DNA of 64,000 nt from assembly GCA_016182905.1 (NCBI GenBank), contig JACPFR010000010.1:124001-188000 (forward strand). The letters run 5' to 3'. The position numbers and the translations under genes were made by a program. A model generated the notes under the pieces. It saw only the letters and a list, made by a program, of their open reading frames with translations. It searched no databases and was not told where the DNA came from. The DNA is from Elusimicrobiota bacterium (lineage in GTDB: Bacteria; Elusimicrobiota; Elusimicrobia; UBA1565; UBA9628). Of the stretch, positions 1 to 64,000 are shown piece by piece (positions within the stretch are counted from its first letter, which is position 1; the number at the start of each line of letters is the position of its first letter).

Positions 1-1
1 G

Positions 2-580
2 GCGGCGGACAGCTACGACGACGTTCCCGTCCAGCTCCGGCTGAACGCCTGCCGGGCGCAGTTCGCCGCCGGAAACGCGGACACGGTCTGCGCCGGCGTC
101 GGCGCGGCGTTAGGCGGCCACGAAGACGCCTCCGACATGGCGCTGTGCCGGGCGGAGACGGCCATGCGCGGGGCGGCGTCCGAGGCGGCGTGCGCCGAGA
201 AGAATTTCCCGATGAAAGGAGAGGGCGACAGCTTCACGGAAGCCCCGTCGTACGCGTGCAAGGAGGCTTTCCGGGCGCGCAAGGACCGGACCTGCGCCGC
301 GACCGGCGACGCGCTCGCGACGAGCGTCTGTTCCGCCGCCGCCGTCGAGCGCCATGGGAAGTTCGCGGCGGAGGCGGCTCAGGCGAAGGACGTCAACCCC
401 CGGGTCGCGGCGCTCGAGGCGTTCAAGAACAAGCACCTCGAATTGGAAGCGCTGCTCGCGCGCCTCGACGCCGCGCTCAAAGCCTCGCCTCGGGACGAGA
501 AGCAGCTCGAGCGCCATCGGAGCGCGCGCGCGTCGGTGGCGGCGTCCGTCAAAAGCATGAAGGCCGGCATCGGGCGGTAG
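2..580 (+). CDS. Partial cysteine-containing protein with C-terminal helical region (5' end outside window)
   Basis: The reading frame is open from base 2 to the TAG at 578-580, so the N-terminus lies off the left edge. About 192 residues are visible. The first two thirds carry scattered cysteines (NAC, TVC, ALC, AAC, YAC, RTC, SVC), as expected of a disulfide-stabilised exported protein. The last third is a charged Leu/Ala/Arg-rich helix that probably forms a coiled coil. The next gene starts 21 bases downstream and has similar composition, so the two may be paralogs in one operon. I recognise no family, and export cannot be shown because the N-terminus is missing. Confidence 0.6.
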   Translation, partial: AADSYDDVPVQLRLNACRAQFAAGNADTVCAGVGAALGGHEDASDMALCRAETAMRGAASEAACAEKNFPMKGEGDSFTEAPSYACKEAFRARKDRTCAATGDALATSVCSAAAVERHGKFAAEAAQAKDVNPRVAALEAFKNKHLELEALLARLDAALKASPRDEKQLERHRSARASVAASVKSMKAGIGR

Positions 581-601
581 CCGGACTCGCAAGGAGATGC
601 G

Positions 602-1360
602 ATGATGAGGGAACGTGGATTCGCGCTGTTCGCCGCGCTGGTCCTGGCGGCGGCGTCGAGCGCCCGGCCGGCGGCCGCGCAGGCCCTGGTCGCGAGGTGC
701 GACGCGGCGCTGGCCGCCGCGGACGAGATGCTGAATAAGGTCGCCGAATGCTCGAGCGGGCTGCAGGCCGGGGCGTTCGAGGCGGGGGGCGGTCCCGCGG
801 AGGCCCAGCTGCTTCACCGTATCCGTTCCTACGCCGGCGTCGCGGGCTACCTCGAAGACGTCCCGAATCCTTGCGCGAAGCTGGCCGACGACGCGGTGCC
901 CCGGGACGTCGAGCAGTGCCAGGTTTTTTTCAGAGGCCTGCGGGGCGGCGCCGCCGCGTGTAAAAAACTGCCGGCCATTTCCGCCGTCCTTTGCCGCGAC
1001 GCCGCGGCTTACGCGCTGGCCTCCAAGGCCGGGAACTCCGCCGCGTGCGGCCGCTCGGCGCGGTGCCGCGTCCTGATGGGAGAGGCTCCCCCGGCCGCGC
1101 CGGCGAAGCCCGCGGACTTCAGGGGCTTCGTGTGCCAGGCGCCGATCCAGTCGCCCGAGAACTGGAAGGCGGTCAACGGCGCGATCAGCCACGCCCAGTT
1201 GTGCCTGACGGATCTGGAGACCGCCATGGCGAAGGTCGAACGCCCCGTCGCGCTCGCCCTGGATGAGCGCGCGGAGCGGCTCGCCCGGCTGCGGCTGAGC
1301 CTGAACGCGCATTTCGCGGCGGCCGAGACGCCGGGGCCGCGGCCCGCTCGAGCCCCCTAG
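602..1360 (+). CDS. Exported cysteine-rich protein of unknown function
   Basis: 252 residues. A typical Sec signal peptide is visible at residues 1-25 (MMRERG, then a Leu/Ala hydrophobic core, then an AxA-like AAAQA site). The mature part holds about 12 cysteines in pairs (residues 33-175), suggesting disulfides in a periplasmic or secreted protein. The C-terminal 60 residues are a charged helix, like the end of the preceding gene. Two ATGs lie at 602 and 605, and the Shine-Dalgarno AAGGAG at 591-596 fits either. It converges on the TPR gene at 1365 with only 4 bases between stops. It resembles in size and style the exported Cys-rich protein at 20374-21087. Function unknown. Confidence 0.7.
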   Translation: MMRERGFALFAALVLAAASSARPAAAQALVARCDAALAAADEMLNKVAECSSGLQAGAFEAGGGPAEAQLLHRIRSYAGVAGYLEDVPNPCAKLADDAVPRDVEQCQVFFRGLRGGAAACKKLPAISAVLCRDAAAYALASKAGNSAACGRSARCRVLMGEAPPAAPAKPADFRGFVCQAPIQSPENWKAVNGAISHAQLCLTDLETAMAKVERPVALALDERAERLARLRLSLNAHFAAAETPGPRPARAP

Positions 1361-1364
1361 GATC

Positions 1365-2609
1365 CTAGCCCGCCGCGAGCCGGGCGCGTTCGCGCCGGGC
1401 CTGCTCGAAGCCCGCGTCGAGCGCGAGGCAGGCGTCGAGGTCGCGCAGGGCCTCGGACGCGCGGCCCAACGCCGCGAGGAGGCGCCCGCGCTGGAACAGG
1501 GCCCAGGCCCAATCCGGCTCGAGCTTCAAGGCGCGTTCGCAGGCCTCCAGCGCCGGGCGCGGGCGGCCGAGCTCGAAACGCACTTGAGCCAGCGCCGCCC
1601 AGGCGCGCGCGTAGCGCGGCGCGGCCGCCGCGCAGGCGAGCAGAGCCTTCTCCGCCGCCGCTTTCTCCCCGAGCGCGCCGAGGGCCTCGCCCCGCCAGGC
1701 CTGGGCCCAGGCGAAGCGGGGGGAGACGCCTAAGGCCTCGTCGAGACGGGCCAGGGCGAGGGCGGGCTCTCCGCGGGAGAGCAGGCGTTCGCCGCTCCAC
1801 GCGAGCAGCCGGCCTCGCGTGGACGCGTCGCCCGGCAAAGTCTCCGGGTCGGGCGCGGGCGCGCCGTGTCTCTCGCCGAGGCTCGACCAGCCGAGCCCGC
1901 TGGCGCGGCGCGCGGCGCGCTCGAGCCAGGTCAGGACGGCGGGGACGTCGCCGAGAGCGAGGCCGGCGCGCGCCGCTTCCAGGGGGGCGATCTCGTACGC
2001 GGGCGCGCAGCGCGCCGCGCGCCGCGCCGCGGAGAACGCCGCGGCCGGGCGGCCGCTCATGCGCTCGACGGCCGCGAAAGTCGTCCACGCCACCCCATGG
2101 CGCGGATCGAGCGCGAGCGCGCGCTTCGCGTCGGCCCGCGCGCCCACGAGGTCTCCGAGGCGGCGCCGGGCCTCGGCCCGCCAGGCGAACAGGTACGGCC
2201 GCTTCGGCGCGGCCTTCACGGCCCAGTCGAGATGCGCCAGGCCCTCGCGCCGCCGGCCGGCCATGATGGCGAGCTTGCCGTGGAAGGCGCGCGCGGCGTA
2301 GCAGCCGCGGTCCCCGTGAAAGCGGCGGTTGGCCTCGTGCAGGCGCCGGCCCCCGGGGGGGATCCTCAGCGGGCCGATCGAAAGCCCGAAGATCCAGCCG
2401 CAGGCGGGGTCGAGGTCGAAGGCCCGCGTGACGTCGGCTTCGGCGAGCTCGGGTCTGCCGAGCGCGTATTTGGCGCGGCCGCGGAGCAGAAGCGCCCAGC
2501 CCGCGCCCGCCGCGGCGCAGCGCGACAGCAGCGGCAGCGCGGCGGCGGGCCGGCCGTCCAGGATCAGCGCGGAGGCCTTTTCTCCCAGCGCCCGGACCTC
2601 CGGCGTCAT
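1365..2609 (-). CDS. TPR repeat protein
   Basis: 414 residues, last gene of a five-gene minus-strand operon. The whole length is TPR-like helical hairpins (e.g. WRGEALGALGEKAAAEKAL, RALKLEPDWAWALFQRGRLL, each closing with LDP/LEP-type turns). There is no signal peptide or catalytic motif. Start ATG 2609 overlaps the TGA of the radical SAM gene (ATGA, 2606-2609), so translation is coupled. TPR proteins are protein- or peptide-binding scaffolds. Its partner is likely the adjacent radical SAM enzyme or the three TPR paralogs upstream. Unlike those three it lacks the YPxxPxxxWN insert. Confidence 0.85.
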   Translation of the reverse strand: MTPEVRALGEKASALILDGRPAAALPLLSRCAAAGAGWALLLRGRAKYALGRPELAEADVTRAFDLDPACGWIFGLSIGPLRIPPGGRRLHEANRRFHGDRGCYAARAFHGKLAIMAGRRREGLAHLDWAVKAAPKRPYLFAWRAEARRRLGDLVGARADAKRALALDPRHGVAWTTFAAVERMSGRPAAAFSAARRAARCAPAYEIAPLEAARAGLALGDVPAVLTWLERAARRASGLGWSSLGERHGAPAPDPETLPGDASTRGRLLAWSGERLLSRGEPALALARLDEALGVSPRFAWAQAWRGEALGALGEKAAAEKALLACAAAAPRYARAWAALAQVRFELGRPRPALEACERALKLEPDWAWALFQRGRLLAALGRASEALRDLDACLALDAGFEQARRERARLAAG

Positions 2610-3547
2610 GGCTTGGGCACCGGCCGCAGATCGGCGTCGCCGTAGCGCTCGACATAGCCGGTCTCGTAGCCCAGGCAGCGCTCGTCGAGCGAGCACTCCC
2701 TGCAATCCGCGTTCTTGTAGCGGTCGCGGCGCTCGTTCTGAAAGCGCCCGTCGTCGACGCCTTTCGGGTCGATGAGCAGGCTCGTGCTTTCCCGCTCCCA
2801 GTTGCGCAGCCGCGCCATCGGGACGGCGGGAAGCGAGCACGGGGGCATGTTGTAGACGAAGACCTTGTCGCCGGCGCCGAGCGCGCGAGCGCGGGCGAAC
2901 GCCTTTTCCAAGGAGGGAACGACCTCCTGGGCCGGGAGCTTGAGCGCGTCGGCGTGGACGGTCATCAGGCCTTCGTAGTGCGGGAAGTAGAGCTGGAACT
3001 CGACGACGCCGGCCCGCGCGGCGAAACGCTCGATGAAGGCGGGCATCGCGCGGACGTTGCGCCGCGTGATCACGAAGTTGAGCACCACGGGGATCCCGAG
3101 CCTCTCGAGATGGCCCAGCGCGCGCACCGCCTTCTCGAAGGCCCCCGGCACGGCGAGGAGCTCGTCGTGAAGCGCCGGCTCGCCCGCGTGGATGGAGAGG
3201 CAGGCGAAGCTCATGCCGCAGTCGACGAGCTCGCGCGTATAAGCCTCGTCGGCCATGCGGATCCCGTTCGAGATCACGCCGACCGCGGAATAGCCCGCCT
3301 TGCGCGCCAGGCGCAGCATCGCCGGCAGCTCGGCCAGAAGCGTGACCTCGCCGCCCGAGAAGGTCGCGCCGCGAAAGCCCTTCTTGCGGCCCTCGAGGAG
3401 CTCGTGCGCGAGGCGCTCGAGCGGGAGCTTCCAAGCGATGAGCTCCGGGGTCAGCGGCGGGTTGTAGCAGAACGGGCATTTCGCCTGGCAGGCGTAGTTG
3501 AGGAAGACGTCGAGCATGGGCGTCTCGTCGAGCGCCGGGAGGCTCAT
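2606..3547 (-). CDS. Radical SAM protein with C-terminal cysteine (SPASM/twitch-like) region
   Basis: 313 residues. The radical SAM CxxxCxxC cluster is Cys20-Cys24-Cys27 (CQAKCPFC), binding the SAM-coordinating 4Fe-4S. The SAM-binding GGE motif follows (FSGGEVTLL, about residues 63-71). The C-terminus has CxxCxxxxxC (CRECSLDERC) like the auxiliary-cluster region of SPASM/twitch enzymes that modify peptides or act as AdoMet oxidoreductases. The start ATG 3547 overlaps the upstream TPR gene stop (3544-3547), and the stop overlaps the next TPR gene. The enzyme is thus embedded between TPR genes, which may be its substrate carriers or substrates. The exact reaction is unknown. PqqE/anSME-type peptide modification is a possibility, not a demonstrated function. 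Confidence 0.85.
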   Translation of the reverse strand: MSLPALDETPMLDVFLNYACQAKCPFCYNPPLTPELIAWKLPLERLAHELLEGRKKGFRGATFSGGEVTLLAELPAMLRLARKAGYSAVGVISNGIRMADEAYTRELVDCGMSFACLSIHAGEPALHDELLAVPGAFEKAVRALGHLERLGIPVVLNFVITRRNVRAMPAFIERFAARAGVVEFQLYFPHYEGLMTVHADALKLPAQEVVPSLEKAFARARALGAGDKVFVYNMPPCSLPAVPMARLRNWERESTSLLIDPKGVDDGRFQNERRDRYKNADCRECSLDERCLGYETGYVERYGDADLRPVPKP

Positions 3548-5178
3548 CGGGCCGTCCCCAGGCGGCGGCGGCAGTCGGCGAGGCCGAGGCGCGCGGCCTT
3601 GGATTTCACGTCGAGCGCGAAGGCGGCGGCGTAGTCGGCGCGCGCCGGCTCCCATCGCCCGGCGCGCGCGTGGAGGGCGGCGCGGGACAGGAAGCCGAAG
3701 GCGGGAGCCGTCGCCGGGCGGGACAGCGCCCGCCCGTACTCCTCGAGCGCCCGGCTTTCATCGCCGCGGGCGGTCAGGGCCTCGGCCTTCCAGCAGCGCG
3801 CGCGGGAGTCGCCGGGCGCCAGGCGCAGGGCGGCGTCGAGGTCGCGCAGCGCCGAGCCCGCGTCGCCGTCGTCGAGGAAGATCCGGCCGCGCCAGGCGAA
3901 GGCCGAGGCGCGGGGCGCGGGGAGGGCCGCCAGGGCCGCCGCCCGGGTCAGATCGGAGAGCGCCTGCGCGCGGCGCCCGGCGGCGCCGTGAAAACGGCCC
4001 GACAGGAGCCAGGCGTGCGCCGAGCGGGGGGATGAGCGCAGGGCGCGCGCGACGTCTTCGCGGAAAGCGCCTTCCCGCTCGGCGGGAGAGGTCAGCCGCC
4101 CTTCCTTCACGACCGGATTCCAGGTGCGCGAAGGATCGAGCGGGTAGACGCGGTCGAAATCGGCGGCGGCCGCGGCGAAGCGTCCGAGCTTGAAGCGCGC
4201 CTCGCCGCGCAGGACCGGGCCGTAGCGATGGCGCGCGTCGCGGCGGACGATGACCTCGGCGTCGGCGAGCGCCCGGTCCGGGCTCCCGAGCATCAGGTGG
4301 AGGCGGCCGCGCCACTCGTAGGCGTAGACGAAGCCCGGGTCCAGGGCGATGGAGCGGTCCAGGTCGCGCAGGGCCTCCCGGTAGCGGCCGATCCGGCGGT
4401 AGGCTTCTCCCCGCCAACCCACGGCGGACGCGAGGCGAGGGGAGAGCTCGACCGCCTTCTCGAGATCGCGAAGTCCCTGCCCGGCCTTGCCGGAGAGCGC
4501 CAAAGCGCGGCCGCGCAGGGCCCAGTACCAGCCCTCGCGGCCGCCCTCGGGCGCCAGCGACGCCATGAGCGGGCGCGCCTTCTCGAACTCGCCGCTGTCG
4601 CAGAACAGGTCGGCCAGCTCCGCGCGCGCCCATCCGTTCTCCGGCTCGAGCTCCAGGCAGCGCTCCAGGTCGCGGCGGGCGCCGTCGAGGTCCTCGCAGT
4701 CGTTGCTGAGCTCGGCGCGCAGGCGCAGGGCCCGGGGGTCGTCCGGGCTCAGCGCGAGCGCGCGGTCGAGGTCGTCGAGGCAGCCGGGCAGGCGGCGATT
4801 GTCGCGTTCGGCGCGGGACAGGGAGAGGCGCACGGCGGCGCGGGCGAGGCTGGCCGCGGCCAGGCCCGGGTCGAGACCCAGCGCGCGCGTGAGCGCGGCC
4901 TCCGCGGCGCGGTCCCGGCCCATCGCCATCTCGGCCGCCCCCGCCAAGGTCCACAGCTCCGGCGAACGCCGCCGCGCCGCCTCGCGCTTCCAGGCCCGCA
5001 GCTCCCGGGCGGGAACCTCGGCGCCGCGGGGCGGCGTGGAGTACATGAGGTCGTGCGAGGGGGTGTTCTTGAAGAAGGCCTCGAGCCTCAGCGGCCGCGC
5101 GGGACCGAGCAGGGCCGCGGCCGCCGCCTCGAAGTCGGACTCGCGGATGCTCTTCTCGGCCCGGGTCCAGTCCTTCAT
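3544..5178 (-). CDS. TPR protein with DLMY and YPxxPxxxWN motifs (paralog 3 of rSAM operon)
   Basis: 544 residues of tandem TPR-like hairpins (VGWRGEAYRRIGRYREAL, YEWRGRLHLMLGSPDRAL). It shares two non-TPR features with the next two genes upstream: an N-terminal Asp-Leu-Met-Tyr motif at residue 43-46, and a short insert reading YPLDPSRTWNP near residue 340 that interrupts the array at the same place in each paralog. Start ATG 5178 overlaps the TGA of the upstream paralog (5175-5178). No signal peptide, so presumably cytoplasmic. It is probably a scaffold or substrate for the adjacent radical SAM enzyme, which is inference from linkage only. Confidence 0.85.
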   Translation of the reverse strand: MKDWTRAEKSIRESDFEAAAAALLGPARPLRLEAFFKNTPSHDLMYSTPPRGAEVPARELRAWKREAARRRSPELWTLAGAAEMAMGRDRAAEAALTRALGLDPGLAAASLARAAVRLSLSRAERDNRRLPGCLDDLDRALALSPDDPRALRLRAELSNDCEDLDGARRDLERCLELEPENGWARAELADLFCDSGEFEKARPLMASLAPEGGREGWYWALRGRALALSGKAGQGLRDLEKAVELSPRLASAVGWRGEAYRRIGRYREALRDLDRSIALDPGFVYAYEWRGRLHLMLGSPDRALADAEVIVRRDARHRYGPVLRGEARFKLGRFAAAAADFDRVYPLDPSRTWNPVVKEGRLTSPAEREGAFREDVARALRSSPRSAHAWLLSGRFHGAAGRRAQALSDLTRAAALAALPAPRASAFAWRGRIFLDDGDAGSALRDLDAALRLAPGDSRARCWKAEALTARGDESRALEEYGRALSRPATAPAFGFLSRAALHARAGRWEPARADYAAAFALDVKSKAARLGLADCRRRLGTAR

Positions 5179-6779
5179 CGCTCGCGCCCCGGCGTCAGGG
5201 AGGCCAGCGCTCGGCGGGCCGCCTCCGATCTGGGATCGAACAGGCAGGCGGCGCGGAAATCGTCGCGGGCGGGAAGCAGGCGGCCTTCGCTCGCCCGGTC
5301 GCGGCCGCGGGCGAGGAACGCCTCGGTGAAGCCCGGCTCCGGGAAAGTCAGCGCCCGGTCCAGCTCGCGCAGCGCGCGCTTCTTCTTCCCGAGGCTCAGC
5401 AGCGCGGTGCCGAGCCACGCCTTCCAGCGGCGCGTCCCGGGATCGAGCGCGACGGCCGCGCTCAGGTCCCGGGCCGCCACGGCCGTTTCGCCGAGGTTCA
5501 TCCGGGCGCGTCCGCGCCAGGCCAGGGCCGCGCCGCGCAGGGCGGGAGGAAGGCGCGGCCGGGCGCGCGTCAGGTCGGCGATCGCCTCGCGCTCCCGCCC
5601 CGTCGTGGCGCGGGCGCGGCCGCGCAGGAGATACGCCGCGGCGTCGCCGCGCGCGGCCGCCGCGTCGAGCGTGCGCCAGTACGAGGCGAGGCGCGCCGCG
5701 CGCGCGGGCAGGCGGCCTTCGGCGGCGTCGTCGGCGTTCCAGACGTTGCTCGGCTCGAGCGGATAGATCCTCTCGAAGTCGGCCCACGCGCCGGCGAGCC
5801 GCCCCAGGCGCAGGCGGGCCTCGCCGCGCCAGGCGAAGGCGAGCGTGTGCGTCGGGTCGAGGCGGCAGGCCCGCTCCAGATCGCGCAGCGCCGCGGCGGG
5901 CTCGCCGAGCATCAGCCGCAGGCGGCCGCGGCACTCCCAGGCGAAGGCGTAGCGCGGCGCGTGCGCCGTCGCGAGGTCGAGGTCGCGGCGGGCGTCCTCG
6001 AGGCGCCCGAGCTTGCGCAGGACCTCCGCCCGCCAGGCGCGGACCGCGCCGCGCTTCGGGCGCCGGCGCAGGGCCTCGTCGAAGTCCCTCAGCGAGGGCT
6101 TGAGGAGGCCGCACATCCCGCGCAGGCGTCCGCGCTGGGCGTAGAACCACCACGGCGCGGGGCCTCCGCGCGCCGCGCGCCGGAGCTCGCGGGCGGCGGG
6201 CCGGTAGCGGTACAGGTCGGCGAGGATCTCGGAGCGGCCGACGCGGACGGCGAGATCGCCGGGATCCCGGCGCAGGATGCGGGCCAGGTCGGCGAGGCCC
6301 TTTTCGTTGTCCTCGAACTCGAAGCGGATCTGAGCGCGCAGCAGCCACGAGGCCCGCGAGGGCGACAGCGCGACCGCGAGCTCGGCGCAGTCGAGCGCGC
6401 GGGCGAGCCAGCGCCGGCTGCGCCGGGCGTCGCCCTGAAGCCACAGCGCGCAGGCCTCCAGGATCGGCACGCGCGCGGCGGCGGCGCGCGAAGCGGCCTC
6501 CGGGTAGCGGCGAGCGCAGAGCAGGGCGTAGGAGGTCAGCGCGTCCCTGAGGGGGCGCGCTTTCAGGCGCGCCAGGCCCCGGCGGGCCCGCGCCTCTTCC
6601 GCCGCGGTCAGCGCGGGGTGGCGCGGGTTATCGGTGAGCAGGTCCTGGTCGGCTACGAAGTCGTAGAACGAGTCGAGCCTGGGCAGGCGCCGGCGCAAGG
6701 ACGGCGCAAGGACGGCGAGCGCCGAGTGGAAGTCCCCGCGCGAGGCGAGGCGGTCGGCGGCGGACAGGACATCAGCCAA
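5175..6779 (-). CDS. TPR protein with YPxxPxxxWN motif (paralog 2 of rSAM operon)
   Basis: 534 residues of TPR-like repeats (LAFAWRGEARLRLGRLAGAW, RAWRAEVLRKLGRLEDARRDL). The insert reads YPLEPSNVWN near residue 336. The N-terminal motif is DLLT (residue 46) where the other two paralogs have DLMY. The only in-frame start after the upstream stop is TTG at 6779, 7 bases beyond that stop at 6787, with no clear ribosome binding site, so translation probably depends on coupling. Tandem duplication with its two neighbours is evident from matching order of repeats and motifs. Confidence 0.8.
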   Translation of the reverse strand: MADVLSAADRLASRGDFHSALAVLAPSLRRRLPRLDSFYDFVADQDLLTDNPRHPALTAAEEARARRGLARLKARPLRDALTSYALLCARRYPEAASRAAAARVPILEACALWLQGDARRSRRWLARALDCAELAVALSPSRASWLLRAQIRFEFEDNEKGLADLARILRRDPGDLAVRVGRSEILADLYRYRPAARELRRAARGGPAPWWFYAQRGRLRGMCGLLKPSLRDFDEALRRRPKRGAVRAWRAEVLRKLGRLEDARRDLDLATAHAPRYAFAWECRGRLRLMLGEPAAALRDLERACRLDPTHTLAFAWRGEARLRLGRLAGAWADFERIYPLEPSNVWNADDAAEGRLPARAARLASYWRTLDAAAARGDAAAYLLRGRARATTGREREAIADLTRARPRLPPALRGAALAWRGRARMNLGETAVAARDLSAAVALDPGTRRWKAWLGTALLSLGKKKRALRELDRALTFPEPGFTEAFLARGRDRASEGRLLPARDDFRAACLFDPRSEAARRALASLTPGRER

Positions 6780-6786
6780 GAAAGCG

Positions 6787-8415
6787 TCAGGCGGCGGCTT
6801 CGGTCTTCCGCTTGCCCAGGCGGATCATCCAGGCTTTGGCCTGCTTGCACTTCCCGTCGAGGACGAAGGCCCGGCGGAAGGCGGCGGCCGCTTCCTCGCG
6901 GCGGCCCAGGTCCCAGAGAGCCTCGCCGTGCCAGACGTGGGCCAGGGCGAAGCGCTGCTCGGGCGTGTCGAGGGCGAGCTCGAAGGCGCGCAGGCCTTCG
7001 GCGGTCTTCCCGGTCTGCACGAGGACCTGCGCCTTCCAGGCCCGGGCCCAGCGGTTGGCGGGGTCGAGCTTGAGCGAGGCCTCGAGATCGGTCAGGGCGC
7101 GGCCGAAGGCGCCCAGGCGCCGCGCGCCCTCGCCGCGCCAGGCGAGCGCGTAGGCGTTGGCGGGCTCGATCTGCAGCGCCCGCGTCAGGTCGCGCAGGCC
7201 GTCTTCGACGCGCCCGGCTCCGATCTTGCAGCGGCCGAGGAAGGCCCACGCCCAGGCGTCGCCGGAGCGCGCGCCCTTCTCGAGGTCGGCCCAGAAATGC
7301 TCCTGGCGCTTGCCGCCCTCGGCGTCGAGCATGAAATAGTTCTCCTGGGTCTCGTTGGTCTTCAGGCGCGCGTTCCAGAATCCCTGGGGCTCGGCGGGAT
7401 AGACCGCCTCGAAATCCGCGGCCGCGCGGCGGTAGTCGCCGGCCTTCCACCAGGCCTCGCCGCGCCAGGTCCGCGCGAGCATCTCGCGGGGCTCGATCTT
7501 GAGCGCGGCGTCGAAGTCCTTCACGGCGCCCGCGTAGTCGCCGACGAGCAGGCGGACGCGGCCGCGCCAGGCGTGCGCGAGCCGGTAGCCCGGGTCGAGG
7601 GCGATGGACCGGTCGAAATCGGCCACGGCCTCGGCGAAGCGTCCGAGTCGGCGATGCGTCTCGCCGCGCCACGCGATCATCGGGCCGCAGGACGGGTCGA
7701 GCTCGACGGCCTTTTCGAAATCGGCGAGCGCCAGCCGGTAGAAGCCGGAGATGCCGCGCAGCCGGCCGCGCTGGGCCCACGTCCAGGCCGCCGTCGGAAA
7801 GCGCTTGATGAGGCTGTTGAGCTCCTTGAGCGCCAGGCGGTAATGCCCGGTCTCGCCCAGCACCTCGGCCTTCTCGGTGCGCGCCCAGACGAAGCTCGGG
7901 GCCATCTTGATGACGCGCTCGGTGTCCTCCAGCCGTCCGGGGACGTCCTCGAGCTCGCGGCGCAGTCCGGCGCGGATGATGTATGCGTACATCTGTTTGG
8001 GATCGACGGCGACCGCCTTCTCGATCGCGGTCAAGGCGGTGGGGAGATAGTCGCGCGTGCGGCGCTGATCGCCGAGAAGCCAGATCGCGGCGGCGTGCAG
8101 GAAGTGGGGCCAGTACTCGTCGGGCGACTTCTCGCACAGGGCTTTCAGCGCGACGGCGGCGCGGTCGTACTCGCCGAGGAACAGGTCGAGATAGCCGGCG
8201 AGGAGGACGCGCTGCCCGGCGGGGATGTCCGCGGCGAGGACGGCGCGGCGGGCCTTTTCGTACGCGGGGGCGTGCGGCGCGAGCCCGAAGTCCTGTTCGT
8301 ACATCAGATCCTGGCGGCCGTCGCCGTCGGGGAAGAACACCGAGAGATCTCTGGGGAGGGAAAGTCCGCCGCCAGCCAAGCGCTCGATCGTGCGGTTGAA
8401 GTCGCTCTGTTTCAT
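6787..8415 (-). CDS. TPR protein with DLMY and YPxxPxxxWN motifs (paralog 1, first gene of rSAM operon)
   Basis: 542 residues. TPR-like hairpins run through the protein (HAWRGRVRLLVGDYAGAVKD, AWRGEGARRLGAFGRALTDL). DLMY lies at residue 36 and YPAEPQGFWN near residue 336, both at the positions seen in the two paralogs downstream. It is the first gene of the operon: ATG 8415 has a GAGGGA ribosome binding site and a TAATAT box 12 bases before the ATG. The operon then reads TPR, TPR, TPR, radical SAM, TPR. No signal peptide or enzyme motif is visible. Confidence 0.85.
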   Translation of the reverse strand: MKQSDFNRTIERLAGGGLSLPRDLSVFFPDGDGRQDLMYEQDFGLAPHAPAYEKARRAVLAADIPAGQRVLLAGYLDLFLGEYDRAAVALKALCEKSPDEYWPHFLHAAAIWLLGDQRRTRDYLPTALTAIEKAVAVDPKQMYAYIIRAGLRRELEDVPGRLEDTERVIKMAPSFVWARTEKAEVLGETGHYRLALKELNSLIKRFPTAAWTWAQRGRLRGISGFYRLALADFEKAVELDPSCGPMIAWRGETHRRLGRFAEAVADFDRSIALDPGYRLAHAWRGRVRLLVGDYAGAVKDFDAALKIEPREMLARTWRGEAWWKAGDYRRAAADFEAVYPAEPQGFWNARLKTNETQENYFMLDAEGGKRQEHFWADLEKGARSGDAWAWAFLGRCKIGAGRVEDGLRDLTRALQIEPANAYALAWRGEGARRLGAFGRALTDLEASLKLDPANRWARAWKAQVLVQTGKTAEGLRAFELALDTPEQRFALAHVWHGEALWDLGRREEAAAAFRRAFVLDGKCKQAKAWMIRLGKRKTEAAA

Positions 8416-8524
8416 GGTATTCCCTCTATATTATTTGACGATTTCGCGGATGGCCGAGGCTCGTTAACGGCGTATTTTAGACACGGGCAGGACGGGCTAA
8501 GTGTAACAGGTCCGGGGGGGTAAG
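8416..8524. promoter_or_regulatory. Intergenic region with putative promoter of the radical SAM/TPR operon
   Basis: This 109-base AT-richer gap separates two same-strand operons. On the minus strand a TAATAT box lies at 8428-8433, just upstream of the GAGGGA ribosome binding site and ATG at 8415. No convincing -35 hexamer was found at 16-18 bases. No clear hairpin terminator for the upstream TPR gene at 8525 is visible. Confidence 0.35.
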
Positions 8525-10465
8525 TCAAGAACCGGATTCAGCCAACAGGCGCCGGACTTCGGGGCCGTTCCCGAGCCCTTTCAGGGCCCGGCGCGCGAGG
8601 GTTTTCATGCGCCGGCGCGTCGCGGCCAAAAGCGCCGGGGGGAGCTCCGCGCCGAGCTCGACGGCCTTGAGCAGCTCGGCGCAAGCCGCCACGTCGTTTT
8701 TCGCCAAACGGGCGGCGGCCAAAGCCCGCCGCGCCCGGGCCTCCCCGTAACCCGGGTCGAGGCCCAAGGCCCGGTCGAGCGCGTCGAGCGAGGCGCGCGG
8801 CCGGCCCAGGTCCAGCAAGGCCGCGCCGAGCGCGCACTGGAAGCGCGCCACCGTGCCGTTGAGCTCCACGGCGCGGCGCAGGTCGGCGACCGCCGCTTTC
8901 GCGCGGCCCAGGCGTTGAAGGACGGCCCCGCGGGCGCCGACGTAGGCGGCGCACGGACGCAGGGCGACGGCGCGGCCGTAATGCGCGAGGGCCCGCTCGA
9001 GGTCGCCCTCGTGCTCGCAGGCCTCGGCCGCGACGGCGTGCGCGAAGGCCGGCCCCTCGGCCGCGGCGGCGAGGGCCTCGCGCAGCGCCTCCGGCGCGCG
9101 GCCCAAGGAGAGCAGGAGCCAGGCGCGCCAGGCGCGCAGCAGTGCCAGCCGGGGCCGGGAGGAGAGCGCGCCGGCGAGCTCCTCGGCCGCGCGGGCGCAG
9201 GCCTCGGGGTCGTCGCGGCGGGCCCAGGTGAATTTCATCTCGCGCTCGTAGGCCTCCGTGACCATGGCGGCGGCGGCCGCCCAGTCCCTCTGCTGGCGGC
9301 GCACCTGGAACAGTTCGGCGAAGCTCCACTCGTAGCCCGGCTCGAGGCGCACGGCGAGCTCGAGCTCGGCGGCCGCGCGCGCGAGACGGCCCGCGCGGCG
9401 CAGCGCCCCGCCGTGCCAGGCGCGGGCGAAGGGGTAGCCCGGGATCAGCGCGGCCGCGCGCGCGAGCTCCGCAAGAGCCGCGGCGGACTTGTGGCGGAGC
9501 AGCCAGGAGCCGCGCCAGGCGCGGATCCAGCCGCAGCCCGGCGCGAGCTCCGCGGCGCGGTCGAGCGCGCGCTTGGCGCCGGCGGAGTCTCCGACGCTGT
9601 CGAGGCCGCGTCCGAGGTAGGCCCAGACCCAGGGCGAGCGCGGCGAGCGCTTCGCCGCGCGGCGCAGCAGGGGCACGGCCTCGGCGTAGCGGGAGAACTG
9701 GGGCGCGCGCAAAGTCTCCGCGCGCGACACGTCCGCCCAGACGGCTCTCGCGCCGGCCCGGCGGGCGGAGAGCAGGGCCAAGGTGCGGGCCGTCGGAGGG
9801 CGGCAGCGGCCGCCGCGGAGGTTCTCCCGGCGAAGAGCGGCGCCGAGCAGCGGGTCGAAAGCGATCTCCGAGAACCGGAGCATGGCGCGTTCGACGTTGA
9901 GGCGGACCTCCGCGTCCCTGCCGAGCCGGTCGCAGGCGAAGGCGCGCAGCCAATGCAGGGCGGCCGAGTCGGCGCCGCCGCGAAGCGCCTCGAGCGCCGC
10001 GGCGGGTTCGCCGGCGCGAAGGCGAGCCGCGCCGGCCAGCAGCGCGGCCAGGGCCGATGGGATCCCTTCAAAGACCGCGGCCGCCGCCTTCCAGCGCTTG
10101 AGCGACATGAGGGCCGCTCCCCGGTACAGGGCCGCGGCCGGGCCGCGGGCCCCGTCGAGCAGGCGCAGAGCCCGCGCCGGATCCTCGTCGAGCACGCTCT
10201 CCGCGAGCCAGGCGCGGGCCTCGGCGCCCCTCGGCGCGCGGCGCGCGGCCCGTTCCAGCTCGTCCCGGCTCCCCGGCTCGCCCAGCACGCGGCGCAGGCG
10301 CGCGCGCGCGGCCGGATCGTCCTCGCGGGCGAGCAGGCGCAAGAGCGGGGCCCGCTCCAAGGCGCGGGCCGCGCGCGGCTCCCAGGGGCCGAGCCCCTCC
10401 GCGGGCCAGACGAGCTCCGGGAGCGACTCCAGCCACCAATCCCACGACCGGACTCCGCCGCTCAT
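8525..10465 (-). CDS. TPR repeat protein
   Basis: 646 residues, almost entirely TPR-like hairpins (VWAYLGRGLDSVGDSAGAKR, IRAWRGSWLLRHKSAAALAE, ARAWHGGALRRAGRLARAAA). The N-terminus is Trp-rich (WDWWLESLPELVW) and differs from the paralogs in the radical SAM operon. Start ATG 10465 overlaps the TGA of the membrane protein gene (10462-10465). It forms a three-gene operon with an HTTM-like membrane protein and that protein's small partner, so it may be a cytoplasmic scaffold for a membrane-bound modification enzyme. Function otherwise unknown. Confidence 0.85.
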   Translation of the reverse strand: MSGGVRSWDWWLESLPELVWPAEGLGPWEPRAARALERAPLLRLLAREDDPAARARLRRVLGEPGSRDELERAARRAPRGAEARAWLAESVLDEDPARALRLLDGARGPAAALYRGAALMSLKRWKAAAAVFEGIPSALAALLAGAARLRAGEPAAALEALRGGADSAALHWLRAFACDRLGRDAEVRLNVERAMLRFSEIAFDPLLGAALRRENLRGGRCRPPTARTLALLSARRAGARAVWADVSRAETLRAPQFSRYAEAVPLLRRAAKRSPRSPWVWAYLGRGLDSVGDSAGAKRALDRAAELAPGCGWIRAWRGSWLLRHKSAAALAELARAAALIPGYPFARAWHGGALRRAGRLARAAAELELAVRLEPGYEWSFAELFQVRRQQRDWAAAAAMVTEAYEREMKFTWARRDDPEACARAAEELAGALSSRPRLALLRAWRAWLLLSLGRAPEALREALAAAAEGPAFAHAVAAEACEHEGDLERALAHYGRAVALRPCAAYVGARGAVLQRLGRAKAAVADLRRAVELNGTVARFQCALGAALLDLGRPRASLDALDRALGLDPGYGEARARRALAAARLAKNDVAACAELLKAVELGAELPPALLAATRRRMKTLARRALKGLGNGPEVRRLLAESGS

Positions 10466-11160
10466 CGCTTCGGCTCCGGCCGAAAGCCGAACAGCGCGAC
10501 GGTCGCCGCCCAGGTCCAGAACATGATCCCGAGACCGAGGTACATGCCGGCGTGCATGAGCAGCAGCGCCGCGGCGTAAGGGACGCGCGCGCGCGGCGAC
10601 AGCATGGCCGCTCCCGACAATTCGACGAGGACGGTCGCCAGGCTCGCCGACCAAGCCGCCTCCGGGCTGCTCGCGAGCGCGAGGCGCAGCGTCGACAGCG
10701 CGCCGGAGGATTCGAGGGACTTCGCGTGCGCGAAGACGCGCAGCGAATAGCCGTTGATCCAGCCGGGGCCTCCGTCGATCAGCTTGCAGAGCCCGGCGAC
10801 CGTGTACGCCGCGCCGATCACGGCGCGCGCCGCGGACGCCGCCTTGTCGCGGTCTCCGGACAGCGCGGCGGCCAGGAAATAGGCGAGCACCGCCGCGGCG
10901 GGCATCCCCTCGATCTTGCCGTAATCCTCCACGCTTCGGGAGAGGGCGAACTGGCCCGCGAAGACGAGGAGGCTCGCGGCCAGTCCGGCGGCGGCGGAGC
11001 CGCGCGCGACGTAGGCCGCGAGCAGGGCGAAGGTCGCGGCGCCGGACGCCAGGGTCCAGCCCGAGAGCGGGAGCGGGGAGCGGAGCGCCGGCGCCTGGAG
11101 GTGCGCTCCCAGCCACATCGTCGCGAGGAGCAGCGCCAGCGCCGTCCGCCAGGCTCTCAT
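10462..11160 (-). CDS. Multi-pass membrane protein, HTTM/vitamin K carboxylase-like
   Basis: 232 residues with about six hydrophobic helices. The central stretch GLCKLIDGGPGWINGYSL resembles the K-x-x-x-G-x-x-W-x-x-G region that is characteristic of HTTM domain and vitamin K-dependent gamma-carboxylase-like bacterial membrane proteins. That assignment is by eye. ATG 11160 overlaps the upstream small gene's stop (11157-11160) and its own stop overlaps the TPR gene. Bacterial HTTM proteins are usually paired with a short protein containing a P-F-x-x-x-x-M-F/Y-S motif, as is the case here. Substrate unknown. Confidence 0.6.
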   Translation of the reverse strand: MRAWRTALALLLATMWLGAHLQAPALRSPLPLSGWTLASGAATFALLAAYVARGSAAAGLAASLLVFAGQFALSRSVEDYGKIEGMPAAAVLAYFLAAALSGDRDKAASAARAVIGAAYTVAGLCKLIDGGPGWINGYSLRVFAHAKSLESSGALSTLRLALASSPEAAWSASLATVLVELSGAAMLSPRARVPYAAALLLMHAGMYLGLGIMFWTWAATVALFGFRPEPKR

Positions 11161-11651
11161 CGGATCCGGCGGGCCGTGCCACGCCAGAGCAGCCGGGACG
11201 CGCGCTTCAACCCGCGGCCGGCGCGGTCGTACTCGACGCTCTCCTCGGAGATCTCGACGCGCGACGGGGTCGTCTCCAGGACCGGCGGCGACCGCCGCCA
11301 GCGCGCGTACCGGAAGAGGGCCTCGTGCACGCTGCGATTGCGCCCCAGCCCGGTCTCGACGTCGAGAAAAGCGTGCGCCGCGGACGGCGCCGCCCGTTCC
11401 GCGGAGAAGGCCGACAGGTAGTCGCGCATGTCCGCGGAGGGAAGCTCGGCCGCCGCGAAAGGGGGAGGGTCCGCGGAGAACGAAGCCAGCTCCGCGAGCT
11501 CGAGCGGCGCTCCGTCCGCGCGCACGACGACGACGCGGATCCCCGCGCCCGCCGACGAGAACATGTCGAGCCGGGCGAAGGGGAACAGCTCGCCGCACAG
11601 GAAACACGCCGCGAGGTAGCCCGCGAAGACTTTGGTCGGCACCGCCTGCAA
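11157..11651 (-). CDS. Small membrane-anchored partner of the HTTM-like protein
   Basis: About 164 residues. One N-terminal hydrophobic segment (VFAGYLAACFLCGELFPF) is followed by FARLDMFS, resembling the PFxxxPMFS element common in proteins encoded beside HTTM membrane proteins. The rest is soluble and would face outside. The start is uncertain: TTG at 11651 lies 6 bases after a TATTAT box (leaderless pattern), while a GTG at 11642 would also work. It begins a three-gene operon. Confidence 0.6.
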   Translation of the reverse strand: MQAVPTKVFAGYLAACFLCGELFPFARLDMFSSAGAGIRVVVVRADGAPLELAELASFSADPPPFAAAELPSADMRDYLSAFSAERAAPSAAHAFLDVETGLGRNRSVHEALFRYARWRRSPPVLETTPSRVEISEESVEYDRAGRGLKRASRLLWRGTARRIR

Positions 11652-11735
11652 TCATAGATAATATTGCCGGCCCGCAGAGCGGGGGCCCGGATATCCCCCT
11701 TGTTCTGTAAATGTTAAAATAACAACATATCCGGC
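11652..11735. promoter_or_regulatory. Divergent promoter region
   Basis: An AT-rich 84-base gap between divergent genes. On the minus strand a TATTAT box at 11658-11663 lies 6 bases before the TTG start of the HTTM partner gene. On the plus strand AT-rich TTAAAATAACAACATAT precedes the ATG at 11736, with no ribosome binding site. A GC-rich inverted repeat (CCCGC AGA GCGGG) lies at about 11672-11684. No clear -35 boxes. Confidence 0.35.
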
Positions 11736-13289
11736 ATGGACGCCGCGCGGAAGCTGTTGGAGGCGACGGAGCTTTGGGAGCGACGAGGCGAGTACGTCAT
11801 CGCCCGCAAGCGCTGCTCGGAAGCCTTGCGCCTCGATCCGGACTCATGGGAGGCGGCGGCCAAGCTCTGGGAGCTCGAGGAGCTGCTGGGGCTCGCGGCC
11901 GACTCCAAGCGCTCCCTCGCCTTGGCCGAGAAGGCCATGCGCAAGGCTTTGAAGCGCGATCCCCGCGACGCGAAGCTGCGGCTTCACGCGGCGGAGCTTT
12001 TGGAGCGGCTCGGGCGCTACGGGCAGGCGCGGCGCGAGCTTCTGCTCGCCGTGCGGCTCGATCCGGATCCGCTCCCGGCGCGGCTCCTGCTGGCCGTGCG
12101 GGCGCTCTGGGCCGGACGGGCCGAGGAAGCCGTGCTCCGCGCCCAGGAGATCCTGGCCCTCGACCCGGCCTTGGGCGAGGCGCGGCGCATCGTCGGCGCG
12201 GCCCGGGTCCTTCAAGGCCGCTTTGCCGAGGCCCTTTCGCCGCTTAAGCGCGCCCTGGCGGCCGATCCCCGGGACGCGGAGGCCCTGGCCTGGCGCTCCG
12301 AGGCGCTGCGGTATCTGGGGCGGAATTCCGAGGCCCTTTCGGCCGGAGCCGCGGGGCGCGCGATCTCGGACAACGCGCTCGGCGCCAACGCCAATCACGC
12401 CCTGGCCAAATTGGCCGCGGGAGAGCGGGTCTCGGAGCTGGAGTACTCCCTGATCTCCCGGCTCCTGCCCCGCCCGCTCCAGCCCCTGAGCGAGCGCCTC
12501 GACCCGGAGCGGCCCCGGGCCGCGGCGCGGGCCTTGGAGCGCGTGCTCAAGGCGCTCAAGGGCAACCGCGGCCAGGCCAAGGTGTGGACGCGCGGGACGA
12601 GGCTCGAGCCCTTCGTCGCGTGCGACATCAGCGACCAGATGGAGATCCTGCAGTCCCGCCTGCGCGGGGGCGATCTCCGGGCCGTGCTCGCCGAGTACCG
12701 GCGCCTCATCCGTCAAAAACCGCGCGAAGCCTGGTTCTACGCCTTCCGCGGCGAGACCCTCTGCTGGGCCGCCCGCTACGGCGAGGCGGAGGCGGATTTT
12801 CACCGCGCCCTGGAGCTCGCCCCGCGCCTGCGCTGGCCCCATGTGGGGCTCTGCGGGACGGCCTTGTTCTCGGGCGACTACGAAGCCGCGCTGGCGCATT
12901 GCGAGAACGCCGTTCGCGACGCCGCGCCCGACCGCTCCTGGCGCACGCTGCGCGGGGAGGCGCTGCGAAAGCTCGGCCGGCTCACGGAGGCCCGCGAGGA
13001 CCTCGAGGTCGCGGTCGCGGCGATGCCGCGGCGGCTGAGCGCCTGGATGAATCTGGCTTTGGTGCTGGGCGAGCTGGGAGAGGAGGCGGAGGCGGACCGG
13101 CTCTTCTCGCGGATCTGCGGCTGGGCGCCGCATTTTTTCTCGCTGTGCGCCCGGTCGCTGCCCGTCCCGTCGCGGGCCGCCGTCCTCGAGCGAGGGCTCG
13201 AGCTCATGGCCGGCAACCGCTCCTCCTGGCTGACGACCTGGCTCGACGGCGGCCGGCTGCGCAACGTCCACGTCGAATTCAGGGATTGA
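11736..13289 (+). CDS. TPR repeat protein
   Basis: 517 residues of TPR-like hairpins (ALRLDPDSWEAAAKLWELEE, FRGETLCWAARYGEAEADF). The first ten repeats are regular, then a charged linker near residues 225-300 separates a second block. No signal peptide. The ATG has no Shine-Dalgarno sequence and follows an AT-rich stretch directly. The 3' end overlaps the convergent Asp/Asn hydroxylase-like gene by 11 bases. As the only plus-strand gene between two minus-strand operons, it is probably transcribed alone. Confidence 0.8.
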   Translation: MDAARKLLEATELWERRGEYVIARKRCSEALRLDPDSWEAAAKLWELEELLGLAADSKRSLALAEKAMRKALKRDPRDAKLRLHAAELLERLGRYGQARRELLLAVRLDPDPLPARLLLAVRALWAGRAEEAVLRAQEILALDPALGEARRIVGAARVLQGRFAEALSPLKRALAADPRDAEALAWRSEALRYLGRNSEALSAGAAGRAISDNALGANANHALAKLAAGERVSELEYSLISRLLPRPLQPLSERLDPERPRAAARALERVLKALKGNRGQAKVWTRGTRLEPFVACDISDQMEILQSRLRGGDLRAVLAEYRRLIRQKPREAWFYAFRGETLCWAARYGEAEADFHRALELAPRLRWPHVGLCGTALFSGDYEAALAHCENAVRDAAPDRSWRTLRGEALRKLGRLTEAREDLEVAVAAMPRRLSAWMNLALVLGELGEEAEADRLFSRICGWAPHFFSLCARSLPVPSRAAVLERGLELMAGNRSSWLTTWLDGGRLRNVHVEFRD

Positions 13290-14055
13290 GCGAGAGGTCG
13301 AACCAGCCTTGCAGGGCGGACACCTCGAAGGGCGTGAGGTCGGGGTTCCAGACGCTCAGGTGCAGCAGCAGGCGCGGCCGCGCGGAGCGGTTCCAGGTGT
13401 CGTGCTCGTAGGTGTCGTCGAAGAGCAGCACCTCCCCGTCCTTCCAGGAGCGCGTCTCCCCGGCCACGCGGATAGCGCAATCCTCGGGCACGCTCAGCCC
13501 CAGATGGCAGATGAGCTTGCCGTTGAAGTGGCTGTGATGGGGCGAGACCGTCCCGCCGGGCAGCAGCGCGGAGTAGAAGCAGTCGCCGAGAACGGGGAGG
13601 CGCTCGAGCAGGCGGGCGGCCTTGGGAGCGCGCTCCAGGTTCTCCGGGAAGCCCCTGGTCTCGACCCGGAAGCGGCTCGGGGGGAACTGCGCGTCGAGGA
13701 TCTTCAAGTCGAAGGCGATCCAGCCCTCGTAGGCGAGATCCTCGCGGCTCTCCGAGGAGCGGACCAGGGCGCCCGCGTCGAGCAGGGCGCGGCCCTCGGC
13801 CAGCAGTCCGGCCTTCGCGGCCTTGAGCTCGGCCAGGAACGGAAGCTTCGCCGGGTCGTGCCAGGGCGACGCGGGCAGGCCGGGCACCCAGAGCGGGCTG
13901 GCTTCGCCCTTCCTCTGCCGGGGGTCGTCCACGGCGGCACGCCGACCGAGCAGGTTCGAGAAGAAGCCCTCGACGCGCGAGAGGTCCTCTCCGCCCGCGC
14001 GGCGGCGCAGCTTCCGCACGTAGTCCTTGACCTGGGCTTCGAGCGTCTTCTTCAT
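13279..14055 (-). CDS. Aspartyl/asparaginyl beta-hydroxylase-like Fe(II)/2OG dioxygenase
   Basis: 258 residues. The C-terminal half (about 120-245) matches the Asp_Arg_Hydrox (AspH, PF05118) jelly roll: HHSHFNGKLICHLGL (His173-184), DDTYEHDTWN (distal His218) and RPRLLLHLSVWNP (Arg228, His232) give the metal and 2-oxoglutarate ligands. The N-terminal 110 residues are a helical extension. It is the last gene of the carrier protein/dehydrogenase/adenylation operon; ATG 14055 overlaps the adenylation gene stop (14052-14055). It probably hydroxylates an amino acid, carrier-bound acyl group or peptide of the pyrrole pathway. Proline 3-hydroxylases also contain this fold, so proline or pyrroline is a plausible substrate. 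That is inference. Confidence 0.8.
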   Translation of the reverse strand: MKKTLEAQVKDYVRKLRRRAGGEDLSRVEGFFSNLLGRRAAVDDPRQRKGEASPLWVPGLPASPWHDPAKLPFLAELKAAKAGLLAEGRALLDAGALVRSSESREDLAYEGWIAFDLKILDAQFPPSRFRVETRGFPENLERAPKAARLLERLPVLGDCFYSALLPGGTVSPHHSHFNGKLICHLGLSVPEDCAIRVAGETRSWKDGEVLLFDDTYEHDTWNRSARPRLLLHLSVWNPDLTPFEVSALQGWFDLSLNP

Positions 14056-15314
14056 GACGAGGCCTCCTCGGCGACGGCGCGCAGGTCGAGCTTCCCGCGC
14101 GGCGTCAAGGGCAGGCCGCCGGGATGCAGGACCAGGCGGCGCACGCTCATGTGCGGGGGCAATTCCCGGGCGAGGCGCGCCTTGGCCTCGCCGAGGGTAA
14201 CGGCGCGCGAGCTCTCGAGATGGGCGACGAAGCCGCCGGCGTCGAGCCGCACCACCGCGCGGCGCACGCCCGGCAGGCGGCAGAGCGCGCGTTCGATCTC
14301 GCCGGGCTCCACGCGCATGCCGCGATGCTTCACCTGGCGGTCGGAGCGGCCGAGGAAGACGAGCCCGCCGCGCCCGGCCGCGACGCGGTCGCGGGTGCGG
14401 AACACGCCCCGGCTCGGGGCGCCGCCGAGATAGCCGCGCATCACGCCCGGACCGCGCACCTCGAGCTCGCCGCGCACGACGCGCAGGCGGGTGCCCTCCG
14501 GGGGCGCCCCGATGGGGACGGCGGCGGCGCGCAGGTCGCCCGCCCGCACGCGGCGGAAGGCGCAGACGTTGGTCTCGGTGGGGCCGTAGAAGTTGTAGAC
14601 GGGCAGGCCGCGGCGGAAGAGCTTGCGCAGCTCCGCGGGAGGGTAGCTCTCGCCCGCGTAGACGAGGCGGCGCAGGCGTCCGCGGGCCAGGCGCTCGGCG
14701 AGGCGCCCCTTCTCCTGCAGGTGCATGAGCAGCGACGGGGTCGCGTAGACGCTCGTGAACCCGCGGGCCAGACGCGCGGCGAGCCCGGCGGGGTCGTAGG
14801 CCGCCTCGGCCTGGAACAGCTCCACCTCCGCGCCCGCGCGCCAGCCGCCGAGCACGTCGAGCAGGGAGAGGTCGAAGCCCCATGGCGCCAGGTTGGGCAC
14901 GCGCTCGTCCGGGCCGATGCGCAGCAGGCGCGCGGTCCAGTCCAGGAAATACTCGATGTTCCGCAGCGAGAGCGGGATGCCCTTGGGCTCGCCCTCGCTG
15001 CCGGAGGTGAAGAGCAGCATCGCGTCGCCCCTCTTGAGCGCGCCGCGGCGCGAGAGAAGGGCGCGGACCTTGCGCGCGCGAGCGGCGGGCCAGGACGGGT
15101 CGAGCGGCACGAAGGGCACGCCGGCGTCCAGGCAGCCGAGCCACGCGGCCGCGGCGGCGAGACTCTTGGGGCCATGGTGGAGCACGTAGGGGCCGGCCGG
15201 ACGGCGCGCGGCGGCGAGCAGCTCGGCGTAGCTCCAGGTCTTCCCGCCGCAGCTCAGGGCGGGGCTGTCCGGCCGCCGCCGCGCGTGGGAGCGCAGGCGC
15301 TCGAGCAGGCGCAC
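14052..15314 (-). CDS. Adenylation enzyme, probable L-proline--carrier protein ligase (PltF/RedM-like)
   Basis: 420 residues, ANL superfamily. Core motifs are TSGSEGEPKGIP (A3, residue 103), FDLS (A4, 147-150), NFYGPTETNV (A5, 241-250), RTRDR (A7), GRSDRQVKHRGMRVEPGEIE (A8) and LTPRGKLDL (A10). Aligning by eye to GrsA, the ten specificity residues read D148-L149-L152-Y190-V218-A220-F242-V250-C251-K, nearly the DLLYLALVCK code of the prolyl-activating PltF/RedM enzymes. It therefore probably loads L-proline onto the carrier protein encoded at 16419. The GTG start at 15314 overlaps the dehydrogenase TAG. The protein is shorter than PltF (about 500 residues) because the N-terminal subdomain is reduced. 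Confidence 0.85.
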   Translation of the reverse strand: MRLLERLRSHARRRPDSPALSCGGKTWSYAELLAAARRPAGPYVLHHGPKSLAAAAAWLGCLDAGVPFVPLDPSWPAARARKVRALLSRRGALKRGDAMLLFTSGSEGEPKGIPLSLRNIEYFLDWTARLLRIGPDERVPNLAPWGFDLSLLDVLGGWRAGAEVELFQAEAAYDPAGLAARLARGFTSVYATPSLLMHLQEKGRLAERLARGRLRRLVYAGESYPPAELRKLFRRGLPVYNFYGPTETNVCAFRRVRAGDLRAAAVPIGAPPEGTRLRVVRGELEVRGPGVMRGYLGGAPSRGVFRTRDRVAAGRGGLVFLGRSDRQVKHRGMRVEPGEIERALCRLPGVRRAVVRLDAGGFVAHLESSRAVTLGEAKARLARELPPHMSVRRLVLHPGGLPLTPRGKLDLRAVAEEASS

Positions 15315-16417
15315 TAGCCCGCCCTCAGCGAGGCGACGACGATCTCCTTCTGGATCTCGTTGGTGCCCGAGAGGATCGGCCCGCCGACGGCGTCGCGCAG
15401 GGCGGCGGCGAACTCGCCCGCCTCCAGCACGCCCGAGGCGCCGTGCAGCTGGACGCAGTCCAGCGCCACGCGCAGCGCGGCGTCGGTCACGGCCCATTTG
15501 GCCAGCGCGGCCTCGCGCCCGGCCTCGCGGCCCCGGTCCAGCAGCCAGCACGCGCGGTAGAGGAGCAGGCGCGACTGCTCCAGCAGCAGCTGATGCTCCG
15601 CGATCTTGTGCGAGACCGCCTGGTTGTCCAGCAGCGGCTTGGAGAACTGGCGGCGCTCGCGGCTGAAGCGCAGGGTCGCGGAGATCAGCCGCCGCATCTG
15701 GCCGAGGAAGATGGCGGGGAGCGCCGCGCGCTCGACCGTGATGACGCGGCGGAACAGCTCGCGGCCCTCGCCCTCGCGGCCGAGGCGCGCCGACGCCGGC
15801 ACGCGCGCGTCGAGGGTGACGGGCGCGGGATGGGCCGAGCGCAGGCCCATGGTCTTAAGTCCTCTCTCCACGCGCACGCCCGTCCCGGCCGGGATCCAGA
15901 AGGCCGACAGGCCGAACATGCCGTCGCGGGGAGAGGTCTTGGCGTAGACCACGAAGGAGCGGGCGTCCGGCGCGCCGGTCACAAAGCTCTTGCGCCCGGT
16001 GACGCGGTAGGAGGCGCCCGTCCTGCGGGCCGCGCAGGCCACGGCGGAGAGGTCGGAGCCGGCGCGGGTCTCGGTGACGGCGTGGGCTATCAGGTGCCGC
16101 CCGGCGAGGAGCTCGCGCGCCGTGGCCCGGTCGAGGCGGCGGGCCTCGAGCAAGGTCTGCAGCCCGCCGAAGAGATGGGCGCCCAGGCCGAAGAGCTCTC
16201 CCAGCGGCGCGCCTTCGGCGGCCAGCGCCTCGAGCGTGAGGGCCGAGTCCAGCAGGCTCGCGCCGCGCCCGCCGAGCTTGCGGGGCACGCGCAGGGCGTA
16301 GAGGCCGTCGGCGGCGAGCAGGGAGCGGGCCTCCGCGGGGCGGGCCGCGACGCGCGCGCCCAGCGCGGCGGCGCGGGCGACGGCGGCGCGCTGGGCGCCG
16401 GAGAGCGCGAAGTCCAC
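15314..16417 (-). CDS. Acyl-CoA dehydrogenase family flavoenzyme, probable prolyl-carrier dehydrogenase (PltE-like)
   Basis: 367 residues with the three acyl-CoA dehydrogenase domains: N-terminal helices, the beta domain (AVTETRAGSD at 113-122; GRKSFVTGAPD at 141-151) and C-terminal helices (SRERRQFSKPL; LHGASGVLEAGEF; LSGTNEIQKEI). The usual catalytic Glu of YEGT is Ser here (LSGT). A Glu in TVERAALPA (Glu229) sits where isovaleryl-CoA dehydrogenase-type enzymes have their base. PltE/RedW enzymes oxidise prolyl-S-carrier to pyrrolyl-2-carboxyl-S-carrier, and the flanking adenylation and carrier genes make that the best assignment. It is one base from the carrier gene and overlaps the adenylation gene. 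Confidence 0.85.
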   Translation of the reverse strand: MDFALSGAQRAAVARAAALGARVAARPAEARSLLAADGLYALRVPRKLGGRGASLLDSALTLEALAAEGAPLGELFGLGAHLFGGLQTLLEARRLDRATARELLAGRHLIAHAVTETRAGSDLSAVACAARRTGASYRVTGRKSFVTGAPDARSFVVYAKTSPRDGMFGLSAFWIPAGTGVRVERGLKTMGLRSAHPAPVTLDARVPASARLGREGEGRELFRRVITVERAALPAIFLGQMRRLISATLRFSRERRQFSKPLLDNQAVSHKIAEHQLLLEQSRLLLYRACWLLDRGREAGREAALAKWAVTDAALRVALDCVQLHGASGVLEAGEFAAALRDAVGGPILSGTNEIQKEIVVASLRAG

Positions 16418-16418
16418 T

Positions 16419-16682
16419 CTAGGCCGCCTTCCGGCGCGCCGGCCGCTTGGCCGGCCCGGCGCCCACGAGTCGGACGATGGAACGGACGTCCTTGAAGTTC
16501 TCCTTCTTCAGCGCGGAGGCGTCCAGCTTATAGCCGGCCTTCGCGGCCAGCAGGTCGGCCAGGTCCAGTATGCGCACCGAATCCAGCAGCCCCCACTCCA
16601 GGAGGGGGGTGGCGGCGTCCACCGTGAGGCCGCCGTCGGCGCCCTCGCGGAAGAAGGCCAGGAGTTCCTCGGTGAGGTCCAT
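16419..16682 (-). CDS. Acyl/peptidyl carrier protein (PltL-like)
   Basis: 87 residues, normal carrier-protein size. The phosphopantetheine site is Ser35 in GLLDSVRILDLADLL, the DS(V/L/M) motif at the start of helix 2. The C-terminus is Lys/Arg-rich (AKRPARRKAA), an unusual basic tail. It is first in the operon before the dehydrogenase, adenylation and hydroxylase genes, so it is expected to carry the prolyl/pyrrolyl thioester. A phosphopantetheinyl transferase domain is encoded at 61965-63374. A TATCCT box lies 10 bases before the ATG; no ribosome binding site is seen. Confidence 0.85.
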   Translation of the reverse strand: MDLTEELLAFFREGADGGLTVDAATPLLEWGLLDSVRILDLADLLAAKAGYKLDASALKKENFKDVRSIVRLVGAGPAKRPARRKAA

Positions 16683-16707
16683 GGAGGAATGTTAGGATAT
16701 TCACGTG

Positions 16708-18012
16708 ATGATTGCGCAGCGCACGAATGTTCTCATCATCGGGGCCGGCCCCGCGGGCAGCGCGCTGGGCGCCTACCTCGCCCGCGCCGGGATCCGCTGC
16801 CTGATCGTCGAGGCCGAGACCTTCCCGCGCCCCCACGTCGGGGAATCCCTGGTCCCGGCCGCGAACCGGGTCTTCCGCGAGATCGGGTTCCTGGACCGGA
16901 TGACGAGGTCGGATTTCGTCGTGAAGCGCGGGGCCTCTTGGTCTCTGCCCCGTCGCGACGGCGCGGGCGAGGCCCGCTGGGCGCACGATTGGGCCGGCAT
17001 CCCGGAGGACTGCCGCGTGGAGTTCAAGGAGCGGCCGCTGCCGGGCGTCGAGGCCCATACCTGGCACGTGGACCGGTCCCGTTTCGACGAGATGCTGGCC
17101 CGGCACGCCTGCGAGCAGGGCGCGGAGCTGCGCCACGGCGTCGCGGCGGCGGGCGTGGACGTCGCCGCGGACGGGGTCACGACCCGCCTCTCGGACGGGA
17201 GCGAGGTCCACAGCGACCTGATCGTGGACGCCAGCGGGCGCCGGACCTTCCTCGGCGCGGCGCGAGGCCTGAAGGTCCTGGACCCGCTCTTCGACCAGTA
17301 CGCCGTCCACGCCTGGTTCCGCGGCCTCGACCGGGGCCCCGCGACCCCCGACCACATCTTCGTGCACTTCTTGGCGTCGCCGGGCAGCTGGATCTGGCAG
17401 ATCCCCATCACTCGGGACCTCACCAGCGTCGGCCTCGTCACGCGGAAGCCGAGGCTGCGCGCGCGCCGGGGCTCCCCCGGCGAGCTCTTCCACGAGATGC
17501 TCGCGCAGCGGCCCGAGCTGGCGCGGCGCGTCGGCGCCGCCGAGCGGGCGAACGAGTTCAAGGTCGAGGCCGACTACAGCTACGAGATGAAGGCCTTCCA
17601 CGGCGACCGCTTCCTGCTCATCGGCGACGCCGCCCGCTTCGTGGACCCCATCTTCTCCTCGGGCGTGAGCATCGCCCTCAACGGCGCGCGCTTGGCCGCC
17701 GCCGACATCATCGCCGCCGCCAAGACCGGCGACTACCGCGCCGCGTCCTTCTCCCGCTTCGGATCCACCCTGCGCACGGGCACCCGCAATTGGAAGCGCT
17801 TCATCGAGGTCTACTACGCCCTCAACGTGCTCTTCACCTGGTTCATCGACCGCGAGGAGTACCGCGGCCCCCTGCTGCAACTGCTCCAGGGCGACGTCTA
17901 CGACGAGGTCGTGCCGGTGCTCGACGAGCTGGAGGCTCTGGTCCGCGCCGTGGCCGCGGACCCCGGCCATCTCTGGCACGCCCAGCTCAACAAGGACTTC
18001 GTCCGCGGCTAG
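16708..18012 (+). CDS. FAD-dependent halogenase (PltA-type pyrrole/phenol class)
   Basis: 434 residues. The FAD-binding GxGxxG is GAGPAG (12-17). PRPHVGESLVP (40-50) is the halogenase flavin/strap region. Lys73 in FVVKRGASW matches the catalytic lysine that forms the chloramine or positions HOCl. WIWQIP (228-233) fits the WxWxIP halogenase signature. GDAARFVDPIFSSGVSIAL (about 300-320) is the second FAD motif. It is divergent from the carrier/dehydrogenase/adenylation operon with 25 bases between starts, matching the pyoluteorin logic in which PltA chlorinates carrier-bound pyrrole. No dedicated flavin reductase is seen in this window. GTG 16705 is an alternative start. The stop overlaps the convergent acetyltransferase stop through CTAG. 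Confidence 0.85.
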   Translation: MIAQRTNVLIIGAGPAGSALGAYLARAGIRCLIVEAETFPRPHVGESLVPAANRVFREIGFLDRMTRSDFVVKRGASWSLPRRDGAGEARWAHDWAGIPEDCRVEFKERPLPGVEAHTWHVDRSRFDEMLARHACEQGAELRHGVAAAGVDVAADGVTTRLSDGSEVHSDLIVDASGRRTFLGAARGLKVLDPLFDQYAVHAWFRGLDRGPATPDHIFVHFLASPGSWIWQIPITRDLTSVGLVTRKPRLRARRGSPGELFHEMLAQRPELARRVGAAERANEFKVEADYSYEMKAFHGDRFLLIGDAARFVDPIFSSGVSIALNGARLAAADIIAAAKTGDYRAASFSRFGSTLRTGTRNWKRFIEVYYALNVLFTWFIDREEYRGPLLQLLQGDVYDEVVPVLDELEALVRAVAADPGHLWHAQLNKDFVRG

Positions 18013-18479
18013 GGGAGGAGGGTGAAGTCCACCCAGTCCACGGACTGGATCTTCGCGCCCAGGCGCTCGGCCACCCGCTTCATCTCGGGCGAGCCCGTGT
18101 GAGAGTAGACGTGCGTGAAGCCGCGCGAGCGCGCCCACTCCAGGTAGCGTTCCAGCAGCACGAAGCCCAGCCCGAGCCCGCGCCGCTCCCGCGTGATGTA
18201 GGTCTCGTTGATGTACGCGTAATGCCCGCCCAGCGTGCGGCAGTCGTTGGAGAGCTGATAGCCGTCCACCCGTTCCTCGGGCCCCAGCAGCGCGTGCAGC
18301 AAGACGCCCGAGCGCCCCTTCGTCAACTCCCGCAGGCGCCGCGCCGCGTCCGGGGCGGGGGAGTGCCCCTCCTCCGCGGCCTGCTCGGCGATGAGCGCCG
18401 CCGCGCCGTCGTAGAGCGCGGGGGAGGCGTCCGCGTCGAGCTGGACGAGGCGATAGCCGTCCGAGGGATACGTGCCCAT
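18009..18479 (-). CDS. GNAT-family N-acetyltransferase
   Basis: 156 residues. The acetyl-CoA-binding loop is RRGLGLGFVLLERYL (R/Q-x-x-G-x-G/A motif A), preceded by the beta-strand YINETYITRE and followed by GFTHVYSHTGSPEMKRVAERLG. A well-formed promoter (TTGACC, 17 bases, TATGAT) ends 7 bases before the ATG at 18479. The upstream in-frame ATG at 18491 lies inside the -10 box, so the shorter start is preferred. Substrate unknown. It is convergent with the halogenase and could serve self-protection or tailoring in that pathway, but nothing in the sequence proves it. Confidence 0.8.
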   Translation of the reverse strand: MGTYPSDGYRLVQLDADASPALYDGAAALIAEQAAEEGHSPAPDAARRLRELTKGRSGVLLHALLGPEERVDGYQLSNDCRTLGGHYAYINETYITRERRGLGLGFVLLERYLEWARSRGFTHVYSHTGSPEMKRVAERLGAKIQSVDWVDFTLLP

Positions 18480-18515
18480 GCGCCGTATCATAGCCTCCCC
18501 GGACTCCCCGGTCAA
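18480..18515 (-). promoter_or_regulatory. Sigma70-type promoter of the acetyltransferase gene, leaderless geometry
   Basis: On the minus strand the -35 TTGACC occupies 18510-18515, the -10 TATGAT 18487-18492, with exactly 17 bases between. Only 7 bases (18480-18486) lie between the -10 and the ATG, so transcription should begin at or next to the start codon. Confidence 0.7.
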
Positions 18516-18526
18516 TGCCGCTCGCG

Positions 18527-20377
18527 TCACTCGGGATAGGGCCGCGACTGCACGATCACGACCTTCCCGTCCTCGATGACCCACTCGATGTCCTGAGGAA
18601 CGCCCGCGAACGCCTTCTGCACGCGCAGCGCCATCCGTCCGAGGGCGCGGACGCGGTCCTCGTCGAGCACGCGGGCGCCGACCGCGATGCGCTCCCGGCG
18701 AAGGCCTCCCTCCGGGGCGGCGCGCATCGCGGTGTCGTCGGCGGAGGCGCCGGCGAACTCGACGCGCTCGCCCTCGCTCCGGTAGACGGCGCGTTCCGGG
18801 CGGCTCGTCGCCTCGACGACGCGCTCGCCGAAGCCCTTCTTGGCCTCGATGAGGACGATCCCCGTCCGGCCGCGGCGCGCGGGGTCGGCCGTCGCCATGA
18901 CGCCCGCGGACTGCGCGACGGCGGTGCGCTGGATCAGGACCGCCGGCAGGGCCCCGAGGTGATCGATGCCGAACGCCTCGCGCGCGACGACGGCGCGCTC
19001 GTTCCAGATCGACGCCCACACTTTTTTGACCGCGTCGAGCGCCTGGGCGGAGCCGACGGCGTTGGGCACCGTCGTGTACAGCCCGGCGCCCGTGAAGCCC
19101 GTCAGGTCCTCGGCGTTGGTCGAGCTGCGCACGAAGACGCCGCCGCCCAGCTCCGGCAGGAGCGCCGCCACCTCGCGCTCGAGGTCCGGATCGTGCGTCC
19201 CGGACTCGATCCTCGCGCGGAGCGCGTCCAGCAGCGCCCGGCGCTCGACGGCGCCGCTGGCGGCGGCCAGGCCGTCGAGCGCGCGCCGGATCTCGGGCTC
19301 CAGGCCGTTGCGCCGGATGAAGTCCGCGTAGCGCGAGAAGGGGATCGTGAAGCCCGGCGGGACCCGCGCCTCGGGCACGGCCGCCATGACCTCTCCCAGG
19401 TTCGCCGATTTGGCGCCGAAGCGGCGGGAGTCGGGGCCGCGCTGGCGCGAGAGCGCGGTGAGCTCGCGCCAGTCCAGGTCGGCCGAGAGCCGCCGCTTGG
19501 GCCGCGCGCGCCGCGCCCGCGCGAGGCCGGCCTCGCCCGCGGCGGCGGCCCGCAGGGTCCAGCTCGACGGGTGGATCTCGAGGACGGCCTCCCGTCCCTC
19601 GAGCTCGGCGATCAGCGGCTCGGCGCCGAGCGTCACGGCGCCGGGAACGCCGAGCGCGCGGGACAGCATGACCATGTGCGAGAGCGCGCTGGCCGGACGC
19701 GTCAGGAGGAAGCCCGCGAGGGCCGGGAGGTAGCGCGGCGTGCGGCGGAAGACCAGGATCTCGTCGGACGAGGTCCGCGCCTTCTCGACGTCGCCCTCGA
19801 CGATCTTGAGGCGCCCGACCGCGCGCCCCGCGTTGAGCGCCTCGTAGGCCGGCGCGGGCTCGACGAACGGGAGCGAGGGCACGCCGGCCTGCGCGGCCGC
19901 CTGGGCCTGCTCCGGATTCAAGGGACGCAGGGTCGCCGGCTCGGGCAGTCCCGCCGAGAGCGCCCGATGCGCGCGCGCGAGCAGCGCCGCCGGGATGTGA
20001 TCGTCGGACCAGAGCTCGAGCTCGAAGCCGCCCTCCGGAAGGACCGCCGGGCGGAGGAACGCCATCGTGAAGCGGCGCGCGTCGGTGTCGACGGACTCCG
20101 CGTACAGGGCCTGCCCGCGATTGACCGTGAGATGGGCGTCGGCGAGGAAATCGTCGTGGGCGTCGTAGCGGCGCGTGTCGATGAAGTAGGCGCGGTCCCG
20201 GTCGCGGTGATCGACCACGGCCAGCACGAGCGGGCGCGCTCCCGGCGCTCCCGCGGGACGGGGCGCGGCCCAGCGCTCGAACTCCCCGGCCGCGGCGACG
20301 CTGCCCGTCGACAGGGAGGCTCGGGCGCCGGTCGAAGCCGAGACCGTGAGAAGCAGGATCGCGAGCGTTCGCCTCAC
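18527..20377 (-). CDS. Exported PEP-synthase/PPDK-like protein (swivelling domain plus ATP-grasp)
   Basis: 616 residues from GTG 20377 (ribosome binding site GGAGGAG). Residues 1-20 (MRRTLAILLLTVSASTGARA) look like a signal peptide. After an unknown N-terminal domain comes a PEP-utilising mobile-domain-like segment (RPASALSHMVMLSRALGVPG, near 250-270; the His would be the phospho-carrier). The PEP-synthase ATP-binding domain follows (FGAKSANLGEVMAA; GGGVFVRSSTNAEDL; DIEWVIEDGKVVIVQSRP at the C-terminus). Canonical enzymes have ATP-grasp first and no export signal. The GTG overlaps the upstream Cys-rich gene stop (20374-20377). An exported ATP-using dikinase would be odd, so either the signal is not cleaved or the domain has a new role. 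Confidence 0.75.
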   Translation of the reverse strand: MRRTLAILLLTVSASTGARASLSTGSVAAAGEFERWAAPRPAGAPGARPLVLAVVDHRDRDRAYFIDTRRYDAHDDFLADAHLTVNRGQALYAESVDTDARRFTMAFLRPAVLPEGGFELELWSDDHIPAALLARAHRALSAGLPEPATLRPLNPEQAQAAAQAGVPSLPFVEPAPAYEALNAGRAVGRLKIVEGDVEKARTSSDEILVFRRTPRYLPALAGFLLTRPASALSHMVMLSRALGVPGAVTLGAEPLIAELEGREAVLEIHPSSWTLRAAAAGEAGLARARRARPKRRLSADLDWRELTALSRQRGPDSRRFGAKSANLGEVMAAVPEARVPPGFTIPFSRYADFIRRNGLEPEIRRALDGLAAASGAVERRALLDALRARIESGTHDPDLEREVAALLPELGGGVFVRSSTNAEDLTGFTGAGLYTTVPNAVGSAQALDAVKKVWASIWNERAVVAREAFGIDHLGALPAVLIQRTAVAQSAGVMATADPARRGRTGIVLIEAKKGFGERVVEATSRPERAVYRSEGERVEFAGASADDTAMRAAPEGGLRRERIAVGARVLDEDRVRALGRMALRVQKAFAGVPQDIEWVIEDGKVVIVQSRPYPE

Positions 20378-21087
20378 CGGCTCCTCCCCGGCTCGCGGGC
20401 CCGACGGCAATAGCCGCGCGCCGCGCGCCGGCGCGCGGCCGCGCACCATTCGTCCCCTTCGCCCTTTCGGATGGCGGCGACCTCGGCCGCGAACGCCTCG
20501 CACGCGGCCAGGTCCAGGGAATGCCCCGCGTCCGCGCAGCCGTAGACCGGGTAGAGATCGAGACGGCAGCTGCGCTCGACGTCCATCCGGTCGGCGCCCT
20601 CCGCCACGATCGGGGGCGAGGAGAGCTTTTCGCACGCGGGATAGTAGCCGGGGCCGTAGGCTCGCGCGAGCGCCTCGCACGCGGCGTCGAGGCTCCGGTA
20701 GCGGCGGCCGGCGGCCTCGGGGGCGAGCCAGCGCCGGCAGTCGGGAAGGGCCGCGCGCCCTCGCCCGCCGGCCGCGCGGCGGGCGAAGCGCAGGAAGTGC
20801 GCGTGCGACAGGCACGCCGCCTCGAGCGTGGGCAGGTCGTCGTCGTTCAAGGCGAACGGACGCAGGACCCTGCAGGCCTTCCCGCCTCCGTCCGCCGCCG
20901 CGAGGCACGCGCCGTGGTCGACCAGCGCGCGCGCCAGCTCCCGGTCCTCGTCCGGCCGGAATCCGGGCTCCCGGCGCATGACCTCGAGCGAGAACGACGT
21001 CTCGCAGCCGTCTTCGGGGGCGTCGGGCGCCGCGGCCGCGGCCGAGGCGCCGAGCGCGAGCCCGGCGAGGAAGCCGGCGCCGATCAT
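20374..21087 (-). CDS. Exported cysteine-rich protein of unknown function
   Basis: 237 residues. Residues 1-20 form a signal peptide (MIGAGFLAGLALGASAAAAA). The mature part has about 13 cysteines at regular spacing, suggesting disulfide bonds, and ends in a basic tail. It lies 8 bases downstream of the metalloprotease gene and overlaps the next gene by four bases, so all three are one operon. Similar small exported proteins occur at 602-1360 and, again beside a metalloprotease of the same family, at 48694-49218. It could be a substrate, inhibitor or partner of the protease. I know no family for it. Confidence 0.7.
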   Translation of the reverse strand: MIGAGFLAGLALGASAAAAAPDAPEDGCETSFSLEVMRREPGFRPDEDRELARALVDHGACLAAADGGGKACRVLRPFALNDDDLPTLEAACLSHAHFLRFARRAAGGRGRAALPDCRRWLAPEAAGRRYRSLDAACEALARAYGPGYYPACEKLSSPPIVAEGADRMDVERSCRLDLYPVYGCADAGHSLDLAACEAFAAEVAAIRKGEGDEWCAAARRRAARGYCRRAREPGRSR

Positions 21088-21095
21088 CGTCCGGA

Positions 21096-22376
21096 TCAAG
21101 GCCTGGTGTTCCGCGCCCGGGCTTTCGCCGTGAGACCCGCGCCCCAGCGGATGAGGGCGGCGACGTCCGCGGGGTGCCGGGAGAGCAAGGCGGACGCGTC
21201 CTCCGCCGCGCGGGCGTGCTCGCCCAACAGGAAGTTGAGCGCGGCTCGGCGCAGGATCAGCCGCTCGTCCCGGGAGCGTTCCAGCAGGGCGTCGAGGTGC
21301 GCGACGGCGCGCGCGCGCTGCCGCTCGGTGTAGTAGGGTCCGGCGAGCTTGCGCAGCGCGTCCGGCCAGGATTCCCGCCCGGGGTCGGCGGGCGGCTCGA
21401 GCTTCGCGGACTGGCGCGGGAAAACTTCGAGCAGGCGGGGGTAGAAGTCCGACAAAGCCGGATAACGCTCGCGCGAGGCCTCGTATTCCCGCAGCCGGGA
21501 GAGGAACGCCGCGAGGTGCGGGCGCCGGCTGAATTCCTCGAGACGGAATTCCCTGCTCGCGGCCTCCTCCCCGCGCTCCAGGGCGACGAGACGAAGCATC
21601 ACCGCTCTCACGAGATGCTCTCTCATGCCGTGGAGCCAATTGCGGCAGTTGCTGCGCAGGCCGGCGCCCAAGGAGAACGGGCGGTCCTTCTCCTCGTGGT
21701 CGTAGAGGTTCGCGGTCATGTCCAGGACCCCGTGCCCCAACTCGTGCCACACGACGGCGTCGAGGCTGTGATCGGCGGAGTCCCGCTCCGCGGAAGGGCA
21801 GGAATCCGCGTCCAGGATGCTGACGATCTCGTGACGGGCGTCGTCGCGCAGCCAGACCCGGTTGAGGCTGACGCCCCGCGCGCACAACGGGGAGACGATG
21901 ATCCGGTAGCGTCCGAGAAAGGGCAGGCCGGTGTAGCGCTCGATCTTCCCGGCGTGATCGTCCTGCTCCACCCGCCTTCTCAGCGCGTCGACCGCGGGGC
22001 TCAGCCTCGGGGCGCAGGCGCCGAGGACGGCGGTGAACCGCGAGTCCCGCGCGAAAGCCCGCATGGCTCCCAGCCACGGCTCCCAGACGCCGCTTCTCTC
22101 GGCCTCTCCCCTGCAGGAGTCCAGCGCCGCGTCGAACTCCAGCTCCGGGGGCGCGGTGCGCATCAGGAGGAGATCCTTGCGCTGGAAGAAGTCCGGATCG
22201 GACTTGTGCATCCGCGCGTTCAGCTTCACGGCGGGGTGGGTCTTGAAAGGCGCGCAGGCCTTCGCGAGCGCCCGCGCGTAGTCCCGGCCCGGACCCTTGA
22301 GGGCGGCGGTCGCGCGCGTGCCCAGCAGGTCCACCGCGCCCAGGAGCTCGATGGATGGGTCGATGACGACGTCCAT
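21096..22376 (-). CDS. HELGH zinc metalloprotease-like protein with C-terminal helical repeats (paralog of 46893-48689)
   Basis: 426 residues. The zinc motif HELGH is at His211-Glu212-His215 (VVWHELGHGVLDM), followed by NWLHGMREHLVRAVMLRLV, whose Glu may be the third ligand. FLSRLREYEASRERYPALSDFYPRLL is strongly shared with the second paralog at 46893. The C-terminal 80 residues are TPR-like. No signal peptide (MDVVIDPSIELLG), so the enzyme is probably cytoplasmic despite its exported neighbour. It is divergent by 35 bases from the methylase-fold gene cluster. The family resembles DUF4932-type HExxH proteins, but I cannot confirm this. Confidence 0.75.
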   Translation of the reverse strand: MDVVIDPSIELLGAVDLLGTRATAALKGPGRDYARALAKACAPFKTHPAVKLNARMHKSDPDFFQRKDLLLMRTAPPELEFDAALDSCRGEAERSGVWEPWLGAMRAFARDSRFTAVLGACAPRLSPAVDALRRRVEQDDHAGKIERYTGLPFLGRYRIIVSPLCARGVSLNRVWLRDDARHEIVSILDADSCPSAERDSADHSLDAVVWHELGHGVLDMTANLYDHEEKDRPFSLGAGLRSNCRNWLHGMREHLVRAVMLRLVALERGEEAASREFRLEEFSRRPHLAAFLSRLREYEASRERYPALSDFYPRLLEVFPRQSAKLEPPADPGRESWPDALRKLAGPYYTERQRARAVAHLDALLERSRDERLILRRAALNFLLGEHARAAEDASALLSRHPADVAALIRWGAGLTAKARARNTRP

Positions 22377-22411
22377 GCCGCCGAGTATAGCATTTGGTAC
22401 AATCACCGCCG
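22377..22411. promoter_or_regulatory. Compact divergent promoter between metalloprotease and methylase operons
   Basis: Only 35 bases separate the two operons. Minus strand: TATACT at 22384-22389 ends 7 bases before the metalloprotease ATG. Plus strand: an extended -10, TGGTACAAT (TACAAT 22398-22403), ends 8 bases before a TTG at 22412. The two -10 boxes sit back to back, so the operons may compete for polymerase or be co-regulated. Neither has a good -35. Confidence 0.5.
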
Positions 22412-23746
22412 TTGAAACGCTCGGCATCCGGCCCGGTGAAGACGGCTCAGCCCTCCTTGGAGCGCGCGCAGGCGCTCTCGGACGAGGGCTCGGTCGTCGA
22501 GGCGATCGCGGAGATCGACCGCCTTATCGGGCTTTCGCCCGGGACCGCGTTGTACCTGCGCAAGGTCCGCTTCCTCCTGCAGCGCCGCAACTATGAGGAA
22601 GCCGGCCGCGCGCTCGACGCCGCCGACGCGCTCTCTCCCGGAGACCGGGCGATCTCGGTCGCCCGCGCCGAGCTTTACGTGATGACCGACCGCCTCGCCG
22701 AGGCCCGGACCGAGTTCGAGAAGGCCCTCGAGGGCGCGCCGGCCGACGAGTTCCTGAGGCTGGCCCGCCTGCGCATCCTGATCCAGCAGGGCCTCGCCGA
22801 GGAGGCCGGCGCCGAGATCGCCGCGCTCGCCGAGACCGGCTCGCCGGCGTCGAGGCTCGAGGCGCGCTTGTGCCGGGGCCTGCTGGCGCTGAAGGTCCGC
22901 GACCATCGCGCCGCGCGCGACGGCTTCACCGCGATAATGAAGGAGCTGCCCAAGGAGCATCCGGTCTCGATGCGCGCCCGCTTCTATTGGGCGGCGTCGC
23001 GGGCCGTCGACCCCGAATTTCGAAGGAGGACCGGCATGGACGCGACGACCCGCAAACCGAGCAAGCTCTATCTCTGCGGCCTGGGCATCTTCCCTCCGTA
23101 CACGGCGTCCCTGGAGGTCATCCACGCGCTCAGCCTCTGCGACGTGATCTTCAACAACGTGGCCGGCCCCGAGGTGCGCGAGCTGCTCGCCGAGTTCTGC
23201 TCCGACATCCGCCCCGCCTCCTATCAGGCCTGGCAGGACGAGCCGAAGTGGGCCGACCGTATCTTTGATCAGTTGGGCAAAGGGAAGACCGTCGGGTTCA
23301 TCACGCGCGGCCATCCGCTGGTGTTCGGCGGCCTCGCCGTCGAGCTCGTGCGGCGCTGCGGGGTCCAGCAGGTCGACCATCAGACCTTCGGCGCCGTGTC
23401 CTCGATCGACCATCTGCTCGCCTTCACGGGCAAGGGGCTCGGCGACGACTTCGAGGGCATCCAGGCCATGGACCGGCCGGCGATAGACCGCGCCGAGACG
23501 ATGAACACGGCTTTGCCCCTGCTCGCCTGCTTCTACTCCGGCCTGGAGGCCAAGGGCGAGGTCGCGGCCTTCCAAAAAAGCCTCGGGCGCTTCTATCCCA
23601 AGGAGCATCTGTGCTGGATGTTCGGTCCCAAATACGACGCGACGCCGGCGGTCGTCGCGGTCGGCGCGCTCGCCAAGACCTATCCGAAGGTGCACTCGAG
23701 CCTGATGCTCTACGTCCCGCCGCTCGTCGGGAAGGCCGAAAAATGA
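22412..23746 (+). CDS. TPR - tetrapyrrole-methylase-fold fusion (borosin methyltransferase-like), copy 1
   Basis: About 444 residues. Residues 1-210 are TPR-like hairpins. The rest is a tetrapyrrole-methylase (TP_methylase) fold: glycine-rich first strand LYLCGLGIFPPY, LSLCDVIFNNVAGPEVRELL, GFITRGHPLVFGG (GHP motif), GIQAMDRPAID, and LMLYVPPL near the C-terminus. These blocks line up in order with the alpha-N-methyltransferase domain of borosins (OphMA, SonM). The Arg/Tyr pair those enzymes use for backbone N-methylation is not apparent between the second and third blocks. No core peptide follows the domain. Start uncertain: TTG 22412 or GTG 22436. Its stop overlaps the next gene (ATGA). Confidence 0.75.
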   Translation: MKRSASGPVKTAQPSLERAQALSDEGSVVEAIAEIDRLIGLSPGTALYLRKVRFLLQRRNYEEAGRALDAADALSPGDRAISVARAELYVMTDRLAEARTEFEKALEGAPADEFLRLARLRILIQQGLAEEAGAEIAALAETGSPASRLEARLCRGLLALKVRDHRAARDGFTAIMKELPKEHPVSMRARFYWAASRAVDPEFRRRTGMDATTRKPSKLYLCGLGIFPPYTASLEVIHALSLCDVIFNNVAGPEVRELLAEFCSDIRPASYQAWQDEPKWADRIFDQLGKGKTVGFITRGHPLVFGGLAVELVRRCGVQQVDHQTFGAVSSIDHLLAFTGKGLGDDFEGIQAMDRPAIDRAETMNTALPLLACFYSGLEAKGEVAAFQKSLGRFYPKEHLCWMFGPKYDATPAVVAVGALAKTYPKVHSSLMLYVPPLVGKAEK

Positions 23747-25614
23747 AGCGGCCCGCGGCTCCCTCCGAGGGCCGCTCCTACCTGACCTGCCTCATCGGCC
23801 TGCCGCCGGGGGGCCGCTCGGAGTGGACGGCGGCGCTCGCGCGCGAGCGGGGAAAGAAGGACGCCGGCGCCTTGCGCCGCGGGGGCCGGGCCCTCTCCTT
23901 GCTCGGCCGCGGCGCCGAGGCGCTCGCCGCCCTCGACCGCTCGCTGGCGCTCGACGCCGCCTCCCGCGAAGGCTGGGCGTGGCGGGGCGAAGCCCTGCTG
24001 CTGGCGGGACGCCGCGCGGAGGCGCGCCTCGCCCTCGACAAGGCCGCCCAGCTGTCGGAAGGCTGGCCCTGGGCTCGGCTGCTGCGGGCGGTGTGCCTGC
24101 TCACCGAGGGCGACGTCGACGGCGCCCAGAAGGAGCTTTCCGCCATCCGCGCTTTGCCGGAGGCCGTGCTCGTCTCGGCCCTGCTCGAGGGCCAGCGCGG
24201 CGCCGCCCGCGCGGGCGCGGACGCGGCCACGGCCGAGCTCGCCGCGCGTCCCTCCGGGCCGCTGTTCGCGGTGCGCGCGCTGCTGCGCCTGGGCCTAGGC
24301 GACCTTCCCGCGTGCCTCGAGGATCTCAACGCGGCCGCCGCGCTCGAGCCCTCGGCCTGGATCCTCATGCAGCGCGCGGACGCGCTCAACCGCAGCGGAT
24401 TCTATCGTGAGGGGCTGAAGGATTCCGCTGCGGCCGCAGCACTTCTTCCCGATTCTCCCGAGCCGCATCTGCAGGCCGCGAACATCTATTTCGACCAGGC
24501 GTTCTATCCCGAGGCTCTCGCGGAGATGGAGCGCGCGCTCGCGCGGCGTCCCGACGACGCCGGCATGCTCAGCCGACGGGCGCGCTTCCATCTCCTGCTC
24601 GGACGCTTCGAGGAGGCCGAGAAGGGCCTGGACCGGGCCTGCGCTCTGGCCCCCGACAGCGGCCAGCTCCGCTTCGAGAGGCTCAACGTCATCGCCATGA
24701 GAGGCCGCTGGACGGAGGTCCTCGAGGCGCTCAAAGGCGGAGCCCTCCACGAGCCGTTCCATTCGTATCTCACCGGCTACGTCCTGTGCCGGAAAGGCGA
24801 CCGCGCCCGCGCGGTCCGCCACTTCCTCCGGGCGGCCTCCCTGGCCGACGGCGGCTTCGCGGAGCGCTGCCGCTTCTACGCCCTCGTCTGCCGAGTGCTC
24901 TCCAAGCCGGAAAAAAAGGTCCTGGCCCGCCCGCAGTTCTACCTGTGCGGCGTCGGCATCCATCATCCTTATCAGATCACCGTGGAGATCCTCCGGGCGC
25001 TCGACGCCTGCGAGGTCCTCTACAACAACCTCGGCGATCCGCAGATCTCCGAGTTCCTCGGCCTGTTCCGCTGCGAGGTGCGCGCCGTGACCCGCGTCGA
25101 CAACGAGCCGGCCATGGGCCGCGTCAAACGCATCCTCGCCGGGCTCCAGCGGGGGAGGACCACGGGATTCGTCACGCGCATCCACCCCTTCATCTATCGC
25201 CGCATCGCCCGCGACCTCGTCACGGAGTGCGAGGCGGCGAAGATCAGCTTCCAGGCGTTCGGGGCCGTCTCTCTGACCGAGGTCGCCTGGAGCCTCGCGT
25301 CGGCCGAGCCTGACCACGGGACGCGGCGCGGCCCTTTCGGGCAGCGGGTCTTCGATCTCGTTCATCTGACGCGCAACCCGGGCCAGCTCGAGCCGGCGCA
25401 TCCGACGGTCGTGTACGCGATCGCCAACGACGACGACCGCCGGCGCTTCTGCGCGCTGGTCCGCGCGAATTACGACCCGGAGCAGTCGGTGTTTTTCCTG
25501 GCCGGCTCCGGCGACCGCGAGCAGCAGGTCGTCTCGGCCCCCGTCAAGGACGTCGAGGCGAAGCTCCTGTCGCTCGACCTCGGAACCGTCATGTATCTGC
25601 CGCCCCGTCAATGA
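23743..25614 (+). CDS. TPR - tetrapyrrole-methylase-fold fusion, copy 2
   Basis: 623 residues. TPR-like hairpins fill residues 30-390 (WAWRGEALLLAGRRAEARLA). The methylase-fold domain (about 395-623) contains FYLCGVGIHHPYQITVEIL, CEVLYNNLGDPQISEFLGLF, GFVTRIHPFIYRR and VMYLPPRQ at the very end. The canonical GHP has become IHP, so SAM binding or catalysis may be altered. ATG 23743 overlaps the stop of copy 1; copy 3 follows 7 bases later. Copies 1-4 form a tandem array that probably arose by duplication and now differs in accessory domains. Confidence 0.75.
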   Translation: MKRPAAPSEGRSYLTCLIGLPPGGRSEWTAALARERGKKDAGALRRGGRALSLLGRGAEALAALDRSLALDAASREGWAWRGEALLLAGRRAEARLALDKAAQLSEGWPWARLLRAVCLLTEGDVDGAQKELSAIRALPEAVLVSALLEGQRGAARAGADAATAELAARPSGPLFAVRALLRLGLGDLPACLEDLNAAAALEPSAWILMQRADALNRSGFYREGLKDSAAAAALLPDSPEPHLQAANIYFDQAFYPEALAEMERALARRPDDAGMLSRRARFHLLLGRFEEAEKGLDRACALAPDSGQLRFERLNVIAMRGRWTEVLEALKGGALHEPFHSYLTGYVLCRKGDRARAVRHFLRAASLADGGFAERCRFYALVCRVLSKPEKKVLARPQFYLCGVGIHHPYQITVEILRALDACEVLYNNLGDPQISEFLGLFRCEVRAVTRVDNEPAMGRVKRILAGLQRGRTTGFVTRIHPFIYRRIARDLVTECEAAKISFQAFGAVSLTEVAWSLASAEPDHGTRRGPFGQRVFDLVHLTRNPGQLEPAHPTVVYAIANDDDRRRFCALVRANYDPEQSVFFLAGSGDREQQVVSAPVKDVEAKLLSLDLGTVMYLPPRQ

Positions 25615-25621
25615 GGAAGAC

Positions 25622-26278
25622 ATGGAGAAAATGATCATCTGCGGCCTCGGCGTGCGCGTGCCCGAGGAGACGACGCTCGAGACCCTCCAGGCGCTCGCCG
25701 ACTGCCGGGTCGTCTACACCGACCTCGACGACAAGAAGGCCCGGGCCTGGCTCGGCGGGTACTGCAGGAGCCTCAAGACGCCGAAGTCGGCCGCGGAGAT
25801 ACTCAAGACCGCCGCCGAAGGCGGCGGCGTCGTCGGGCTGGCGGTCTGGGGCAATCCGCAGTCCTCGAGCCGCCTGGCGCGCGAGGTCGAGCTCGGCGCG
25901 CAGAAGGCCGGGCTCGCGTACCGCGTCCTCGGCGCGATCTCCCCGATCGGCAGCGTGTTCGCGCGCTCGGTGAGCTTCCTCGGCGGCGACTACGGCTATC
26001 AGGGCATCCAGTCCTACGACCTGCAGACCTTGCTCGACGACTCCGCGTCCGCGACCACGGAGCTGCCCCTGGTGCTCTACGCCGAGAGGGGCGAGCCCGC
26101 GAGCTGGAAGGCGGCCCTCAAGCGCCTCGCGGGCGGCTACCCGGCCGGGCATAAGGCGAGCCTGTACGCCCCGGCGGGGCTGACCGAGGCGCCCTTGTCC
26201 GAGCTCAAGCCCGGGGACCGCTGCGTGGTCCTCATACCGCCCGCCAAGGCCCTCGAGGTGCGCAAGACGAAATGGTGA
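25622..26278 (+). CDS. Stand-alone tetrapyrrole-methylase-fold protein, copy 3
   Basis: 218 residues, just the methylase-fold domain without TPR. Blocks: MIICGLGVRVPEETTLETLQ, GVVGLAVWGNPQSSS (GNP in place of GHP), YQGIQSYDLQTLL and CVVLIPPAK. The ribosome binding site GAGGAAG precedes ATG 25622. Its size suits a subunit that pairs with the larger copies, because methylases of this fold act as dimers. The stop overlaps copy 4. Whether it still binds SAM cannot be judged by eye. Confidence 0.7.
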   Translation: MEKMIICGLGVRVPEETTLETLQALADCRVVYTDLDDKKARAWLGGYCRSLKTPKSAAEILKTAAEGGGVVGLAVWGNPQSSSRLAREVELGAQKAGLAYRVLGAISPIGSVFARSVSFLGGDYGYQGIQSYDLQTLLDDSASATTELPLVLYAERGEPASWKAALKRLAGGYPAGHKASLYAPAGLTEAPLSELKPGDRCVVLIPPAKALEVRKTKW

Positions 26279-28722
26279 CCTTGCGCGGCCGGCGCGTCCT
26301 CGTCACGGGGGCTTCCGGCTTCATCGGCGCCGCGCTCGCGCGCCGCCTCGTGCGAGACGGCGCCGACGTCCACGTCCTCGTGCGGCCGACGTCCTCGCCG
26401 GAGAAGCTCGGCTCCGCCTGGGGGCGGCTCACCCGGCATCTCGGCGACCTCGGCGACGAGAAAAGCCTGGCCGCCGCGGTCGGCGCCGCGCGGCCGGAGG
26501 TCGTCTTCCACCTCGCCAAGCAGCGCGACGGCTCCTCCTTCTCGCGCGAGGCGGAGGCGACCCTGCGCCTCGCCGGGGTCCTGCGCTCCGCCGCGCCGGA
26601 CCTTCGGCGCCTGGTCCGGACGGCGCACGACGCGCCCTCCCGCGAGGACGACGCCGCCCTCGCCGCGAAGGTCGCCGCCCTCGGCCTGCCCGCCGTCACT
26701 CTGGAGCTGTACCTGGTCTACGGGCCCGGCCAGAAGAAGGGGGACTTCCCGCACGACATCAAGGACGGCGCGCGTCCGGCGCGCGCGTCGGGGGCGGTCA
26801 AGGATTTCGTCTGGATCGACGACGTCGTGGAGGCCTACCTGCTCGCGTCCCACGCCTCCGGCGTCGAGGGCCTGACGATCCCGATCGGCACCGGACTGGG
26901 CCGCACGGAGGCCGAGGCCGCCGCGCTCCTGCTGCGCCTGATGGGCTCGAGCGACGCTCCCCCGAAGGCCGACGGCCCCGGCGCGGGCCATCCCGCCGAT
27001 CCGTCCCTCGCGCGGCGCATGCTGCTCTGGAGCCCGCGCGTGCTCCTGGAGCAGGGGCTGGCGCGCCTCCTCGCCAAGGGCGCGGTCAAGGCTCCTCGCC
27101 GCGCCGAGGAGCGCCGCCACATGATCCCCTGGCTGGGTTCCCCGGGCGGGAAGGCCGCGGCGGCCGCCAAGCCGGCGGCGCCCTGGGACCTCGTCTACCG
27201 CGCCGCGGAGAATTTCCGGAAGGGGGACCACGCCGCCGCCGGGCGCGACGCCGACGCCTTCATCGGCCGGCTGCCCGGGTCGGCCGCCGGTCCCGCGATG
27301 AAGGCCCTGATCGCCGCTCAGAGCGGGAACAGGGCGGAGACCGAGCTTTGGCTCGAGGCCGCCGGTCCGCGCGGCCCCGAGGGCTGGGCGCTCGCCCTGC
27401 GCGGCATGATGCGCGCGCGCTGGGGGGAGCACGACGCCGCGCGTTCGGACCTCGTGGCGACGCGCAAGAGCGAGCGCTCGGCTTGGGCCTGCGCGGAGCG
27501 CGCCGACGCCTACAACCGGATCGGGCTTTTCTCGAGCTCCCTGACCGAGTTCGCGCACATGCGCCGCGCCATTCCCGGCAGCCCCGAGCCCGACCTCCGC
27601 GCCTCGGCCATCCATCTCGAGCAGGCGCAGTACGAGGAGGCGGCGCAGTGCCTGGTCCGCGCCGCGCGCCTGGCGCCCGGCGACGTCCGCGTGCCCCGGC
27701 AGCTCTCGCGCCTGCGCTTCGTCGAGGGCGACCTGCCCCGCTCGCGGGCCGCGATCGAGGAGGCCTGCCGCCTGGCGCCCGGCGACGCCGGCCTGCGCCA
27801 GGAGCGCCTGCGCCTGTGCGTGCTCCAGGACGACGACAAGGCCGTCGCCGCGCTGCTCGAGGAAGAGTGGCCCGCCGGCGTGCGCGACTTCTGGCGCGCC
27901 TACGTCGCCTGCCGCCGCAAGCGCTTCGACGAGAGCGTGCGCCTGTTCGCCGCCGCGGAGAAGGCGACCGAGGACGGCCAGGTCGCGAGCACGTGCGCGT
28001 TCTACCGCCACGTGGCGCGCGTGCTCTCCGAGGCGCCGAAGGCTCCCGCCCCTCCTCCGGGCAAGGAGCTGCTCATCATGGGGCTGGGCTTTCGCCTGCC
28101 CTATCAGAGCAGCGTCGAGGCCTTGTGGGCGCTGGCCTCGTGCGAGGCGTTCTTCAGCAACCTCTCCGACAAGACGGTCGCCGACACGCTGGGCCTCTAC
28201 GGCGTCCCCATGCGCACCATCGTCTTCCGCCGCTCCGACGGCCAGTCGACGCCCTGCGCGCGCCTCGTGATGAAGGGCATGAAGGAGCTCGGCCGCGGCG
28301 CCGTCGTCACGCGCGGCATGCCGAACTACTACGGACGGCTCGCCTACCGGCTGACGAAGGACTGCGAGGCGCGCGGCATCGGGTGCCGCATCATCCCCTC
28401 CGTCTCGATCGCCGACCTGCTCCCCTGCCTCGTCGGCCGCGTCCGCGGCTCGTCGCTGGGCATCGAGGTGCGCGACACCAACGGCCTGGCCGGGCTCGAT
28501 CCGAGGCTTCCCGCGGTCGTCTATAACTTCGCGTCGGGCGCGCAGCGGCGCGAGCAGGCCCGGTTCATCGCCGGCCGGCTCGAGCCCGGCGACGCCTGCT
28601 GGCTGATGCCGGGCTCCGGCTATCTCGAATTCTCGCCGTCCGAAGCGGCGGCGGCGGGCCTCGAGGAGGCGCTCGCGCGGGCGGACGCCGCCGTGACCGT
28701 TCTTCTCCCGGCCCGCCGATGA
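26272..28722 (+). CDS. Triple fusion: degenerate SDR epimerase - TPR - tetrapyrrole-methylase fold, copy 4
   Basis: 816 residues. 1-250: extended short-chain dehydrogenase/NAD-epimerase with VTGASGFIGAAL, but the catalytic YxxxK appears as AxxxK (AALAAK), so it is probably non-catalytic. About 300-590: TPR-like hairpins. About 600-816: methylase fold with LLIMGLGFRLPYQSSVEAL, FFSNLSDKTVADTLGLYG, AVVTRGMPNYYGR (GMP for GHP) and AVTVLLPARR at the C-terminus. ATG 26272 precedes the copy 3 stop by a few bases. I know of no described protein with this domain order. The dead SDR and altered GHP suggest a scaffold or regulatory subunit. Confidence 0.75.
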   Translation: MVTLRGRRVLVTGASGFIGAALARRLVRDGADVHVLVRPTSSPEKLGSAWGRLTRHLGDLGDEKSLAAAVGAARPEVVFHLAKQRDGSSFSREAEATLRLAGVLRSAAPDLRRLVRTAHDAPSREDDAALAAKVAALGLPAVTLELYLVYGPGQKKGDFPHDIKDGARPARASGAVKDFVWIDDVVEAYLLASHASGVEGLTIPIGTGLGRTEAEAAALLLRLMGSSDAPPKADGPGAGHPADPSLARRMLLWSPRVLLEQGLARLLAKGAVKAPRRAEERRHMIPWLGSPGGKAAAAAKPAAPWDLVYRAAENFRKGDHAAAGRDADAFIGRLPGSAAGPAMKALIAAQSGNRAETELWLEAAGPRGPEGWALALRGMMRARWGEHDAARSDLVATRKSERSAWACAERADAYNRIGLFSSSLTEFAHMRRAIPGSPEPDLRASAIHLEQAQYEEAAQCLVRAARLAPGDVRVPRQLSRLRFVEGDLPRSRAAIEEACRLAPGDAGLRQERLRLCVLQDDDKAVAALLEEEWPAGVRDFWRAYVACRRKRFDESVRLFAAAEKATEDGQVASTCAFYRHVARVLSEAPKAPAPPPGKELLIMGLGFRLPYQSSVEALWALASCEAFFSNLSDKTVADTLGLYGVPMRTIVFRRSDGQSTPCARLVMKGMKELGRGAVVTRGMPNYYGRLAYRLTKDCEARGIGCRIIPSVSIADLLPCLVGRVRGSSLGIEVRDTNGLAGLDPRLPAVVYNFASGAQRREQARFIAGRLEPGDACWLMPGSGYLEFSPSEAAAAGLEEALARADAAVTVLLPARR

Positions 28723-29732
28723 CCCCGAAGCTCTCGATCATCATCCCGTTCTACGACGTCCGCGGCCCGCTGCGGGGGCTCCTCGAATCCCTGTGCCGCT
28801 CGGACTTCGCGGATTTCGAGGTGTGCCTGTGCGACGACGGCTCCCGGGACGGGAGCCTGGAGGAGGCGCGCGCCTTCGCGGACCGGCTGGACCTGAAATG
28901 GGTCGTCCACGAGGCGAATCTCGGCGTCACCCGCGCGCGCAACAGCGCGCTCGCGCTGGCCGGCGCGCCGCTGCTGCTCTTCCTCGACGCCGACGTCCGC
29001 GTCGCGCCGGACGTCATCGCGCGGCTCCTCGAGACCCGGGAACGCACGCAGGCCGACGTGCTCTGCGGGATCTACAGCGGCACGGCCCTGGACGCGGGCT
29101 TCTGGTCGGGCTACTACGCGCTGTTCGTCCACCACTCCTTCCTCGTCGCCGACGAGCCCGCGCCCTACAACGTCTTCAACGGCTGGTGCGCCCTGTGCCG
29201 CCGCGAGGTCATGGACGCGCTCGCGGGGCACCGGCCCGCGGCCAAGGGCGTGGAGATCGAGAACGAGGCCCTGGGGCGGCGCATCGTCGCGCGCGGCTTC
29301 CGGCTGCTGCTCGATCCGAGCGCGGCCGTCGACCACCATTGGGGCGGGCCGCGCAAGATACTCTTCATCTTCACGAGCCGGGTCTATTGGTGGGTGAAGG
29401 TCTTCTTCGCGACGGGCGGCCGCTTCGAGAAGGCCTTGACCACGCGGGGCTACGCCGCCGGGACCTTGGCGGTCCCCGCCGCCTTGGCCTTCGCGCTCGC
29501 CGGCCGCCCGCTCGGGTCCGCGGCGGCGCTCGCGGTCTTCCTGTACGCCTACGGGCCGTTCCTCTCCTTCGCCCGGCGGCGGCGCGGCCTCTTTTACGCC
29601 GCGCTGTGCGCGCCGGCGAGCGCGGGCCTCGCGGTCGTGGCGTCGGCCAGCGCCTGCTTCTCCGCGGCCGAGGAGCTGGCGCTCCGGCTCGCGCGCGGGC
29701 GCGTCACGTTGAGCGCGGAGGAGTTCTCGTGA
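28719..29732 (+). CDS. Family 2 glycosyltransferase with C-terminal membrane helices
   Basis: 337 residues. The N-terminal GT-A domain has LSIIIPFYDVRGPLRGLLES, CLCDDGSRDGSLEEA and the nucleotide-sugar DxD in LLFLDADVRV (about residue 85). Two or three hydrophobic segments near 240-315 anchor it to the membrane. ATG 28719 overlaps the methylase copy 4 stop, and its stop overlaps the radical SAM gene GTG, so all are translationally coupled. It would transfer a sugar to a lipid, polysaccharide or protein; the acceptor is unknown. Confidence 0.85.
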   Translation: MTPKLSIIIPFYDVRGPLRGLLESLCRSDFADFEVCLCDDGSRDGSLEEARAFADRLDLKWVVHEANLGVTRARNSALALAGAPLLLFLDADVRVAPDVIARLLETRERTQADVLCGIYSGTALDAGFWSGYYALFVHHSFLVADEPAPYNVFNGWCALCRREVMDALAGHRPAAKGVEIENEALGRRIVARGFRLLLDPSAAVDHHWGGPRKILFIFTSRVYWWVKVFFATGGRFEKALTTRGYAAGTLAVPAALAFALAGRPLGSAAALAVFLYAYGPFLSFARRRRGLFYAALCAPASAGLAVVASASACFSAAEELALRLARGRVTLSAEEFS

Positions 29733-31195
29733 CGCGGGACCTCGTGCTCCTCTGCTACGGGCGCAACAGCCCGTACGACTACGACGCCCACACGCCGCTC
29801 TCCATCCTCGCCCTGGGAACCTACCTGGAGACCAAGGGCGTCGAGGTCGAGTACTACGACGAGCGCCTCGACGCGCTCGCGGTCTTCGACGCCTTGCTCG
29901 CGCGCGGGCCGCTGCTCGTGGGCTTCTCGGTGATCGGCGGCTACCAGATCGAGGCCTCCGCCCGCCTGTCGCGCCGCGTCCGGGCCGGCGCCCCGGGAGC
30001 CGCAGTCGTCTGGGGCGGGATCACTCCGACGACCTTGGCCCGGGAGACCATCCAAGAGGACTTCGTCGACTTCGTGGTGATCGGCGAGGGCGAGGAGACG
30101 CTCTGGGAGCTGATCCTCCGCCTGCGCGAGGGCCGGCCGGCCGACGGGCTCCTCGGCCTGGCTCACAAGGCCGGCGGGCGGCCGCGCTGCAATCCCGCGC
30201 GCCCCTCGCCGGACGTCGAGACGCTCCCGTTCGTTTATCAAGGGAAGGCCCTGGAGATGCTCAAGCGCTATCTCCTGCTCCCGGCGGTGCGCGAGGCCGT
30301 GGGCTACGAGGGTTCCCGCGGCTGCCCGTTCCTGTGCACCTTCTGCTACAGCCCCAACTTCCACGCCAACGTCCGGGTCAAATCCCCGGCGAAGGTCGCC
30401 GCGGAGCTCAAGACGCTGCGCAGCCTGGGCGTGGACCGCATCGACATCTACGACGACACCTTGATGGGAGGGCGCAAGCCCGAGATCGCGCTGCTGGCGG
30501 CGGCGCTGCGCGAGACCTCGATGCGCTGGATGGCGAACCTGCGGATCAACATGCTCTCCCGGGAGCTCCTTTCGTCCCTGGAGGGCTCCGGCTGCGAATG
30601 GCTCTACTACGGGATCGAGTCGGACCGCGACGACGTGCTGGCCGTGATCAAGAAGGGCATGAGCGCCTCCCAGATCGAGGAGGGCCTCAAGCTCATGGGA
30701 GCCTCCTCGATCCCCGCGGTGTACTCGATCATCTACGGCCTCCCGATCGACGGCCCCGCCCCCGAGTCCGGGGAGGTCCTCGCCTTCGCCGAGCGCATCC
30801 ACGAGCTCGATCCGGACGCGGAGGTCCAGGTCCAATCCTACGTCCCGCTTCCGGGCAGCGACCTGTACGGCAGCGCGCTGGCGCGGGGCTTCACGCCGCC
30901 CGCGGACCTCATGGGCTGGTCCCGGCACGATCACCTCACCGTCGAGGACTCCTGGCTCGCGGATCCCCGGCTGCCCCGAAAGCTCTACCTCTCGAGCTTC
31001 ATGGCCTACCGCTACCGCCGGCACCTGTCCCGCTTCCCGCTGAGCCTGGCCGCTTTCCCGCTTCACCTGCTCAGCCGCTGGCGCATCCGCCGCCGGGCGT
31101 TCGGCTTCTACATCGAGGGCCCGCTCTATCGCTTCTTCCTCGCGGCCGCGCGGGCGCGCAGCGACCTCCATTTCTGGCTCCGGGAGAAGCGCTGA
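29729..31195 (+). CDS. B12-binding-type radical SAM protein
   Basis: 488 residues from GTG 29729. Residues 1-150 form a cobalamin-binding-like Rossmann domain (SILALGTYLETKGVEVEYYD, VIGEGEETL). The radical SAM cluster is Cys199-Cys203-Cys206 (CPFLCTFC). The TIM-barrel continues with IDIYDDTLMGG and GIESDRDDVLAVIKKG. This is the class B architecture of many methyltransferases and other C-C bond-forming enzymes acting on unactivated carbons. The canonical DxHxxG cobalamin motif is not obvious, so B12 may not be bound. Its position between GT2 and an AsnB-like gene suggests tailoring of the same product. Confidence 0.8.
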   Translation: MTRDLVLLCYGRNSPYDYDAHTPLSILALGTYLETKGVEVEYYDERLDALAVFDALLARGPLLVGFSVIGGYQIEASARLSRRVRAGAPGAAVVWGGITPTTLARETIQEDFVDFVVIGEGEETLWELILRLREGRPADGLLGLAHKAGGRPRCNPARPSPDVETLPFVYQGKALEMLKRYLLLPAVREAVGYEGSRGCPFLCTFCYSPNFHANVRVKSPAKVAAELKTLRSLGVDRIDIYDDTLMGGRKPEIALLAAALRETSMRWMANLRINMLSRELLSSLEGSGCEWLYYGIESDRDDVLAVIKKGMSASQIEEGLKLMGASSIPAVYSIIYGLPIDGPAPESGEVLAFAERIHELDPDAEVQVQSYVPLPGSDLYGSALARGFTPPADLMGWSRHDHLTVEDSWLADPRLPRKLYLSSFMAYRYRRHLSRFPLSLAAFPLHLLSRWRIRRRAFGFYIEGPLYRFFLAAARARSDLHFWLREKR

Positions 31196-33138
31196 TGTGC
31201 GGCATCGTGGGCGCGCTGGGCCTGGGCCGCGACGTCCCGGACTCGGGGCGGCCGGTCGCCGCCGCCATGCTCGAGGCGCTGCGCCATCGCGGCCCGGACC
31301 AGGCCGGCCTTCACGCGGAGGAGCGCGCGATCCTGGGCAACGCGCGCCTGCGCGTCATCGACCTTTCGCCCCGGTCCGACCTCCCGATGACCGGCGAGGA
31401 CCGCAAGACGTGGCTCGCCTACAACGGGATGGTGACGAACTTCCGCGAGCTCAAGGAGCGCTTCGCCCTTCCGGCGGGGTGCGCCTCGGACAGCGAGGTC
31501 GTCCTGCGCCTCTACGAGCGGCTGGGGCCGGCGCTGGTCGGCGAGCTCTCCGGGATGTTCGCGTTCTGCGTCTACGACCGAGCCCGGCAGAAGGCCTTCC
31601 TGGTCCGGGACGCGCACGGCCTGCGGCCTCTTTTCTACGCGGAGCGGGACGGCGTGCTCTACTTCGCCTCCGAGATCAAGGCGCTCCTCGAGGTCCCGGG
31701 CCTGGGCGGCGAGTTGGATGAGGAGGCCCTCTGGCATTTCCTCACGCTCGCCTACATCCCGGGGAGGATGACGCCGTTCCTCCGGATCCGCGAGCTGGCC
31801 GGTGGCCGCCTGCTCGAGGTCGACCTCAGGACCGGCGCGTACTCGGAGAAGAGGCATTCCCGGATCGACTACCGGGCCGACGAGAGCCTCGATGAAGACG
31901 AGGCGGCGGCGGAGGTCCGGCGGCTGCTGCGCGGCTCCGTGGAACGGAACCTGGTCGCGGACGTCCCGGTGGGCCTGACCCTGTCCGGGGGCGTGGACAC
32001 GGGCTCGCTGCTGTCCCTGGCCAAGGACCTGGGGGCCAGCCCCCGGCTGCACACCTTCTCCCTGAAGATGACCGAGCCGAGCTTCGACGAGTCGCGCTAC
32101 CAGAAGGTCATGGTGGACTACGCCAAGCCGATCCACCATGAGATCGAGATCCGGCCGCGGGACGTGGTCGAGACCTTGTTCGCCTCGGTCGCCCATCTCG
32201 ACGAGCCGTCGGGCAACGGCGCGGCCGTGCCCACGTTCATCCTGGCTCGCGAGGCGAGCCGGCACGTCCGCGTCCTCCTCTCCGGCGAAGGGGGGGACGA
32301 GCTGTTCAACGCCTACGAGACCCATCGCGCCTACCATGCCCGCGCGCTCTACCGCGGCCTGGTCCCGTCCTGGGCGCGCGGGGCGATCCGCGCCGCCGTG
32401 TCGCGCCTTCCGGTCGACCACCGGAAGCTGAGCTTCGATTTCCTCTCCAAGCGCTTCACCGAGGGGGCGGAGAAAAGCGTCGCGAAGGCGCACGTCTTCT
32501 GGCGCCACGCGCTCTCCGACGAGGAGAAGGGACGGCTGTGGCGCGGCCGCCGCGGACCCGCGACGGAGGACCTCTTCGAGGAGCTTTACCGGAGCCTCGC
32601 GTTCGAGGATCCGCTGGACCGCCTGTCCTTCCTGGACCTGCAGTACTATTTCATCGACGACCTGATGGTCAAGAACGACCGGATGCTCTCGGCCCATTCC
32701 CTGGAAGGGCGCTTCCCCTTCATGGATCGCGCGCTGGTCGACTTCGTCTCGCGCACGCCCTCGCGCTTCCGCCTCAAGGGCTTTTCCGGACGGCGGCTGC
32801 AGAAGCGGGCCATGCGCGGCCTCCTGCCGCCGGAGATCGCTTCCCGCCAGAACATGGGGCTCGAGCTGCCTTATTCGGTCTGGTTCTACGGCGAGCTGCG
32901 CGAGCTGGCGGAGCGGTATTTCAGCCCGAAGGCGGCCGCGCGCTCGGGCCTGCTCGACGGAGAGGCCGTGCAAGGCCTGTGGCGGGAGCATCTGGCGCGG
33001 CGCAAGGACAACGGCCGGGCGCTCTGGTGCATCCTCAATTTCCAGGTCTGGTTCGAGCTCTTCGTCTACGAGGGGAGCTACAAGAAGCATCTCGTCGCGA
33101 GTGAGCGCGCGCCCCTCTCCGAGGGCGCGTGGGTATGA
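31195..33138 (+). CDS. Glutamine-dependent asparagine synthetase-like amidotransferase
   Basis: 647 residues, usual AsnB length. After Met removal the N-terminal Cys2 (MCGIVGALG) is the glutaminase nucleophile, with RHRGPDQAG and LGNARLRVIDLS completing the Ntn domain. The synthetase domain has the PP-loop LSGGVDTGSLL (near 263-273), GEGGDELFNAYETH and HSLEGRFPFMDRALVDF. Overlaps the radical SAM stop by one base (TGATG). Homologs in biosynthetic operons amidate carboxylates of peptides or sugars or form lactams. Simple asparagine synthesis cannot be excluded, but the operon context favours a tailoring role. Confidence 0.85.
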   Translation: MCGIVGALGLGRDVPDSGRPVAAAMLEALRHRGPDQAGLHAEERAILGNARLRVIDLSPRSDLPMTGEDRKTWLAYNGMVTNFRELKERFALPAGCASDSEVVLRLYERLGPALVGELSGMFAFCVYDRARQKAFLVRDAHGLRPLFYAERDGVLYFASEIKALLEVPGLGGELDEEALWHFLTLAYIPGRMTPFLRIRELAGGRLLEVDLRTGAYSEKRHSRIDYRADESLDEDEAAAEVRRLLRGSVERNLVADVPVGLTLSGGVDTGSLLSLAKDLGASPRLHTFSLKMTEPSFDESRYQKVMVDYAKPIHHEIEIRPRDVVETLFASVAHLDEPSGNGAAVPTFILAREASRHVRVLLSGEGGDELFNAYETHRAYHARALYRGLVPSWARGAIRAAVSRLPVDHRKLSFDFLSKRFTEGAEKSVAKAHVFWRHALSDEEKGRLWRGRRGPATEDLFEELYRSLAFEDPLDRLSFLDLQYYFIDDLMVKNDRMLSAHSLEGRFPFMDRALVDFVSRTPSRFRLKGFSGRRLQKRAMRGLLPPEIASRQNMGLELPYSVWFYGELRELAERYFSPKAAARSGLLDGEAVQGLWREHLARRKDNGRALWCILNFQVWFELFVYEGSYKKHLVASERAPLSEGAWV

Positions 33139-34937
33139 GCCGGAAGGTCGCCGCGTTCGGCGCCGCGTGCCTGGCGGGCCTCATCGCCTTGGGCTGGACC
33201 GTCGGCCTCGACGGCGGCGGCGCCGACCCCGAGCCTATCGACATGGTCGGCTACGAGCAGGCCGGCGAGGTCGTCCTCCATCGCGTCGCGGCGCGCGCGG
33301 ACATCGCCTCCTACCGCATGCCGCTGGCGACGATCCTCGCCGCCCGGATCCGCTACCATTCGGACCTCTCCGCGCCCGCCGTCCGGGCTCTCTACCAGTC
33401 CTTCGTCGTCCTCCTCCTCTTCGCCCTCGGCTGCCTGCTGCACCCGCTGGGGGGCTTGTTCTCGGGGGCGGCCGTCATCGCTCTGCTCGGGGGCGCCTTC
33501 AGCTTCTCTTTTTATCCGGAGTCCGGCTACACGCCGTTCGTGCTGCTGGCGGCCTGCGTTCTGGTCTGGAGGGCGCGGTCGCCCTCGCCGGGACGAAGCG
33601 CGGCGCTGGCGTTGGCCGTCGGGGCCGGCCTCCTTTACCGCTCGCCGCTCGTGCTCTTCCCGCCGCTTCTGGCCCTGTATGAATGGGGGGCCTATCACCG
33701 CTTCTCGCTGAAAGCGTACTGGAAGCACCTTCTGATCCTGTGCGCGGCGCCGTATCTCCTGCTGCTGCCCTGGATCGCCTTGAATTGGACGATCTACCGG
33801 AGCTTCGTCCCGTTCGAGCAGGGCGCGGCCAACGCGAACATCGTGACCGGTGCCCTCGGCCTGGTGCGGAGCATCGAGGGAGACCTCGGCACGCTCGTCG
33901 GACCCTCGGTCGACGTCGCGAGCACCGGCGACGTCCTGGGCTGGGCCGCGCGGGAGGTCCTGCGGCATCCTCTGCGCTACGCCCTGTCCATCGCCGAGCG
34001 GGCCGTTTACGCGCTCTCCCAGGACTGGGCCCTGGCGTTCCTCGCGGTCTGCGGCCTATGGGTCTTCCGCCGCCGGCGGGAGTTCCAGCAGCTCGGCCTG
34101 CTGGCGGGTTATTTCATCGCGATCCATTGCCTGATGTCGGTCGAGCAGAATTATTTCTGGCCGCTGTGGCCGCTGGCGGCGATCCTGGCCGCCTCGCTCA
34201 TCGGCGCGTCGCGCGGGACGGAGGAGGCGCCGAGCCCGGGCTCGCTCGACTATCGCTTCGCCGTCCTGGTCACTTTGGCCTCGCTCGGCGCCGTCCTCGC
34301 GGCCGGCGCGTACGTCGGCGCGGCGGCCGGGTCCTACGCCGCGGCGCTGCGGCGGGGACGGCCGCCGATCGGGGAGGACCTCGACCGCGCGCTCGCGCGG
34401 CACCCGAACGACGTCTGGCTGCTGCTCGAGCGGGGACGCGTCAGGCTTTCCCGGGGGGAGAGCGCCGGAGCCGTCGAGGACTTCGCGGCGGTCACGCGCC
34501 TGGAGCCGCGCGTCGCGAGCCATCGCCTGCCGGAGGCGCGCGCGCGCCTGGCGCTCGGCCAGCCGGCGCCGATCATCCGGTGGCGGGCGCCGCATGGCCC
34601 GACTCAGCGGGAGCAGATGCTTCGATATGACGCGAACATCCTCAAGGCTTGCGCGCACATCATGCTGGGCCGGACGAAGACGGCCGAAGGCCTGCTGAAG
34701 GAGGCCCTCGAGGCCTATATGGACCGCAACGTCCTCGTGCGCGGACAGCTGGGCGACGTCGAGCGCGGCGTGCTCGCCAAGCTGCGGACCTCCGACACGG
34801 GCTTCGTCAAGCGCTGCCTCGAGCTGCAGGGCGCGCGCCCCCCGGCCGAGCGGCGGGCGCTGCTCGGAGCGCTCGCCAAGCTGCTCCCGGGCTCGGACGA
34901 GGTTCGTCGCGCGCTAGCGGCAATGCCGGGCACTTAA
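33135..34937 (+). CDS. GT-C-like polytopic membrane protein with C-terminal TPR (paralog of 49913-52030)
   Basis: 600 residues. About ten hydrophobic helices occupy 1-410, including YRSPLVLFPPLLALYEW and LLLPWIALNW, which are repeated almost identically in the paralog at 49913. The C-terminal 190 residues are soluble TPR-like helices. The architecture resembles lipid-linked-sugar glycosyltransferases of the PMT/ArnT type (GT39/GT83), where catalytic acidic residues lie in the first extracytoplasmic loop (here VGYEQAGEVVLHR). ATG 33135 overlaps the AsnB-like stop. It is the last gene of a coupled eight-gene operon; the palindrome at 34958-35035 follows. Confidence 0.7.
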   Translation: MSRKVAAFGAACLAGLIALGWTVGLDGGGADPEPIDMVGYEQAGEVVLHRVAARADIASYRMPLATILAARIRYHSDLSAPAVRALYQSFVVLLLFALGCLLHPLGGLFSGAAVIALLGGAFSFSFYPESGYTPFVLLAACVLVWRARSPSPGRSAALALAVGAGLLYRSPLVLFPPLLALYEWGAYHRFSLKAYWKHLLILCAAPYLLLLPWIALNWTIYRSFVPFEQGAANANIVTGALGLVRSIEGDLGTLVGPSVDVASTGDVLGWAAREVLRHPLRYALSIAERAVYALSQDWALAFLAVCGLWVFRRRREFQQLGLLAGYFIAIHCLMSVEQNYFWPLWPLAAILAASLIGASRGTEEAPSPGSLDYRFAVLVTLASLGAVLAAGAYVGAAAGSYAAALRRGRPPIGEDLDRALARHPNDVWLLLERGRVRLSRGESAGAVEDFAAVTRLEPRVASHRLPEARARLALGQPAPIIRWRAPHGPTQREQMLRYDANILKACAHIMLGRTKTAEGLLKEALEAYMDRNVLVRGQLGDVERGVLAKLRTSDTGFVKRCLELQGARPPAERRALLGALAKLLPGSDEVRRALAAMPGT

Positions 34938-34957
34938 GCCGTCATCATCAAAAAAAT

Positions 34958-35035
34958 GAACCACTAAGGCACGAAGACACCAAGAAAGAAAGGGTAAAAG
35001 ACCGTTTTCTTCGTGTCTTGGTGTCTTTGTGGTTG
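34958..35035. repeat. Solo palindromic element related to the GxxExxY-flanking inverted repeats
   Basis: Two imperfect inverted arms of about 30 bases (34958-34990 and 35006-35035) surround a 15-base loop. Each arm is built from AACCACxAAGxCACxAAG-type units that also flank the GxxExxY gene at 49359-49808. The element is AT-richer than everything around it and sits between two convergent genes, where it could also act as a bidirectional terminator. It looks like a non-autonomous or deleted derivative of the 49 kb element. Confidence 0.75.
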
Positions 35036-35076
35036 AATATTTTCCAGGAAAATCTCTTAAATGACCGGCATTGGCG

Positions 35077-36720
35077 CTAGCGGAGCGCCGTTAGCCCCGC
35101 GCGCGTGGAGCGGATCGACTCCCTAAGCCCGCGCGGATAGCGGGCGGAGGCGGCGAGCTTTTCGGCCGTCCCGCACTCCCGCAGCGCGCGCGCCTTCCGC
35201 CCCGCGGCGCCGAGCGCCACGGCGAGGCTGACGCGGATCTCGGGGTCGCGCGGCGCCAGCGCGGCGGCGGCGTCGAAGAGCCGGACGGCCTCGGGCGCGT
35301 CTACCGCCGCGAACGCGGCCATCGCGGCGCAGACGCCGGGGCGGGCTCGAAGGGCCTGCGCCCAGGGGGCGAGATACCAGTCTTCGCCCGCGAGGCGGAC
35401 CCCGTCGTCCAGAAACGCGGCGAGCGCCGGGCCGGGCGGGCGGCAGTCGGCCTTTCCCGCCCGCGCCGCCGCGAGGGCGTCGAACGGGGTCAGGAGCAGG
35501 CAGGCGGCGAGCGTCGCGGCGACGCTCCCCGCGAGGGGAAGCGCCGCCAGGAAGGCGGACGGCTCGGGCGCGGCCTCCTTCCGGAAGAATCCGGCCGCGC
35601 CGATCCCGGCAAGGGCGGCGAGCAGCGGCTCGACGCCGAGGCGGTAGCCGTGGCCGAGCCCGATCGCCGCGTAGGCGGAGAATGACGCCGCGATCAGCGC
35701 GGCCGCCTGCGCGCCTCGCGAGGCGCCCGGCCGCAGGGCGGCGAAAAGCGCGGGCAAAAGCAGCGCCGAGAGAGGCAGCCAGAACGCGGCGAGCCGCCGC
35801 GCGCTGCCGCGGGCGTAGTCCAGGGGGGAGTCGAGGATGAGCCGCAGGGCCAGGCCGGCGAAGGCGGCATCGCGGCGCTCGATCGTCTCGTCGAGATGCG
35901 CCGCGGCGAAGCCGGGCGCGCGCCGCTCCGCGATGGCGAACGCCTCGCCGAACATGACGGCCCGGTCGCCCCCGTCCGCCGCGGCGAGCAGGTTGTAGGC
36001 GCCGGTCCCCGCGTCGAGGGGCACGAGGCGGCCCGTGTGGGCGTAGTTCCGAAGGGTCCACGGGAGCAGGACCGCGCCGGCGACGAGCAGGACCCGCGCC
36101 GCGCGCCGCGCGCCGGCGCGCCCCCACCAGACGTGGGCCGCCGCCGCGAGCAGCGGAACGGCGAGCAGATGCGCGCTGCGGCACAGCAGGCTCGCTCCGA
36201 GCGCCAAGCCGAGGAGATTCCCCGCGGCGCGGTCGCCGTCGCGCTCGGCCCACCGCGCCGCCGCGCAGGCGAGCAGCAGGATGACGAGGCCGTAGAAGCC
36301 GTGCACGTCCAGGTCTCGCGCCGAGGCGGCCAGGGACGGGTCGAGCGAGACGAAAGCCGCCGCGAGCGCGCCCGCGGCGGGGGAGAACAGACGGGAGGCG
36401 AGCCCCCAGGCGCACATCGCCGCGAGGGCTCCGAGCACGGCCTGAGAGACGCGGGCGCGCCGGGGGGACGGGCGCTCGCCGCCGTGCTGGGCCGCCGCGA
36501 GGAAGGTCGTGTACAGCGGGCCGCGGCCCGTGAGCGGGCCGCCGCCCGGGTCCGACGAGTAAAGCCCCTCGGAGAGCAGCATCACGGAGGAGAGGAAGTA
36601 CTCCTCCTGCGGCACGACGTAGGGGCGCGCGGCGTCTCCGGCGGGCCAGGCGAGCGCGAGGCGCCAGCACAGCCCGGCGGCGATCGCGGCGGCGGCCAGG
36701 CGTCCGCTTACGCCATCCAT
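35077..36720 (-). CDS. GT-C-like polytopic membrane protein
   Basis: 547 residues. About ten hydrophobic helices run through residues 8-470, with LLCRSAHLLAVPLLAAAAH and VLLPWTLRNYAHTGR at the position of the RSPL...PPLL and LPWxAxNW segments of the other two GT-C proteins in the window. QEEYFLSSVMLLSEGLYSS in the first loop supplies acidic residues as in lipid-linked-sugar transferases. The C-terminal 90 residues are a short TPR-like domain. ATG 36720 overlaps the upstream TPR gene by 13 bases. It is last in a long minus-strand series. Confidence 0.65.
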   Translation of the reverse strand: MDGVSGRLAAAAIAAGLCWRLALAWPAGDAARPYVVPQEEYFLSSVMLLSEGLYSSDPGGGPLTGRGPLYTTFLAAAQHGGERPSPRRARVSQAVLGALAAMCAWGLASRLFSPAAGALAAAFVSLDPSLAASARDLDVHGFYGLVILLLACAAARWAERDGDRAAGNLLGLALGASLLCRSAHLLAVPLLAAAAHVWWGRAGARRAARVLLVAGAVLLPWTLRNYAHTGRLVPLDAGTGAYNLLAAADGGDRAVMFGEAFAIAERRAPGFAAAHLDETIERRDAAFAGLALRLILDSPLDYARGSARRLAAFWLPLSALLLPALFAALRPGASRGAQAAALIAASFSAYAAIGLGHGYRLGVEPLLAALAGIGAAGFFRKEAAPEPSAFLAALPLAGSVAATLAACLLLTPFDALAAARAGKADCRPPGPALAAFLDDGVRLAGEDWYLAPWAQALRARPGVCAAMAAFAAVDAPEAVRLFDAAAALAPRDPEIRVSLAVALGAAGRKARALRECGTAEKLAASARYPRGLRESIRSTRAGLTALR

Positions 36721-38792
36721 ATCGCCTGACGGTATTCCTCGCGGCGGAAGCCGCGGCTGAGCTCGAGGCCGGCCTCGAGCAAGCCCACCATGTCCTCGCG
36801 GCCGGACTTTCCCCGGATGTGATCCCTGATGCGGACCGGGATCGCGTCGAAATCCGCCTTGAGCCCCGCGCTGTCGCCGAGCGCGGCCTTGGCCAGGGCG
36901 CGGTTGAACAGGGCCCACAGCCAGATCGGCGTCGCGCGGTCGGGGTCGGAGAGGGTCGGCTCGTTGAGATCCTTAAGCGCCTCCCGGTGGCGGCCGAGCG
37001 CGCGCTTGGCCTCGCCGCGCCAGACGTAGGCCTCGAGATCCCGGGGGTAAAGCGTCAGAGCCTCGTCGAGCTGCCGCAGCGCCTCCTCGGCCCGGCCGAG
37101 CTTGAGCAGGGCCCCGGCCCTCCAGCTCAGCGCGTACGGCGCGCCCAGGCGCAGGGCCTCGTCGAAGCGGCCCACCGCGGACTCGTAGCGTCCCAGCCAC
37201 AGGTCGAAGGCGCCGCGCCAGGCCAGGACCTGCCCGGCCTCGTCGGGCGGGGCCTCGGGCAGGGCGCGGTCGAGCTCGGCGAAGGCCTCCCCGGTCCGGC
37301 CCCGGCACAGCATCCAGCCGTAGCGGCGCCCGGGCAAGGCGGCCAGCCGCGAAAACTGACGCAGCTCCTCGGGCCCGCGCAGGTCGGCCCGATAATAAGG
37401 AACCCACGAGCGGCGAGCGGCCGGGCCGGCGGCGCGCTCGAGCCGGAGGACCTCGCGCCGGCGCTCGGCGAGGGGGCGATCGTCCCATTCCCACGGGTCG
37501 CGCAGAGCGCGGATGTCCGCGAGCCCCGGACGGCCGTCGAGCAGACGCTCACCCGCGGCGAGCGCTTCTTTATAGCGGCCGAGCTTCATGAGCGCGGCGA
37601 AGACCTCGCCGGGAAGCAGCACGCCGCGGTTCAGGCGCAGGCCCTCGGCGAGCAGCGCTCGGCCGCGCGCGACGGCGCCCGAGGAGAATAGGATGCCTCC
37701 CGCGATCAGGCGCGCGCGCGCGTCTCCCGGCTCGAGCCTGAGTATCTTGGCCAGGATCTTTGCCGCCGTCTTCGTTCGCGAGGAGGAGCGGTAGGCCTGC
37801 GAGGCCGCCTTGAGAGCCTCGAGTAAGGCGCGCAGCTTCTCTCCCTTGGCCGCGCGCGCCGCCTGCCGGCGGGCTTCCTCGGCCTGCTCGCGCATGCGCA
37901 GGACCTCGGCGAGCTGGCGGCCGGCCCCGGCGTCGCCCGGGCCGACGAGCAGGGCCCGGCGCAGCGCCTTTTCCGCGAGGACGAGGCGGCCCGCGGCGAC
38001 GAGCGCTCCGCCGCGTCCGCGCAGGACCCGGACCTTGTCGGCCTTCCTGCGGCGCGCCGCCGACCGGCGCGCCCGCTTGGATTTCTCCCGCATCCGCGCG
38101 ACCTCGGCGCGGCGGCGCCGGGACAACGGATCGGCCGGCGCCAGCGACACCGCCCGGCGCAGGATCCGTTCCGCGTTGTCGAGGCGGCCCGCCTGGACGT
38201 ACTCCAGCCCGCGGCGCCGCAGGAGCCGGACGAGGGCGCGGCGCGCGCGCTCGTCTTCGGGGGCGAGCGCGAGGAGCTTGCGCAGCTCGCCCTCCGCCTT
38301 CTTGAGGGCGCCGGCGGCGAGGAAGGACTCGGCGCGCGCGCGCAGGACGTCGCGCAGGCGCCGCCGCGCGGCGCCCCCGCCGAGGACGAGGGCCTTCGTC
38401 AGGGCCTTCTCCGCCGCGGCCAGCTCGCCGACGGCCCCCAGCGCCTGCCCGCAAGCGCGCAGGGTTTCCGCGAGCGCCGTTCCGCCGGTCTTGAGCGACA
38501 GGACCTTGAGCAGGGCCTTTTCCGCCGCGGGGTCCCGGGCCGGGGCTCGGCGGAGGACGACGTTGGCCAGGCCGGCATAGGCCGGCAGGTGGCGGGGGAA
38601 ATCCCGGATCACGGAGACGAACTCCGCGGCGGCTTCGTCGGGGCGGCCCAGGGAGCCCGCGACATGGCCGATGAAGACGCGCGCCTGCGCGACGCTCTCG
38701 CCCGCGGCGACGGCGGCGCGGAAGCAACTGAGCGCCTCCTCGAAGCGCCCGGCGTTGAAGTGCTCCACGCCGCGGGCGTTCAGGTCATCCAT
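36708..38792 (-). CDS. TPR protein, RYxWM / RGxRR...WM family (copy 1)
   Basis: 694 residues. The first 400 are Arg/Ala-rich TPR-like helices with a strongly basic stretch (KSKRARRSAARRRK near residue 225) that could bind nucleic acid or form a coiled coil. The last 300 are homologous to three other genes at 38780, 42750 and 44255: DPWEWDDR, RRYGWM, GQVLAWRGAFDLWLGRYE, and the C-terminal RGFRREEYRQAIWMA. The protein ends exactly after this motif. ATG 38792 overlaps the upstream copy by 13 bases. Confidence 0.8.
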   Translation of the reverse strand: MDDLNARGVEHFNAGRFEEALSCFRAAVAAGESVAQARVFIGHVAGSLGRPDEAAAEFVSVIRDFPRHLPAYAGLANVVLRRAPARDPAAEKALLKVLSLKTGGTALAETLRACGQALGAVGELAAAEKALTKALVLGGGAARRRLRDVLRARAESFLAAGALKKAEGELRKLLALAPEDERARRALVRLLRRRGLEYVQAGRLDNAERILRRAVSLAPADPLSRRRRAEVARMREKSKRARRSAARRRKADKVRVLRGRGGALVAAGRLVLAEKALRRALLVGPGDAGAGRQLAEVLRMREQAEEARRQAARAAKGEKLRALLEALKAASQAYRSSSRTKTAAKILAKILRLEPGDARARLIAGGILFSSGAVARGRALLAEGLRLNRGVLLPGEVFAALMKLGRYKEALAAGERLLDGRPGLADIRALRDPWEWDDRPLAERRREVLRLERAAGPAARRSWVPYYRADLRGPEELRQFSRLAALPGRRYGWMLCRGRTGEAFAELDRALPEAPPDEAGQVLAWRGAFDLWLGRYESAVGRFDEALRLGAPYALSWRAGALLKLGRAEEALRQLDEALTLYPRDLEAYVWRGEAKRALGRHREALKDLNEPTLSDPDRATPIWLWALFNRALAKAALGDSAGLKADFDAIPVRIRDHIRGKSGREDMVGLLEAGLELSRGFRREEYRQAIWMA

Positions 38793-40501
38793 ATCGCCTG
38801 CCGGTACTCCTCGCGCCGGAAGCCCCGGCTCAGCTCGAGGCTCGCCTTGAGGAGCGCTTCGGGGTCCGCAAGCCCGGTTTTCGCGCGAAGGTAGTCGGTG
38901 AAGTAAGCGGGCAGCGCGTCGAAATCCGCCTTGAGGCCCGCCGCGTCGCCGAGCGCCGCCTTGACCAAAGCGCGGTTGACCAGGGCCCACAGCCAGATCG
39001 GCGGCTCGCGCGTCGGGTCGACGAGGGACTCCTCGTTGAGGTCCTTGAGGGCTTCCTCGTGCAGGCCGAGCTCGCGCTTGGCCTCGCCGCGCCAGACGTA
39101 GGCCTCGAAGTCGCGCGGGAAGCGGGCCAAGGTCTCGTCGAGGGCCGCGAGGGCCTCGGCCGGGCGGCCCAGCTTGAGCAAAGCGCCCGCGCGCCAGCAA
39201 TACGCGCACTGCGCGTCGAGGCGGCGGGCTTCCTCGAGCCGGGCGAGCGCCTCCTCATAGCGGCCCAGCCACAGATCGAGGGCGCCGCGCCAGGCGAGGA
39301 CCTGCCCGGCGTCCTCGGGCGGGGCGCCGCTCAGCGCGTTCTCCATCTCGGCCAGCGCCTCGTCGGGGCGGCCCAGGCACAGGAGGGCCTCGGCGAGAAA
39401 GCCGTTCGTGCGCCAGTCGGCGGGCTTGCAGCGAAGGGCGATCTTGAACCAGCGCGCCGCGACGTCGAAGCGCGCCCCGCAATGGGCCGCGAGCCCGGCC
39501 TTGGAGAACATCCAGCCGTAGCGCTTGCGCGGGTAGGCGGCGATCGCCTCGAAATGCGCCATGCCCTTCTCCGGGCCGAGCAGCTCCGCGCGGTAGTAGT
39601 GCAGCCAGGGCGTGCGCGGCCGGGGGCCGAGGGCGAGCTCGAGGCGCTTGAGCGCCTTGAGGCGGTCCGACCTCGGACGGCGGTCGGCCCACTCCCACGG
39701 GTCCCAGAAGGTCCGGATGTCGTCGAGCGTCGCGCCTTCGTCGAGGATGCGCTCCGCCTCCGCGATCGCCCGCTTGTAGCGCCCGAGCTTCATCAGGCCG
39801 CGGAAGCGGTCCCGGGGGAGGACCGGCGCGGAGGCGAGGTCCGCCCGGGAGAGGATCGCCCGCTCCTTCTCGTGCTCGGCGCGGGCGCGCATGACGGCGG
39901 CCAGGCCGAGGCGGGCGCGCGCGTCCTTGGGCGCGGAGCGCAGGATCCCGCGAAAAACCCTCGCGGCGTCCTCGAGGCGCCCGGCGAAGAGGTAGGCCGA
40001 GCCGCACGAGCGCAGGACGTCGACGACCTTGCGCCGCGCCGCCTCGCCGCGGGGCCGGCGCGCGAGCGCCTCGCGGAGCAGAGCCTCCGCCGTCCACGGC
40101 TCGCCCGAGGAGAGCGCCCCCTGCCCCCGCATGCGCAGGACCTCGACGAGGCCGACCCGCGCCCCGGCGTCGCGCGGATCGGCGGCCAGCGCCGTGCGCA
40201 GCGCCTTTTCCGCCTCGGGCAGGCGCGCGGGGTGGAGCATGATCGACGCCAGGCCCGTCTTCAGGGCCGGATGGCGGGGATGGTCCTTGAGCAGGGACGC
40301 GAACTCCGCTACGGCCTCCTCCGCCCGCCCGGCCGCGTTCAGCGCGTGGGCGACGAAGACCCCCAGCTCCGGGCTGCGGTCGCCGAGCTCCCGCGCGCGG
40401 CGGAAGCACTCCAGCGCCGCCTCATGGCGGCCGGCGTTGAAATGAGCCGCGCCGGCCCGGCGGAGCGCGCCGGCGCTACTTCGCTTTTTTCCTCGAGGCA
40501 T
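38780..40501 (-). CDS. TPR protein, RYxWM / RGxRR...WM family (copy 2)
   Basis: 573 residues of TPR-like hairpins. It shares with copy 1 DPWEWADR, KRYGWM, GQVLAWRGALDLWLGRYE, and the C-terminus RGFRREEYRQAIWMT, which is the extreme end of the protein. It is immediately downstream of, and overlaps by 26 bases, the first PhyH dioxygenase gene. The pairing of this TPR family with PhyH genes recurs at 41981/42750. The conserved tail may be a recognition or modification site for the dioxygenases (inference). Confidence 0.8.
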   Translation of the reverse strand: MPRGKKRSSAGALRRAGAAHFNAGRHEAALECFRRARELGDRSPELGVFVAHALNAAGRAEEAVAEFASLLKDHPRHPALKTGLASIMLHPARLPEAEKALRTALAADPRDAGARVGLVEVLRMRGQGALSSGEPWTAEALLREALARRPRGEAARRKVVDVLRSCGSAYLFAGRLEDAARVFRGILRSAPKDARARLGLAAVMRARAEHEKERAILSRADLASAPVLPRDRFRGLMKLGRYKRAIAEAERILDEGATLDDIRTFWDPWEWADRRPRSDRLKALKRLELALGPRPRTPWLHYYRAELLGPEKGMAHFEAIAAYPRKRYGWMFSKAGLAAHCGARFDVAARWFKIALRCKPADWRTNGFLAEALLCLGRPDEALAEMENALSGAPPEDAGQVLAWRGALDLWLGRYEEALARLEEARRLDAQCAYCWRAGALLKLGRPAEALAALDETLARFPRDFEAYVWRGEAKRELGLHEEALKDLNEESLVDPTREPPIWLWALVNRALVKAALGDAAGLKADFDALPAYFTDYLRAKTGLADPEALLKASLELSRGFRREEYRQAIWMT

Positions 40502-41246
40502 TCTTCACCAGCGCGGCGATGGCGGGCCATTCCCGCCAGATGTCGGTCAGGCCCTCGGTCTGGCAGCTTTCGGCGTCGACGTGCCAGACGCGCCAATAGG
40601 CCGCGTAGCGGATCAGAGGGGAGAGGTTCTGCTCCTTGTCGTGCGCGAGCTGGTAATGGCAGATGATCGCGTCGCCGGCCTTGCCGGTGATCTGCGCGGC
40701 GTCGGGAAGGTCGATCTTGCCCGCGAGGCCGGCGCGCAGGGGCGCGGTCCCGTGGGCCTTGATGAACTCCGCGACCCGGCGGTGGGTTCCGGGGTAGGCG
40801 GTGAAGTTGCCCATGTACTTCTCGGGCAGGTCGCTGAGCAGGACGCCGACGAGCATGGTGAAGCGGCTGATCGACTTCGCGGCGTTGGGGGAATAGAAGC
40901 CGTCGATATGCGAGGCGGGCCCGCCGTGCGAATTGTTCACCGACGGGAAGCGCAGCGCGATCTGGCCGGTCGGGGGGCGCAGGAGCTTCCCGGTCCCGAC
41001 GGGCGACTCGGCGAGCTCCCACAGGCCGCTCTTGAAGAGCAGGTCCATGATCGCGGGGGAGTCGGTGTCGTCGGACCAGTAGTCGCGCGAGTCGGCGTAG
41101 GCGTCCATCGTCCGGGTGCGGCCGAGGCCGAGCCGGTGATTGATCTCGCGCAGGGCCTCGTCGACCAGCGCCCGGGGCACGACGCCGGGCAAAGTCACGT
41201 AGCCGTCCTCCAGAAGGCGGCGCTTCTGCTCGAGGTCAAGCTCCAT
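40476..41246 (-). CDS. PhyH-family Fe(II)/2-oxoglutarate dioxygenase (copy 1)
   Basis: 256 residues, typical for the phytanoyl-CoA dioxygenase superfamily. N-terminus RRLLEDGYVTLPGVVP. Metal ligands are the HxD of SHIDGFYSP and the distal His of QLAHDKEQNLSPLIRYAAYWR, whose Arg would bind 2-oxoglutarate. MGNFTAYPGTHR is the usual strand between them. The C-terminus is basic (ASRKKAK). Three paralogs are arranged tandemly (40476, 41236, 41981), each overlapping the next by about 11 bases. The substrate could be a small molecule or a protein side chain; neighbouring TPR proteins are candidates. Confidence 0.85.
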   Translation of the reverse strand: MELDLEQKRRLLEDGYVTLPGVVPRALVDEALREINHRLGLGRTRTMDAYADSRDYWSDDTDSPAIMDLLFKSGLWELAESPVGTGKLLRPPTGQIALRFPSVNNSHGGPASHIDGFYSPNAAKSISRFTMLVGVLLSDLPEKYMGNFTAYPGTHRRVAEFIKAHGTAPLRAGLAGKIDLPDAAQITGKAGDAIICHYQLAHDKEQNLSPLIRYAAYWRVWHVDAESCQTEGLTDIWREWPAIAALVKNASRKKAK

Positions 41247-41991
41247 GAACGCCTCTCATCGAGGGCCACTCGAGCCAGACGTCGGTCAGGGCCCGCTCGA
41301 GATATTCCCTCGATCGGTCGCGCCAGGCGGCGGCGTGGTAGATGCGGTAGTAGGCCATATAGCGGATGTGGGGGGAGAGGTTCTTCCCTTTGGCGTGGAC
41401 GAGCTGATGGTGGCACAAGACGACGTCTCCCGCCTTGCCGGTGACCGGCACCGCTTCCGGCAGGTCGAGCCTGCCCTCGGGACCCGGCCGCAGGGCGTCG
41501 ATCCCGTGCTCCTTCAGGTAGCGCGCGCTGCGCAGATGCGTGCCCGGATAGACCGCGAAATTGCCCATGTCGGGCCGGGGGCAGTCGCTCAGCAGCACCC
41601 CGACCAGCAAGGTGAACCGGTGCAGCTCCTCGTTCGGGGAGAACCCGTCGATGTGCGGATCGTAGTCGCACAGGGAGCCCTCGACGGACGGGAAGCGCAG
41701 GGCGACCTGGGCCTGGAAGCAGGGCTCGACGTTCCCGGCGCCGAGCAAGGACTCGAGGAGCGCGGGGATCGGTGTGCGGTGCAGGAGGTCCATGACGGAC
41801 GCCGAGGCCGCGTGCTCCGAGCGCCAGTCCGGCTCGACGGCGTAGGCTCCGCCGTCCGGGGGCGCGCCCGCGCCCAGGCGGTGATTGATCTCCCTCACGG
41901 CGGCGTCGGTGAGCGCGGCGGGGACGACCCGGGGCAGCACGACGTAGCCGTCGCGCGCGAGGCGCCGCTTCCGGGCGAGGCTAAGCTTCAC
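41236..41991 (-). CDS. PhyH-family Fe(II)/2-oxoglutarate dioxygenase (copy 2)
   Basis: 251 residues. KRRLARDGYVVLPRVVPAAL opens the protein. HIDGFSPNEELHRF carries the HxD, and QLVHAKGKNLSPHIRYMAYYR the distal His and 2OG-binding Arg. MGNFAVYPGTHLR matches copy 1. All ligands are intact, so all three copies should be active. It overlaps both neighbours by 11 bases. Divergence is concentrated around residues 45-85 and the C-terminus, which suggests different substrates. Confidence 0.85.
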   Translation of the reverse strand: MKLSLARKRRLARDGYVVLPRVVPAALTDAAVREINHRLGAGAPPDGGAYAVEPDWRSEHAASASVMDLLHRTPIPALLESLLGAGNVEPCFQAQVALRFPSVEGSLCDYDPHIDGFSPNEELHRFTLLVGVLLSDCPRPDMGNFAVYPGTHLRSARYLKEHGIDALRPGPEGRLDLPEAVPVTGKAGDVVLCHHQLVHAKGKNLSPHIRYMAYYRIYHAAAWRDRSREYLERALTDVWLEWPSMRGVHGA

Positions 41992-42766
41992 CGATGCCTC
42001 GCATGCCGGGCCACTCGAGCCACGGATCGATCATCGCCCGCTTCAGGTACTCGAGGGAGCCGTCGTGCCACGCGTCGATGTGCCAGAAGCGGAAATACGC
42101 GGCGCGCCGGATGTGGGGGGAGAGGTTGCGCGCCTTGTCGTGCGCGAGCTGGAAGTGGAACAGCACCACGTCGCCGGCGCGGCCGGTCACCTGCACGGGC
42201 GCGGGCAGGGGGATCTTCTCTTCGAGGGCGCCCTTCAGCGCGTCGAGGCCGCGGGTCTCGACGGCGCGGGCGATCTGGCGGTGCGTGCCCGGAAACACGG
42301 TGAGGTTCCCCATGTCGGGCGCGGGCGTGTCGCTGAGGAGGACGCCGGCGCACAGCGAGTAGCGCAGCGGCTTGCCGGCCCCGGTGCCGAGGCCGTCCTT
42401 GGAGGAATACAGCCCGTCGATGTGGATCAGCCTCTCGTACTCGACGGCGTCGTGCTCGGCCGGGAACCGGAGGACGACCTGCCCCTGCGTCAAGGGCTCG
42501 ACCTTGCCGGCGCCGAGCAGGGACTCGGCGATCTGCCGGACCGGGCCGCGAGCGAGATCCATGACGGCGCGCGAGCTCGCGTATTCCGACAGGTAGTCCT
42601 TCGGATCGGCGGCGTAGTCCTTGCCGGGGTGCGCTCCGGTCCCGAGGCGGTTGTTGATCTCCCGCACGGCCGCGCCGGTGAGCGCGGCGGGGACGACCCG
42701 GGGCAGCATGACGTAGCCGTCGCGCGCGAAGCGCCGCTTCTGGGCGAGGCTAAGCTTGGCGGCCAT
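41981..42766 (-). CDS. PhyH-family Fe(II)/2-oxoglutarate dioxygenase (copy 3)
   Basis: 261 residues. KRRFARDGYVMLPRVVPAAL is almost the same as copy 2, indicating recent duplication. Ligands: IHIDGLYSSKDG (HxD) and QLAHDKARNLSPHIRRAAYFR (distal His, Arg). MGNLTVFPGTHR lies between them. The first ATG after the TPR stop is 42766, overlapping that gene by 17 bases. Gene order is TPR (42750), then three PhyH, then two TPR genes of the same family. Confidence 0.85.
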   Translation of the reverse strand: MAAKLSLAQKRRFARDGYVMLPRVVPAALTGAAVREINNRLGTGAHPGKDYAADPKDYLSEYASSRAVMDLARGPVRQIAESLLGAGKVEPLTQGQVVLRFPAEHDAVEYERLIHIDGLYSSKDGLGTGAGKPLRYSLCAGVLLSDTPAPDMGNLTVFPGTHRQIARAVETRGLDALKGALEEKIPLPAPVQVTGRAGDVVLFHFQLAHDKARNLSPHIRRAAYFRFWHIDAWHDGSLEYLKRAMIDPWLEWPGMRGIGEA

Positions 42767-44258
42767 GACCCATCCAGACCGGGAAGAGGTATTCGTTGGA
42801 GACGCGCATCCCGCGGCCGAGCGCCAGGCCCGCCTCGAGCACCGCGCGCACCTCGTCGGGCTTCTCGGGGGACTCGGCCTTGAGGCCGGCGGCCTTCTCG
42901 AAGCGGTCGAGGACGTCGCGCCGGATCGTCGAGTAGTCGGTCCACATCCCGGCCGGGTCCCCGGCCGCGCCCTTGGCGAGCGCGCGGTCGGCCAGGGCCC
43001 AGAAGGAGTGGGCCCCGTCCATGCGGATCGCGGCGCCGAGGTCCTCGAGCGCGCCCTTGTGGTCCCCGCGCAGCCGCCGGAGCTCGCCGCGCCAGGTGAG
43101 GCCTTCGGCGTCCGTCCCCTGGCGCAGCGCCTCGTCGAGATCGCGCGCCGCCTCGTCGAGCCGTCCGAGGAGCAGGAGGGCCGCGCCGCGGTGGCGCAGG
43201 GAATAAGGCACGCCCGCGCCGACGCCGAGCTCGAGGCTCGCCAGCGCGGCCTCATACTCGCCCGACCAGAGCAGGAGCTTGCCGCGGCAGGCGTGGCCCC
43301 ACGGACGGGTCCGCTCGGGCATGCCCTTGAGGAGCTCGTCGAGGAGACGCGCGGCGGACGCGCCGTCGCCGCGGCACAGGGCGATCTCCGCCAGGGCGGC
43401 GCCCGCCTTCCAAAACCCGGGGACGCACTTCAGCGCGGCGGCGTACTCTTTCTCGGCGCCGGCGTAGTCCCGGCGGTTCGTCAGCAGGACCTCCCCGTGC
43501 TTGTGGCGCATCCAGTCGTAGCGCGGGGGCATCCGGGCCAGCTTCTCGGTCTCGGCGATCGCCTCCTCGCCGCGGCCCATGTTGCCGAGCAGGGTCGCCC
43601 GGAAGTAGTACGGCCAGGGATTCTCCGGCTTCGCGCGGGAGAAGGCCTTGAGCGCGTCGAGCGTGGGCATGAGCTCCTTCTGCTCGGGCGACACGAAGAA
43701 GGAGTCGATGCAGTCCTGCGTCCCCGAGGCGGCGAGCAGCGCTTCCGCCTCCTCGAAGGCTTCCTTGAACGCGCCGAGCTTCACGTTCGCCCGGAAGCGC
43801 GTGAGGCCGCCGGCCATCCGCGCGTGCGCGTCGTCGCCCCGCGGCCTGGAGGCCGCGGCGCGTCGAAGGTGCGGCGCGGCTTCGCCGGCCTCGCCCTTGT
43901 CCTTGAGCATCTCGCCGAGCAGCAAGGACGCCTCGGGCCCGGCCTTCCTCGCGACGGCGCGGCGCAGGGCCGCCTCCGCCTTCGCGGGCTCGCCGTGGCG
44001 CAGATACAGCCGGGAGAGGCTCATCAGGACGGAGGGCGCGTCCGGGTCCAGCGCGAGGGCCTTCTCGTAGGACTCGATCGCCTCGGCGGGGCGGCCCTGG
44101 ACGGCGAGCAGGTCGGCGAGCGCGGCGCGGGCGGCGGCGCTCGACGGGTGCGCTCGAACGAACTCCACCAGCACCTCGAGGGCCCGGCCCTCGTCGCCGG
44201 CGCGCTGGAGCGCGTGCGCCCGGGCGACGGCGGCCTTGGCCGGCGCGGGCTTGGTCAT
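42750..44258 (-). CDS. TPR protein, RYxWM / RGxRR...WM family (copy 3)
   Basis: 502 residues. Canonical TPRs are clear at the N-terminus (PAEAIESYEKALALDPDAPS, PAKAEAALRRAVARKAGPEA). The second half has the family landmarks PPRYDWMRHKHGE, CRGKLLLWSGEYE and RGMRVSNEYLFPVWM near the C-terminus, followed by six extra residues. ATG 44258 overlaps the next TPR gene upstream (44255-44258). It directly precedes the PhyH triplet. Confidence 0.85.
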   Translation of the reverse strand: MTKPAPAKAAVARAHALQRAGDEGRALEVLVEFVRAHPSSAAARAALADLLAVQGRPAEAIESYEKALALDPDAPSVLMSLSRLYLRHGEPAKAEAALRRAVARKAGPEASLLLGEMLKDKGEAGEAAPHLRRAAASRPRGDDAHARMAGGLTRFRANVKLGAFKEAFEEAEALLAASGTQDCIDSFFVSPEQKELMPTLDALKAFSRAKPENPWPYYFRATLLGNMGRGEEAIAETEKLARMPPRYDWMRHKHGEVLLTNRRDYAGAEKEYAAALKCVPGFWKAGAALAEIALCRGDGASAARLLDELLKGMPERTRPWGHACRGKLLLWSGEYEAALASLELGVGAGVPYSLRHRGAALLLLGRLDEAARDLDEALRQGTDAEGLTWRGELRRLRGDHKGALEDLGAAIRMDGAHSFWALADRALAKGAAGDPAGMWTDYSTIRRDVLDRFEKAAGLKAESPEKPDEVRAVLEAGLALGRGMRVSNEYLFPVWMGHGRQA

Positions 44259-45400
44259 CTCCTTCCCGCGGCCGCGAACGCGGCGCGGACCTGCGCCTCG
44301 GTGACCGACCCGGCGTCCGGCGAGTCGGGGGGCGTCGGGATCCCCATCGAACGGGTCCAGCAGCGCAGGCGCGAGGCGGGCGCGGGCCTCGCCGGGACCG
44401 GGATGCCGGCCGCCCTCATCCAGCCCGCGTTGAGGTGCGGATCCGAGCGGCGGCAGCCGCGCCCGGCTTTCAGGGCGGCTTCGAGCAGGCTCCGGAGCTT
44501 CGCGGCGGTGAAGGGGGATCTTTCGATCGCCGCGAGGTCGTGGTGATCGAGATGCAGGCGCGCGAAATCCTTGTACGCCTCGAGGAGGTTCTTCCGCTCC
44601 AGATGGACCAAGGCGCGGTTGACGTGGGCCCAGGGCTTGTCGCCGCTGATCGCGATCACGCCGGCCAGGTCCTCGAGCGCCTCCGGATAGCGGCCGAGCA
44701 GGCGGTTGAGCTCGCCGCGCCAGACGAGGCCCTCGGGATCGTGCGGATCGATGGTCAGCAGGCGGTCGAGGTCGCGCTTGGATTCCTCCAGCCGGCCGAG
44801 CTTGCAGAGGGCTCCGCCGCGCCAGCACAGGGCGTCGGGGTTGTCCATGCCCGCCGAGACGTCGAGGTCCTCGACCGCGTCCGCGTACTCGCCCCACCAG
44901 AGCTTGAGCGCGCCGCGCCAGGCGAGGAACGAGGCGCGCGACTGCTCGGGCACGGCGATGCCCCGCACGGCCTTGAGCGGATCGGGATGGCCGACGGCCA
45001 TCAGGTTCTCCGTCCACAGGCAGCGCGCCTCCCAGAGCCAGGGGCAGCGCGCGATCACGCCCTGGATCTCCTCGCGCGCGAGCCCGTACAGGTCGAGGCG
45101 GCGCAGGAGGATCTCGGCGATGTAGTAGCGCATCCAGTAGTAGCGGGGGGAGACGCGGCTGCCCGCGTCGAGGAGCTTCAGCGCCTCGAGGTCGCGGCTC
45201 GCGGCCCATTCCAGGGAGGCCAGGCAGAACTCCCTCCACGGGGACTTCAGCGCCTCGCTCTGCCCGCGGTCGAACTGCGCCTTGAGCATCATGTCCCGCA
45301 GCTTGCGATAGGTGACCGTCGGCTCGCTGTCGAGCAGCGGGTCGATCCTCGCGAACGACGCGGCGAGCGTCTCGCCTCCGAAATGATCCTGAACGGGCAT
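44255..45400 (-). CDS. TPR protein, RYxWM / RGxRR...WM family (copy 4)
   Basis: 381 residues. Landmarks: SPRYYWMRYYIAEI, FLAWRGALKLWWGEYADA, LVWRGELNRLLGRYPEALED and RGCRRSDPHLNAGWM. A Pro/Ala-rich tail of about 55 residues follows the motif, unlike copies 1-2, which stop at it. The ribosome binding site GGAGGAAGG precedes ATG 45400. An inverted repeat at 45421-45440 lies between it and the methylase-fold gene upstream, so it may be expressed partly independently. Confidence 0.8.
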   Translation of the reverse strand: MPVQDHFGGETLAASFARIDPLLDSEPTVTYRKLRDMMLKAQFDRGQSEALKSPWREFCLASLEWAASRDLEALKLLDAGSRVSPRYYWMRYYIAEILLRRLDLYGLAREEIQGVIARCPWLWEARCLWTENLMAVGHPDPLKAVRGIAVPEQSRASFLAWRGALKLWWGEYADAVEDLDVSAGMDNPDALCWRGGALCKLGRLEESKRDLDRLLTIDPHDPEGLVWRGELNRLLGRYPEALEDLAGVIAISGDKPWAHVNRALVHLERKNLLEAYKDFARLHLDHHDLAAIERSPFTAAKLRSLLEAALKAGRGCRRSDPHLNAGWMRAAGIPVPARPAPASRLRCWTRSMGIPTPPDSPDAGSVTEAQVRAAFAAAGRR

Positions 45401-45420
45401 TTAGCGGCCTTCCTCCGGCG

Positions 45421-45440
45421 GACTAACCTCGAGGATAGTC
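45421..45440. repeat. 20-base inverted repeat between genes
   Basis: GACTAACCTC / GAGGATAGTC forms a near-perfect hairpin (one mismatch) in the 41-base gap after the methylase-fold gene stop at 45442. There is no T-tract, so it is not a classical terminator. It could be an mRNA processing or attenuation hairpin, or an operator. Confidence 0.4.
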
Positions 45441-45441
45441 A

Positions 45442-46896
45442 TCAGGACCCTTTTCGTCGAGGCTTCGGCGCCGGGCTGTTCCCTTTTATCTCGGGCACGA
45501 ACAAGGTCAGCGCCGGGTCGAGCTCGCGCTCCTTGCGGCGGAACTCGGCGACGGTGAGCTTCAGGCGCGTCTCGTCGCGGTAGCCGTCGCCGCACTTGAG
45601 GGCGTAGAGGACGTGCTCCTTCGGGAAGGCGGCCTCGAGGCGGTCGCAGAAGGTCCCGAACTTGTTCTCCTCCATCACGCGGTTGACGCCGAGGATGATC
45701 GCGCCCTTGGAGGAATCGACGGCGGCGCCGGGCTCGGCGAGGCTGCGGGCGTTCTGCACCGTGAAGCCGCGCTCGCACAGCTCGAGGTCCTCCTGCAGCA
45801 TCGTCAGGATCCCGTCGATCGAGGAGGGTGCGGTCATCACGCGGTACGGGTAGCCGGCGTCCTTGCAGCGCTTGGCCATCATGTTCCCCTCGCCGAACAG
45901 CATCGGGTGGCCGTAGGTGACGTAGCCGGTCTGCGAACCCTTGTCGAGCTCGGCTTTGACCGTCTTCCAGACCGTCTCCTGAGGGTTGGCGCCCTTGCCG
46001 CCGCCGACGGCGATCGAATGGACGCCCGGGAAGACCGCCTCGAGCAGCTCGCGCACCTCGCGCGTGTCGGCCTGGGTGTAGACGGCGTCGCAGCGCTTGA
46101 GGGCCATCAAAGTGTTCAAAGTGACCTCGTACGGGCGGTCGATGCCGACGCCGAGGAGCCAGAGGCATCCTTTGCCGTCCTTGGCCGCCGTCTTCTTCGC
46201 GTCGCTCATGAATTTCTCCCCGGGCGCGCCGGCCGCCTTCCCGGACTTCGCGATGTGGCCGAGCGCGGCGGCCGCGGCCTCCATCATCTCGTACGAGCGC
46301 CGGCGCGACGAGTCGGCGCCGCTGCCTTGGAGCGCCGCGCGGATCGCCTCCCGCGCCTCCTCCGTCTTTCCCTCGGCGAGCAAGGCGCGGCCGAGCTGGT
46401 AGCGGGCCTCGGGGTCCGAGGGCGACTTGGCGAACTCGGCCCGGGCCTCGGCGGCGCGCCCGAGCGAGAGCAGGACGAGGCCGCGGTCGAGAGAGCTCCC
46501 GGCGCCCGCGCCCGACAAAGCGGCGGCCCGGTCGAGGTCCGCGAGGGCCGCGTTCCAGTCGCCGAGGCGGGTGTGCAGGTACGACCGGCCCGCGAAAGGC
46601 CTCGGGGACTTCGGCGCGAGCTCGATGGACCGATCGAAGTCCTTCAGGGCGAGGTCGAACTCGCTTCGGCCGGCGAGGATGGTCCCGCGCAGGCACAGCA
46701 GTTCCCAGTCCCCGGGCGCGAGGGCGAGGGCCTTGTCGAGCGCGCGCCTGATGGCCTCGTCCGGCGAGGCGGACCGGCCGTTGCCGTGCGAGGCTCGATC
46801 GACGGCGGTCTTGAGCAGGGGCAGCCAGGCTTGGGCCGTCGCCGCGGTCATGGCGGCGGTGAGCGTCTCGAGGTCCTGCTCCGCGGTCCCGGTCAC
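45442..46896 (-). CDS. TPR - tetrapyrrole-methylase-fold fusion (borosin methyltransferase-like), copy 5
   Basis: 484 residues. 1-215: TPR-like repeats (LALKDFDRSIELAPKSPRPF). 235-470: methylase fold with CLWLLGVGIDRPYEVTLNTL, CDAVYTQADTREVRELLEAV, GYVTYGHPMLFGEGNMMAKR (complete YGHP, as in OphMA/SonM), GFTVQNARSL and LTLFVPEIKG. The borosin catalytic R-x-x-x-Y region aligns with ANPQETVWKTV, so the Arg and Tyr are absent. The basic tail (PAPKPRRKGS) is not a hydrophobic core peptide. GTG 46896 overlaps the metalloprotease stop (46893-46896), reproducing the protease/methylase linkage seen at 22 kb. Confidence 0.75.
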   Translation of the reverse strand: MTGTAEQDLETLTAAMTAATAQAWLPLLKTAVDRASHGNGRSASPDEAIRRALDKALALAPGDWELLCLRGTILAGRSEFDLALKDFDRSIELAPKSPRPFAGRSYLHTRLGDWNAALADLDRAAALSGAGAGSSLDRGLVLLSLGRAAEARAEFAKSPSDPEARYQLGRALLAEGKTEEAREAIRAALQGSGADSSRRRSYEMMEAAAAALGHIAKSGKAAGAPGEKFMSDAKKTAAKDGKGCLWLLGVGIDRPYEVTLNTLMALKRCDAVYTQADTREVRELLEAVFPGVHSIAVGGGKGANPQETVWKTVKAELDKGSQTGYVTYGHPMLFGEGNMMAKRCKDAGYPYRVMTAPSSIDGILTMLQEDLELCERGFTVQNARSLAEPGAAVDSSKGAIILGVNRVMEENKFGTFCDRLEAAFPKEHVLYALKCGDGYRDETRLKLTVAEFRRKERELDPALTLFVPEIKGNSPAPKPRRKGS

Positions 46897-48689
46897 CCCA
46901 ATCCCTTGAGGCGCTTCTCGATGGCCGGACGCTGGTCCCACTCCATCGGCGCGAGCTGCAGCGCCCGCTCCAGGTCGGCGCGGGCCGCCTTGGGGTCCTT
47001 CGCGCGCTCGTGCAGGGTGGCGCGCGAGGTCATCGCCGCGGCCGCCGTCGTGCGGCTCTGCGGCGAGGGGACCGCGAGGCAGCGCTCGATGGCCTTCTCG
47101 TACGCCGCGAGCGCCTTCGCGTCCTGCGCGGTCTCGCCGTAGACGACGGCGGCGTTGACCAAGGTCTCCGCGTCCTCGGGCGCGGACTTGAGCGCCGCCT
47201 CGAACTTCTTGAGCGCGGCCGCGTGGCCGCCCTTGAGATAAAGCTTGACGCCTTCGGCGTTCAGCCGCTTGAGATCGGCCGGCCGTTCATAGGGCGCCTC
47301 CCGCCCGGGAGGCGCTTTCTCGACGGCGGGGGCGGGCGCGCCCGTCCCCTTGGGGGCGGAGCCGCCTCCCTTGAGCACCTGCAAGGCGCCCTCGTCCTTG
47401 GGGCGCAGAGCGAGCACGGCCTCCGCGTCCTTGACCGCCTCCTGCGTGCGGCCGAGGAGGTGCTTGAGGCAGGCCCGCTTGAGCAGGAGCCCCGGGTTCT
47501 TGGAGCGGGACAGCATGAGATCGAGATACCACAGCGCGCGCACGCGCTGGCGCTCGGTGTAGAACGGCATCGCGTTCTCGGTGATCCAGTCGCGATAAGG
47601 GTCGCCCTCGCGATCGAGAGGGCGGGAGGGCTTGCCCTTGGGGGGCGCGGGAAGCGCGTCGAGCAGGCGCGGGTAGAAATCGGCGAAGGTCGGATATTTC
47701 TTCCGGTCGCCCTCGTATTCGGCGATGCGCGCCTTGAAATCCCGCAGGAACGGGAGGCCGCACTCCTCCTCGTGCCGCAGCTCGTGGTCGGACAGCGCCG
47801 CGCTGATCTCCAGGCTGACCAGGCGGAGCATGACCGAGCGGACCATGTGCTCGCGCACGTGGTGCATCCAGTTCTGGTACTCGCGCGTGGCCTTGCGCTG
47901 CGGGGGCTGCTTCTTGGCGATGTCCTCGCCGTAAAGCTCGGTGACGTTGTCGAGGACGCCGTGGGCGGCCTCGTGCCAGATGCGCGCGTGCAGGCGGTGG
48001 TAGGTGCAGGTGAGCGGCCCGGAGGTCGGCTCGACGGGGCCGACGACGGAGATGATGTCGGCCAGGCCGTCCTCTCCGCGCTGGACGATGTTCGCGCCGG
48101 TGTCCGAGGAGATGAACGGGGAAAGCGTGAAGAGGTAGCGTCCCTCGAAGGGCAGGCCGGTGTACTTCTCGATCTTGCCGATGTAGTCGACCGCCTCGAT
48201 CTCGCCCTTCAGCTTGGCCAGGTCGGCGTCGAGCAGATGGACGTTCGCGTCGAAGAACTCCGTGAACTTCGAGTCGACCGCGAAGTCGCGCATGTGCTGC
48301 AGCCACTTCTCGAGCTCGGCGTCGCCTCCGACGTAGTGGGCGAGGAACGCGATGGAGATCTGCGAGTGCGGCTTGAGCTCGGGCGAGGGCGAGAGGCGCA
48401 TGAGCCCCTGGCCGCGCTGCCCGAGGTCGAAGGCCCGGATCTCGGGCAGGGCGCGGTGGCGGATGGCGGGGTGGTCCTTGTAGGGGGCGAAGTACCTGCG
48501 GGCCTGGCGGACGTACTCGATGTCCGGGTGCATGAAGTCCGTCGCGTGCCCGGGGCCCTTGCCGCCCGCGGTGAGGTCGAAGGCGAGCAGCTCCATGACG
48601 CCGTCGAGCTCGAGACGGGGGTCGACGCTGAACTCGAGCTTGGGACGGGCCGCGGCCTTCTTCCGGGCTTTGGAGGGGGAGACGGGCAC
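46893..48689 (-). CDS. HEAAH zinc metalloprotease-like protein with C-terminal TPR (paralog of 21096-22376)
   Basis: 598 residues from GTG 48689 (GGAG upstream). The zinc motif is His239-Glu240-His243 (RIWHEAAHGVLDN). NWMHHVREHMVRSVMLRLVSL, RIAEYEGDRKKYPTFADFYPRLL and MPFYTERQRVRALWYLDLML are shared with the 21 kb paralog. After a Pro/Gly-rich linker near 440-470, the C-terminal 130 residues are genuine TPRs (ADLKRLNAEGVKLYLKGGHA). The basic N-terminus (SKARKKAAARPK) is not a signal peptide. It overlaps the methylase-fold fusion and lies 4 bases from the small exported protein gene, forming a three-gene unit. Confidence 0.75.
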   Translation of the reverse strand: MPVSPSKARKKAAARPKLEFSVDPRLELDGVMELLAFDLTAGGKGPGHATDFMHPDIEYVRQARRYFAPYKDHPAIRHRALPEIRAFDLGQRGQGLMRLSPSPELKPHSQISIAFLAHYVGGDAELEKWLQHMRDFAVDSKFTEFFDANVHLLDADLAKLKGEIEAVDYIGKIEKYTGLPFEGRYLFTLSPFISSDTGANIVQRGEDGLADIISVVGPVEPTSGPLTCTYHRLHARIWHEAAHGVLDNVTELYGEDIAKKQPPQRKATREYQNWMHHVREHMVRSVMLRLVSLEISAALSDHELRHEEECGLPFLRDFKARIAEYEGDRKKYPTFADFYPRLLDALPAPPKGKPSRPLDREGDPYRDWITENAMPFYTERQRVRALWYLDLMLSRSKNPGLLLKRACLKHLLGRTQEAVKDAEAVLALRPKDEGALQVLKGGGSAPKGTGAPAPAVEKAPPGREAPYERPADLKRLNAEGVKLYLKGGHAAALKKFEAALKSAPEDAETLVNAAVVYGETAQDAKALAAYEKAIERCLAVPSPQSRTTAAAAMTSRATLHERAKDPKAARADLERALQLAPMEWDQRPAIEKRLKGLG

Positions 48690-48693
48690 GGGG

Positions 48694-49218
48694 CTACTCC
48701 GAGGCCTGCCTGCGCTTCGGCCGATTGTACGGCTTGGCCGTCGGCATCATCTCCAGGAATCGGGCCTTCTTGGCGTCGAAGAGCTCCCTTTCCGTCTTGA
48801 CGTTCAAGCTCTTCGGCTCGATGCTGCCGAAGAGCTGTCCCACCGTCTCGATCTGTTTTCCCAGCGCGTCATGCTCCCGGAAGCACCGGGCGTGCTGCTT
48901 TTCGATCCGCTGAGTCTTCTGCCGGAGCAGGTCGTCGAACGCGAGGGGGATACTGCCCTTGAACTCCGCGGCGAGGGCCGCTTTCTTCTTGGCGAGGTCC
49001 GATTTCAACTCGGCCTCCAGGTCCAGGCACTGCTGAGTCGAGTCGAACGCCGCGTTCAATCCTCCGATCGAATTCCTCAAGGCTTGCCTCGTCGCGGCGC
49101 CGGAGGCGGCGGCGGAGGGGCTCGGAACGCTGGGCGGCGGCGGAGACGCGGCGTCGGCCGCGGACGCCAGGGCGGGCGCGAGAAGAAGAACGGCTCCCAG
49201 GAGGCTTGTCATCTTCAT
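48694..49218 (-). CDS. Small exported helical protein
   Basis: 174 residues. Signal peptide MKMTSLLGAVLLLAPALASA (AxA at the end). After a Pro/Ser/Ala-rich linker (SPPPPSVPSPSAAAS), residues 50-150 are charged coiled-coil helix with two cysteines (QQCLDL, HARCFREH). The ribosome binding site GAGGG precedes ATG 49218, and a promoter lies at 49248-49276. An exported small protein also accompanies the 21 kb metalloprotease. Function unknown. Confidence 0.75.
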   Translation of the reverse strand: MKMTSLLGAVLLLAPALASAADAASPPPPSVPSPSAAASGAATRQALRNSIGGLNAAFDSTQQCLDLEAELKSDLAKKKAALAAEFKGSIPLAFDDLLRQKTQRIEKQHARCFREHDALGKQIETVGQLFGSIEPKSLNVKTERELFDAKKARFLEMMPTAKPYNRPKRRQASE

Positions 49219-49276
49219 AAAAGGGCCCTCTTCATGCGATTTTTTCGAGTATAACAGATAAGAGCCTGAGGCGCAA
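49219..49276 (-). promoter_or_regulatory. Promoter and leader of the exported protein/metalloprotease/methylase unit
   Basis: On the minus strand TTGCGC (49271-49276), 17 bases, then TATACT (49248-49253), a 29-base leader and the Shine-Dalgarno GAGGG. Unlike several other operon starts in the window, this one has a real leader. The following stretch to 49356 holds no gene I can support. Confidence 0.5.
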
Positions 49277-49356
49277 TTCGCTTTCGGGTCCATGGTCACG
49301 GGGTTTTACGGCAGGGGCTAGGGAACTTTTTGGCGGGGTGGATCGTATGAATAGTA

Positions 49357-49771
49357 ATGGATAAACCACCAAGACACAAAGGATTTTTGGTTTCGACCGC
49401 TCCCGCCCGATCTGGGGCCGAGCTCTCGCGTCATCGTCGACGCGGCCTTCAAGGTCCACAAGACCCTGGGTCCGGGATTACTCGAATCGGTCTACGAGCA
49501 TTGCCTCTGCCACGAATTCAGGTGTCGGGGCGTTCCTTTCCAGTCACAACTCTCCCTGCCCGTTCTTTACGGCGGATTCAGCATCGAGACGGGCCTGCGC
49601 GTCGATCTCATCGTGGATGGACGCATCATCGTCGAACTCAAGGCGGTCGAGGTCCTTCATCCGATCCATACCGCGCAGCTCTTGACCTATCTTAAGCTGA
49701 CAGGCCTACGCCTCGGCTTGCTCATCCCTGATCCGGGAGGGTATCCGAAGAATCGTCCTTTGAAAAACTAA
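49357..49771 (+). pseudogene. GxxExxY family protein, apparently frameshifted near its N-terminus
   Basis: The frame ending at TAA 49769-49771 encodes RVIVDAAFKVHKTLGPGLL, then ESVYE (the signature GxxExxY), PFQSQLSLPVLYGG, LRVDLIVDGRIIVELKAVEV (the nuclease-like D...ExK core) and TAQLLTYLKLTGLRLGLLI. No ATG, GTG or TTG lies in that frame upstream. The expected N-terminal Glu-Leu-Ser occurs one frame over, downstream of ATG 49357, so a single-base shift near 49427-49430 probably breaks the gene. An unusual CTG start at 49412 is an alternative. Confidence 0.65.
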
Positions 49772-49808
49772 ATATCTTCGTGTCTTGGTGCCTTGGTGGT
49801 TTATCCGT
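49359..49808. mobile_element. GxxExxY element bounded by inverted repeats
   Basis: Terminal inverted repeats read GGATAAACCACCAAGxCAC on the left (49359-49383) and its complement on the right (49774-49808, with an extra CACCAAGA unit). Inside is one gene of the GxxExxY family (Pfam PD-(D/E)XK-like), often found in such palindromic repeats and in rRNA intervening sequences. Base composition is clearly less GC-rich than the neighbours, a sign of acquisition. A copy without the gene lies at 34958-35035. Confidence 0.65.
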
Positions 49809-49912
49809 TAAAACCCAGTGAACTTGGAGGCTTTCGCCCGGCGCCGCGCGCGGATTCTGAATATTGGTATCATGTCCGCGGACTTCGGCGCCGCGCGCAA
49901 TAGGAAACGAGA

Positions 49913-52030
49913 CTGAATCAGACACGCGTCGTCCTCCCCCTTCTTGCGCTCCTTCTCGCCTGGGGCGTCTGGAAGGCTCCCGCCTGGGTCCTTCCCGGAA
50001 CCGAGGCCCACGGCGCGTCTCTGCCGTACGCCGAGTGCGGGGAAGTCCTGATCCACGGCGCCAATCCGGGCTTCTCGCTCTATCCTTCCTTCCACCAGCC
50101 GTTGGCGAGCATGCTCGCCGTGCGGATCTTCAGCCATACCCCTCCCGGGCGCCGGCCTTGGCGCCAGGCGGCGGTTCTGGCCGGACTGCTGACCGTCGCC
50201 GCCGTCTGCATCCTGTCGGGCGCGCCGTTCGCCGCCGTTCCGGCGGTATTCATCCTGCTGGCTTGGCCGGACCTTTGGCCTCGCCATCAGCCCTACGTGC
50301 AGTTCTTCTACACGCTCTTCGTTCTCCAGGCGGCGGCGGCCTTGGTCTGGCGCGCCGCGTCGCCGACCCCGGCCCGCACCGCGGTGCTCGCCGCCGCGGT
50401 GGGCGTGAGCCTGCTCTACCGCTCGCCGCTGCTGCTTCTGCCGCCGCTGCTGGCCGGCCTCGAATGGGCGGGCCGCCGGGAGCGCGGGCGGGACTGGGCC
50501 GTCAACGCCCTGATCCTCCTGACGGTCCCTTATCTGCCTTTGCTGCCGTGGGCGGCGATGAACTGGATCGTCCACCATCAGATCTCCTTTTTCGAGCGGG
50601 GAGAATCGCTTCCGAACATCGTCAGCGCCGCGGGCGGCTTCGTGCATTATTCCGAGGCGTTTTGGCGCGCGCAGGTGCGGGCCGAGCCCGGGCTGCAGAA
50701 CCAATACCTTCCGCGATTCTTGACCTGGGCTTTCACCGAGATCGCACGCCACCCGCTGCGCTACGCGGCGGGCTTCGCGGGGCGCTTCGCCTACGCGATC
50801 AGTCTCCAGCCGTGGCTCTTCGCCTTCGGCGCCGCCGGCGCCTGGGCGTGCCGCCGGAATCCGTCGGCGCGGGCCTTGGCGCTCCTCTGCGCGTATTACG
50901 TGCTGATCCATTCCTCCATCGCCGTGCTCCCGGACTACATGGTGCCGCTTTGGCCCTTGCTGGCCGCGCTCGGGGCTATGCTCGCCGTCCCCTTTCTCCC
51001 TAAGGCGGCCGAGGCGTCCGGCCTCGCGGCGGGCGCGCGGGCTTGGCTGCTGCTCCTTCTCGCCTGCGCCTGCCTGGCCGGAGCCGAAGCCGACGTCCGG
51101 GCGCTGCGCTACGCGAAGCTCTTTCAGGCGCGCCCGCCCGAATCCGACCAGGCGCTGGCCGAGGCCCTGGAACGCGCGCCCCGTGACGGCTGGCTCCACT
51201 ATCGCCGGGGCTGGCGGCGCTTGAAAGCGGGGGACCGCGCCGGAGCCGTCGCGGACCTGAGCCTGGCCGCCGAGCTCCGCCCCGACAACCCTCTCTGGGG
51301 GCTCCATCGCGACTGGGCGAGGCTGTTGGCGGGCGACCCCGAGCCCCTGCTCGCCTGGAACCGCCCGCTGTCGCCGCTCACCGCGCAGACGCACAAGACC
51401 GACCCCGACCTGATGCGGGCCTATGTCTTCGGCCGGGACGGCCGGACGCGCGAGGCGAGGGAACGGCTGCTGGCGGCGTACGCGATCATTCACGCGGGCC
51501 GGGCGCCGGAGGAATCCCCGCACAGCCTGGAGATCCTCTGGGACCACGCGCGGGAGCTCTTCGGCCATCTGCCGCCGAAGGATTGGATCGCGGTGTGGCG
51601 GGAGCTTTACCTCCTTTTCGACGACGAGCCTTCGAGGAAAGTCGCGCGGCGTCATGATCCGATGCGGGACGCCGTCGTCTCCCTTCAAGCCGCGGGAGCG
51701 CACCGCGAAGCCTTGGCTCTGCTCCGCGAGCTTCTTCGCGTCCGCCCGGACTCCGCGACCCTCTGGACGGACAAGGCCGTCAGCGAGGCCGCCGGCGGCA
51801 GATGGGAGGCTTCGGCCTCCGACCTGCGAAAGGCGCTTGCGGCGGACCCGGCTTTCCTTCCGGCCTCGTTCTCTCTCGGCGCCGTTTACATCCGGATGGG
51901 GCGGTCCGAGGAGGCGTTGAAGGTCTATGACCGGGCGCTCACGCTGGGAAGCGCCGCCTCCGATCCTCACTGGGTGCTGCTTCGTTCGACTCGCGACGAG
52001 ACGACGCGGCTACTTCGCTCCGGAAAATAA
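49913..52030 (+). CDS. GT-C-like polytopic membrane protein with C-terminal TPR (paralog of 33135-34937)
   Basis: About 705 residues. The frame is open from 49904 and homology to the 33 kb paralog extends upstream of any ATG: AECGEVLIHGANPGFSLYP corresponds to YEQAGEVVLHRVAARADIA. The only start before the first helix is CTG 49913, preceded by GGAAACGAG. A 15-codon frame starting ATG 49872 ends at 49916, so a one-base frameshift is possible. Helices include YRSPLLLLPPLLAGLEW and LPLLPWAAMNW. The C-terminal 300 residues are TPR-like. The 3' end overlaps the convergent TPR gene by 21 bases. Confidence 0.6.
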   Translation: MNQTRVVLPLLALLLAWGVWKAPAWVLPGTEAHGASLPYAECGEVLIHGANPGFSLYPSFHQPLASMLAVRIFSHTPPGRRPWRQAAVLAGLLTVAAVCILSGAPFAAVPAVFILLAWPDLWPRHQPYVQFFYTLFVLQAAAALVWRAASPTPARTAVLAAAVGVSLLYRSPLLLLPPLLAGLEWAGRRERGRDWAVNALILLTVPYLPLLPWAAMNWIVHHQISFFERGESLPNIVSAAGGFVHYSEAFWRAQVRAEPGLQNQYLPRFLTWAFTEIARHPLRYAAGFAGRFAYAISLQPWLFAFGAAGAWACRRNPSARALALLCAYYVLIHSSIAVLPDYMVPLWPLLAALGAMLAVPFLPKAAEASGLAAGARAWLLLLLACACLAGAEADVRALRYAKLFQARPPESDQALAEALERAPRDGWLHYRRGWRRLKAGDRAGAVADLSLAAELRPDNPLWGLHRDWARLLAGDPEPLLAWNRPLSPLTAQTHKTDPDLMRAYVFGRDGRTREARERLLAAYAIIHAGRAPEESPHSLEILWDHARELFGHLPPKDWIAVWRELYLLFDDEPSRKVARRHDPMRDAVVSLQAAGAHREALALLRELLRVRPDSATLWTDKAVSEAAGGRWEASASDLRKALAADPAFLPASFSLGAVYIRMGRSEEALKVYDRALTLGSAASDPHWVLLRSTRDETTRLLRSGK

Positions 52031-55000
52031 CGCGGGCGCGAGGGCCTGGGCGCGCGAATAAAGGGCGGCGGCCTCTTCCGCCTTCCCGATCCTTTCGAGG
52101 CAGACCGCCTGCCCGATGAGGCTCCAGACGTTGTTCGGCTCGACGGCGGCGGCGGAGGCGAAGGCCTTCAGGGCCTCGGCCGCCTTCCCCTCGTTGAGAA
52201 GGGCCTGTCCGGCCCAGACCCAGGCCTGGGCGTAGCGCGCATAGAGCTTCAGCGCCCGCTTCAGCTCCGCGAGGCCGGCCGCCGCGTCGCCCTGCGCGAT
52301 CAGCAGCTCGCCGTGCCAGGCGACGATCCAGAAGCAGTCCGGGGCGAGCCGGACCGCATGATCGAGGGCGGCTCGCGCTTGCTCCGCGCGGCCCGCGGCG
52401 CGGTGCACGCCGCCGCGCCACGCGTGCACCCACGCGAGCTTCTCGTCGCGGAGCACGAGCGGGCCCTGCGCGCCCAGGAAATCGTAGTCGCAGGAGCAGC
52501 GCGGATCGAGGCGCATCGCCTCGAGCAGGTCGGCGAGGCCCTTCTCCTTCTCGCCGAGCTCCATCCGGATCTGACCGCGCAGGGCCAGGAACCAGGCGTT
52601 CGTCGGCTGCAGCGAGACGGCGACGAGGACGTCCGCGAGGCTTTCCTCGAGCCGTCCGGCCTTGCGCAGGATCTCGGCGCGCCAGCCGCGGGCGTAGGCT
52701 TCGGTGCCGCCTTTCTCCGCCTCGCGCGTGTCGGCGAGCGCGCCCTCGAGATCGCCCTTCTGGCGCCGCGCCTTCGCGCGCACGATGCGCGCCCACGGCC
52801 AGGACGGGTCGCGGTCGACGGCCTTCGTCGCGCTGGCGATCGCCTCGTCGTAGCGCCCGAGGCTGCGCTGGCACTCGCTTTTCTGGACCCAGGCGGAGGC
52901 CGACTTCGGGTCGAGCTCGATCGCGGCCTCCGCGTCCTCGAGTCCTCCCTCGAAGTCCCACAGGTGGCGCTTGAACTCGACGCGGCCCGATAGGGCGTCG
53001 GCCGAGCCCGGCTGCAGCTTCACGATCGCGCTCTGGTCGGCGAGGGCGAGGTCGTAGCGGCCCATGCAGCGGTAGGCCTCGGCGCGCAGGCCGTACAGCT
53101 CGGCGTCCTCGCGTTTGGCGAGCAGTCCGGCATAGAGACCGGCGGCCTCCTCGTGGCGGCCTTCTTTTTGAAGCGCCCGGGCCTTCGCGACGAGAGCGTC
53201 GTCGTCGTCGTCGTCGGCGTCGGCGGCGGCGGGCGCGGGCTTGCGCAGGATCGCCTTGATCTCCTTGAGCTCGGCGGGGGAGAGGAGCCCGGGGTTCCCG
53301 GCGGCCAAGGCGAGGTCGGCGCGGCCTTCGCAGGCGCGGCCGTTCGCGAGATACAGCTTGCCGCGGTAGTACAGCGCGAGGCCGTTGCCGGGCTGGAGCG
53401 CCAGCGCCTGGTCCAGGTCGGACATCGCGCCTTCGCGGTCGCCGCGGCGCAGGCGCGCGGCCCCTCGCCACAGGAAGGCGTCGGCGAACTTCACGTGGAC
53501 CTCGATGGCCTTCGACAAGGACGCCTCGGCCGCGGCGTCGCGGCCGAGGCGGTACTCGGCCTCGCCCTTCCAGCTCAGGATCCAGGCGGAGTTGGTCTCG
53601 AGCTCGAGCGCGCGCTCGAGATCGGCGATCGCGGCGGGCAAGGCGCCCTGCAGCATGCGCGCGCGGCCGCGCCAGGCGTAGGCGAACGCCGACTCCGGGT
53701 CGCGCGCGATGGCCGCGTCGAAGTCGGCGAAGGCGGCCTTCCATTCGCCGAGCTCGCCGCGCGTGCGTCCGCGCAGGATCAGGGCCTCGGGCGGACAAGG
53801 CTTCAGCGCGAGCGCGCGGGTCAGGTCCTTCTCGGCGCGGGCGAAGTCGCGCAGGCGCATCATGAGGTCGCCGCGCCACAGGTGCGCCAGCGCGTTGGCG
53901 GGCGCTCTCTCGATCTCGGCGTCGAGCTCCTTGAGGCCGCGGGCGAAGCTCTTCGGCTCGGCCTCCCAGAGGTACTTCGGGTTCAGCGCGCTCGCGCGCT
54001 GGATGTCCTCGAGGGCCTCGGCGGTGCGGCCGAGCGCGCGGTAGGCGTGCATGCGCTCGAACAGGCACAGGTCGATCGTGTGCGGCTTGAGCGCGATGGC
54101 GATGTCGAGGTCCGCGACGGCGTCCTTGGGCTTGCCCAGCAGGCGGCGGGCGCTGCCGCGCCACGCGTAGGCCAGCTCGTAGCCGGGGGACAGGCGCACG
54201 GCCAGGTCGAGCGCCTTGGCGGCGCCCGCGGCGTCGCCGGTGCGGCGCAGGAACTCCCCGTGCCAGGCGCGGATCCAGCCGGTCTTGGGCTCGAGGGCGA
54301 CGGCCTTCTTCAGCGACTCGGCGGCCGAGCGGAAATCGCCCAAGGTGATCTGGCAGCGCGACAGGTAGGCCCACACGAAGCCGCGCCCGGGCTCGAGCTC
54401 GGCGGCGCGGCGCAGGTCCTCGAGCGCGCCGAGGTTCTCGCCGATCTCGGGTCCGCGGCGCACGTCGGCGCGGAAGACGTAGGCCCAGAAGTCGTCCGGG
54501 TTCTCGTCGATGTGGCGCGTCGCGGCGTCCAGGCTCTGGCGCGAGTCGGTCTTGAGGGCGTGCAGGCCCAGCATCACGAAGAGCAGGCCGCAGTTCTCGT
54601 CGAGACGCATCGCCTCCATGCAGTCGGCGAGGCAGCCCTTCCGGTCGCCTTCTTCGAACCGGCAGACGCCGCGCAGACGCCAGCCCCACTCCAGCTCCGG
54701 GTCGAGGCGCAGGGCCGCGCCGAGCGGCGCGAGCGCGTCTTTTCGGCGCTTGAGCTTGTAGAGGATCAGCCCTTGGACGGCGAGCGGCAGGGCCTCGCGC
54801 GGAAGCCGCTTCGCGGCGGCCTCGGCGTCGTCCAGCGCGGCCTCGAAGGCGCCCTTCGTCATCCTGGCCAAGGACAGCCACAGCCGCCACCAGCCGCTGC
54901 CCGGCTCGAGCTCGACGGCCCGCTCGATGTCCGCGGCGGACTTGTCTCCCGCCGCGGCCTTCAGCTCCCAGCGCCAGGCGTGGGCGGCGGCGAGGGACGG

Positions 55001-55243
55001 GTCGGCCTCGAGCGCCGCGTCGAGGTCGGCCGCGGCGCGCTCCGCCTCTCCGAGGACGCGCAGCAGACGGCCGCGCTCGGCGAGCTTGCGGGGGGAGGGC
55101 ATCGCGGGGAAACGGCGCAGCGCCGCGCGGTAATCCTTCCCATGGATGATGCCGTGGCGGCCGGGAAGATGCGCGGTGGAACGGCCGAGGAAGAAGTGAC
55201 GGCCGAGGGTTTCCGCGAGGGTGTCGGGAGGGAAGGTCTTCAT
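52010..55243 (-). CDS. Giant TPR protein (1077 residues)
   Basis: About 27 TPR-like hairpins in two blocks, residues 50-670 and 690-1070, joined by an acidic linker DADDDDDDA encoded by six GTC triplets on the plus strand (53198-53215), a likely slippage site. Repeats follow the pattern WAYAWRGRARMLQGALPAAI with LDP/LEP turns. No signal peptide. ATG 55243 has no clear ribosome binding site. It stands alone on its strand and is divergent from the A24/HExxH operon, so it may be the cytoplasmic partner of those enzymes (inference). Confidence 0.85.
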   Translation of the reverse strand: MKTFPPDTLAETLGRHFFLGRSTAHLPGRHGIIHGKDYRAALRRFPAMPSPRKLAERGRLLRVLGEAERAAADLDAALEADPSLAAAHAWRWELKAAAGDKSAADIERAVELEPGSGWWRLWLSLARMTKGAFEAALDDAEAAAKRLPREALPLAVQGLILYKLKRRKDALAPLGAALRLDPELEWGWRLRGVCRFEEGDRKGCLADCMEAMRLDENCGLLFVMLGLHALKTDSRQSLDAATRHIDENPDDFWAYVFRADVRRGPEIGENLGALEDLRRAAELEPGRGFVWAYLSRCQITLGDFRSAAESLKKAVALEPKTGWIRAWHGEFLRRTGDAAGAAKALDLAVRLSPGYELAYAWRGSARRLLGKPKDAVADLDIAIALKPHTIDLCLFERMHAYRALGRTAEALEDIQRASALNPKYLWEAEPKSFARGLKELDAEIERAPANALAHLWRGDLMMRLRDFARAEKDLTRALALKPCPPEALILRGRTRGELGEWKAAFADFDAAIARDPESAFAYAWRGRARMLQGALPAAIADLERALELETNSAWILSWKGEAEYRLGRDAAAEASLSKAIEVHVKFADAFLWRGAARLRRGDREGAMSDLDQALALQPGNGLALYYRGKLYLANGRACEGRADLALAAGNPGLLSPAELKEIKAILRKPAPAAADADDDDDDALVAKARALQKEGRHEEAAGLYAGLLAKREDAELYGLRAEAYRCMGRYDLALADQSAIVKLQPGSADALSGRVEFKRHLWDFEGGLEDAEAAIELDPKSASAWVQKSECQRSLGRYDEAIASATKAVDRDPSWPWARIVRAKARRQKGDLEGALADTREAEKGGTEAYARGWRAEILRKAGRLEESLADVLVAVSLQPTNAWFLALRGQIRMELGEKEKGLADLLEAMRLDPRCSCDYDFLGAQGPLVLRDEKLAWVHAWRGGVHRAAGRAEQARAALDHAVRLAPDCFWIVAWHGELLIAQGDAAAGLAELKRALKLYARYAQAWVWAGQALLNEGKAAEALKAFASAAAVEPNNVWSLIGQAVCLERIGKAEEAAALYSRAQALAPALFSGAK

Positions 55244-55430
55244 GGTTCGGACGTGTAAAGCTTAGCCGTTTTGCATGTGTTGTTCACGGGGAGCGGGCCC
55301 GCGGGGGCCGTCCTTGACGCCCCTGTCATTTTGACCTACCCTGTCTCAACGGGCCCGCGCGCCCGGTTCCCGAGATGAAAAAAGCTAACATCCCTCCGCC
55401 CGAAGGAGACCGAAACGAGGTGGGAAGGTA
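55244..55430. promoter_or_regulatory. Divergent intergenic region with promoter for the A24/HExxH operon
   Basis: On the plus strand TTGACG (55314-55319), 17 bases, TACCCT (55337-55342). The leader is about 80 bases and includes a GC-rich stretch and GAGGTGGGAAGG before ATG 55431. A GGGCCCGCGGGGGCC inverted repeat lies at about 55296-55310. No clear minus-strand promoter for the TPR gene was found. Confidence 0.45.
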
Positions 55431-57059
55431 ATGGAAGGAGCCGGCGTCCTGATCCGCGTCATCCAGCTGTACGCCTGGGCCGTGTTCCTGTCCTCCTGGG
55501 GGCAGATGGGGTGGGTCGACTGGAAGGAGCAGAAGATCCGCAACCAGTACATCATGTTCTGGCTCAAGCTGATCCTGATCGGCTACGCCCTGATCCTGGG
55601 GCAGTCCTTGCTCGGCGCGTTCGGCTTCATCAATGTCTTCATCCTGCGCGACTACTACCTGGCCCTCGCCGGCCACGCGGGGTTCTCGGCGGCCGCGGCG
55701 TACCTGCTGTGGCGCCTGCGCATCTGGCCCGCCGGCGACGTGAAGCTCTTCGTGCTCCTCGCGCTGTGCTACCCGCTGATGCGCATCCCCGGGTCGTTCC
55801 GCTCGGGCCTGCTCTTCCTCGAGGTCCTGATCAACGTCTTCGTGCCCGCGGCCGCGTTCCTGTTCCTGACCGCCTGCGAATACCTGTGGCGCACGCGCTT
55901 CGCCCACTACAAGAGCCACGTGACGGGGTTGATCCGCGCCTACTACAAGGACTTCCGCTTCCCCGAGTTCGACTTCTCGCGCTTGCGCTTCAAGTCGTTC
56001 GGCGCGGGTCTGCTCCCGGCGGAGGCCTTCACTCTCGCCAACGCCCGGGCCGCGGCCGCCGTCGTGCACGGCAAGGCGTGCTGGCTGCGCGACCAGGTCA
56101 AGGTCGAGGTCGGCGGCTGGCTGACGGCCTACCGCGAGAAGCCGCTGCGGTTCGTCCTCGACGCGCTATCCTGGCTGTCGATGATGGCGGTGATGTCGAT
56201 GATCTCCTACTACCTCAACGACGTGATCACCTCCAACGTGCTCAAGACCTTGGTCTGCTTCGCCTTGATGTTCACCTGGAGCCGCATCTGCCAGTGGGTC
56301 GGCACGGGCTGGGCGCTGGGCACCGTGCTCGGCGTCTGCGCCGTGGTCCTGTGGCGGCACCCGAACCTGAACCTCCCGGCCCTGGCGGTGATCTTCGGGC
56401 ACCTCACCGTCTTCAGCCTGTGCATCCTCCTCGGCGTCCAGCTGGCGTTCAAGATCATCGCCGGGAAGACCGGCTACGTGTTCCTTCCCTTCCTGATGAT
56501 GCTGCCGGGGCTGATCCCGTGGCGCCTGCTGTTCTCGACGCTTTGGTCGTGGATCGCCGGCGCCTGGCATCGGCTGGCGTCCCTCGGCCGCGGGCTGTCC
56601 GTGCCGGCCGCGCCCGCCCTGCCGGCGCTCCCCGCGGCGGCCTTTCCGAGCCTCGGCGGCCTCGAGGCGCCGGCGTGGGCCGCGGCGATGGACCTGTCCG
56701 TGCTCTCGATCTGGGCGGTGATGGGATTGTTCTTCGGCCTGGCGCTCGTCTTCGTGAAGATCTGGGACGCCGAGTCCTACAAGAGCGTGCCCATCGCGCA
56801 CATCGACCGGTTCATGACGCTCGGCCCCTCGCTCGTCGAGCGCATCGAGGCCGACGAGGACTTCCGCGACGAGCACTTCTCGACCTTCTACGCCGACGGC
56901 CTGACGGGAGAGCAGGCGGAGGCCCTGCGCGAGTGGTGCGGGGCCGAGGGCATCGAGACCGTGCCGCTCGCCCCGACCATCTCCTTCGCGAACTGGATCT
57001 TTCTGGGCTATTTCCTGACCCGTCTGCTCGAGGGCCACGTGCTGAGGTTCCTCTATTGA
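55431..57059 (+). CDS. Polytopic membrane protein with A24 prepilin-peptidase-like N-terminal domain
   Basis: 542 residues. The first 150 match A24 (TadV/CpaA-type) prepilin peptidases: WVDWKEQKIRNQYI holds the first catalytic Asp (Asp30) and WPAGDVKLFVLLAL the G-D-V-K motif with the second (Asp103). An extra half follows with about six more hydrophobic helices (residues 240-440) and a C-terminal soluble stretch ending in two helices. Canonical CpaA is about 160 residues, so this is a long fusion. No pilin-like gene is in the window. The next gene is an alpha-KG-HExxH homolog overlapping at TTGA, so the peptidase may process a peptide modified by that enzyme. Confidence 0.7.
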   Translation: MEGAGVLIRVIQLYAWAVFLSSWGQMGWVDWKEQKIRNQYIMFWLKLILIGYALILGQSLLGAFGFINVFILRDYYLALAGHAGFSAAAAYLLWRLRIWPAGDVKLFVLLALCYPLMRIPGSFRSGLLFLEVLINVFVPAAAFLFLTACEYLWRTRFAHYKSHVTGLIRAYYKDFRFPEFDFSRLRFKSFGAGLLPAEAFTLANARAAAAVVHGKACWLRDQVKVEVGGWLTAYREKPLRFVLDALSWLSMMAVMSMISYYLNDVITSNVLKTLVCFALMFTWSRICQWVGTGWALGTVLGVCAVVLWRHPNLNLPALAVIFGHLTVFSLCILLGVQLAFKIIAGKTGYVFLPFLMMLPGLIPWRLLFSTLWSWIAGAWHRLASLGRGLSVPAAPALPALPAAAFPSLGGLEAPAWAAAMDLSVLSIWAVMGLFFGLALVFVKIWDAESYKSVPIAHIDRFMTLGPSLVERIEADEDFRDEHFSTFYADGLTGEQAEALREWCGAEGIETVPLAPTISFANWIFLGYFLTRLLEGHVLRFLY

Positions 57060-58387
57060 ACACCCTTTACGAGAATCGCTGGATCTTCGGCGGAGGCCTC
57101 AGCCCGGAGTGGGCCTGGGTGGTCAAGCGCCGGCGCGAGCTGGCGCTCGCGGACCTCGCGCGCATCGAGACGCATTACCTGAAGCACGCGCCCGCCGCGG
57201 TCAAGAAGCGGCGCTACGCCGCGGGCCTGCGCTACTTCCTGCGGACGAAGTCCCCCGAGCGCGACCGCCTGGCCGTGCACCCCTGCTTCGACTACTGGCT
57301 CGACCTGCACTCCCGCCACTTCGGCGCGCCCGTCCAGGAGAGCGACTGGCACCTCCAGTTCGGGCTGTTCCAGAGCTTCCCGGCGGCGCTGGCGCTGTCG
57401 CGCGGCGACCGCCTGGCGCTCGACGCCACGGCCGATCCCGACGGGCGCTTCTTCCTGTACGGCACGCCGAAGTTCCTGCAGGCCGCGCCCACGGCTCCGC
57501 TGACGCTGAAGACGGCGGGGGGCAGGCTCTCGTCCGGAGCCAGGCCCGCCCGCCTCGAGTCCCTCGTCGAGGCCGTTCCCGGGATCGTGGCCGACGACCG
57601 CGGCTGGCTGATGGTGCACGGCGTCACCATGCACGGGCTCGTGTCTTTGGACGACAAGGAGCGCGCGCGCTTCGCCGCGGTCCTTGGGGAGGCGTTCTGC
57701 GACCTCTCCGGGCGCGACCACGGCCTGTACTCCGAGATGCGCGACCTGCTCTTCTCCCTCGTCCCGCTGAAGAACCCCGTCGAGCACGGCAGCGTCAGCT
57801 CCTCCTACGTCAACCTCCGCGGCCTGATCGCGCTGTCCCACTCCGAGGACCGCATCCTTCAGGCTGAGACCCTCATCCACGAATTCTGCCACCAGAAGAT
57901 GAACCAGCTCCTCGTCGTCGACGCGATCCTGCTGCCGGGGCAGGGCGGGCAGGTGTTCTACTCGCCGTGGCGCCCGGACGCGCGGCGCCTGCGCGGCCTG
58001 CTCCTCGGCGCGCACGCGTTCCTCAACGTCGCGCGCTACGTCGCCACCTCGTTGGCGCGCGAGGAGTTCCCCGTCGAGCAGCGCATCGAGCTGATGGTCA
58101 ACGTCGCCCTGCGCCTCAATCAAGTCGAGGCCGCGCTCAAGGGCCTGACCGGCTACGGCTCCTTCACCGAGTTCGGGCGCCGCTTCGTGATGGGCATGTG
58201 GACCGAGCTCGAGGTCCTGCGCCACTCGGTGCTGTGGTTCCCCGCGGCCCTGCTCAAGGAGCAGGCCGCCGCCGCGGCCGCGCACCGCAAGAAGTACGCG
58301 CTCGGCGACACCGGGTTCTACAAGGACGCCGCGCTCGTCGACAAGGTGAAGCGCGCGGCCTTCCTGACCCCCGAGGAAGATTCATGA
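57056..58387 (+). CDS. HEXXH-motif putative peptide-modification protein (alpha-KG-HExxH hydroxylase-like)
   Basis: 443 residues from TTG 57056, overlapping the previous stop. The core is AETLIHEFCHQKMNQLL with His275-Glu276-His279, followed by YSPWRPDARRLRGLLLGAHAF, the block typical of the mod_HExxH family (TIGR04267). Members of that family are 2-oxoglutarate-dependent peptide beta-hydroxylases encoded in RiPP clusters, usually beside radical SAM/SPASM enzymes. Here the neighbours are an A24-like peptidase and a QueC homolog. No short precursor peptide is recognisable nearby. Family assignment is by eye but the two blocks are distinctive. Confidence 0.75.
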   Translation: MNTLYENRWIFGGGLSPEWAWVVKRRRELALADLARIETHYLKHAPAAVKKRRYAAGLRYFLRTKSPERDRLAVHPCFDYWLDLHSRHFGAPVQESDWHLQFGLFQSFPAALALSRGDRLALDATADPDGRFFLYGTPKFLQAAPTAPLTLKTAGGRLSSGARPARLESLVEAVPGIVADDRGWLMVHGVTMHGLVSLDDKERARFAAVLGEAFCDLSGRDHGLYSEMRDLLFSLVPLKNPVEHGSVSSSYVNLRGLIALSHSEDRILQAETLIHEFCHQKMNQLLVVDAILLPGQGGQVFYSPWRPDARRLRGLLLGAHAFLNVARYVATSLAREEFPVEQRIELMVNVALRLNQVEAALKGLTGYGSFTEFGRRFVMGMWTELEVLRHSVLWFPAALLKEQAAAAAAHRKKYALGDTGFYKDAALVDKVKRAAFLTPEEDS

Positions 58388-59067
58388 ACGCCAAAGAACG
58401 GATCGAATGGACGAAGGCCGTGGGCGCCTGCGTGCCCGGCGCCGACGTCAAGGCGATGCTCGCCGCCGCCGGGGCCCTCGACGGCCCCGGCCGCTGGGAG
58501 GTCTCCGTGAGCGGCGCCGGCCTTCACCGCGTCGGGCTGCGCTTCTTCGGGGCCGGAGATCACGCCGCCTGGATCAAGACGGCGCTCGCGCCGTTCGGGC
58601 TCGAGGGCCCCGCCCCCGACGCCCCCGTCGAGGGCCGCCCTTGGCTCGCCGCGTCCTGGGACCTGAAGACCGGACGCTGGACCTCGGTCCGCCTGTGCGG
58701 CGCGGCGCGCGGCGCCAAGCTCAAGACCGGCCAGGCCCTGGCCTGGGACTACGCCGCCGGCGCGGAGGCCCCGACGCGCCGCGTCCTGAGCCCCGTCCCG
58801 TTCAAGGCGGGGATATTCAAGGAGCCGGTCCTCGACCGCGCGCTGGAGGATTTCTCGCGGCTCTCGCCGCTGGCGACGCTGTCTCTCGAATCGCCGGGTT
58901 GGACCTTGCGTCTCGCGCGGCCCCTGCGCTGGCCGATGTTCGCGCGCTGCGACCTGTCGGCCGCCTTCACGCCGGCGGGCTCGCAGCTCGCGCTGTTCCT
59001 GCTCGACCGCAGCGTGACCGAGCTCGCTTTCGACGGGGAGGCCCTATGGGCGCACTGCGCGGGATGA
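58384..59067 (+). CDS. Protein of unknown function
   Basis: 227 residues, soluble, without signal peptide or recognisable motif. The N-terminal part (KERIEWTKAVGACVPGADVK) is helical. The middle alternates beta-type strands (GRWEVSVSGAGLHRVGLRFF; GRWTSVRLCGAARGAKL), like an atypical prenyltransferase or a small beta-barrel, but I cannot assign it. ATG 58384 overlaps the HExxH gene stop and its own stop overlaps the QueC-like gene, so it is an integral part of the operon. Confidence 0.6.
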   Translation: MNAKERIEWTKAVGACVPGADVKAMLAAAGALDGPGRWEVSVSGAGLHRVGLRFFGAGDHAAWIKTALAPFGLEGPAPDAPVEGRPWLAASWDLKTGRWTSVRLCGAARGAKLKTGQALAWDYAAGAEAPTRRVLSPVPFKAGIFKEPVLDRALEDFSRLSPLATLSLESPGWTLRLARPLRWPMFARCDLSAAFTPAGSQLALFLLDRSVTELAFDGEALWAHCAG

Positions 59068-59693
59068 GGAGGAAGGTCTGCATCCTGGCCAGCGGCGGCT
59101 TCGACAGCGGCGTGCTCCTGGCCGACTACCTCGAGCGGGGCTACGAGGTCCATCCGTTCTACGTCAGCTCCGGCTTCTTTTGGGAGAAGGCCGAGCTGCA
59201 CTGGCTCCGGCGCTTCCTGAAGGCGCTGAAAAGCCCGCGCCTGAAGCCGCTGACCGTCGCCGAGACCCCGATGGGCTGGATCATGGGCGGACATTGGAGC
59301 CTGACGGGCAAGGGCGTGCCCTCGTCGCGCGCGGCCTGGGACTCGGTGTACCTCCCGGGGCGCAACCTCCTCCTGCTGAGCCAGGCCGGGGTCTACGCCG
59401 CCACGCGCGGCCTGCCGCTCGTCGTCCTCGGCGTCCTGCGGGGCAACCCCTTCGCCGACTCGAAGCCGCGCTTCCTCATGGACATGGAGTCGGCGATCAA
59501 CGACGCCCTGCGCTCGCGCCTCAAGGTCGAGGCCCCCTACACCAAGCTCCACAAGGACGGCGTGGCGCGCCTGGCCGAGCGCTTGGGGAAGCGCTTCCCG
59601 CTCGAGCTGACCTTCTCCTGCCTGCGTCCGCGCGGCGTGGACCCGTGCGGCAAATGCAGCAAGTGCGCCGAGCGCCGCGCCGGACTCCGCTGA
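59064..59693 (+). CDS. QueC-like 7-cyano-7-deazaguanine synthase family protein
   Basis: 209 residues. The PP-loop is ASGGFDSG (residues 9-16), the ATP-pyrophosphatase motif of QueC. Cys186, Cys195, Cys198 and Cys201 (FSC...CGKCSKC) are the zinc ligands of the family. QueC converts carboxy-deazaguanine to preQ0 via an amide. No queD, queE or queF lies nearby; the gene is instead coupled to a peptide-modification homolog. QueC relatives outside queuosine synthesis can act in other amide- or protein-conjugating systems, so a tailoring role is possible. An upstream in-frame ATG exists at 59046. Confidence 0.8.
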   Translation: MRRKVCILASGGFDSGVLLADYLERGYEVHPFYVSSGFFWEKAELHWLRRFLKALKSPRLKPLTVAETPMGWIMGGHWSLTGKGVPSSRAAWDSVYLPGRNLLLLSQAGVYAATRGLPLVVLGVLRGNPFADSKPRFLMDMESAINDALRSRLKVEAPYTKLHKDGVARLAERLGKRFPLELTFSCLRPRGVDPCGKCSKCAERRAGLR

Positions 59694-59715
59694 TTATCCT
59701 TGAGGATAGGCGCCG
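59694..59715. terminator. Small hairpin between convergent genes
   Basis: ATCC TTGA GGAT lies in the 22-base convergent gap. The stem is only 4 base pairs with no T-tract, so termination activity is doubtful. Confidence 0.2.
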
Positions 59716-60639
59716 TCAGGCGGCGATCTCGGCGGTGGGGACGGCGAGGGCCTTGTAGGAGCCGGCCTCGAGCTGATCGTTGAGCCAGGTCACCGGCTGG
59801 GGCTTGAAGGAGACCTCGACGAAGGTCCTGCAGCCGGCGGCGTGCGCCGCGCGCACCGCCTCGAGATGGCGCTCGCAGGCGACGGTCTGCTCGGCGAGGA
59901 GCTCCTTGATCCGCGCCGGGTCGGTCTCCGCCTTGCCGGAGGTGCCCATGAACACGGGGACCTTCGGCGCCTTGAGGTCGATGGACGCGAGCGCCGCGGC
60001 GAGCTCCGCCTTGGCGGGGGCGAAGGCGGCGGTGTGGTACGGCCCCTCGACCTTGAGCACCTTGACCTTGACCGGCCAGTCCTCGGCGCGCGCCTTCTCG
60101 GCGTAGGCCTCGAGCGCGGCGGTGGTCCCGCCGAGCGTTCCCTTCGTCACGGTGTTCCACAGGGCGACGGAGACGCCGGGGACCTCGGAGACCGAGTCGG
60201 CGACGTCCTGGAAGTCGTCGGCGGACGCCGCGGCCAGGCCCATCGGCTCGGAGAAGCCCTTGCAGCAGTCGGAGAAGGCCTTCGCGCGAGCGGCGATGAA
60301 GCGGCCGCTCTCCTCGACGCTGAGCGCGCCGGCCGCTACCAGGGCGGCGACGACGCCCATCGAGTGCCCGATCGCGCCGTCGAGCACGAGGCCGGGGCGC
60401 GCGGCCTCGTAGGCGAGCCAGTGGGCGACGTGGGAGGCGTGGATGGCGCGCTGGGCGTTGAAGGTCAGCGCGAGCGGCTCCTCGGGCATCGTGGTCAGCA
60501 AAGTCTCGAGGTCCGCTCCGAGGGAGGGCTTGAGCCGCTCGATCACGGCGCGGGCGGCGGCGTTCTTGAGGAGCCCGACGCCCATGCCCGACTCCTGCAC
60601 CGACTGCCCGGCGAACAGCGCGCAAACGGTCTCGTTCAT
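59716..60639 (-). CDS. fabD: Malonyl-CoA:acyl carrier protein transacylase
   Basis: 307 residues, normal length. Active-site Ser93 in the GHSMG motif, His202 in GPYHTAAF, and FAGQSVQE near the N-terminus with the oxyanion-hole Gln. It transfers malonyl groups from CoA to an acyl carrier protein for fatty acid or polyketide synthesis. It has its own promoter (TAGACG, 17 bases, TATTCT) only 6 bases before the ATG. No other fab gene is present in the window. The PlsC/PPTase fusion 1.3 kb upstream suggests a polyketide or special lipid locus extending to the right. Confidence 0.85.
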   Translation of the reverse strand: MNETVCALFAGQSVQESGMGVGLLKNAAARAVIERLKPSLGADLETLLTTMPEEPLALTFNAQRAIHASHVAHWLAYEAARPGLVLDGAIGHSMGVVAALVAAGALSVEESGRFIAARAKAFSDCCKGFSEPMGLAAASADDFQDVADSVSEVPGVSVALWNTVTKGTLGGTTAALEAYAEKARAEDWPVKVKVLKVEGPYHTAAFAPAKAELAAALASIDLKAPKVPVFMGTSGKAETDPARIKELLAEQTVACERHLEAVRAAHAAGCRTFVEVSFKPQPVTWLNDQLEAGSYKALAVPTAEIAA

Positions 60640-60674
60640 GGAACGAGAATAACTTTTTTGCGGCGAGCCGTCTA
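60640..60674 (-). promoter_or_regulatory. Promoter of fabD, leaderless geometry
   Basis: Minus strand: -35 TAGACG (60669-60674), 17-base spacer, -10 TATTCT (60646-60651), then 6 bases to the ATG. There is no room for a ribosome binding site. Confidence 0.6.
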
Positions 60675-61865
60675 TTTGACGGGAGACGGCGGCTCGGCCA
60701 TGCCGTACAGGCCTCTGCGGCGGGCGTACTCGATGGCGCGGTGCGGGACGAGGCCGTGGCTGCCCTCGCGGACGGCCGTCGAGGAGGCGTCGAAGCCCGC
60801 GTGCTCGATGAACTTGACCTCGAGCGTGGTGGGGACGGACTCGGCGGGACGCTCGCGCTCGATGAAGGCGACCTTGAGCTGATGCAGGGCCGTGTCGTGG
60901 CCGAGCGCCTTCTCGCGGTTGGCCTCGAGCTTCGGCAAGGTGTCGGGGTTGCCCTTCTTGTCGGTCAGGCGGTAGTGGTCGTCGCCCACCATGTACCAGG
61001 CCTCGACCGGCATGCCGGGGTTCAGCGCGAGGATGCGGAAGATGTTGGTCTCGCCGTCGAACTGGGTGCCGACCGCGATGGGGGAGTAGACGAAGAACGG
61101 GGCGAAGCCCTTGAGGACCTCGACGCCCATCGGGTGGCGGTCGAGGACCGGCGTCATCGTCGGCTTGCGCGGGTCGTCGCCGGCCAGGACGAAGACGACC
61201 TTGTCCACGCTCAGGTCGCCGACGGCGCGCAGGGCGACGATCAGGTGGCCCCAGTGGAACGGGTCGGCGGCCACGGGATAGACGCCGACCTTCAGCGGGC
61301 GGGCGGGGGAGGAGACGGGGGGGCCGTCCGGATCGACGCGGAGGTCGAGCGACGGGTCGATCTCGCCGGCGTCCAGGCGCTTCTGGATGGCGGCCAAGGC
61401 GCGGTCGGCCTCGCCGGCCACCGTCTCGAGGAGGGAGGCGTCGGCCTCCGGCACGGTGCGCACGGTGTCGAGCAGCTCGGCGCGGACGTGGCGGCGCAGG
61501 CGGGCGGCGGGGCTCCTCGCGGGGATCGGGAAGGCCGCGTCGAGCGCGGCGAAGCGGCGGTGGAGGCGCTCGAAGAGCGCGGCGCGGGGGTGGCCGTCGA
61601 CCGGGGCGATGGCCGCCGGGATGACGTGAGCGAGGGCGGATGGGGCCGCGGCGGCGGGCATGGGGGCCGGCGCGGGCGCGGCCAAGGCCGGGGAGAGGAG
61701 CGACGGCGCGAGCGCGGACGGGGCCAGCAGGCCGGGGCCGGAGACGGACACGGGCGAGACGGCCGGGGCGATCGAGGAGGAGGCCGAGGAGGTCGCGGAC
61801 TTGGTGACCCCGGCGAAGCTCAGCGCCGGAAGGAGGCCGAGGAGCACGAAAATGAGTTTCTTCAT
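60672..61865 (-). CDS. NadD-like nucleotidyltransferase with signal peptide and low-complexity N-terminal region
   Basis: 397 residues. Signal peptide MKKLIFVLLGLLPALSFAG, then about 60 residues rich in Ala/Ser/Pro, a helical segment, and from about residue 200 a nucleotidylyltransferase fold: PLKVGVYPVAADPFHWGHL carries the (H/T)xGH motif and FDASSTAVREG the C-terminal SSTxxR motif of NadD/NaMN adenylyltransferases. Cytoplasmic NadD has no signal peptide and is about 200 residues. Export of an ATP-using adenylyltransferase is unexpected. A consensus TATAAT lies 6 bases before the ATG. Confidence 0.75.
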   Translation of the reverse strand: MKKLIFVLLGLLPALSFAGVTKSATSSASSSIAPAVSPVSVSGPGLLAPSALAPSLLSPALAAPAPAPMPAAAAPSALAHVIPAAIAPVDGHPRAALFERLHRRFAALDAAFPIPARSPAARLRRHVRAELLDTVRTVPEADASLLETVAGEADRALAAIQKRLDAGEIDPSLDLRVDPDGPPVSSPARPLKVGVYPVAADPFHWGHLIVALRAVGDLSVDKVVFVLAGDDPRKPTMTPVLDRHPMGVEVLKGFAPFFVYSPIAVGTQFDGETNIFRILALNPGMPVEAWYMVGDDHYRLTDKKGNPDTLPKLEANREKALGHDTALHQLKVAFIERERPAESVPTTLEVKFIEHAGFDASSTAVREGSHGLVPHRAIEYARRRGLYGMAEPPSPVK

Positions 61866-61918
61866 GGGTCTATTATAGCGCGGGGCTCTTTTAAAGAATA
61901 TGAGCCAGAATATGAGCC
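61866..61918 (-). promoter_or_regulatory. Promoter with upstream 12-base tandem repeat
   Basis: Minus strand TATAAT at 61872-61877 ends 6 bases before the ATG at 61865. Two perfect tandem copies of AGAATATGAGCC (61895-61906, 61907-61918) occupy the -35 and upstream region and could be an operator or activator site. The -35 itself is weak. Confidence 0.5.
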
Positions 61919-61932
61919 TTTTGGGCCCCGCC

Positions 61933-61971
61933 CTCCTAGGACTAACGCTCCGCAACAGTCCGGCCTAGGAG
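61933..61971 (-). terminator. Inverted repeat over the stop of the PlsC/PPTase gene
   Basis: CTCCTAGG-ACT (61933-61943) pairs with AGT-CCGG-CCTAGGAG (61957-61971), enclosing the TAG stop codon. It may be a weak terminator; there is no T-run. Confidence 0.3.
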
Positions 61972-63374
61972 ATCATGAAGCTCGCGGCCGCGTAGCGGCC
62001 GGAGTGGGACAGCGAGAGGCTCCAGTCCTGCGGAGCGCCTTTCCACAGCACTCCGGGCAGGCCCGAGTCCTCGGTGAGCGCCAGGCGCGAGGAGGTCCCG
62101 ATCTCGTCGTTGGAAGCGGCGATCATGTCGAGCGCGAGGTCGCGGACGAAGGCGCCGGGGGAAGTCCCCGGGGGGACCTCGCCGACCGCCCACAGGACGT
62201 CGCCCTCGGAGTCGTCGTCGCCGACGAAGCCGCCGCGCAGGACCGCGACGCAGTGCAGCTTGTCCTCGTCGTCGTCGGTGAAGCGGATGTCGAGCTGGAG
62301 GCCGCTCGGGATGTGGGTCGCCTTGCGGCGGAACAGGTCCACCTCGATCTCGTGGAACGCGCCGTTGGGGACCACGATCACGGCGCGGCCCAGGGCCTTG
62401 TGGCACGCCTCCTTGGCGCAGAAGTAGCGCCAGAAGCCTCGGAACAGGCTCTCGGGCCCGAGCGCGGCCAGGGCGGCGAGCTCCTTCTTCGTGAGGTGCC
62501 GCTCCAGCCACTCCTGATCCGCTTCCATGAGATCGTCCGAGAAGTTCTCCCTCAGCAGGGGACCTTTGAGGTCGACCACGTCGTTGCCCGCGCAGTTGCG
62601 GGCCATGTCCGAGCCCTTCCACCACTCCTGCTGCATCTCGGCCAGGCGGTCGAACAGCCGCCGGCTGATGTCGCGCGCGTTGGTCTCGCCCGGGAGCACG
62701 CCGTCGATGAGGTCGGCCACGACCCGTAGCCGGTCGCCGCGCGGCGGGGCGGCGGTCGTCGCGATCTGGCGGTCGGAGCGCAGGTACACGCACAGGAACT
62801 TGGAGGCGGGGACCTCGAGGGCGAGCTTGCCGAGGAAGTCCTTCGGCCGCTTCGGCTCGAGCCAGCCGGAGCGGGAGCGCCCGGCCTCCGGGTAGACGAA
62901 CACGGCGCCGCCCTGCTTGAGGACCCAGACGCACTTATCGAAGGCCTTCTGACGCCAGGTCTCCGACGCCGCGTCCTCGCCGCCGCGGAGAAACGGGATG
63001 CAGCGGCACAGATAAAGAAGGCCGCGGATGAACGCGCTCTGCACCGGGCCGCCGAGCTTGTAGTAGTTGGTGTACTCGGGGGTGGACCAGGGGATGCGCC
63101 GGTCCTCGATGAGGCGGCTCGTCGGGAACACCGCCCAGTAGACGAGGAAGCTGTCGATGAGCGTCAGGTGGTTGGCGGCCCAGATGACCGGGCCGTCGTG
63201 CGCGTCGAGCTTGGCCCATATCTCGGCGCGGATGCGGTCGATGTCCGGGTCGAGGCGATAGCGGAAATGAAGCCGCGCGACCGCGGCGACCACGAGCGAC
63301 ACGGGCACCACGAGCGCGCGGCTGAGCGCCCACTGGAGGCGGAGGGCTTTGACTTCCTCCGCCTCCAGGGGCAT
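61965..63374 (-). CDS. Fusion of PlsC-like acyltransferase and 4'-phosphopantetheinyl transferase
   Basis: 469 residues. Residues 20-255: membrane-associated glycerolipid acyltransferase with ANHLTLIDSF (HX4D: His69, Asp74) and FVYPEAGRSRSG (equivalent of FPEGTRS). Residues 260-469: Sfp/AcpS-type transferase with GNDVVDLK (Asp265, Asp268), WRYFCAKEACHKALG (Lys321, Glu322, Lys326) and SLSLSHSGRYAAASF. The second half would activate carrier proteins, for example the one at 16419, and the first would move the acyl product to a lipid or other acceptor. It starts 2 bases after the upstream gene. The fusion implies release coupled to carrier activation, which is inference. Confidence 0.8.
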   Translation of the reverse strand: MPLEAEEVKALRLQWALSRALVVPVSLVVAAVARLHFRYRLDPDIDRIRAEIWAKLDAHDGPVIWAANHLTLIDSFLVYWAVFPTSRLIEDRRIPWSTPEYTNYYKLGGPVQSAFIRGLLYLCRCIPFLRGGEDAASETWRQKAFDKCVWVLKQGGAVFVYPEAGRSRSGWLEPKRPKDFLGKLALEVPASKFLCVYLRSDRQIATTAAPPRGDRLRVVADLIDGVLPGETNARDISRRLFDRLAEMQQEWWKGSDMARNCAGNDVVDLKGPLLRENFSDDLMEADQEWLERHLTKKELAALAALGPESLFRGFWRYFCAKEACHKALGRAVIVVPNGAFHEIEVDLFRRKATHIPSGLQLDIRFTDDDEDKLHCVAVLRGGFVGDDDSEGDVLWAVGEVPPGTSPGAFVRDLALDMIAASNDEIGTSSRLALTEDSGLPGVLWKGAPQDWSLSLSHSGRYAAASFMIS

Positions 63375-63376
63375 TT

Positions 63377-64000
63377 TTAGGAGAGTTTCTCAGCCAGCGC
63401 GACCGCTTCCTGCAGGGCGGCCCGGACCTCGGCGACCTTCTTGTCCTCGATCGCGCGGCGCTTGCCGGCGGCCTCGGAGACCTCCTGGGAGACGCGCAGC
63501 TTCGCCGCGCTCATCTTAAGACGCGTCCTGATCTCGGCCTCCTCGCCGCGGAGCTTGGCCAAGGCGGCCGCGTCGCCGCCGGCCGACACTCCCTTGATCT
63601 TGTCGAGGGTCAGGTTCAGCTCGGTGGTCAGCGCGTCGAAGCCGGCCTTGTCGTTGTTGTAGGCCTTGGCCTTGGACGCCGCGAGCTTGGCGGCGTCGGC
63701 GAGCAAAACGTCGTAGTCCTTGGCCTGCGCGACGAGGGTCTTGAGGTTCGCCAGGGCCTCGGAACGCTCCGCGCCCGCGAGCTTCTCGGCCTTGCCCGCC
63801 ATCTTCTTGAGGGCGTCGGCCATCTTCCAGCCGTCTCCGGTCGCCATCACGTAGGCGAAGGACATGACCTTCTCGAGGTAGGCGTCGTTCTTCGGCATAT
63901 GGCCGAGGTCCATCAGCATCTTGACGGAGAGGCCCGGCGTCGCGGCCAAAGCGTCCTGGCCGTCCAGGATGCGCAGCTTGCCCAGCTCTCCCGCCGTGAG
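63377..64000 (-). CDS. Partial helical protein, start beyond right edge
   Basis: About 207 C-terminal residues are visible; the frame stays open to base 64000 (beginning LTAGELGKLRILDGQDALAA). The last 150 residues are Ala/Lys/Glu-rich and strongly coiled-coil (EAEIRTRLKMSAAKLRVSQE). No family is recognised. It is coupled to the PlsC/PPTase gene with a 2-base gap, so it belongs to the same lipid or polyketide operon that continues outside the window. Confidence 0.6.
   Translation of the reverse strand, partial: LTAGELGKLRILDGQDALAATPGLSVKMLMDLGHMPKNDAYLEKVMSFAYVMATGDGWKMADALKKMAGKAEKLAGAERSEALANLKTLVAQAKDYDVLLADAAKLAASKAKAYNNDKAGFDALTTELNLTLDKIKGVSAGGDAAALAKLRGEEAEIRTRLKMSAAKLRVSQEVSEAAGKRRAIEDKKVAEVRAALQEAVALAEKLS

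Follow-up and report, generated by a model that had tools for sequence, protein, structure and literature searches.

The window, a stretch of 64,000 nucleotides from the genome of an Elusimicrobiota bacterium, contains at positions 13279–18012 a cassette of five genes, four on the minus strand and a halogenase gene on the plus strand (Table 1). In the order of transcription, the minus-strand genes encode a carrier protein, a dehydrogenase, an adenylation enzyme and an AspH-like oxygenase. The carrier and dehydrogenase genes are separated by a single base (16417/16419), the GTG start codon of the adenylation gene overlaps the dehydrogenase stop codon as TAGTG (15314), and the start of the oxygenase gene overlaps the adenylation stop codon as ATGA (14052/14055). 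Genes that abut or overlap in this way point to a single transcript. The divergent start codons of the carrier and halogenase genes lie 22 bases apart. The original prediction had placed a carrier protein, a dehydrogenase, an adenylation enzyme and a halogenase together in this range, and all four are indeed present and intact. Next to the oxygenase gene lies a convergent TPR gene, the region here being rich in such genes; beyond the halogenase gene come a GNAT acetyltransferase gene, also convergent, and a PPDK-like gene. The latter is strain-specific, with homologues absent in 18 congeners.

Table 1. Genes of the cassette, with their position in the window and the evidence for their assignment.
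Feature	Coordinates	Strand	Evidence
PltA-family FADH2-dependent pyrrolyl-carrier halogenase (predicted), 435 aa	16705..18012	+	PDB identity, tree, conserved columns
Stand-alone prolyl/pyrrolyl carrier protein (predicted), 87 aa, phosphopantetheine Ser35	16419..16682	-	PDB matches
Prolyl-carrier dehydrogenase (predicted), acyl-CoA dehydrogenase fold, 367 aa, catalytic Glu229	15314..16417	-	NCBIfam, PDB, Glu column
Stand-alone prolyl adenylation enzyme (predicted), 420 aa, GTG start	14052..15314	-	Alignment to PltF, AlphaFold model
AspH-like Fe(II)/2-oxoglutarate oxygenase (predicted), 258 aa	13279..14055	-	PF05118, AspH alignment

The carrier protein has its Ser35 where it had been expected, within GLLDSV, and the DS motif is present. 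Its best matches in the PDB are PigG and PltL, and the Bmp1 carrier is also found among the nine matches, most of which are pyrrole-pathway carriers and the last few other carriers. The scores are modest (28 bits), and the protein falls under the threshold in both Pfam and NCBIfam. Phosphopantetheinyl transferases are encoded in the genome.

The specificity code of the adenylation enzyme was determined by alignment to PltF and 30 relatives adjoining pyrrole dehydrogenases. It reads DLLYVAFVCK versus DLLYLALVCK in PltF, that is, 8 of the 10 residues are identical and the other two are conservative changes; the code proposed originally is unchanged after proper alignment. Four actinobacterial cassette-linked relatives have the code DLFYVAWVCK, with the same valine at the fifth position and an aromatic residue (W) at the seventh. 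Motifs A3, A5, A8 and A10 are present, and A7 reads FRTRDR, with arginine replacing glycine. The enzyme is ~45 aa shorter than PltF, the missing residues being those between motifs A2 and A3. The four best structural matches of its AlphaFold model (pLDDT 88, pTM 0.84) in the PDB are PltF and PigI, a match which is not fully independent evidence since the model was built from an alignment of pyrrole-cassette enzymes. Judging from the code, the substrate is very probably proline and the chemistry prolyl.

The dehydrogenase scores 261 bits with the NCBIfam models of prolyl-carrier dehydrogenases, RedW and PigA, versus 150 for the next family, although it stays under the equivalog cut-offs of these models (500/650). 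It matches PigA (PDB 5zw0) with an E-value of 2e-54. Glu229 aligns with the catalytic glutamate of PigA, the residue mutated to alanine in PDB 6af6, and a glutamate occupies this column in all 34 aligned enzymes. At the site where other acyl-CoA dehydrogenases have YEGT, the protein has SGT. The claim that an IVD-type Glu229 replaces the YEGT glutamate is thus borne out. The N-oxygenase ChmG has methionine at the equivalent position, and it is by their glutamate that the pyrrole-forming enzymes are told apart from it (PMC11177257).

The halogenase is 47–48% identical to PltA (5dbj), ChlB4 (7fco) and Mpy16 (5buk), and scores 390 bits against PltA (E 1e-115) versus 151 bits against CmlS. Homology of this strength, together with the margin by which the dehydrogenase prefers its family over the next one, excludes chance similarity. 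In a tree of 93 sequences, the protein falls inside the PltA family, where it groups with PltA, ChlB4 and Mpy16, and it is separated with full support (100) from CmlS-type paralogues of its own phylum. It is a long-branch, basal member of the family with no close sister. Of 130 family-conserved columns, 116 are kept and 14 differ, which is comparable to other divergent members; the long basal branch and the differing columns leave room for a shifted substrate. The characteristic motifs are G13-A-G-P-A-G18 (GxGxxG), W229-I-W-Q-I-P234 (WxWxIP) and FVDPIFSSG (FxxPxxSxG; F312, P315, S318 and G320), the latter two having been described for flavin-dependent halogenases (PMC8407142). The catalytic lysine position is occupied by Lys74 when counted from the GTG start, or Lys73 from the ATG at 16708. 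The divergent flavin halogenase with WIWQIP and Lys73 foreseen in the original prediction was therefore found, with the lysine following the ATG numbering.

Residues Y302, F306 and A345 of Bmp2 permit tetrabromination, and the triple change to the S, V and W of Mpy16 reduces it (PMC5577590, PMC8407142). These positions align with S319, I323 and W363, a pocket from which mono- or dihalogenation is predicted; a mono- or dihalogenating type probably fits the enzyme better than the tetrahalogenating type of Bmp2. The reaction is in all likelihood a PltA-type halogenation of a pyrrolyl-S-carrier. At the level of sequence, the gene identities, catalytic residues, specificity code and operon layout are well established.

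The fifth gene, located in the same range (13279–14055, minus strand), was overlooked in the earlier four-gene account, which stood for the other genes. Its product matches the Pfam family Asp_Arg_Hydrox (PF05118, 6e-34) and human AspH (5apa, E 6e-24). The pattern HLGL..FDDTYEH..R is kept and the arginine in PRLLLHL is aligned; going by AspH structures, we take HLGL and FDDTYEH to be the two iron-binding histidine regions and the PRLLLHL arginine to be that for 2-oxoglutarate. A fold prediction from the single sequence reached a pLDDT of 37, too low to be informative. A literature search for AspH-type enzymes that take part in carrier-bound biosynthesis returned nothing relevant. Operon position, the sole line of evidence in this respect, suggests that the enzyme belongs to the pathway.

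Taken together, the locus is very probably a thiotemplated pyrrole-halogenation operon converting proline into a halogenated pyrrole, with an AspH-like oxygenase most likely hydroxylating the ring or the released acid. In the probable order of steps, the adenylation enzyme would activate L-proline and load it onto the holo-carrier. The dehydrogenase would then convert prolyl-S-carrier into pyrrole-2-carbonyl-S-carrier in a four-electron oxidation, with Glu229 as the base, and the divergently transcribed flavin halogenase would place one or two halogens onto the carrier-bound pyrrole. The substrate of the oxygenase is a matter of conjecture; most likely, it would hydroxylate either the released acid or, while still on the carrier, the ring of the prolyl, pyrrolyl or halopyrrolyl intermediate. 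Equally conjecturally, the pathway may end in a small halopyrrole, free or as a conjugate, made without an NRPS, because the genome, which is 97% complete, yielded no condensation domain (PF00668). The only ketosynthases of this genome are those of another contig and those of a type II aryl-polyene-like cluster. None was found adjoining the cassette, the nearest being ~47 kb to the right, in the aryl-polyene-like cluster. The locus therefore lacks the condensation or ketosynthase partner by which NRPS-linked halopyrrole biosynthesis is recognized, and the original prediction had missed this absence of NRPS elongation machinery. No releasing thioesterase was found either, and the carrier has none fused to it.

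Two opposing accounts of the oxygenase have to be weighed. That it hydroxylates the carrier-bound ring, yielding hydroxylated halopyrroles (or release from the carrier) without an NRPS or PKS, is a serious possibility, to which we would give somewhat less than an even chance. On the other account, the core cassette works as proposed but the AspH-like enzyme hydroxylates a protein, e.g. a TPR side chain, or a lipid, and has no more than the transcript in common with it; this is a substantial contender as well, if one falling a little short of an even chance. It draws on the nearest relatives of the enzyme, the hydroxylases AspH, LpxO and OlsC, whose substrates are proteins and lipids, and on the convergent TPR gene next to it. 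Furthermore, an AspH-like gene beside the halogenase is absent in the flanks of 80 out of 80 loci from other phyla (80 of 232 relatives examined), which argues that pyrrole halogenation needs none. However, such independence from the pathway sits uneasily with the overlap between the start codon of the oxygenase gene and the stop codon of the adenylation gene. Moreover, this is the only PF05118 match in its genome and the only close match of its kind in 341 genomes of the phylum, occurring in the very genome that has the halogenase.

For the flavin enzyme, we consider it very unlikely that it hydroxylates rather than halogenates, or that its substrate on the carrier is something other than pyrrole. 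The long branch without a close sister would be compatible with this, many acidobacterial members of the family have no dehydrogenase or adenylation gene in the flank, and ChlB4, from the same clade, is an enzyme of the chlorothricin pathway whose substrate is an aromatic polyketide acyl group. Yet WIWQIP and FxxPxxSxG are intact, the S/I/W pocket is as in pyrrole dihalogenases, and the gene starts 22 bp from that of the pyrrole carrier. A monooxygenase was rejected on the grounds of PltA-level matches, halogenase motifs and tree position. Even less probable is that the cassette is decayed or results from misassembly or contamination. It is unique within the phylum sample, and the adjacent PPDK-like gene likewise has no homologues among the congeners, but all reading frames are intact, with catalytic residues present, and the cassette, embedded in a 238 kb contig, matches its flanks in tetranucleotide profile (r 0.977–0.981). 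Contamination or a chimera was rejected on base composition and position within the contig. Since the composition is that of the surroundings, the cassette is resident DNA rather than assembly debris, and any transfer must be old. A search of viral contigs gave no match.

The halogenating operon thus favoured has several known counterparts. The pyoluteorin enzymes PltF, PltE, PltL and PltA provide the same four activities, with the halogenase 47% identical, the code 8/10 identical and PltL among the best matches of the carrier. Unlike the pyoluteorin sub-cluster, the cassette has no adjoining PKS, includes an AspH-like gene and a shorter adenylation enzyme, and resides in a phylum far from Pseudomonas. 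The bromopyrrole cassette bmp1–4 of marine Pseudoalteromonas likewise consists of a stand-alone carrier, dehydrogenase, adenylation enzyme and halogenase without NRPS elongation. By contrast, the carrier here has no thioesterase domain, and the halogenase is much closer to PltA and Mpy16 than to Bmp2, its S/I/W pocket predicting fewer halogens. The nearest tree row to the halogenase by path is a Gemmatimonadota locus (L018), in which carrier, adenylation enzyme, halogenase and dehydrogenase genes are packed together with no ketosynthase in the examined flank; however, its four genes are all on one strand and there is no AspH-like gene. Finally, the N-hydroxypyrrole module ChmGHIJ of chalkophomycin/hormaomycin also combines a carrier, prolyl adenylation and a dehydrogenase with an added oxygenase (PMC11177257), but the latter belongs, as a flavin enzyme, to the dehydrogenase superfamily, whereas here the oxygenase is a non-haem iron enzyme and there is a halogenase as well.

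The halogenase is present (E <= 1e-70) in one of the 341 genomes of the phylum, the source genome, and a dehydrogenase of the type in the cassette (E <= 1e-45) in four. The 16S gene of the source genome is only 74–76% identical to the Pseudomonas, Ktedonobacter and planctomycete genes with which it was compared, so that its phylum is a different one from theirs. Outside the phylum, the search yielded 232 relatives of the halogenase, spread over Acidobacteriota, Actinomycetota, Chloroflexota, Myxococcota, Bacteroidota, Gemmatimonadota, Cyanobacteriota and others. Of the 31 loci near which a pyrrole dehydrogenase is encoded, roughly half also carry a ketosynthase in the flank; the others have none there. 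The pyrrole sub-cluster is known to move between pathways (PMC6395733). To call the organism a new source of halogenated pyrroles is therefore fair for the phylum, but the cassette itself is widespread.

The kind of chemistry is known; what is new is the extra oxygenase gene and the lack of obvious machinery to use the product. The locus would extend carrier-bound pyrrole halogenation to a phylum in which none was found in the other 340 sampled genomes. Its divergent halogenase and its prolyl adenylation enzyme, which is unusually short, could serve as biocatalysts. A further addition, within a small five-gene operon, is a non-haem iron enzyme that may act on heterocycles bound to a carrier. 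If the oxygenase does hydroxylate the ring, this would be a new route to hydroxylated halopyrroles, or to release from the carrier, without an NRPS or PKS.

PltA-family halogenases recur in other phyla in differing gene contexts. Acidobacteriota loci L017, L019, L020, L023–L027 and L029, together with others, encode the halogenase without a gene for a prolyl dehydrogenase or a prolyl adenylation enzyme in the flank examined. The Gemmatimonadota locus L018 carries a minimal four-gene cassette (carrier, adenylation enzyme, halogenase and dehydrogenase), and no ketosynthase was found in the flank examined around it. The pyrrole cassette of the Bacteroidota locus L092 has an ABC transporter and a pair of FAD halogenase-like genes lying next to each other.

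Other features lie in the window or on its own contig, C10 (L103 being a stretch to the left of the window and L102 one that overlaps its right end).

Features in the window (plain coordinates), on its contig and at halogenase loci in other phyla
Feature	Location	Strand	Remarks
Four-gene cassette	L018:8114-12473		
Pyrrole cassette	L092:5867-13053		
Seven radical SAM genes	L103 (C10:104001-124000)		One adjacent run
B12-binding radical SAM	28793-31195		Best models are RiPP C-methyltransferases
PhyH-type 2-oxoglutarate oxygenase	41236-41991	-	Within TPR-rich region
Aryl-polyene-like cluster	L102 (C10:184001-204000); overlaps window at 60672-63949		Acyltransferase fused to phosphopantetheinyl transferase; ketosynthase; FabA; SDR; KSIII; outer-membrane efflux protein; AcrB
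Gene pair, first copy	21096-26278		DUF4932 gene at 21096-22427
Gene pair, second copy	45442-48689		

The pair present twice in the window consists of a DUF4932 metallopeptidase-like gene, with an HELGH motif in the first copy, and an adjoining gene for a protein that joins TPRs to a tetrapyrrole-methylase domain. Among solved structures, the methylase portion lacks a close relative. The architecture of the fusion recalls borosin-type enzymes, which are themselves fused to their own substrate.
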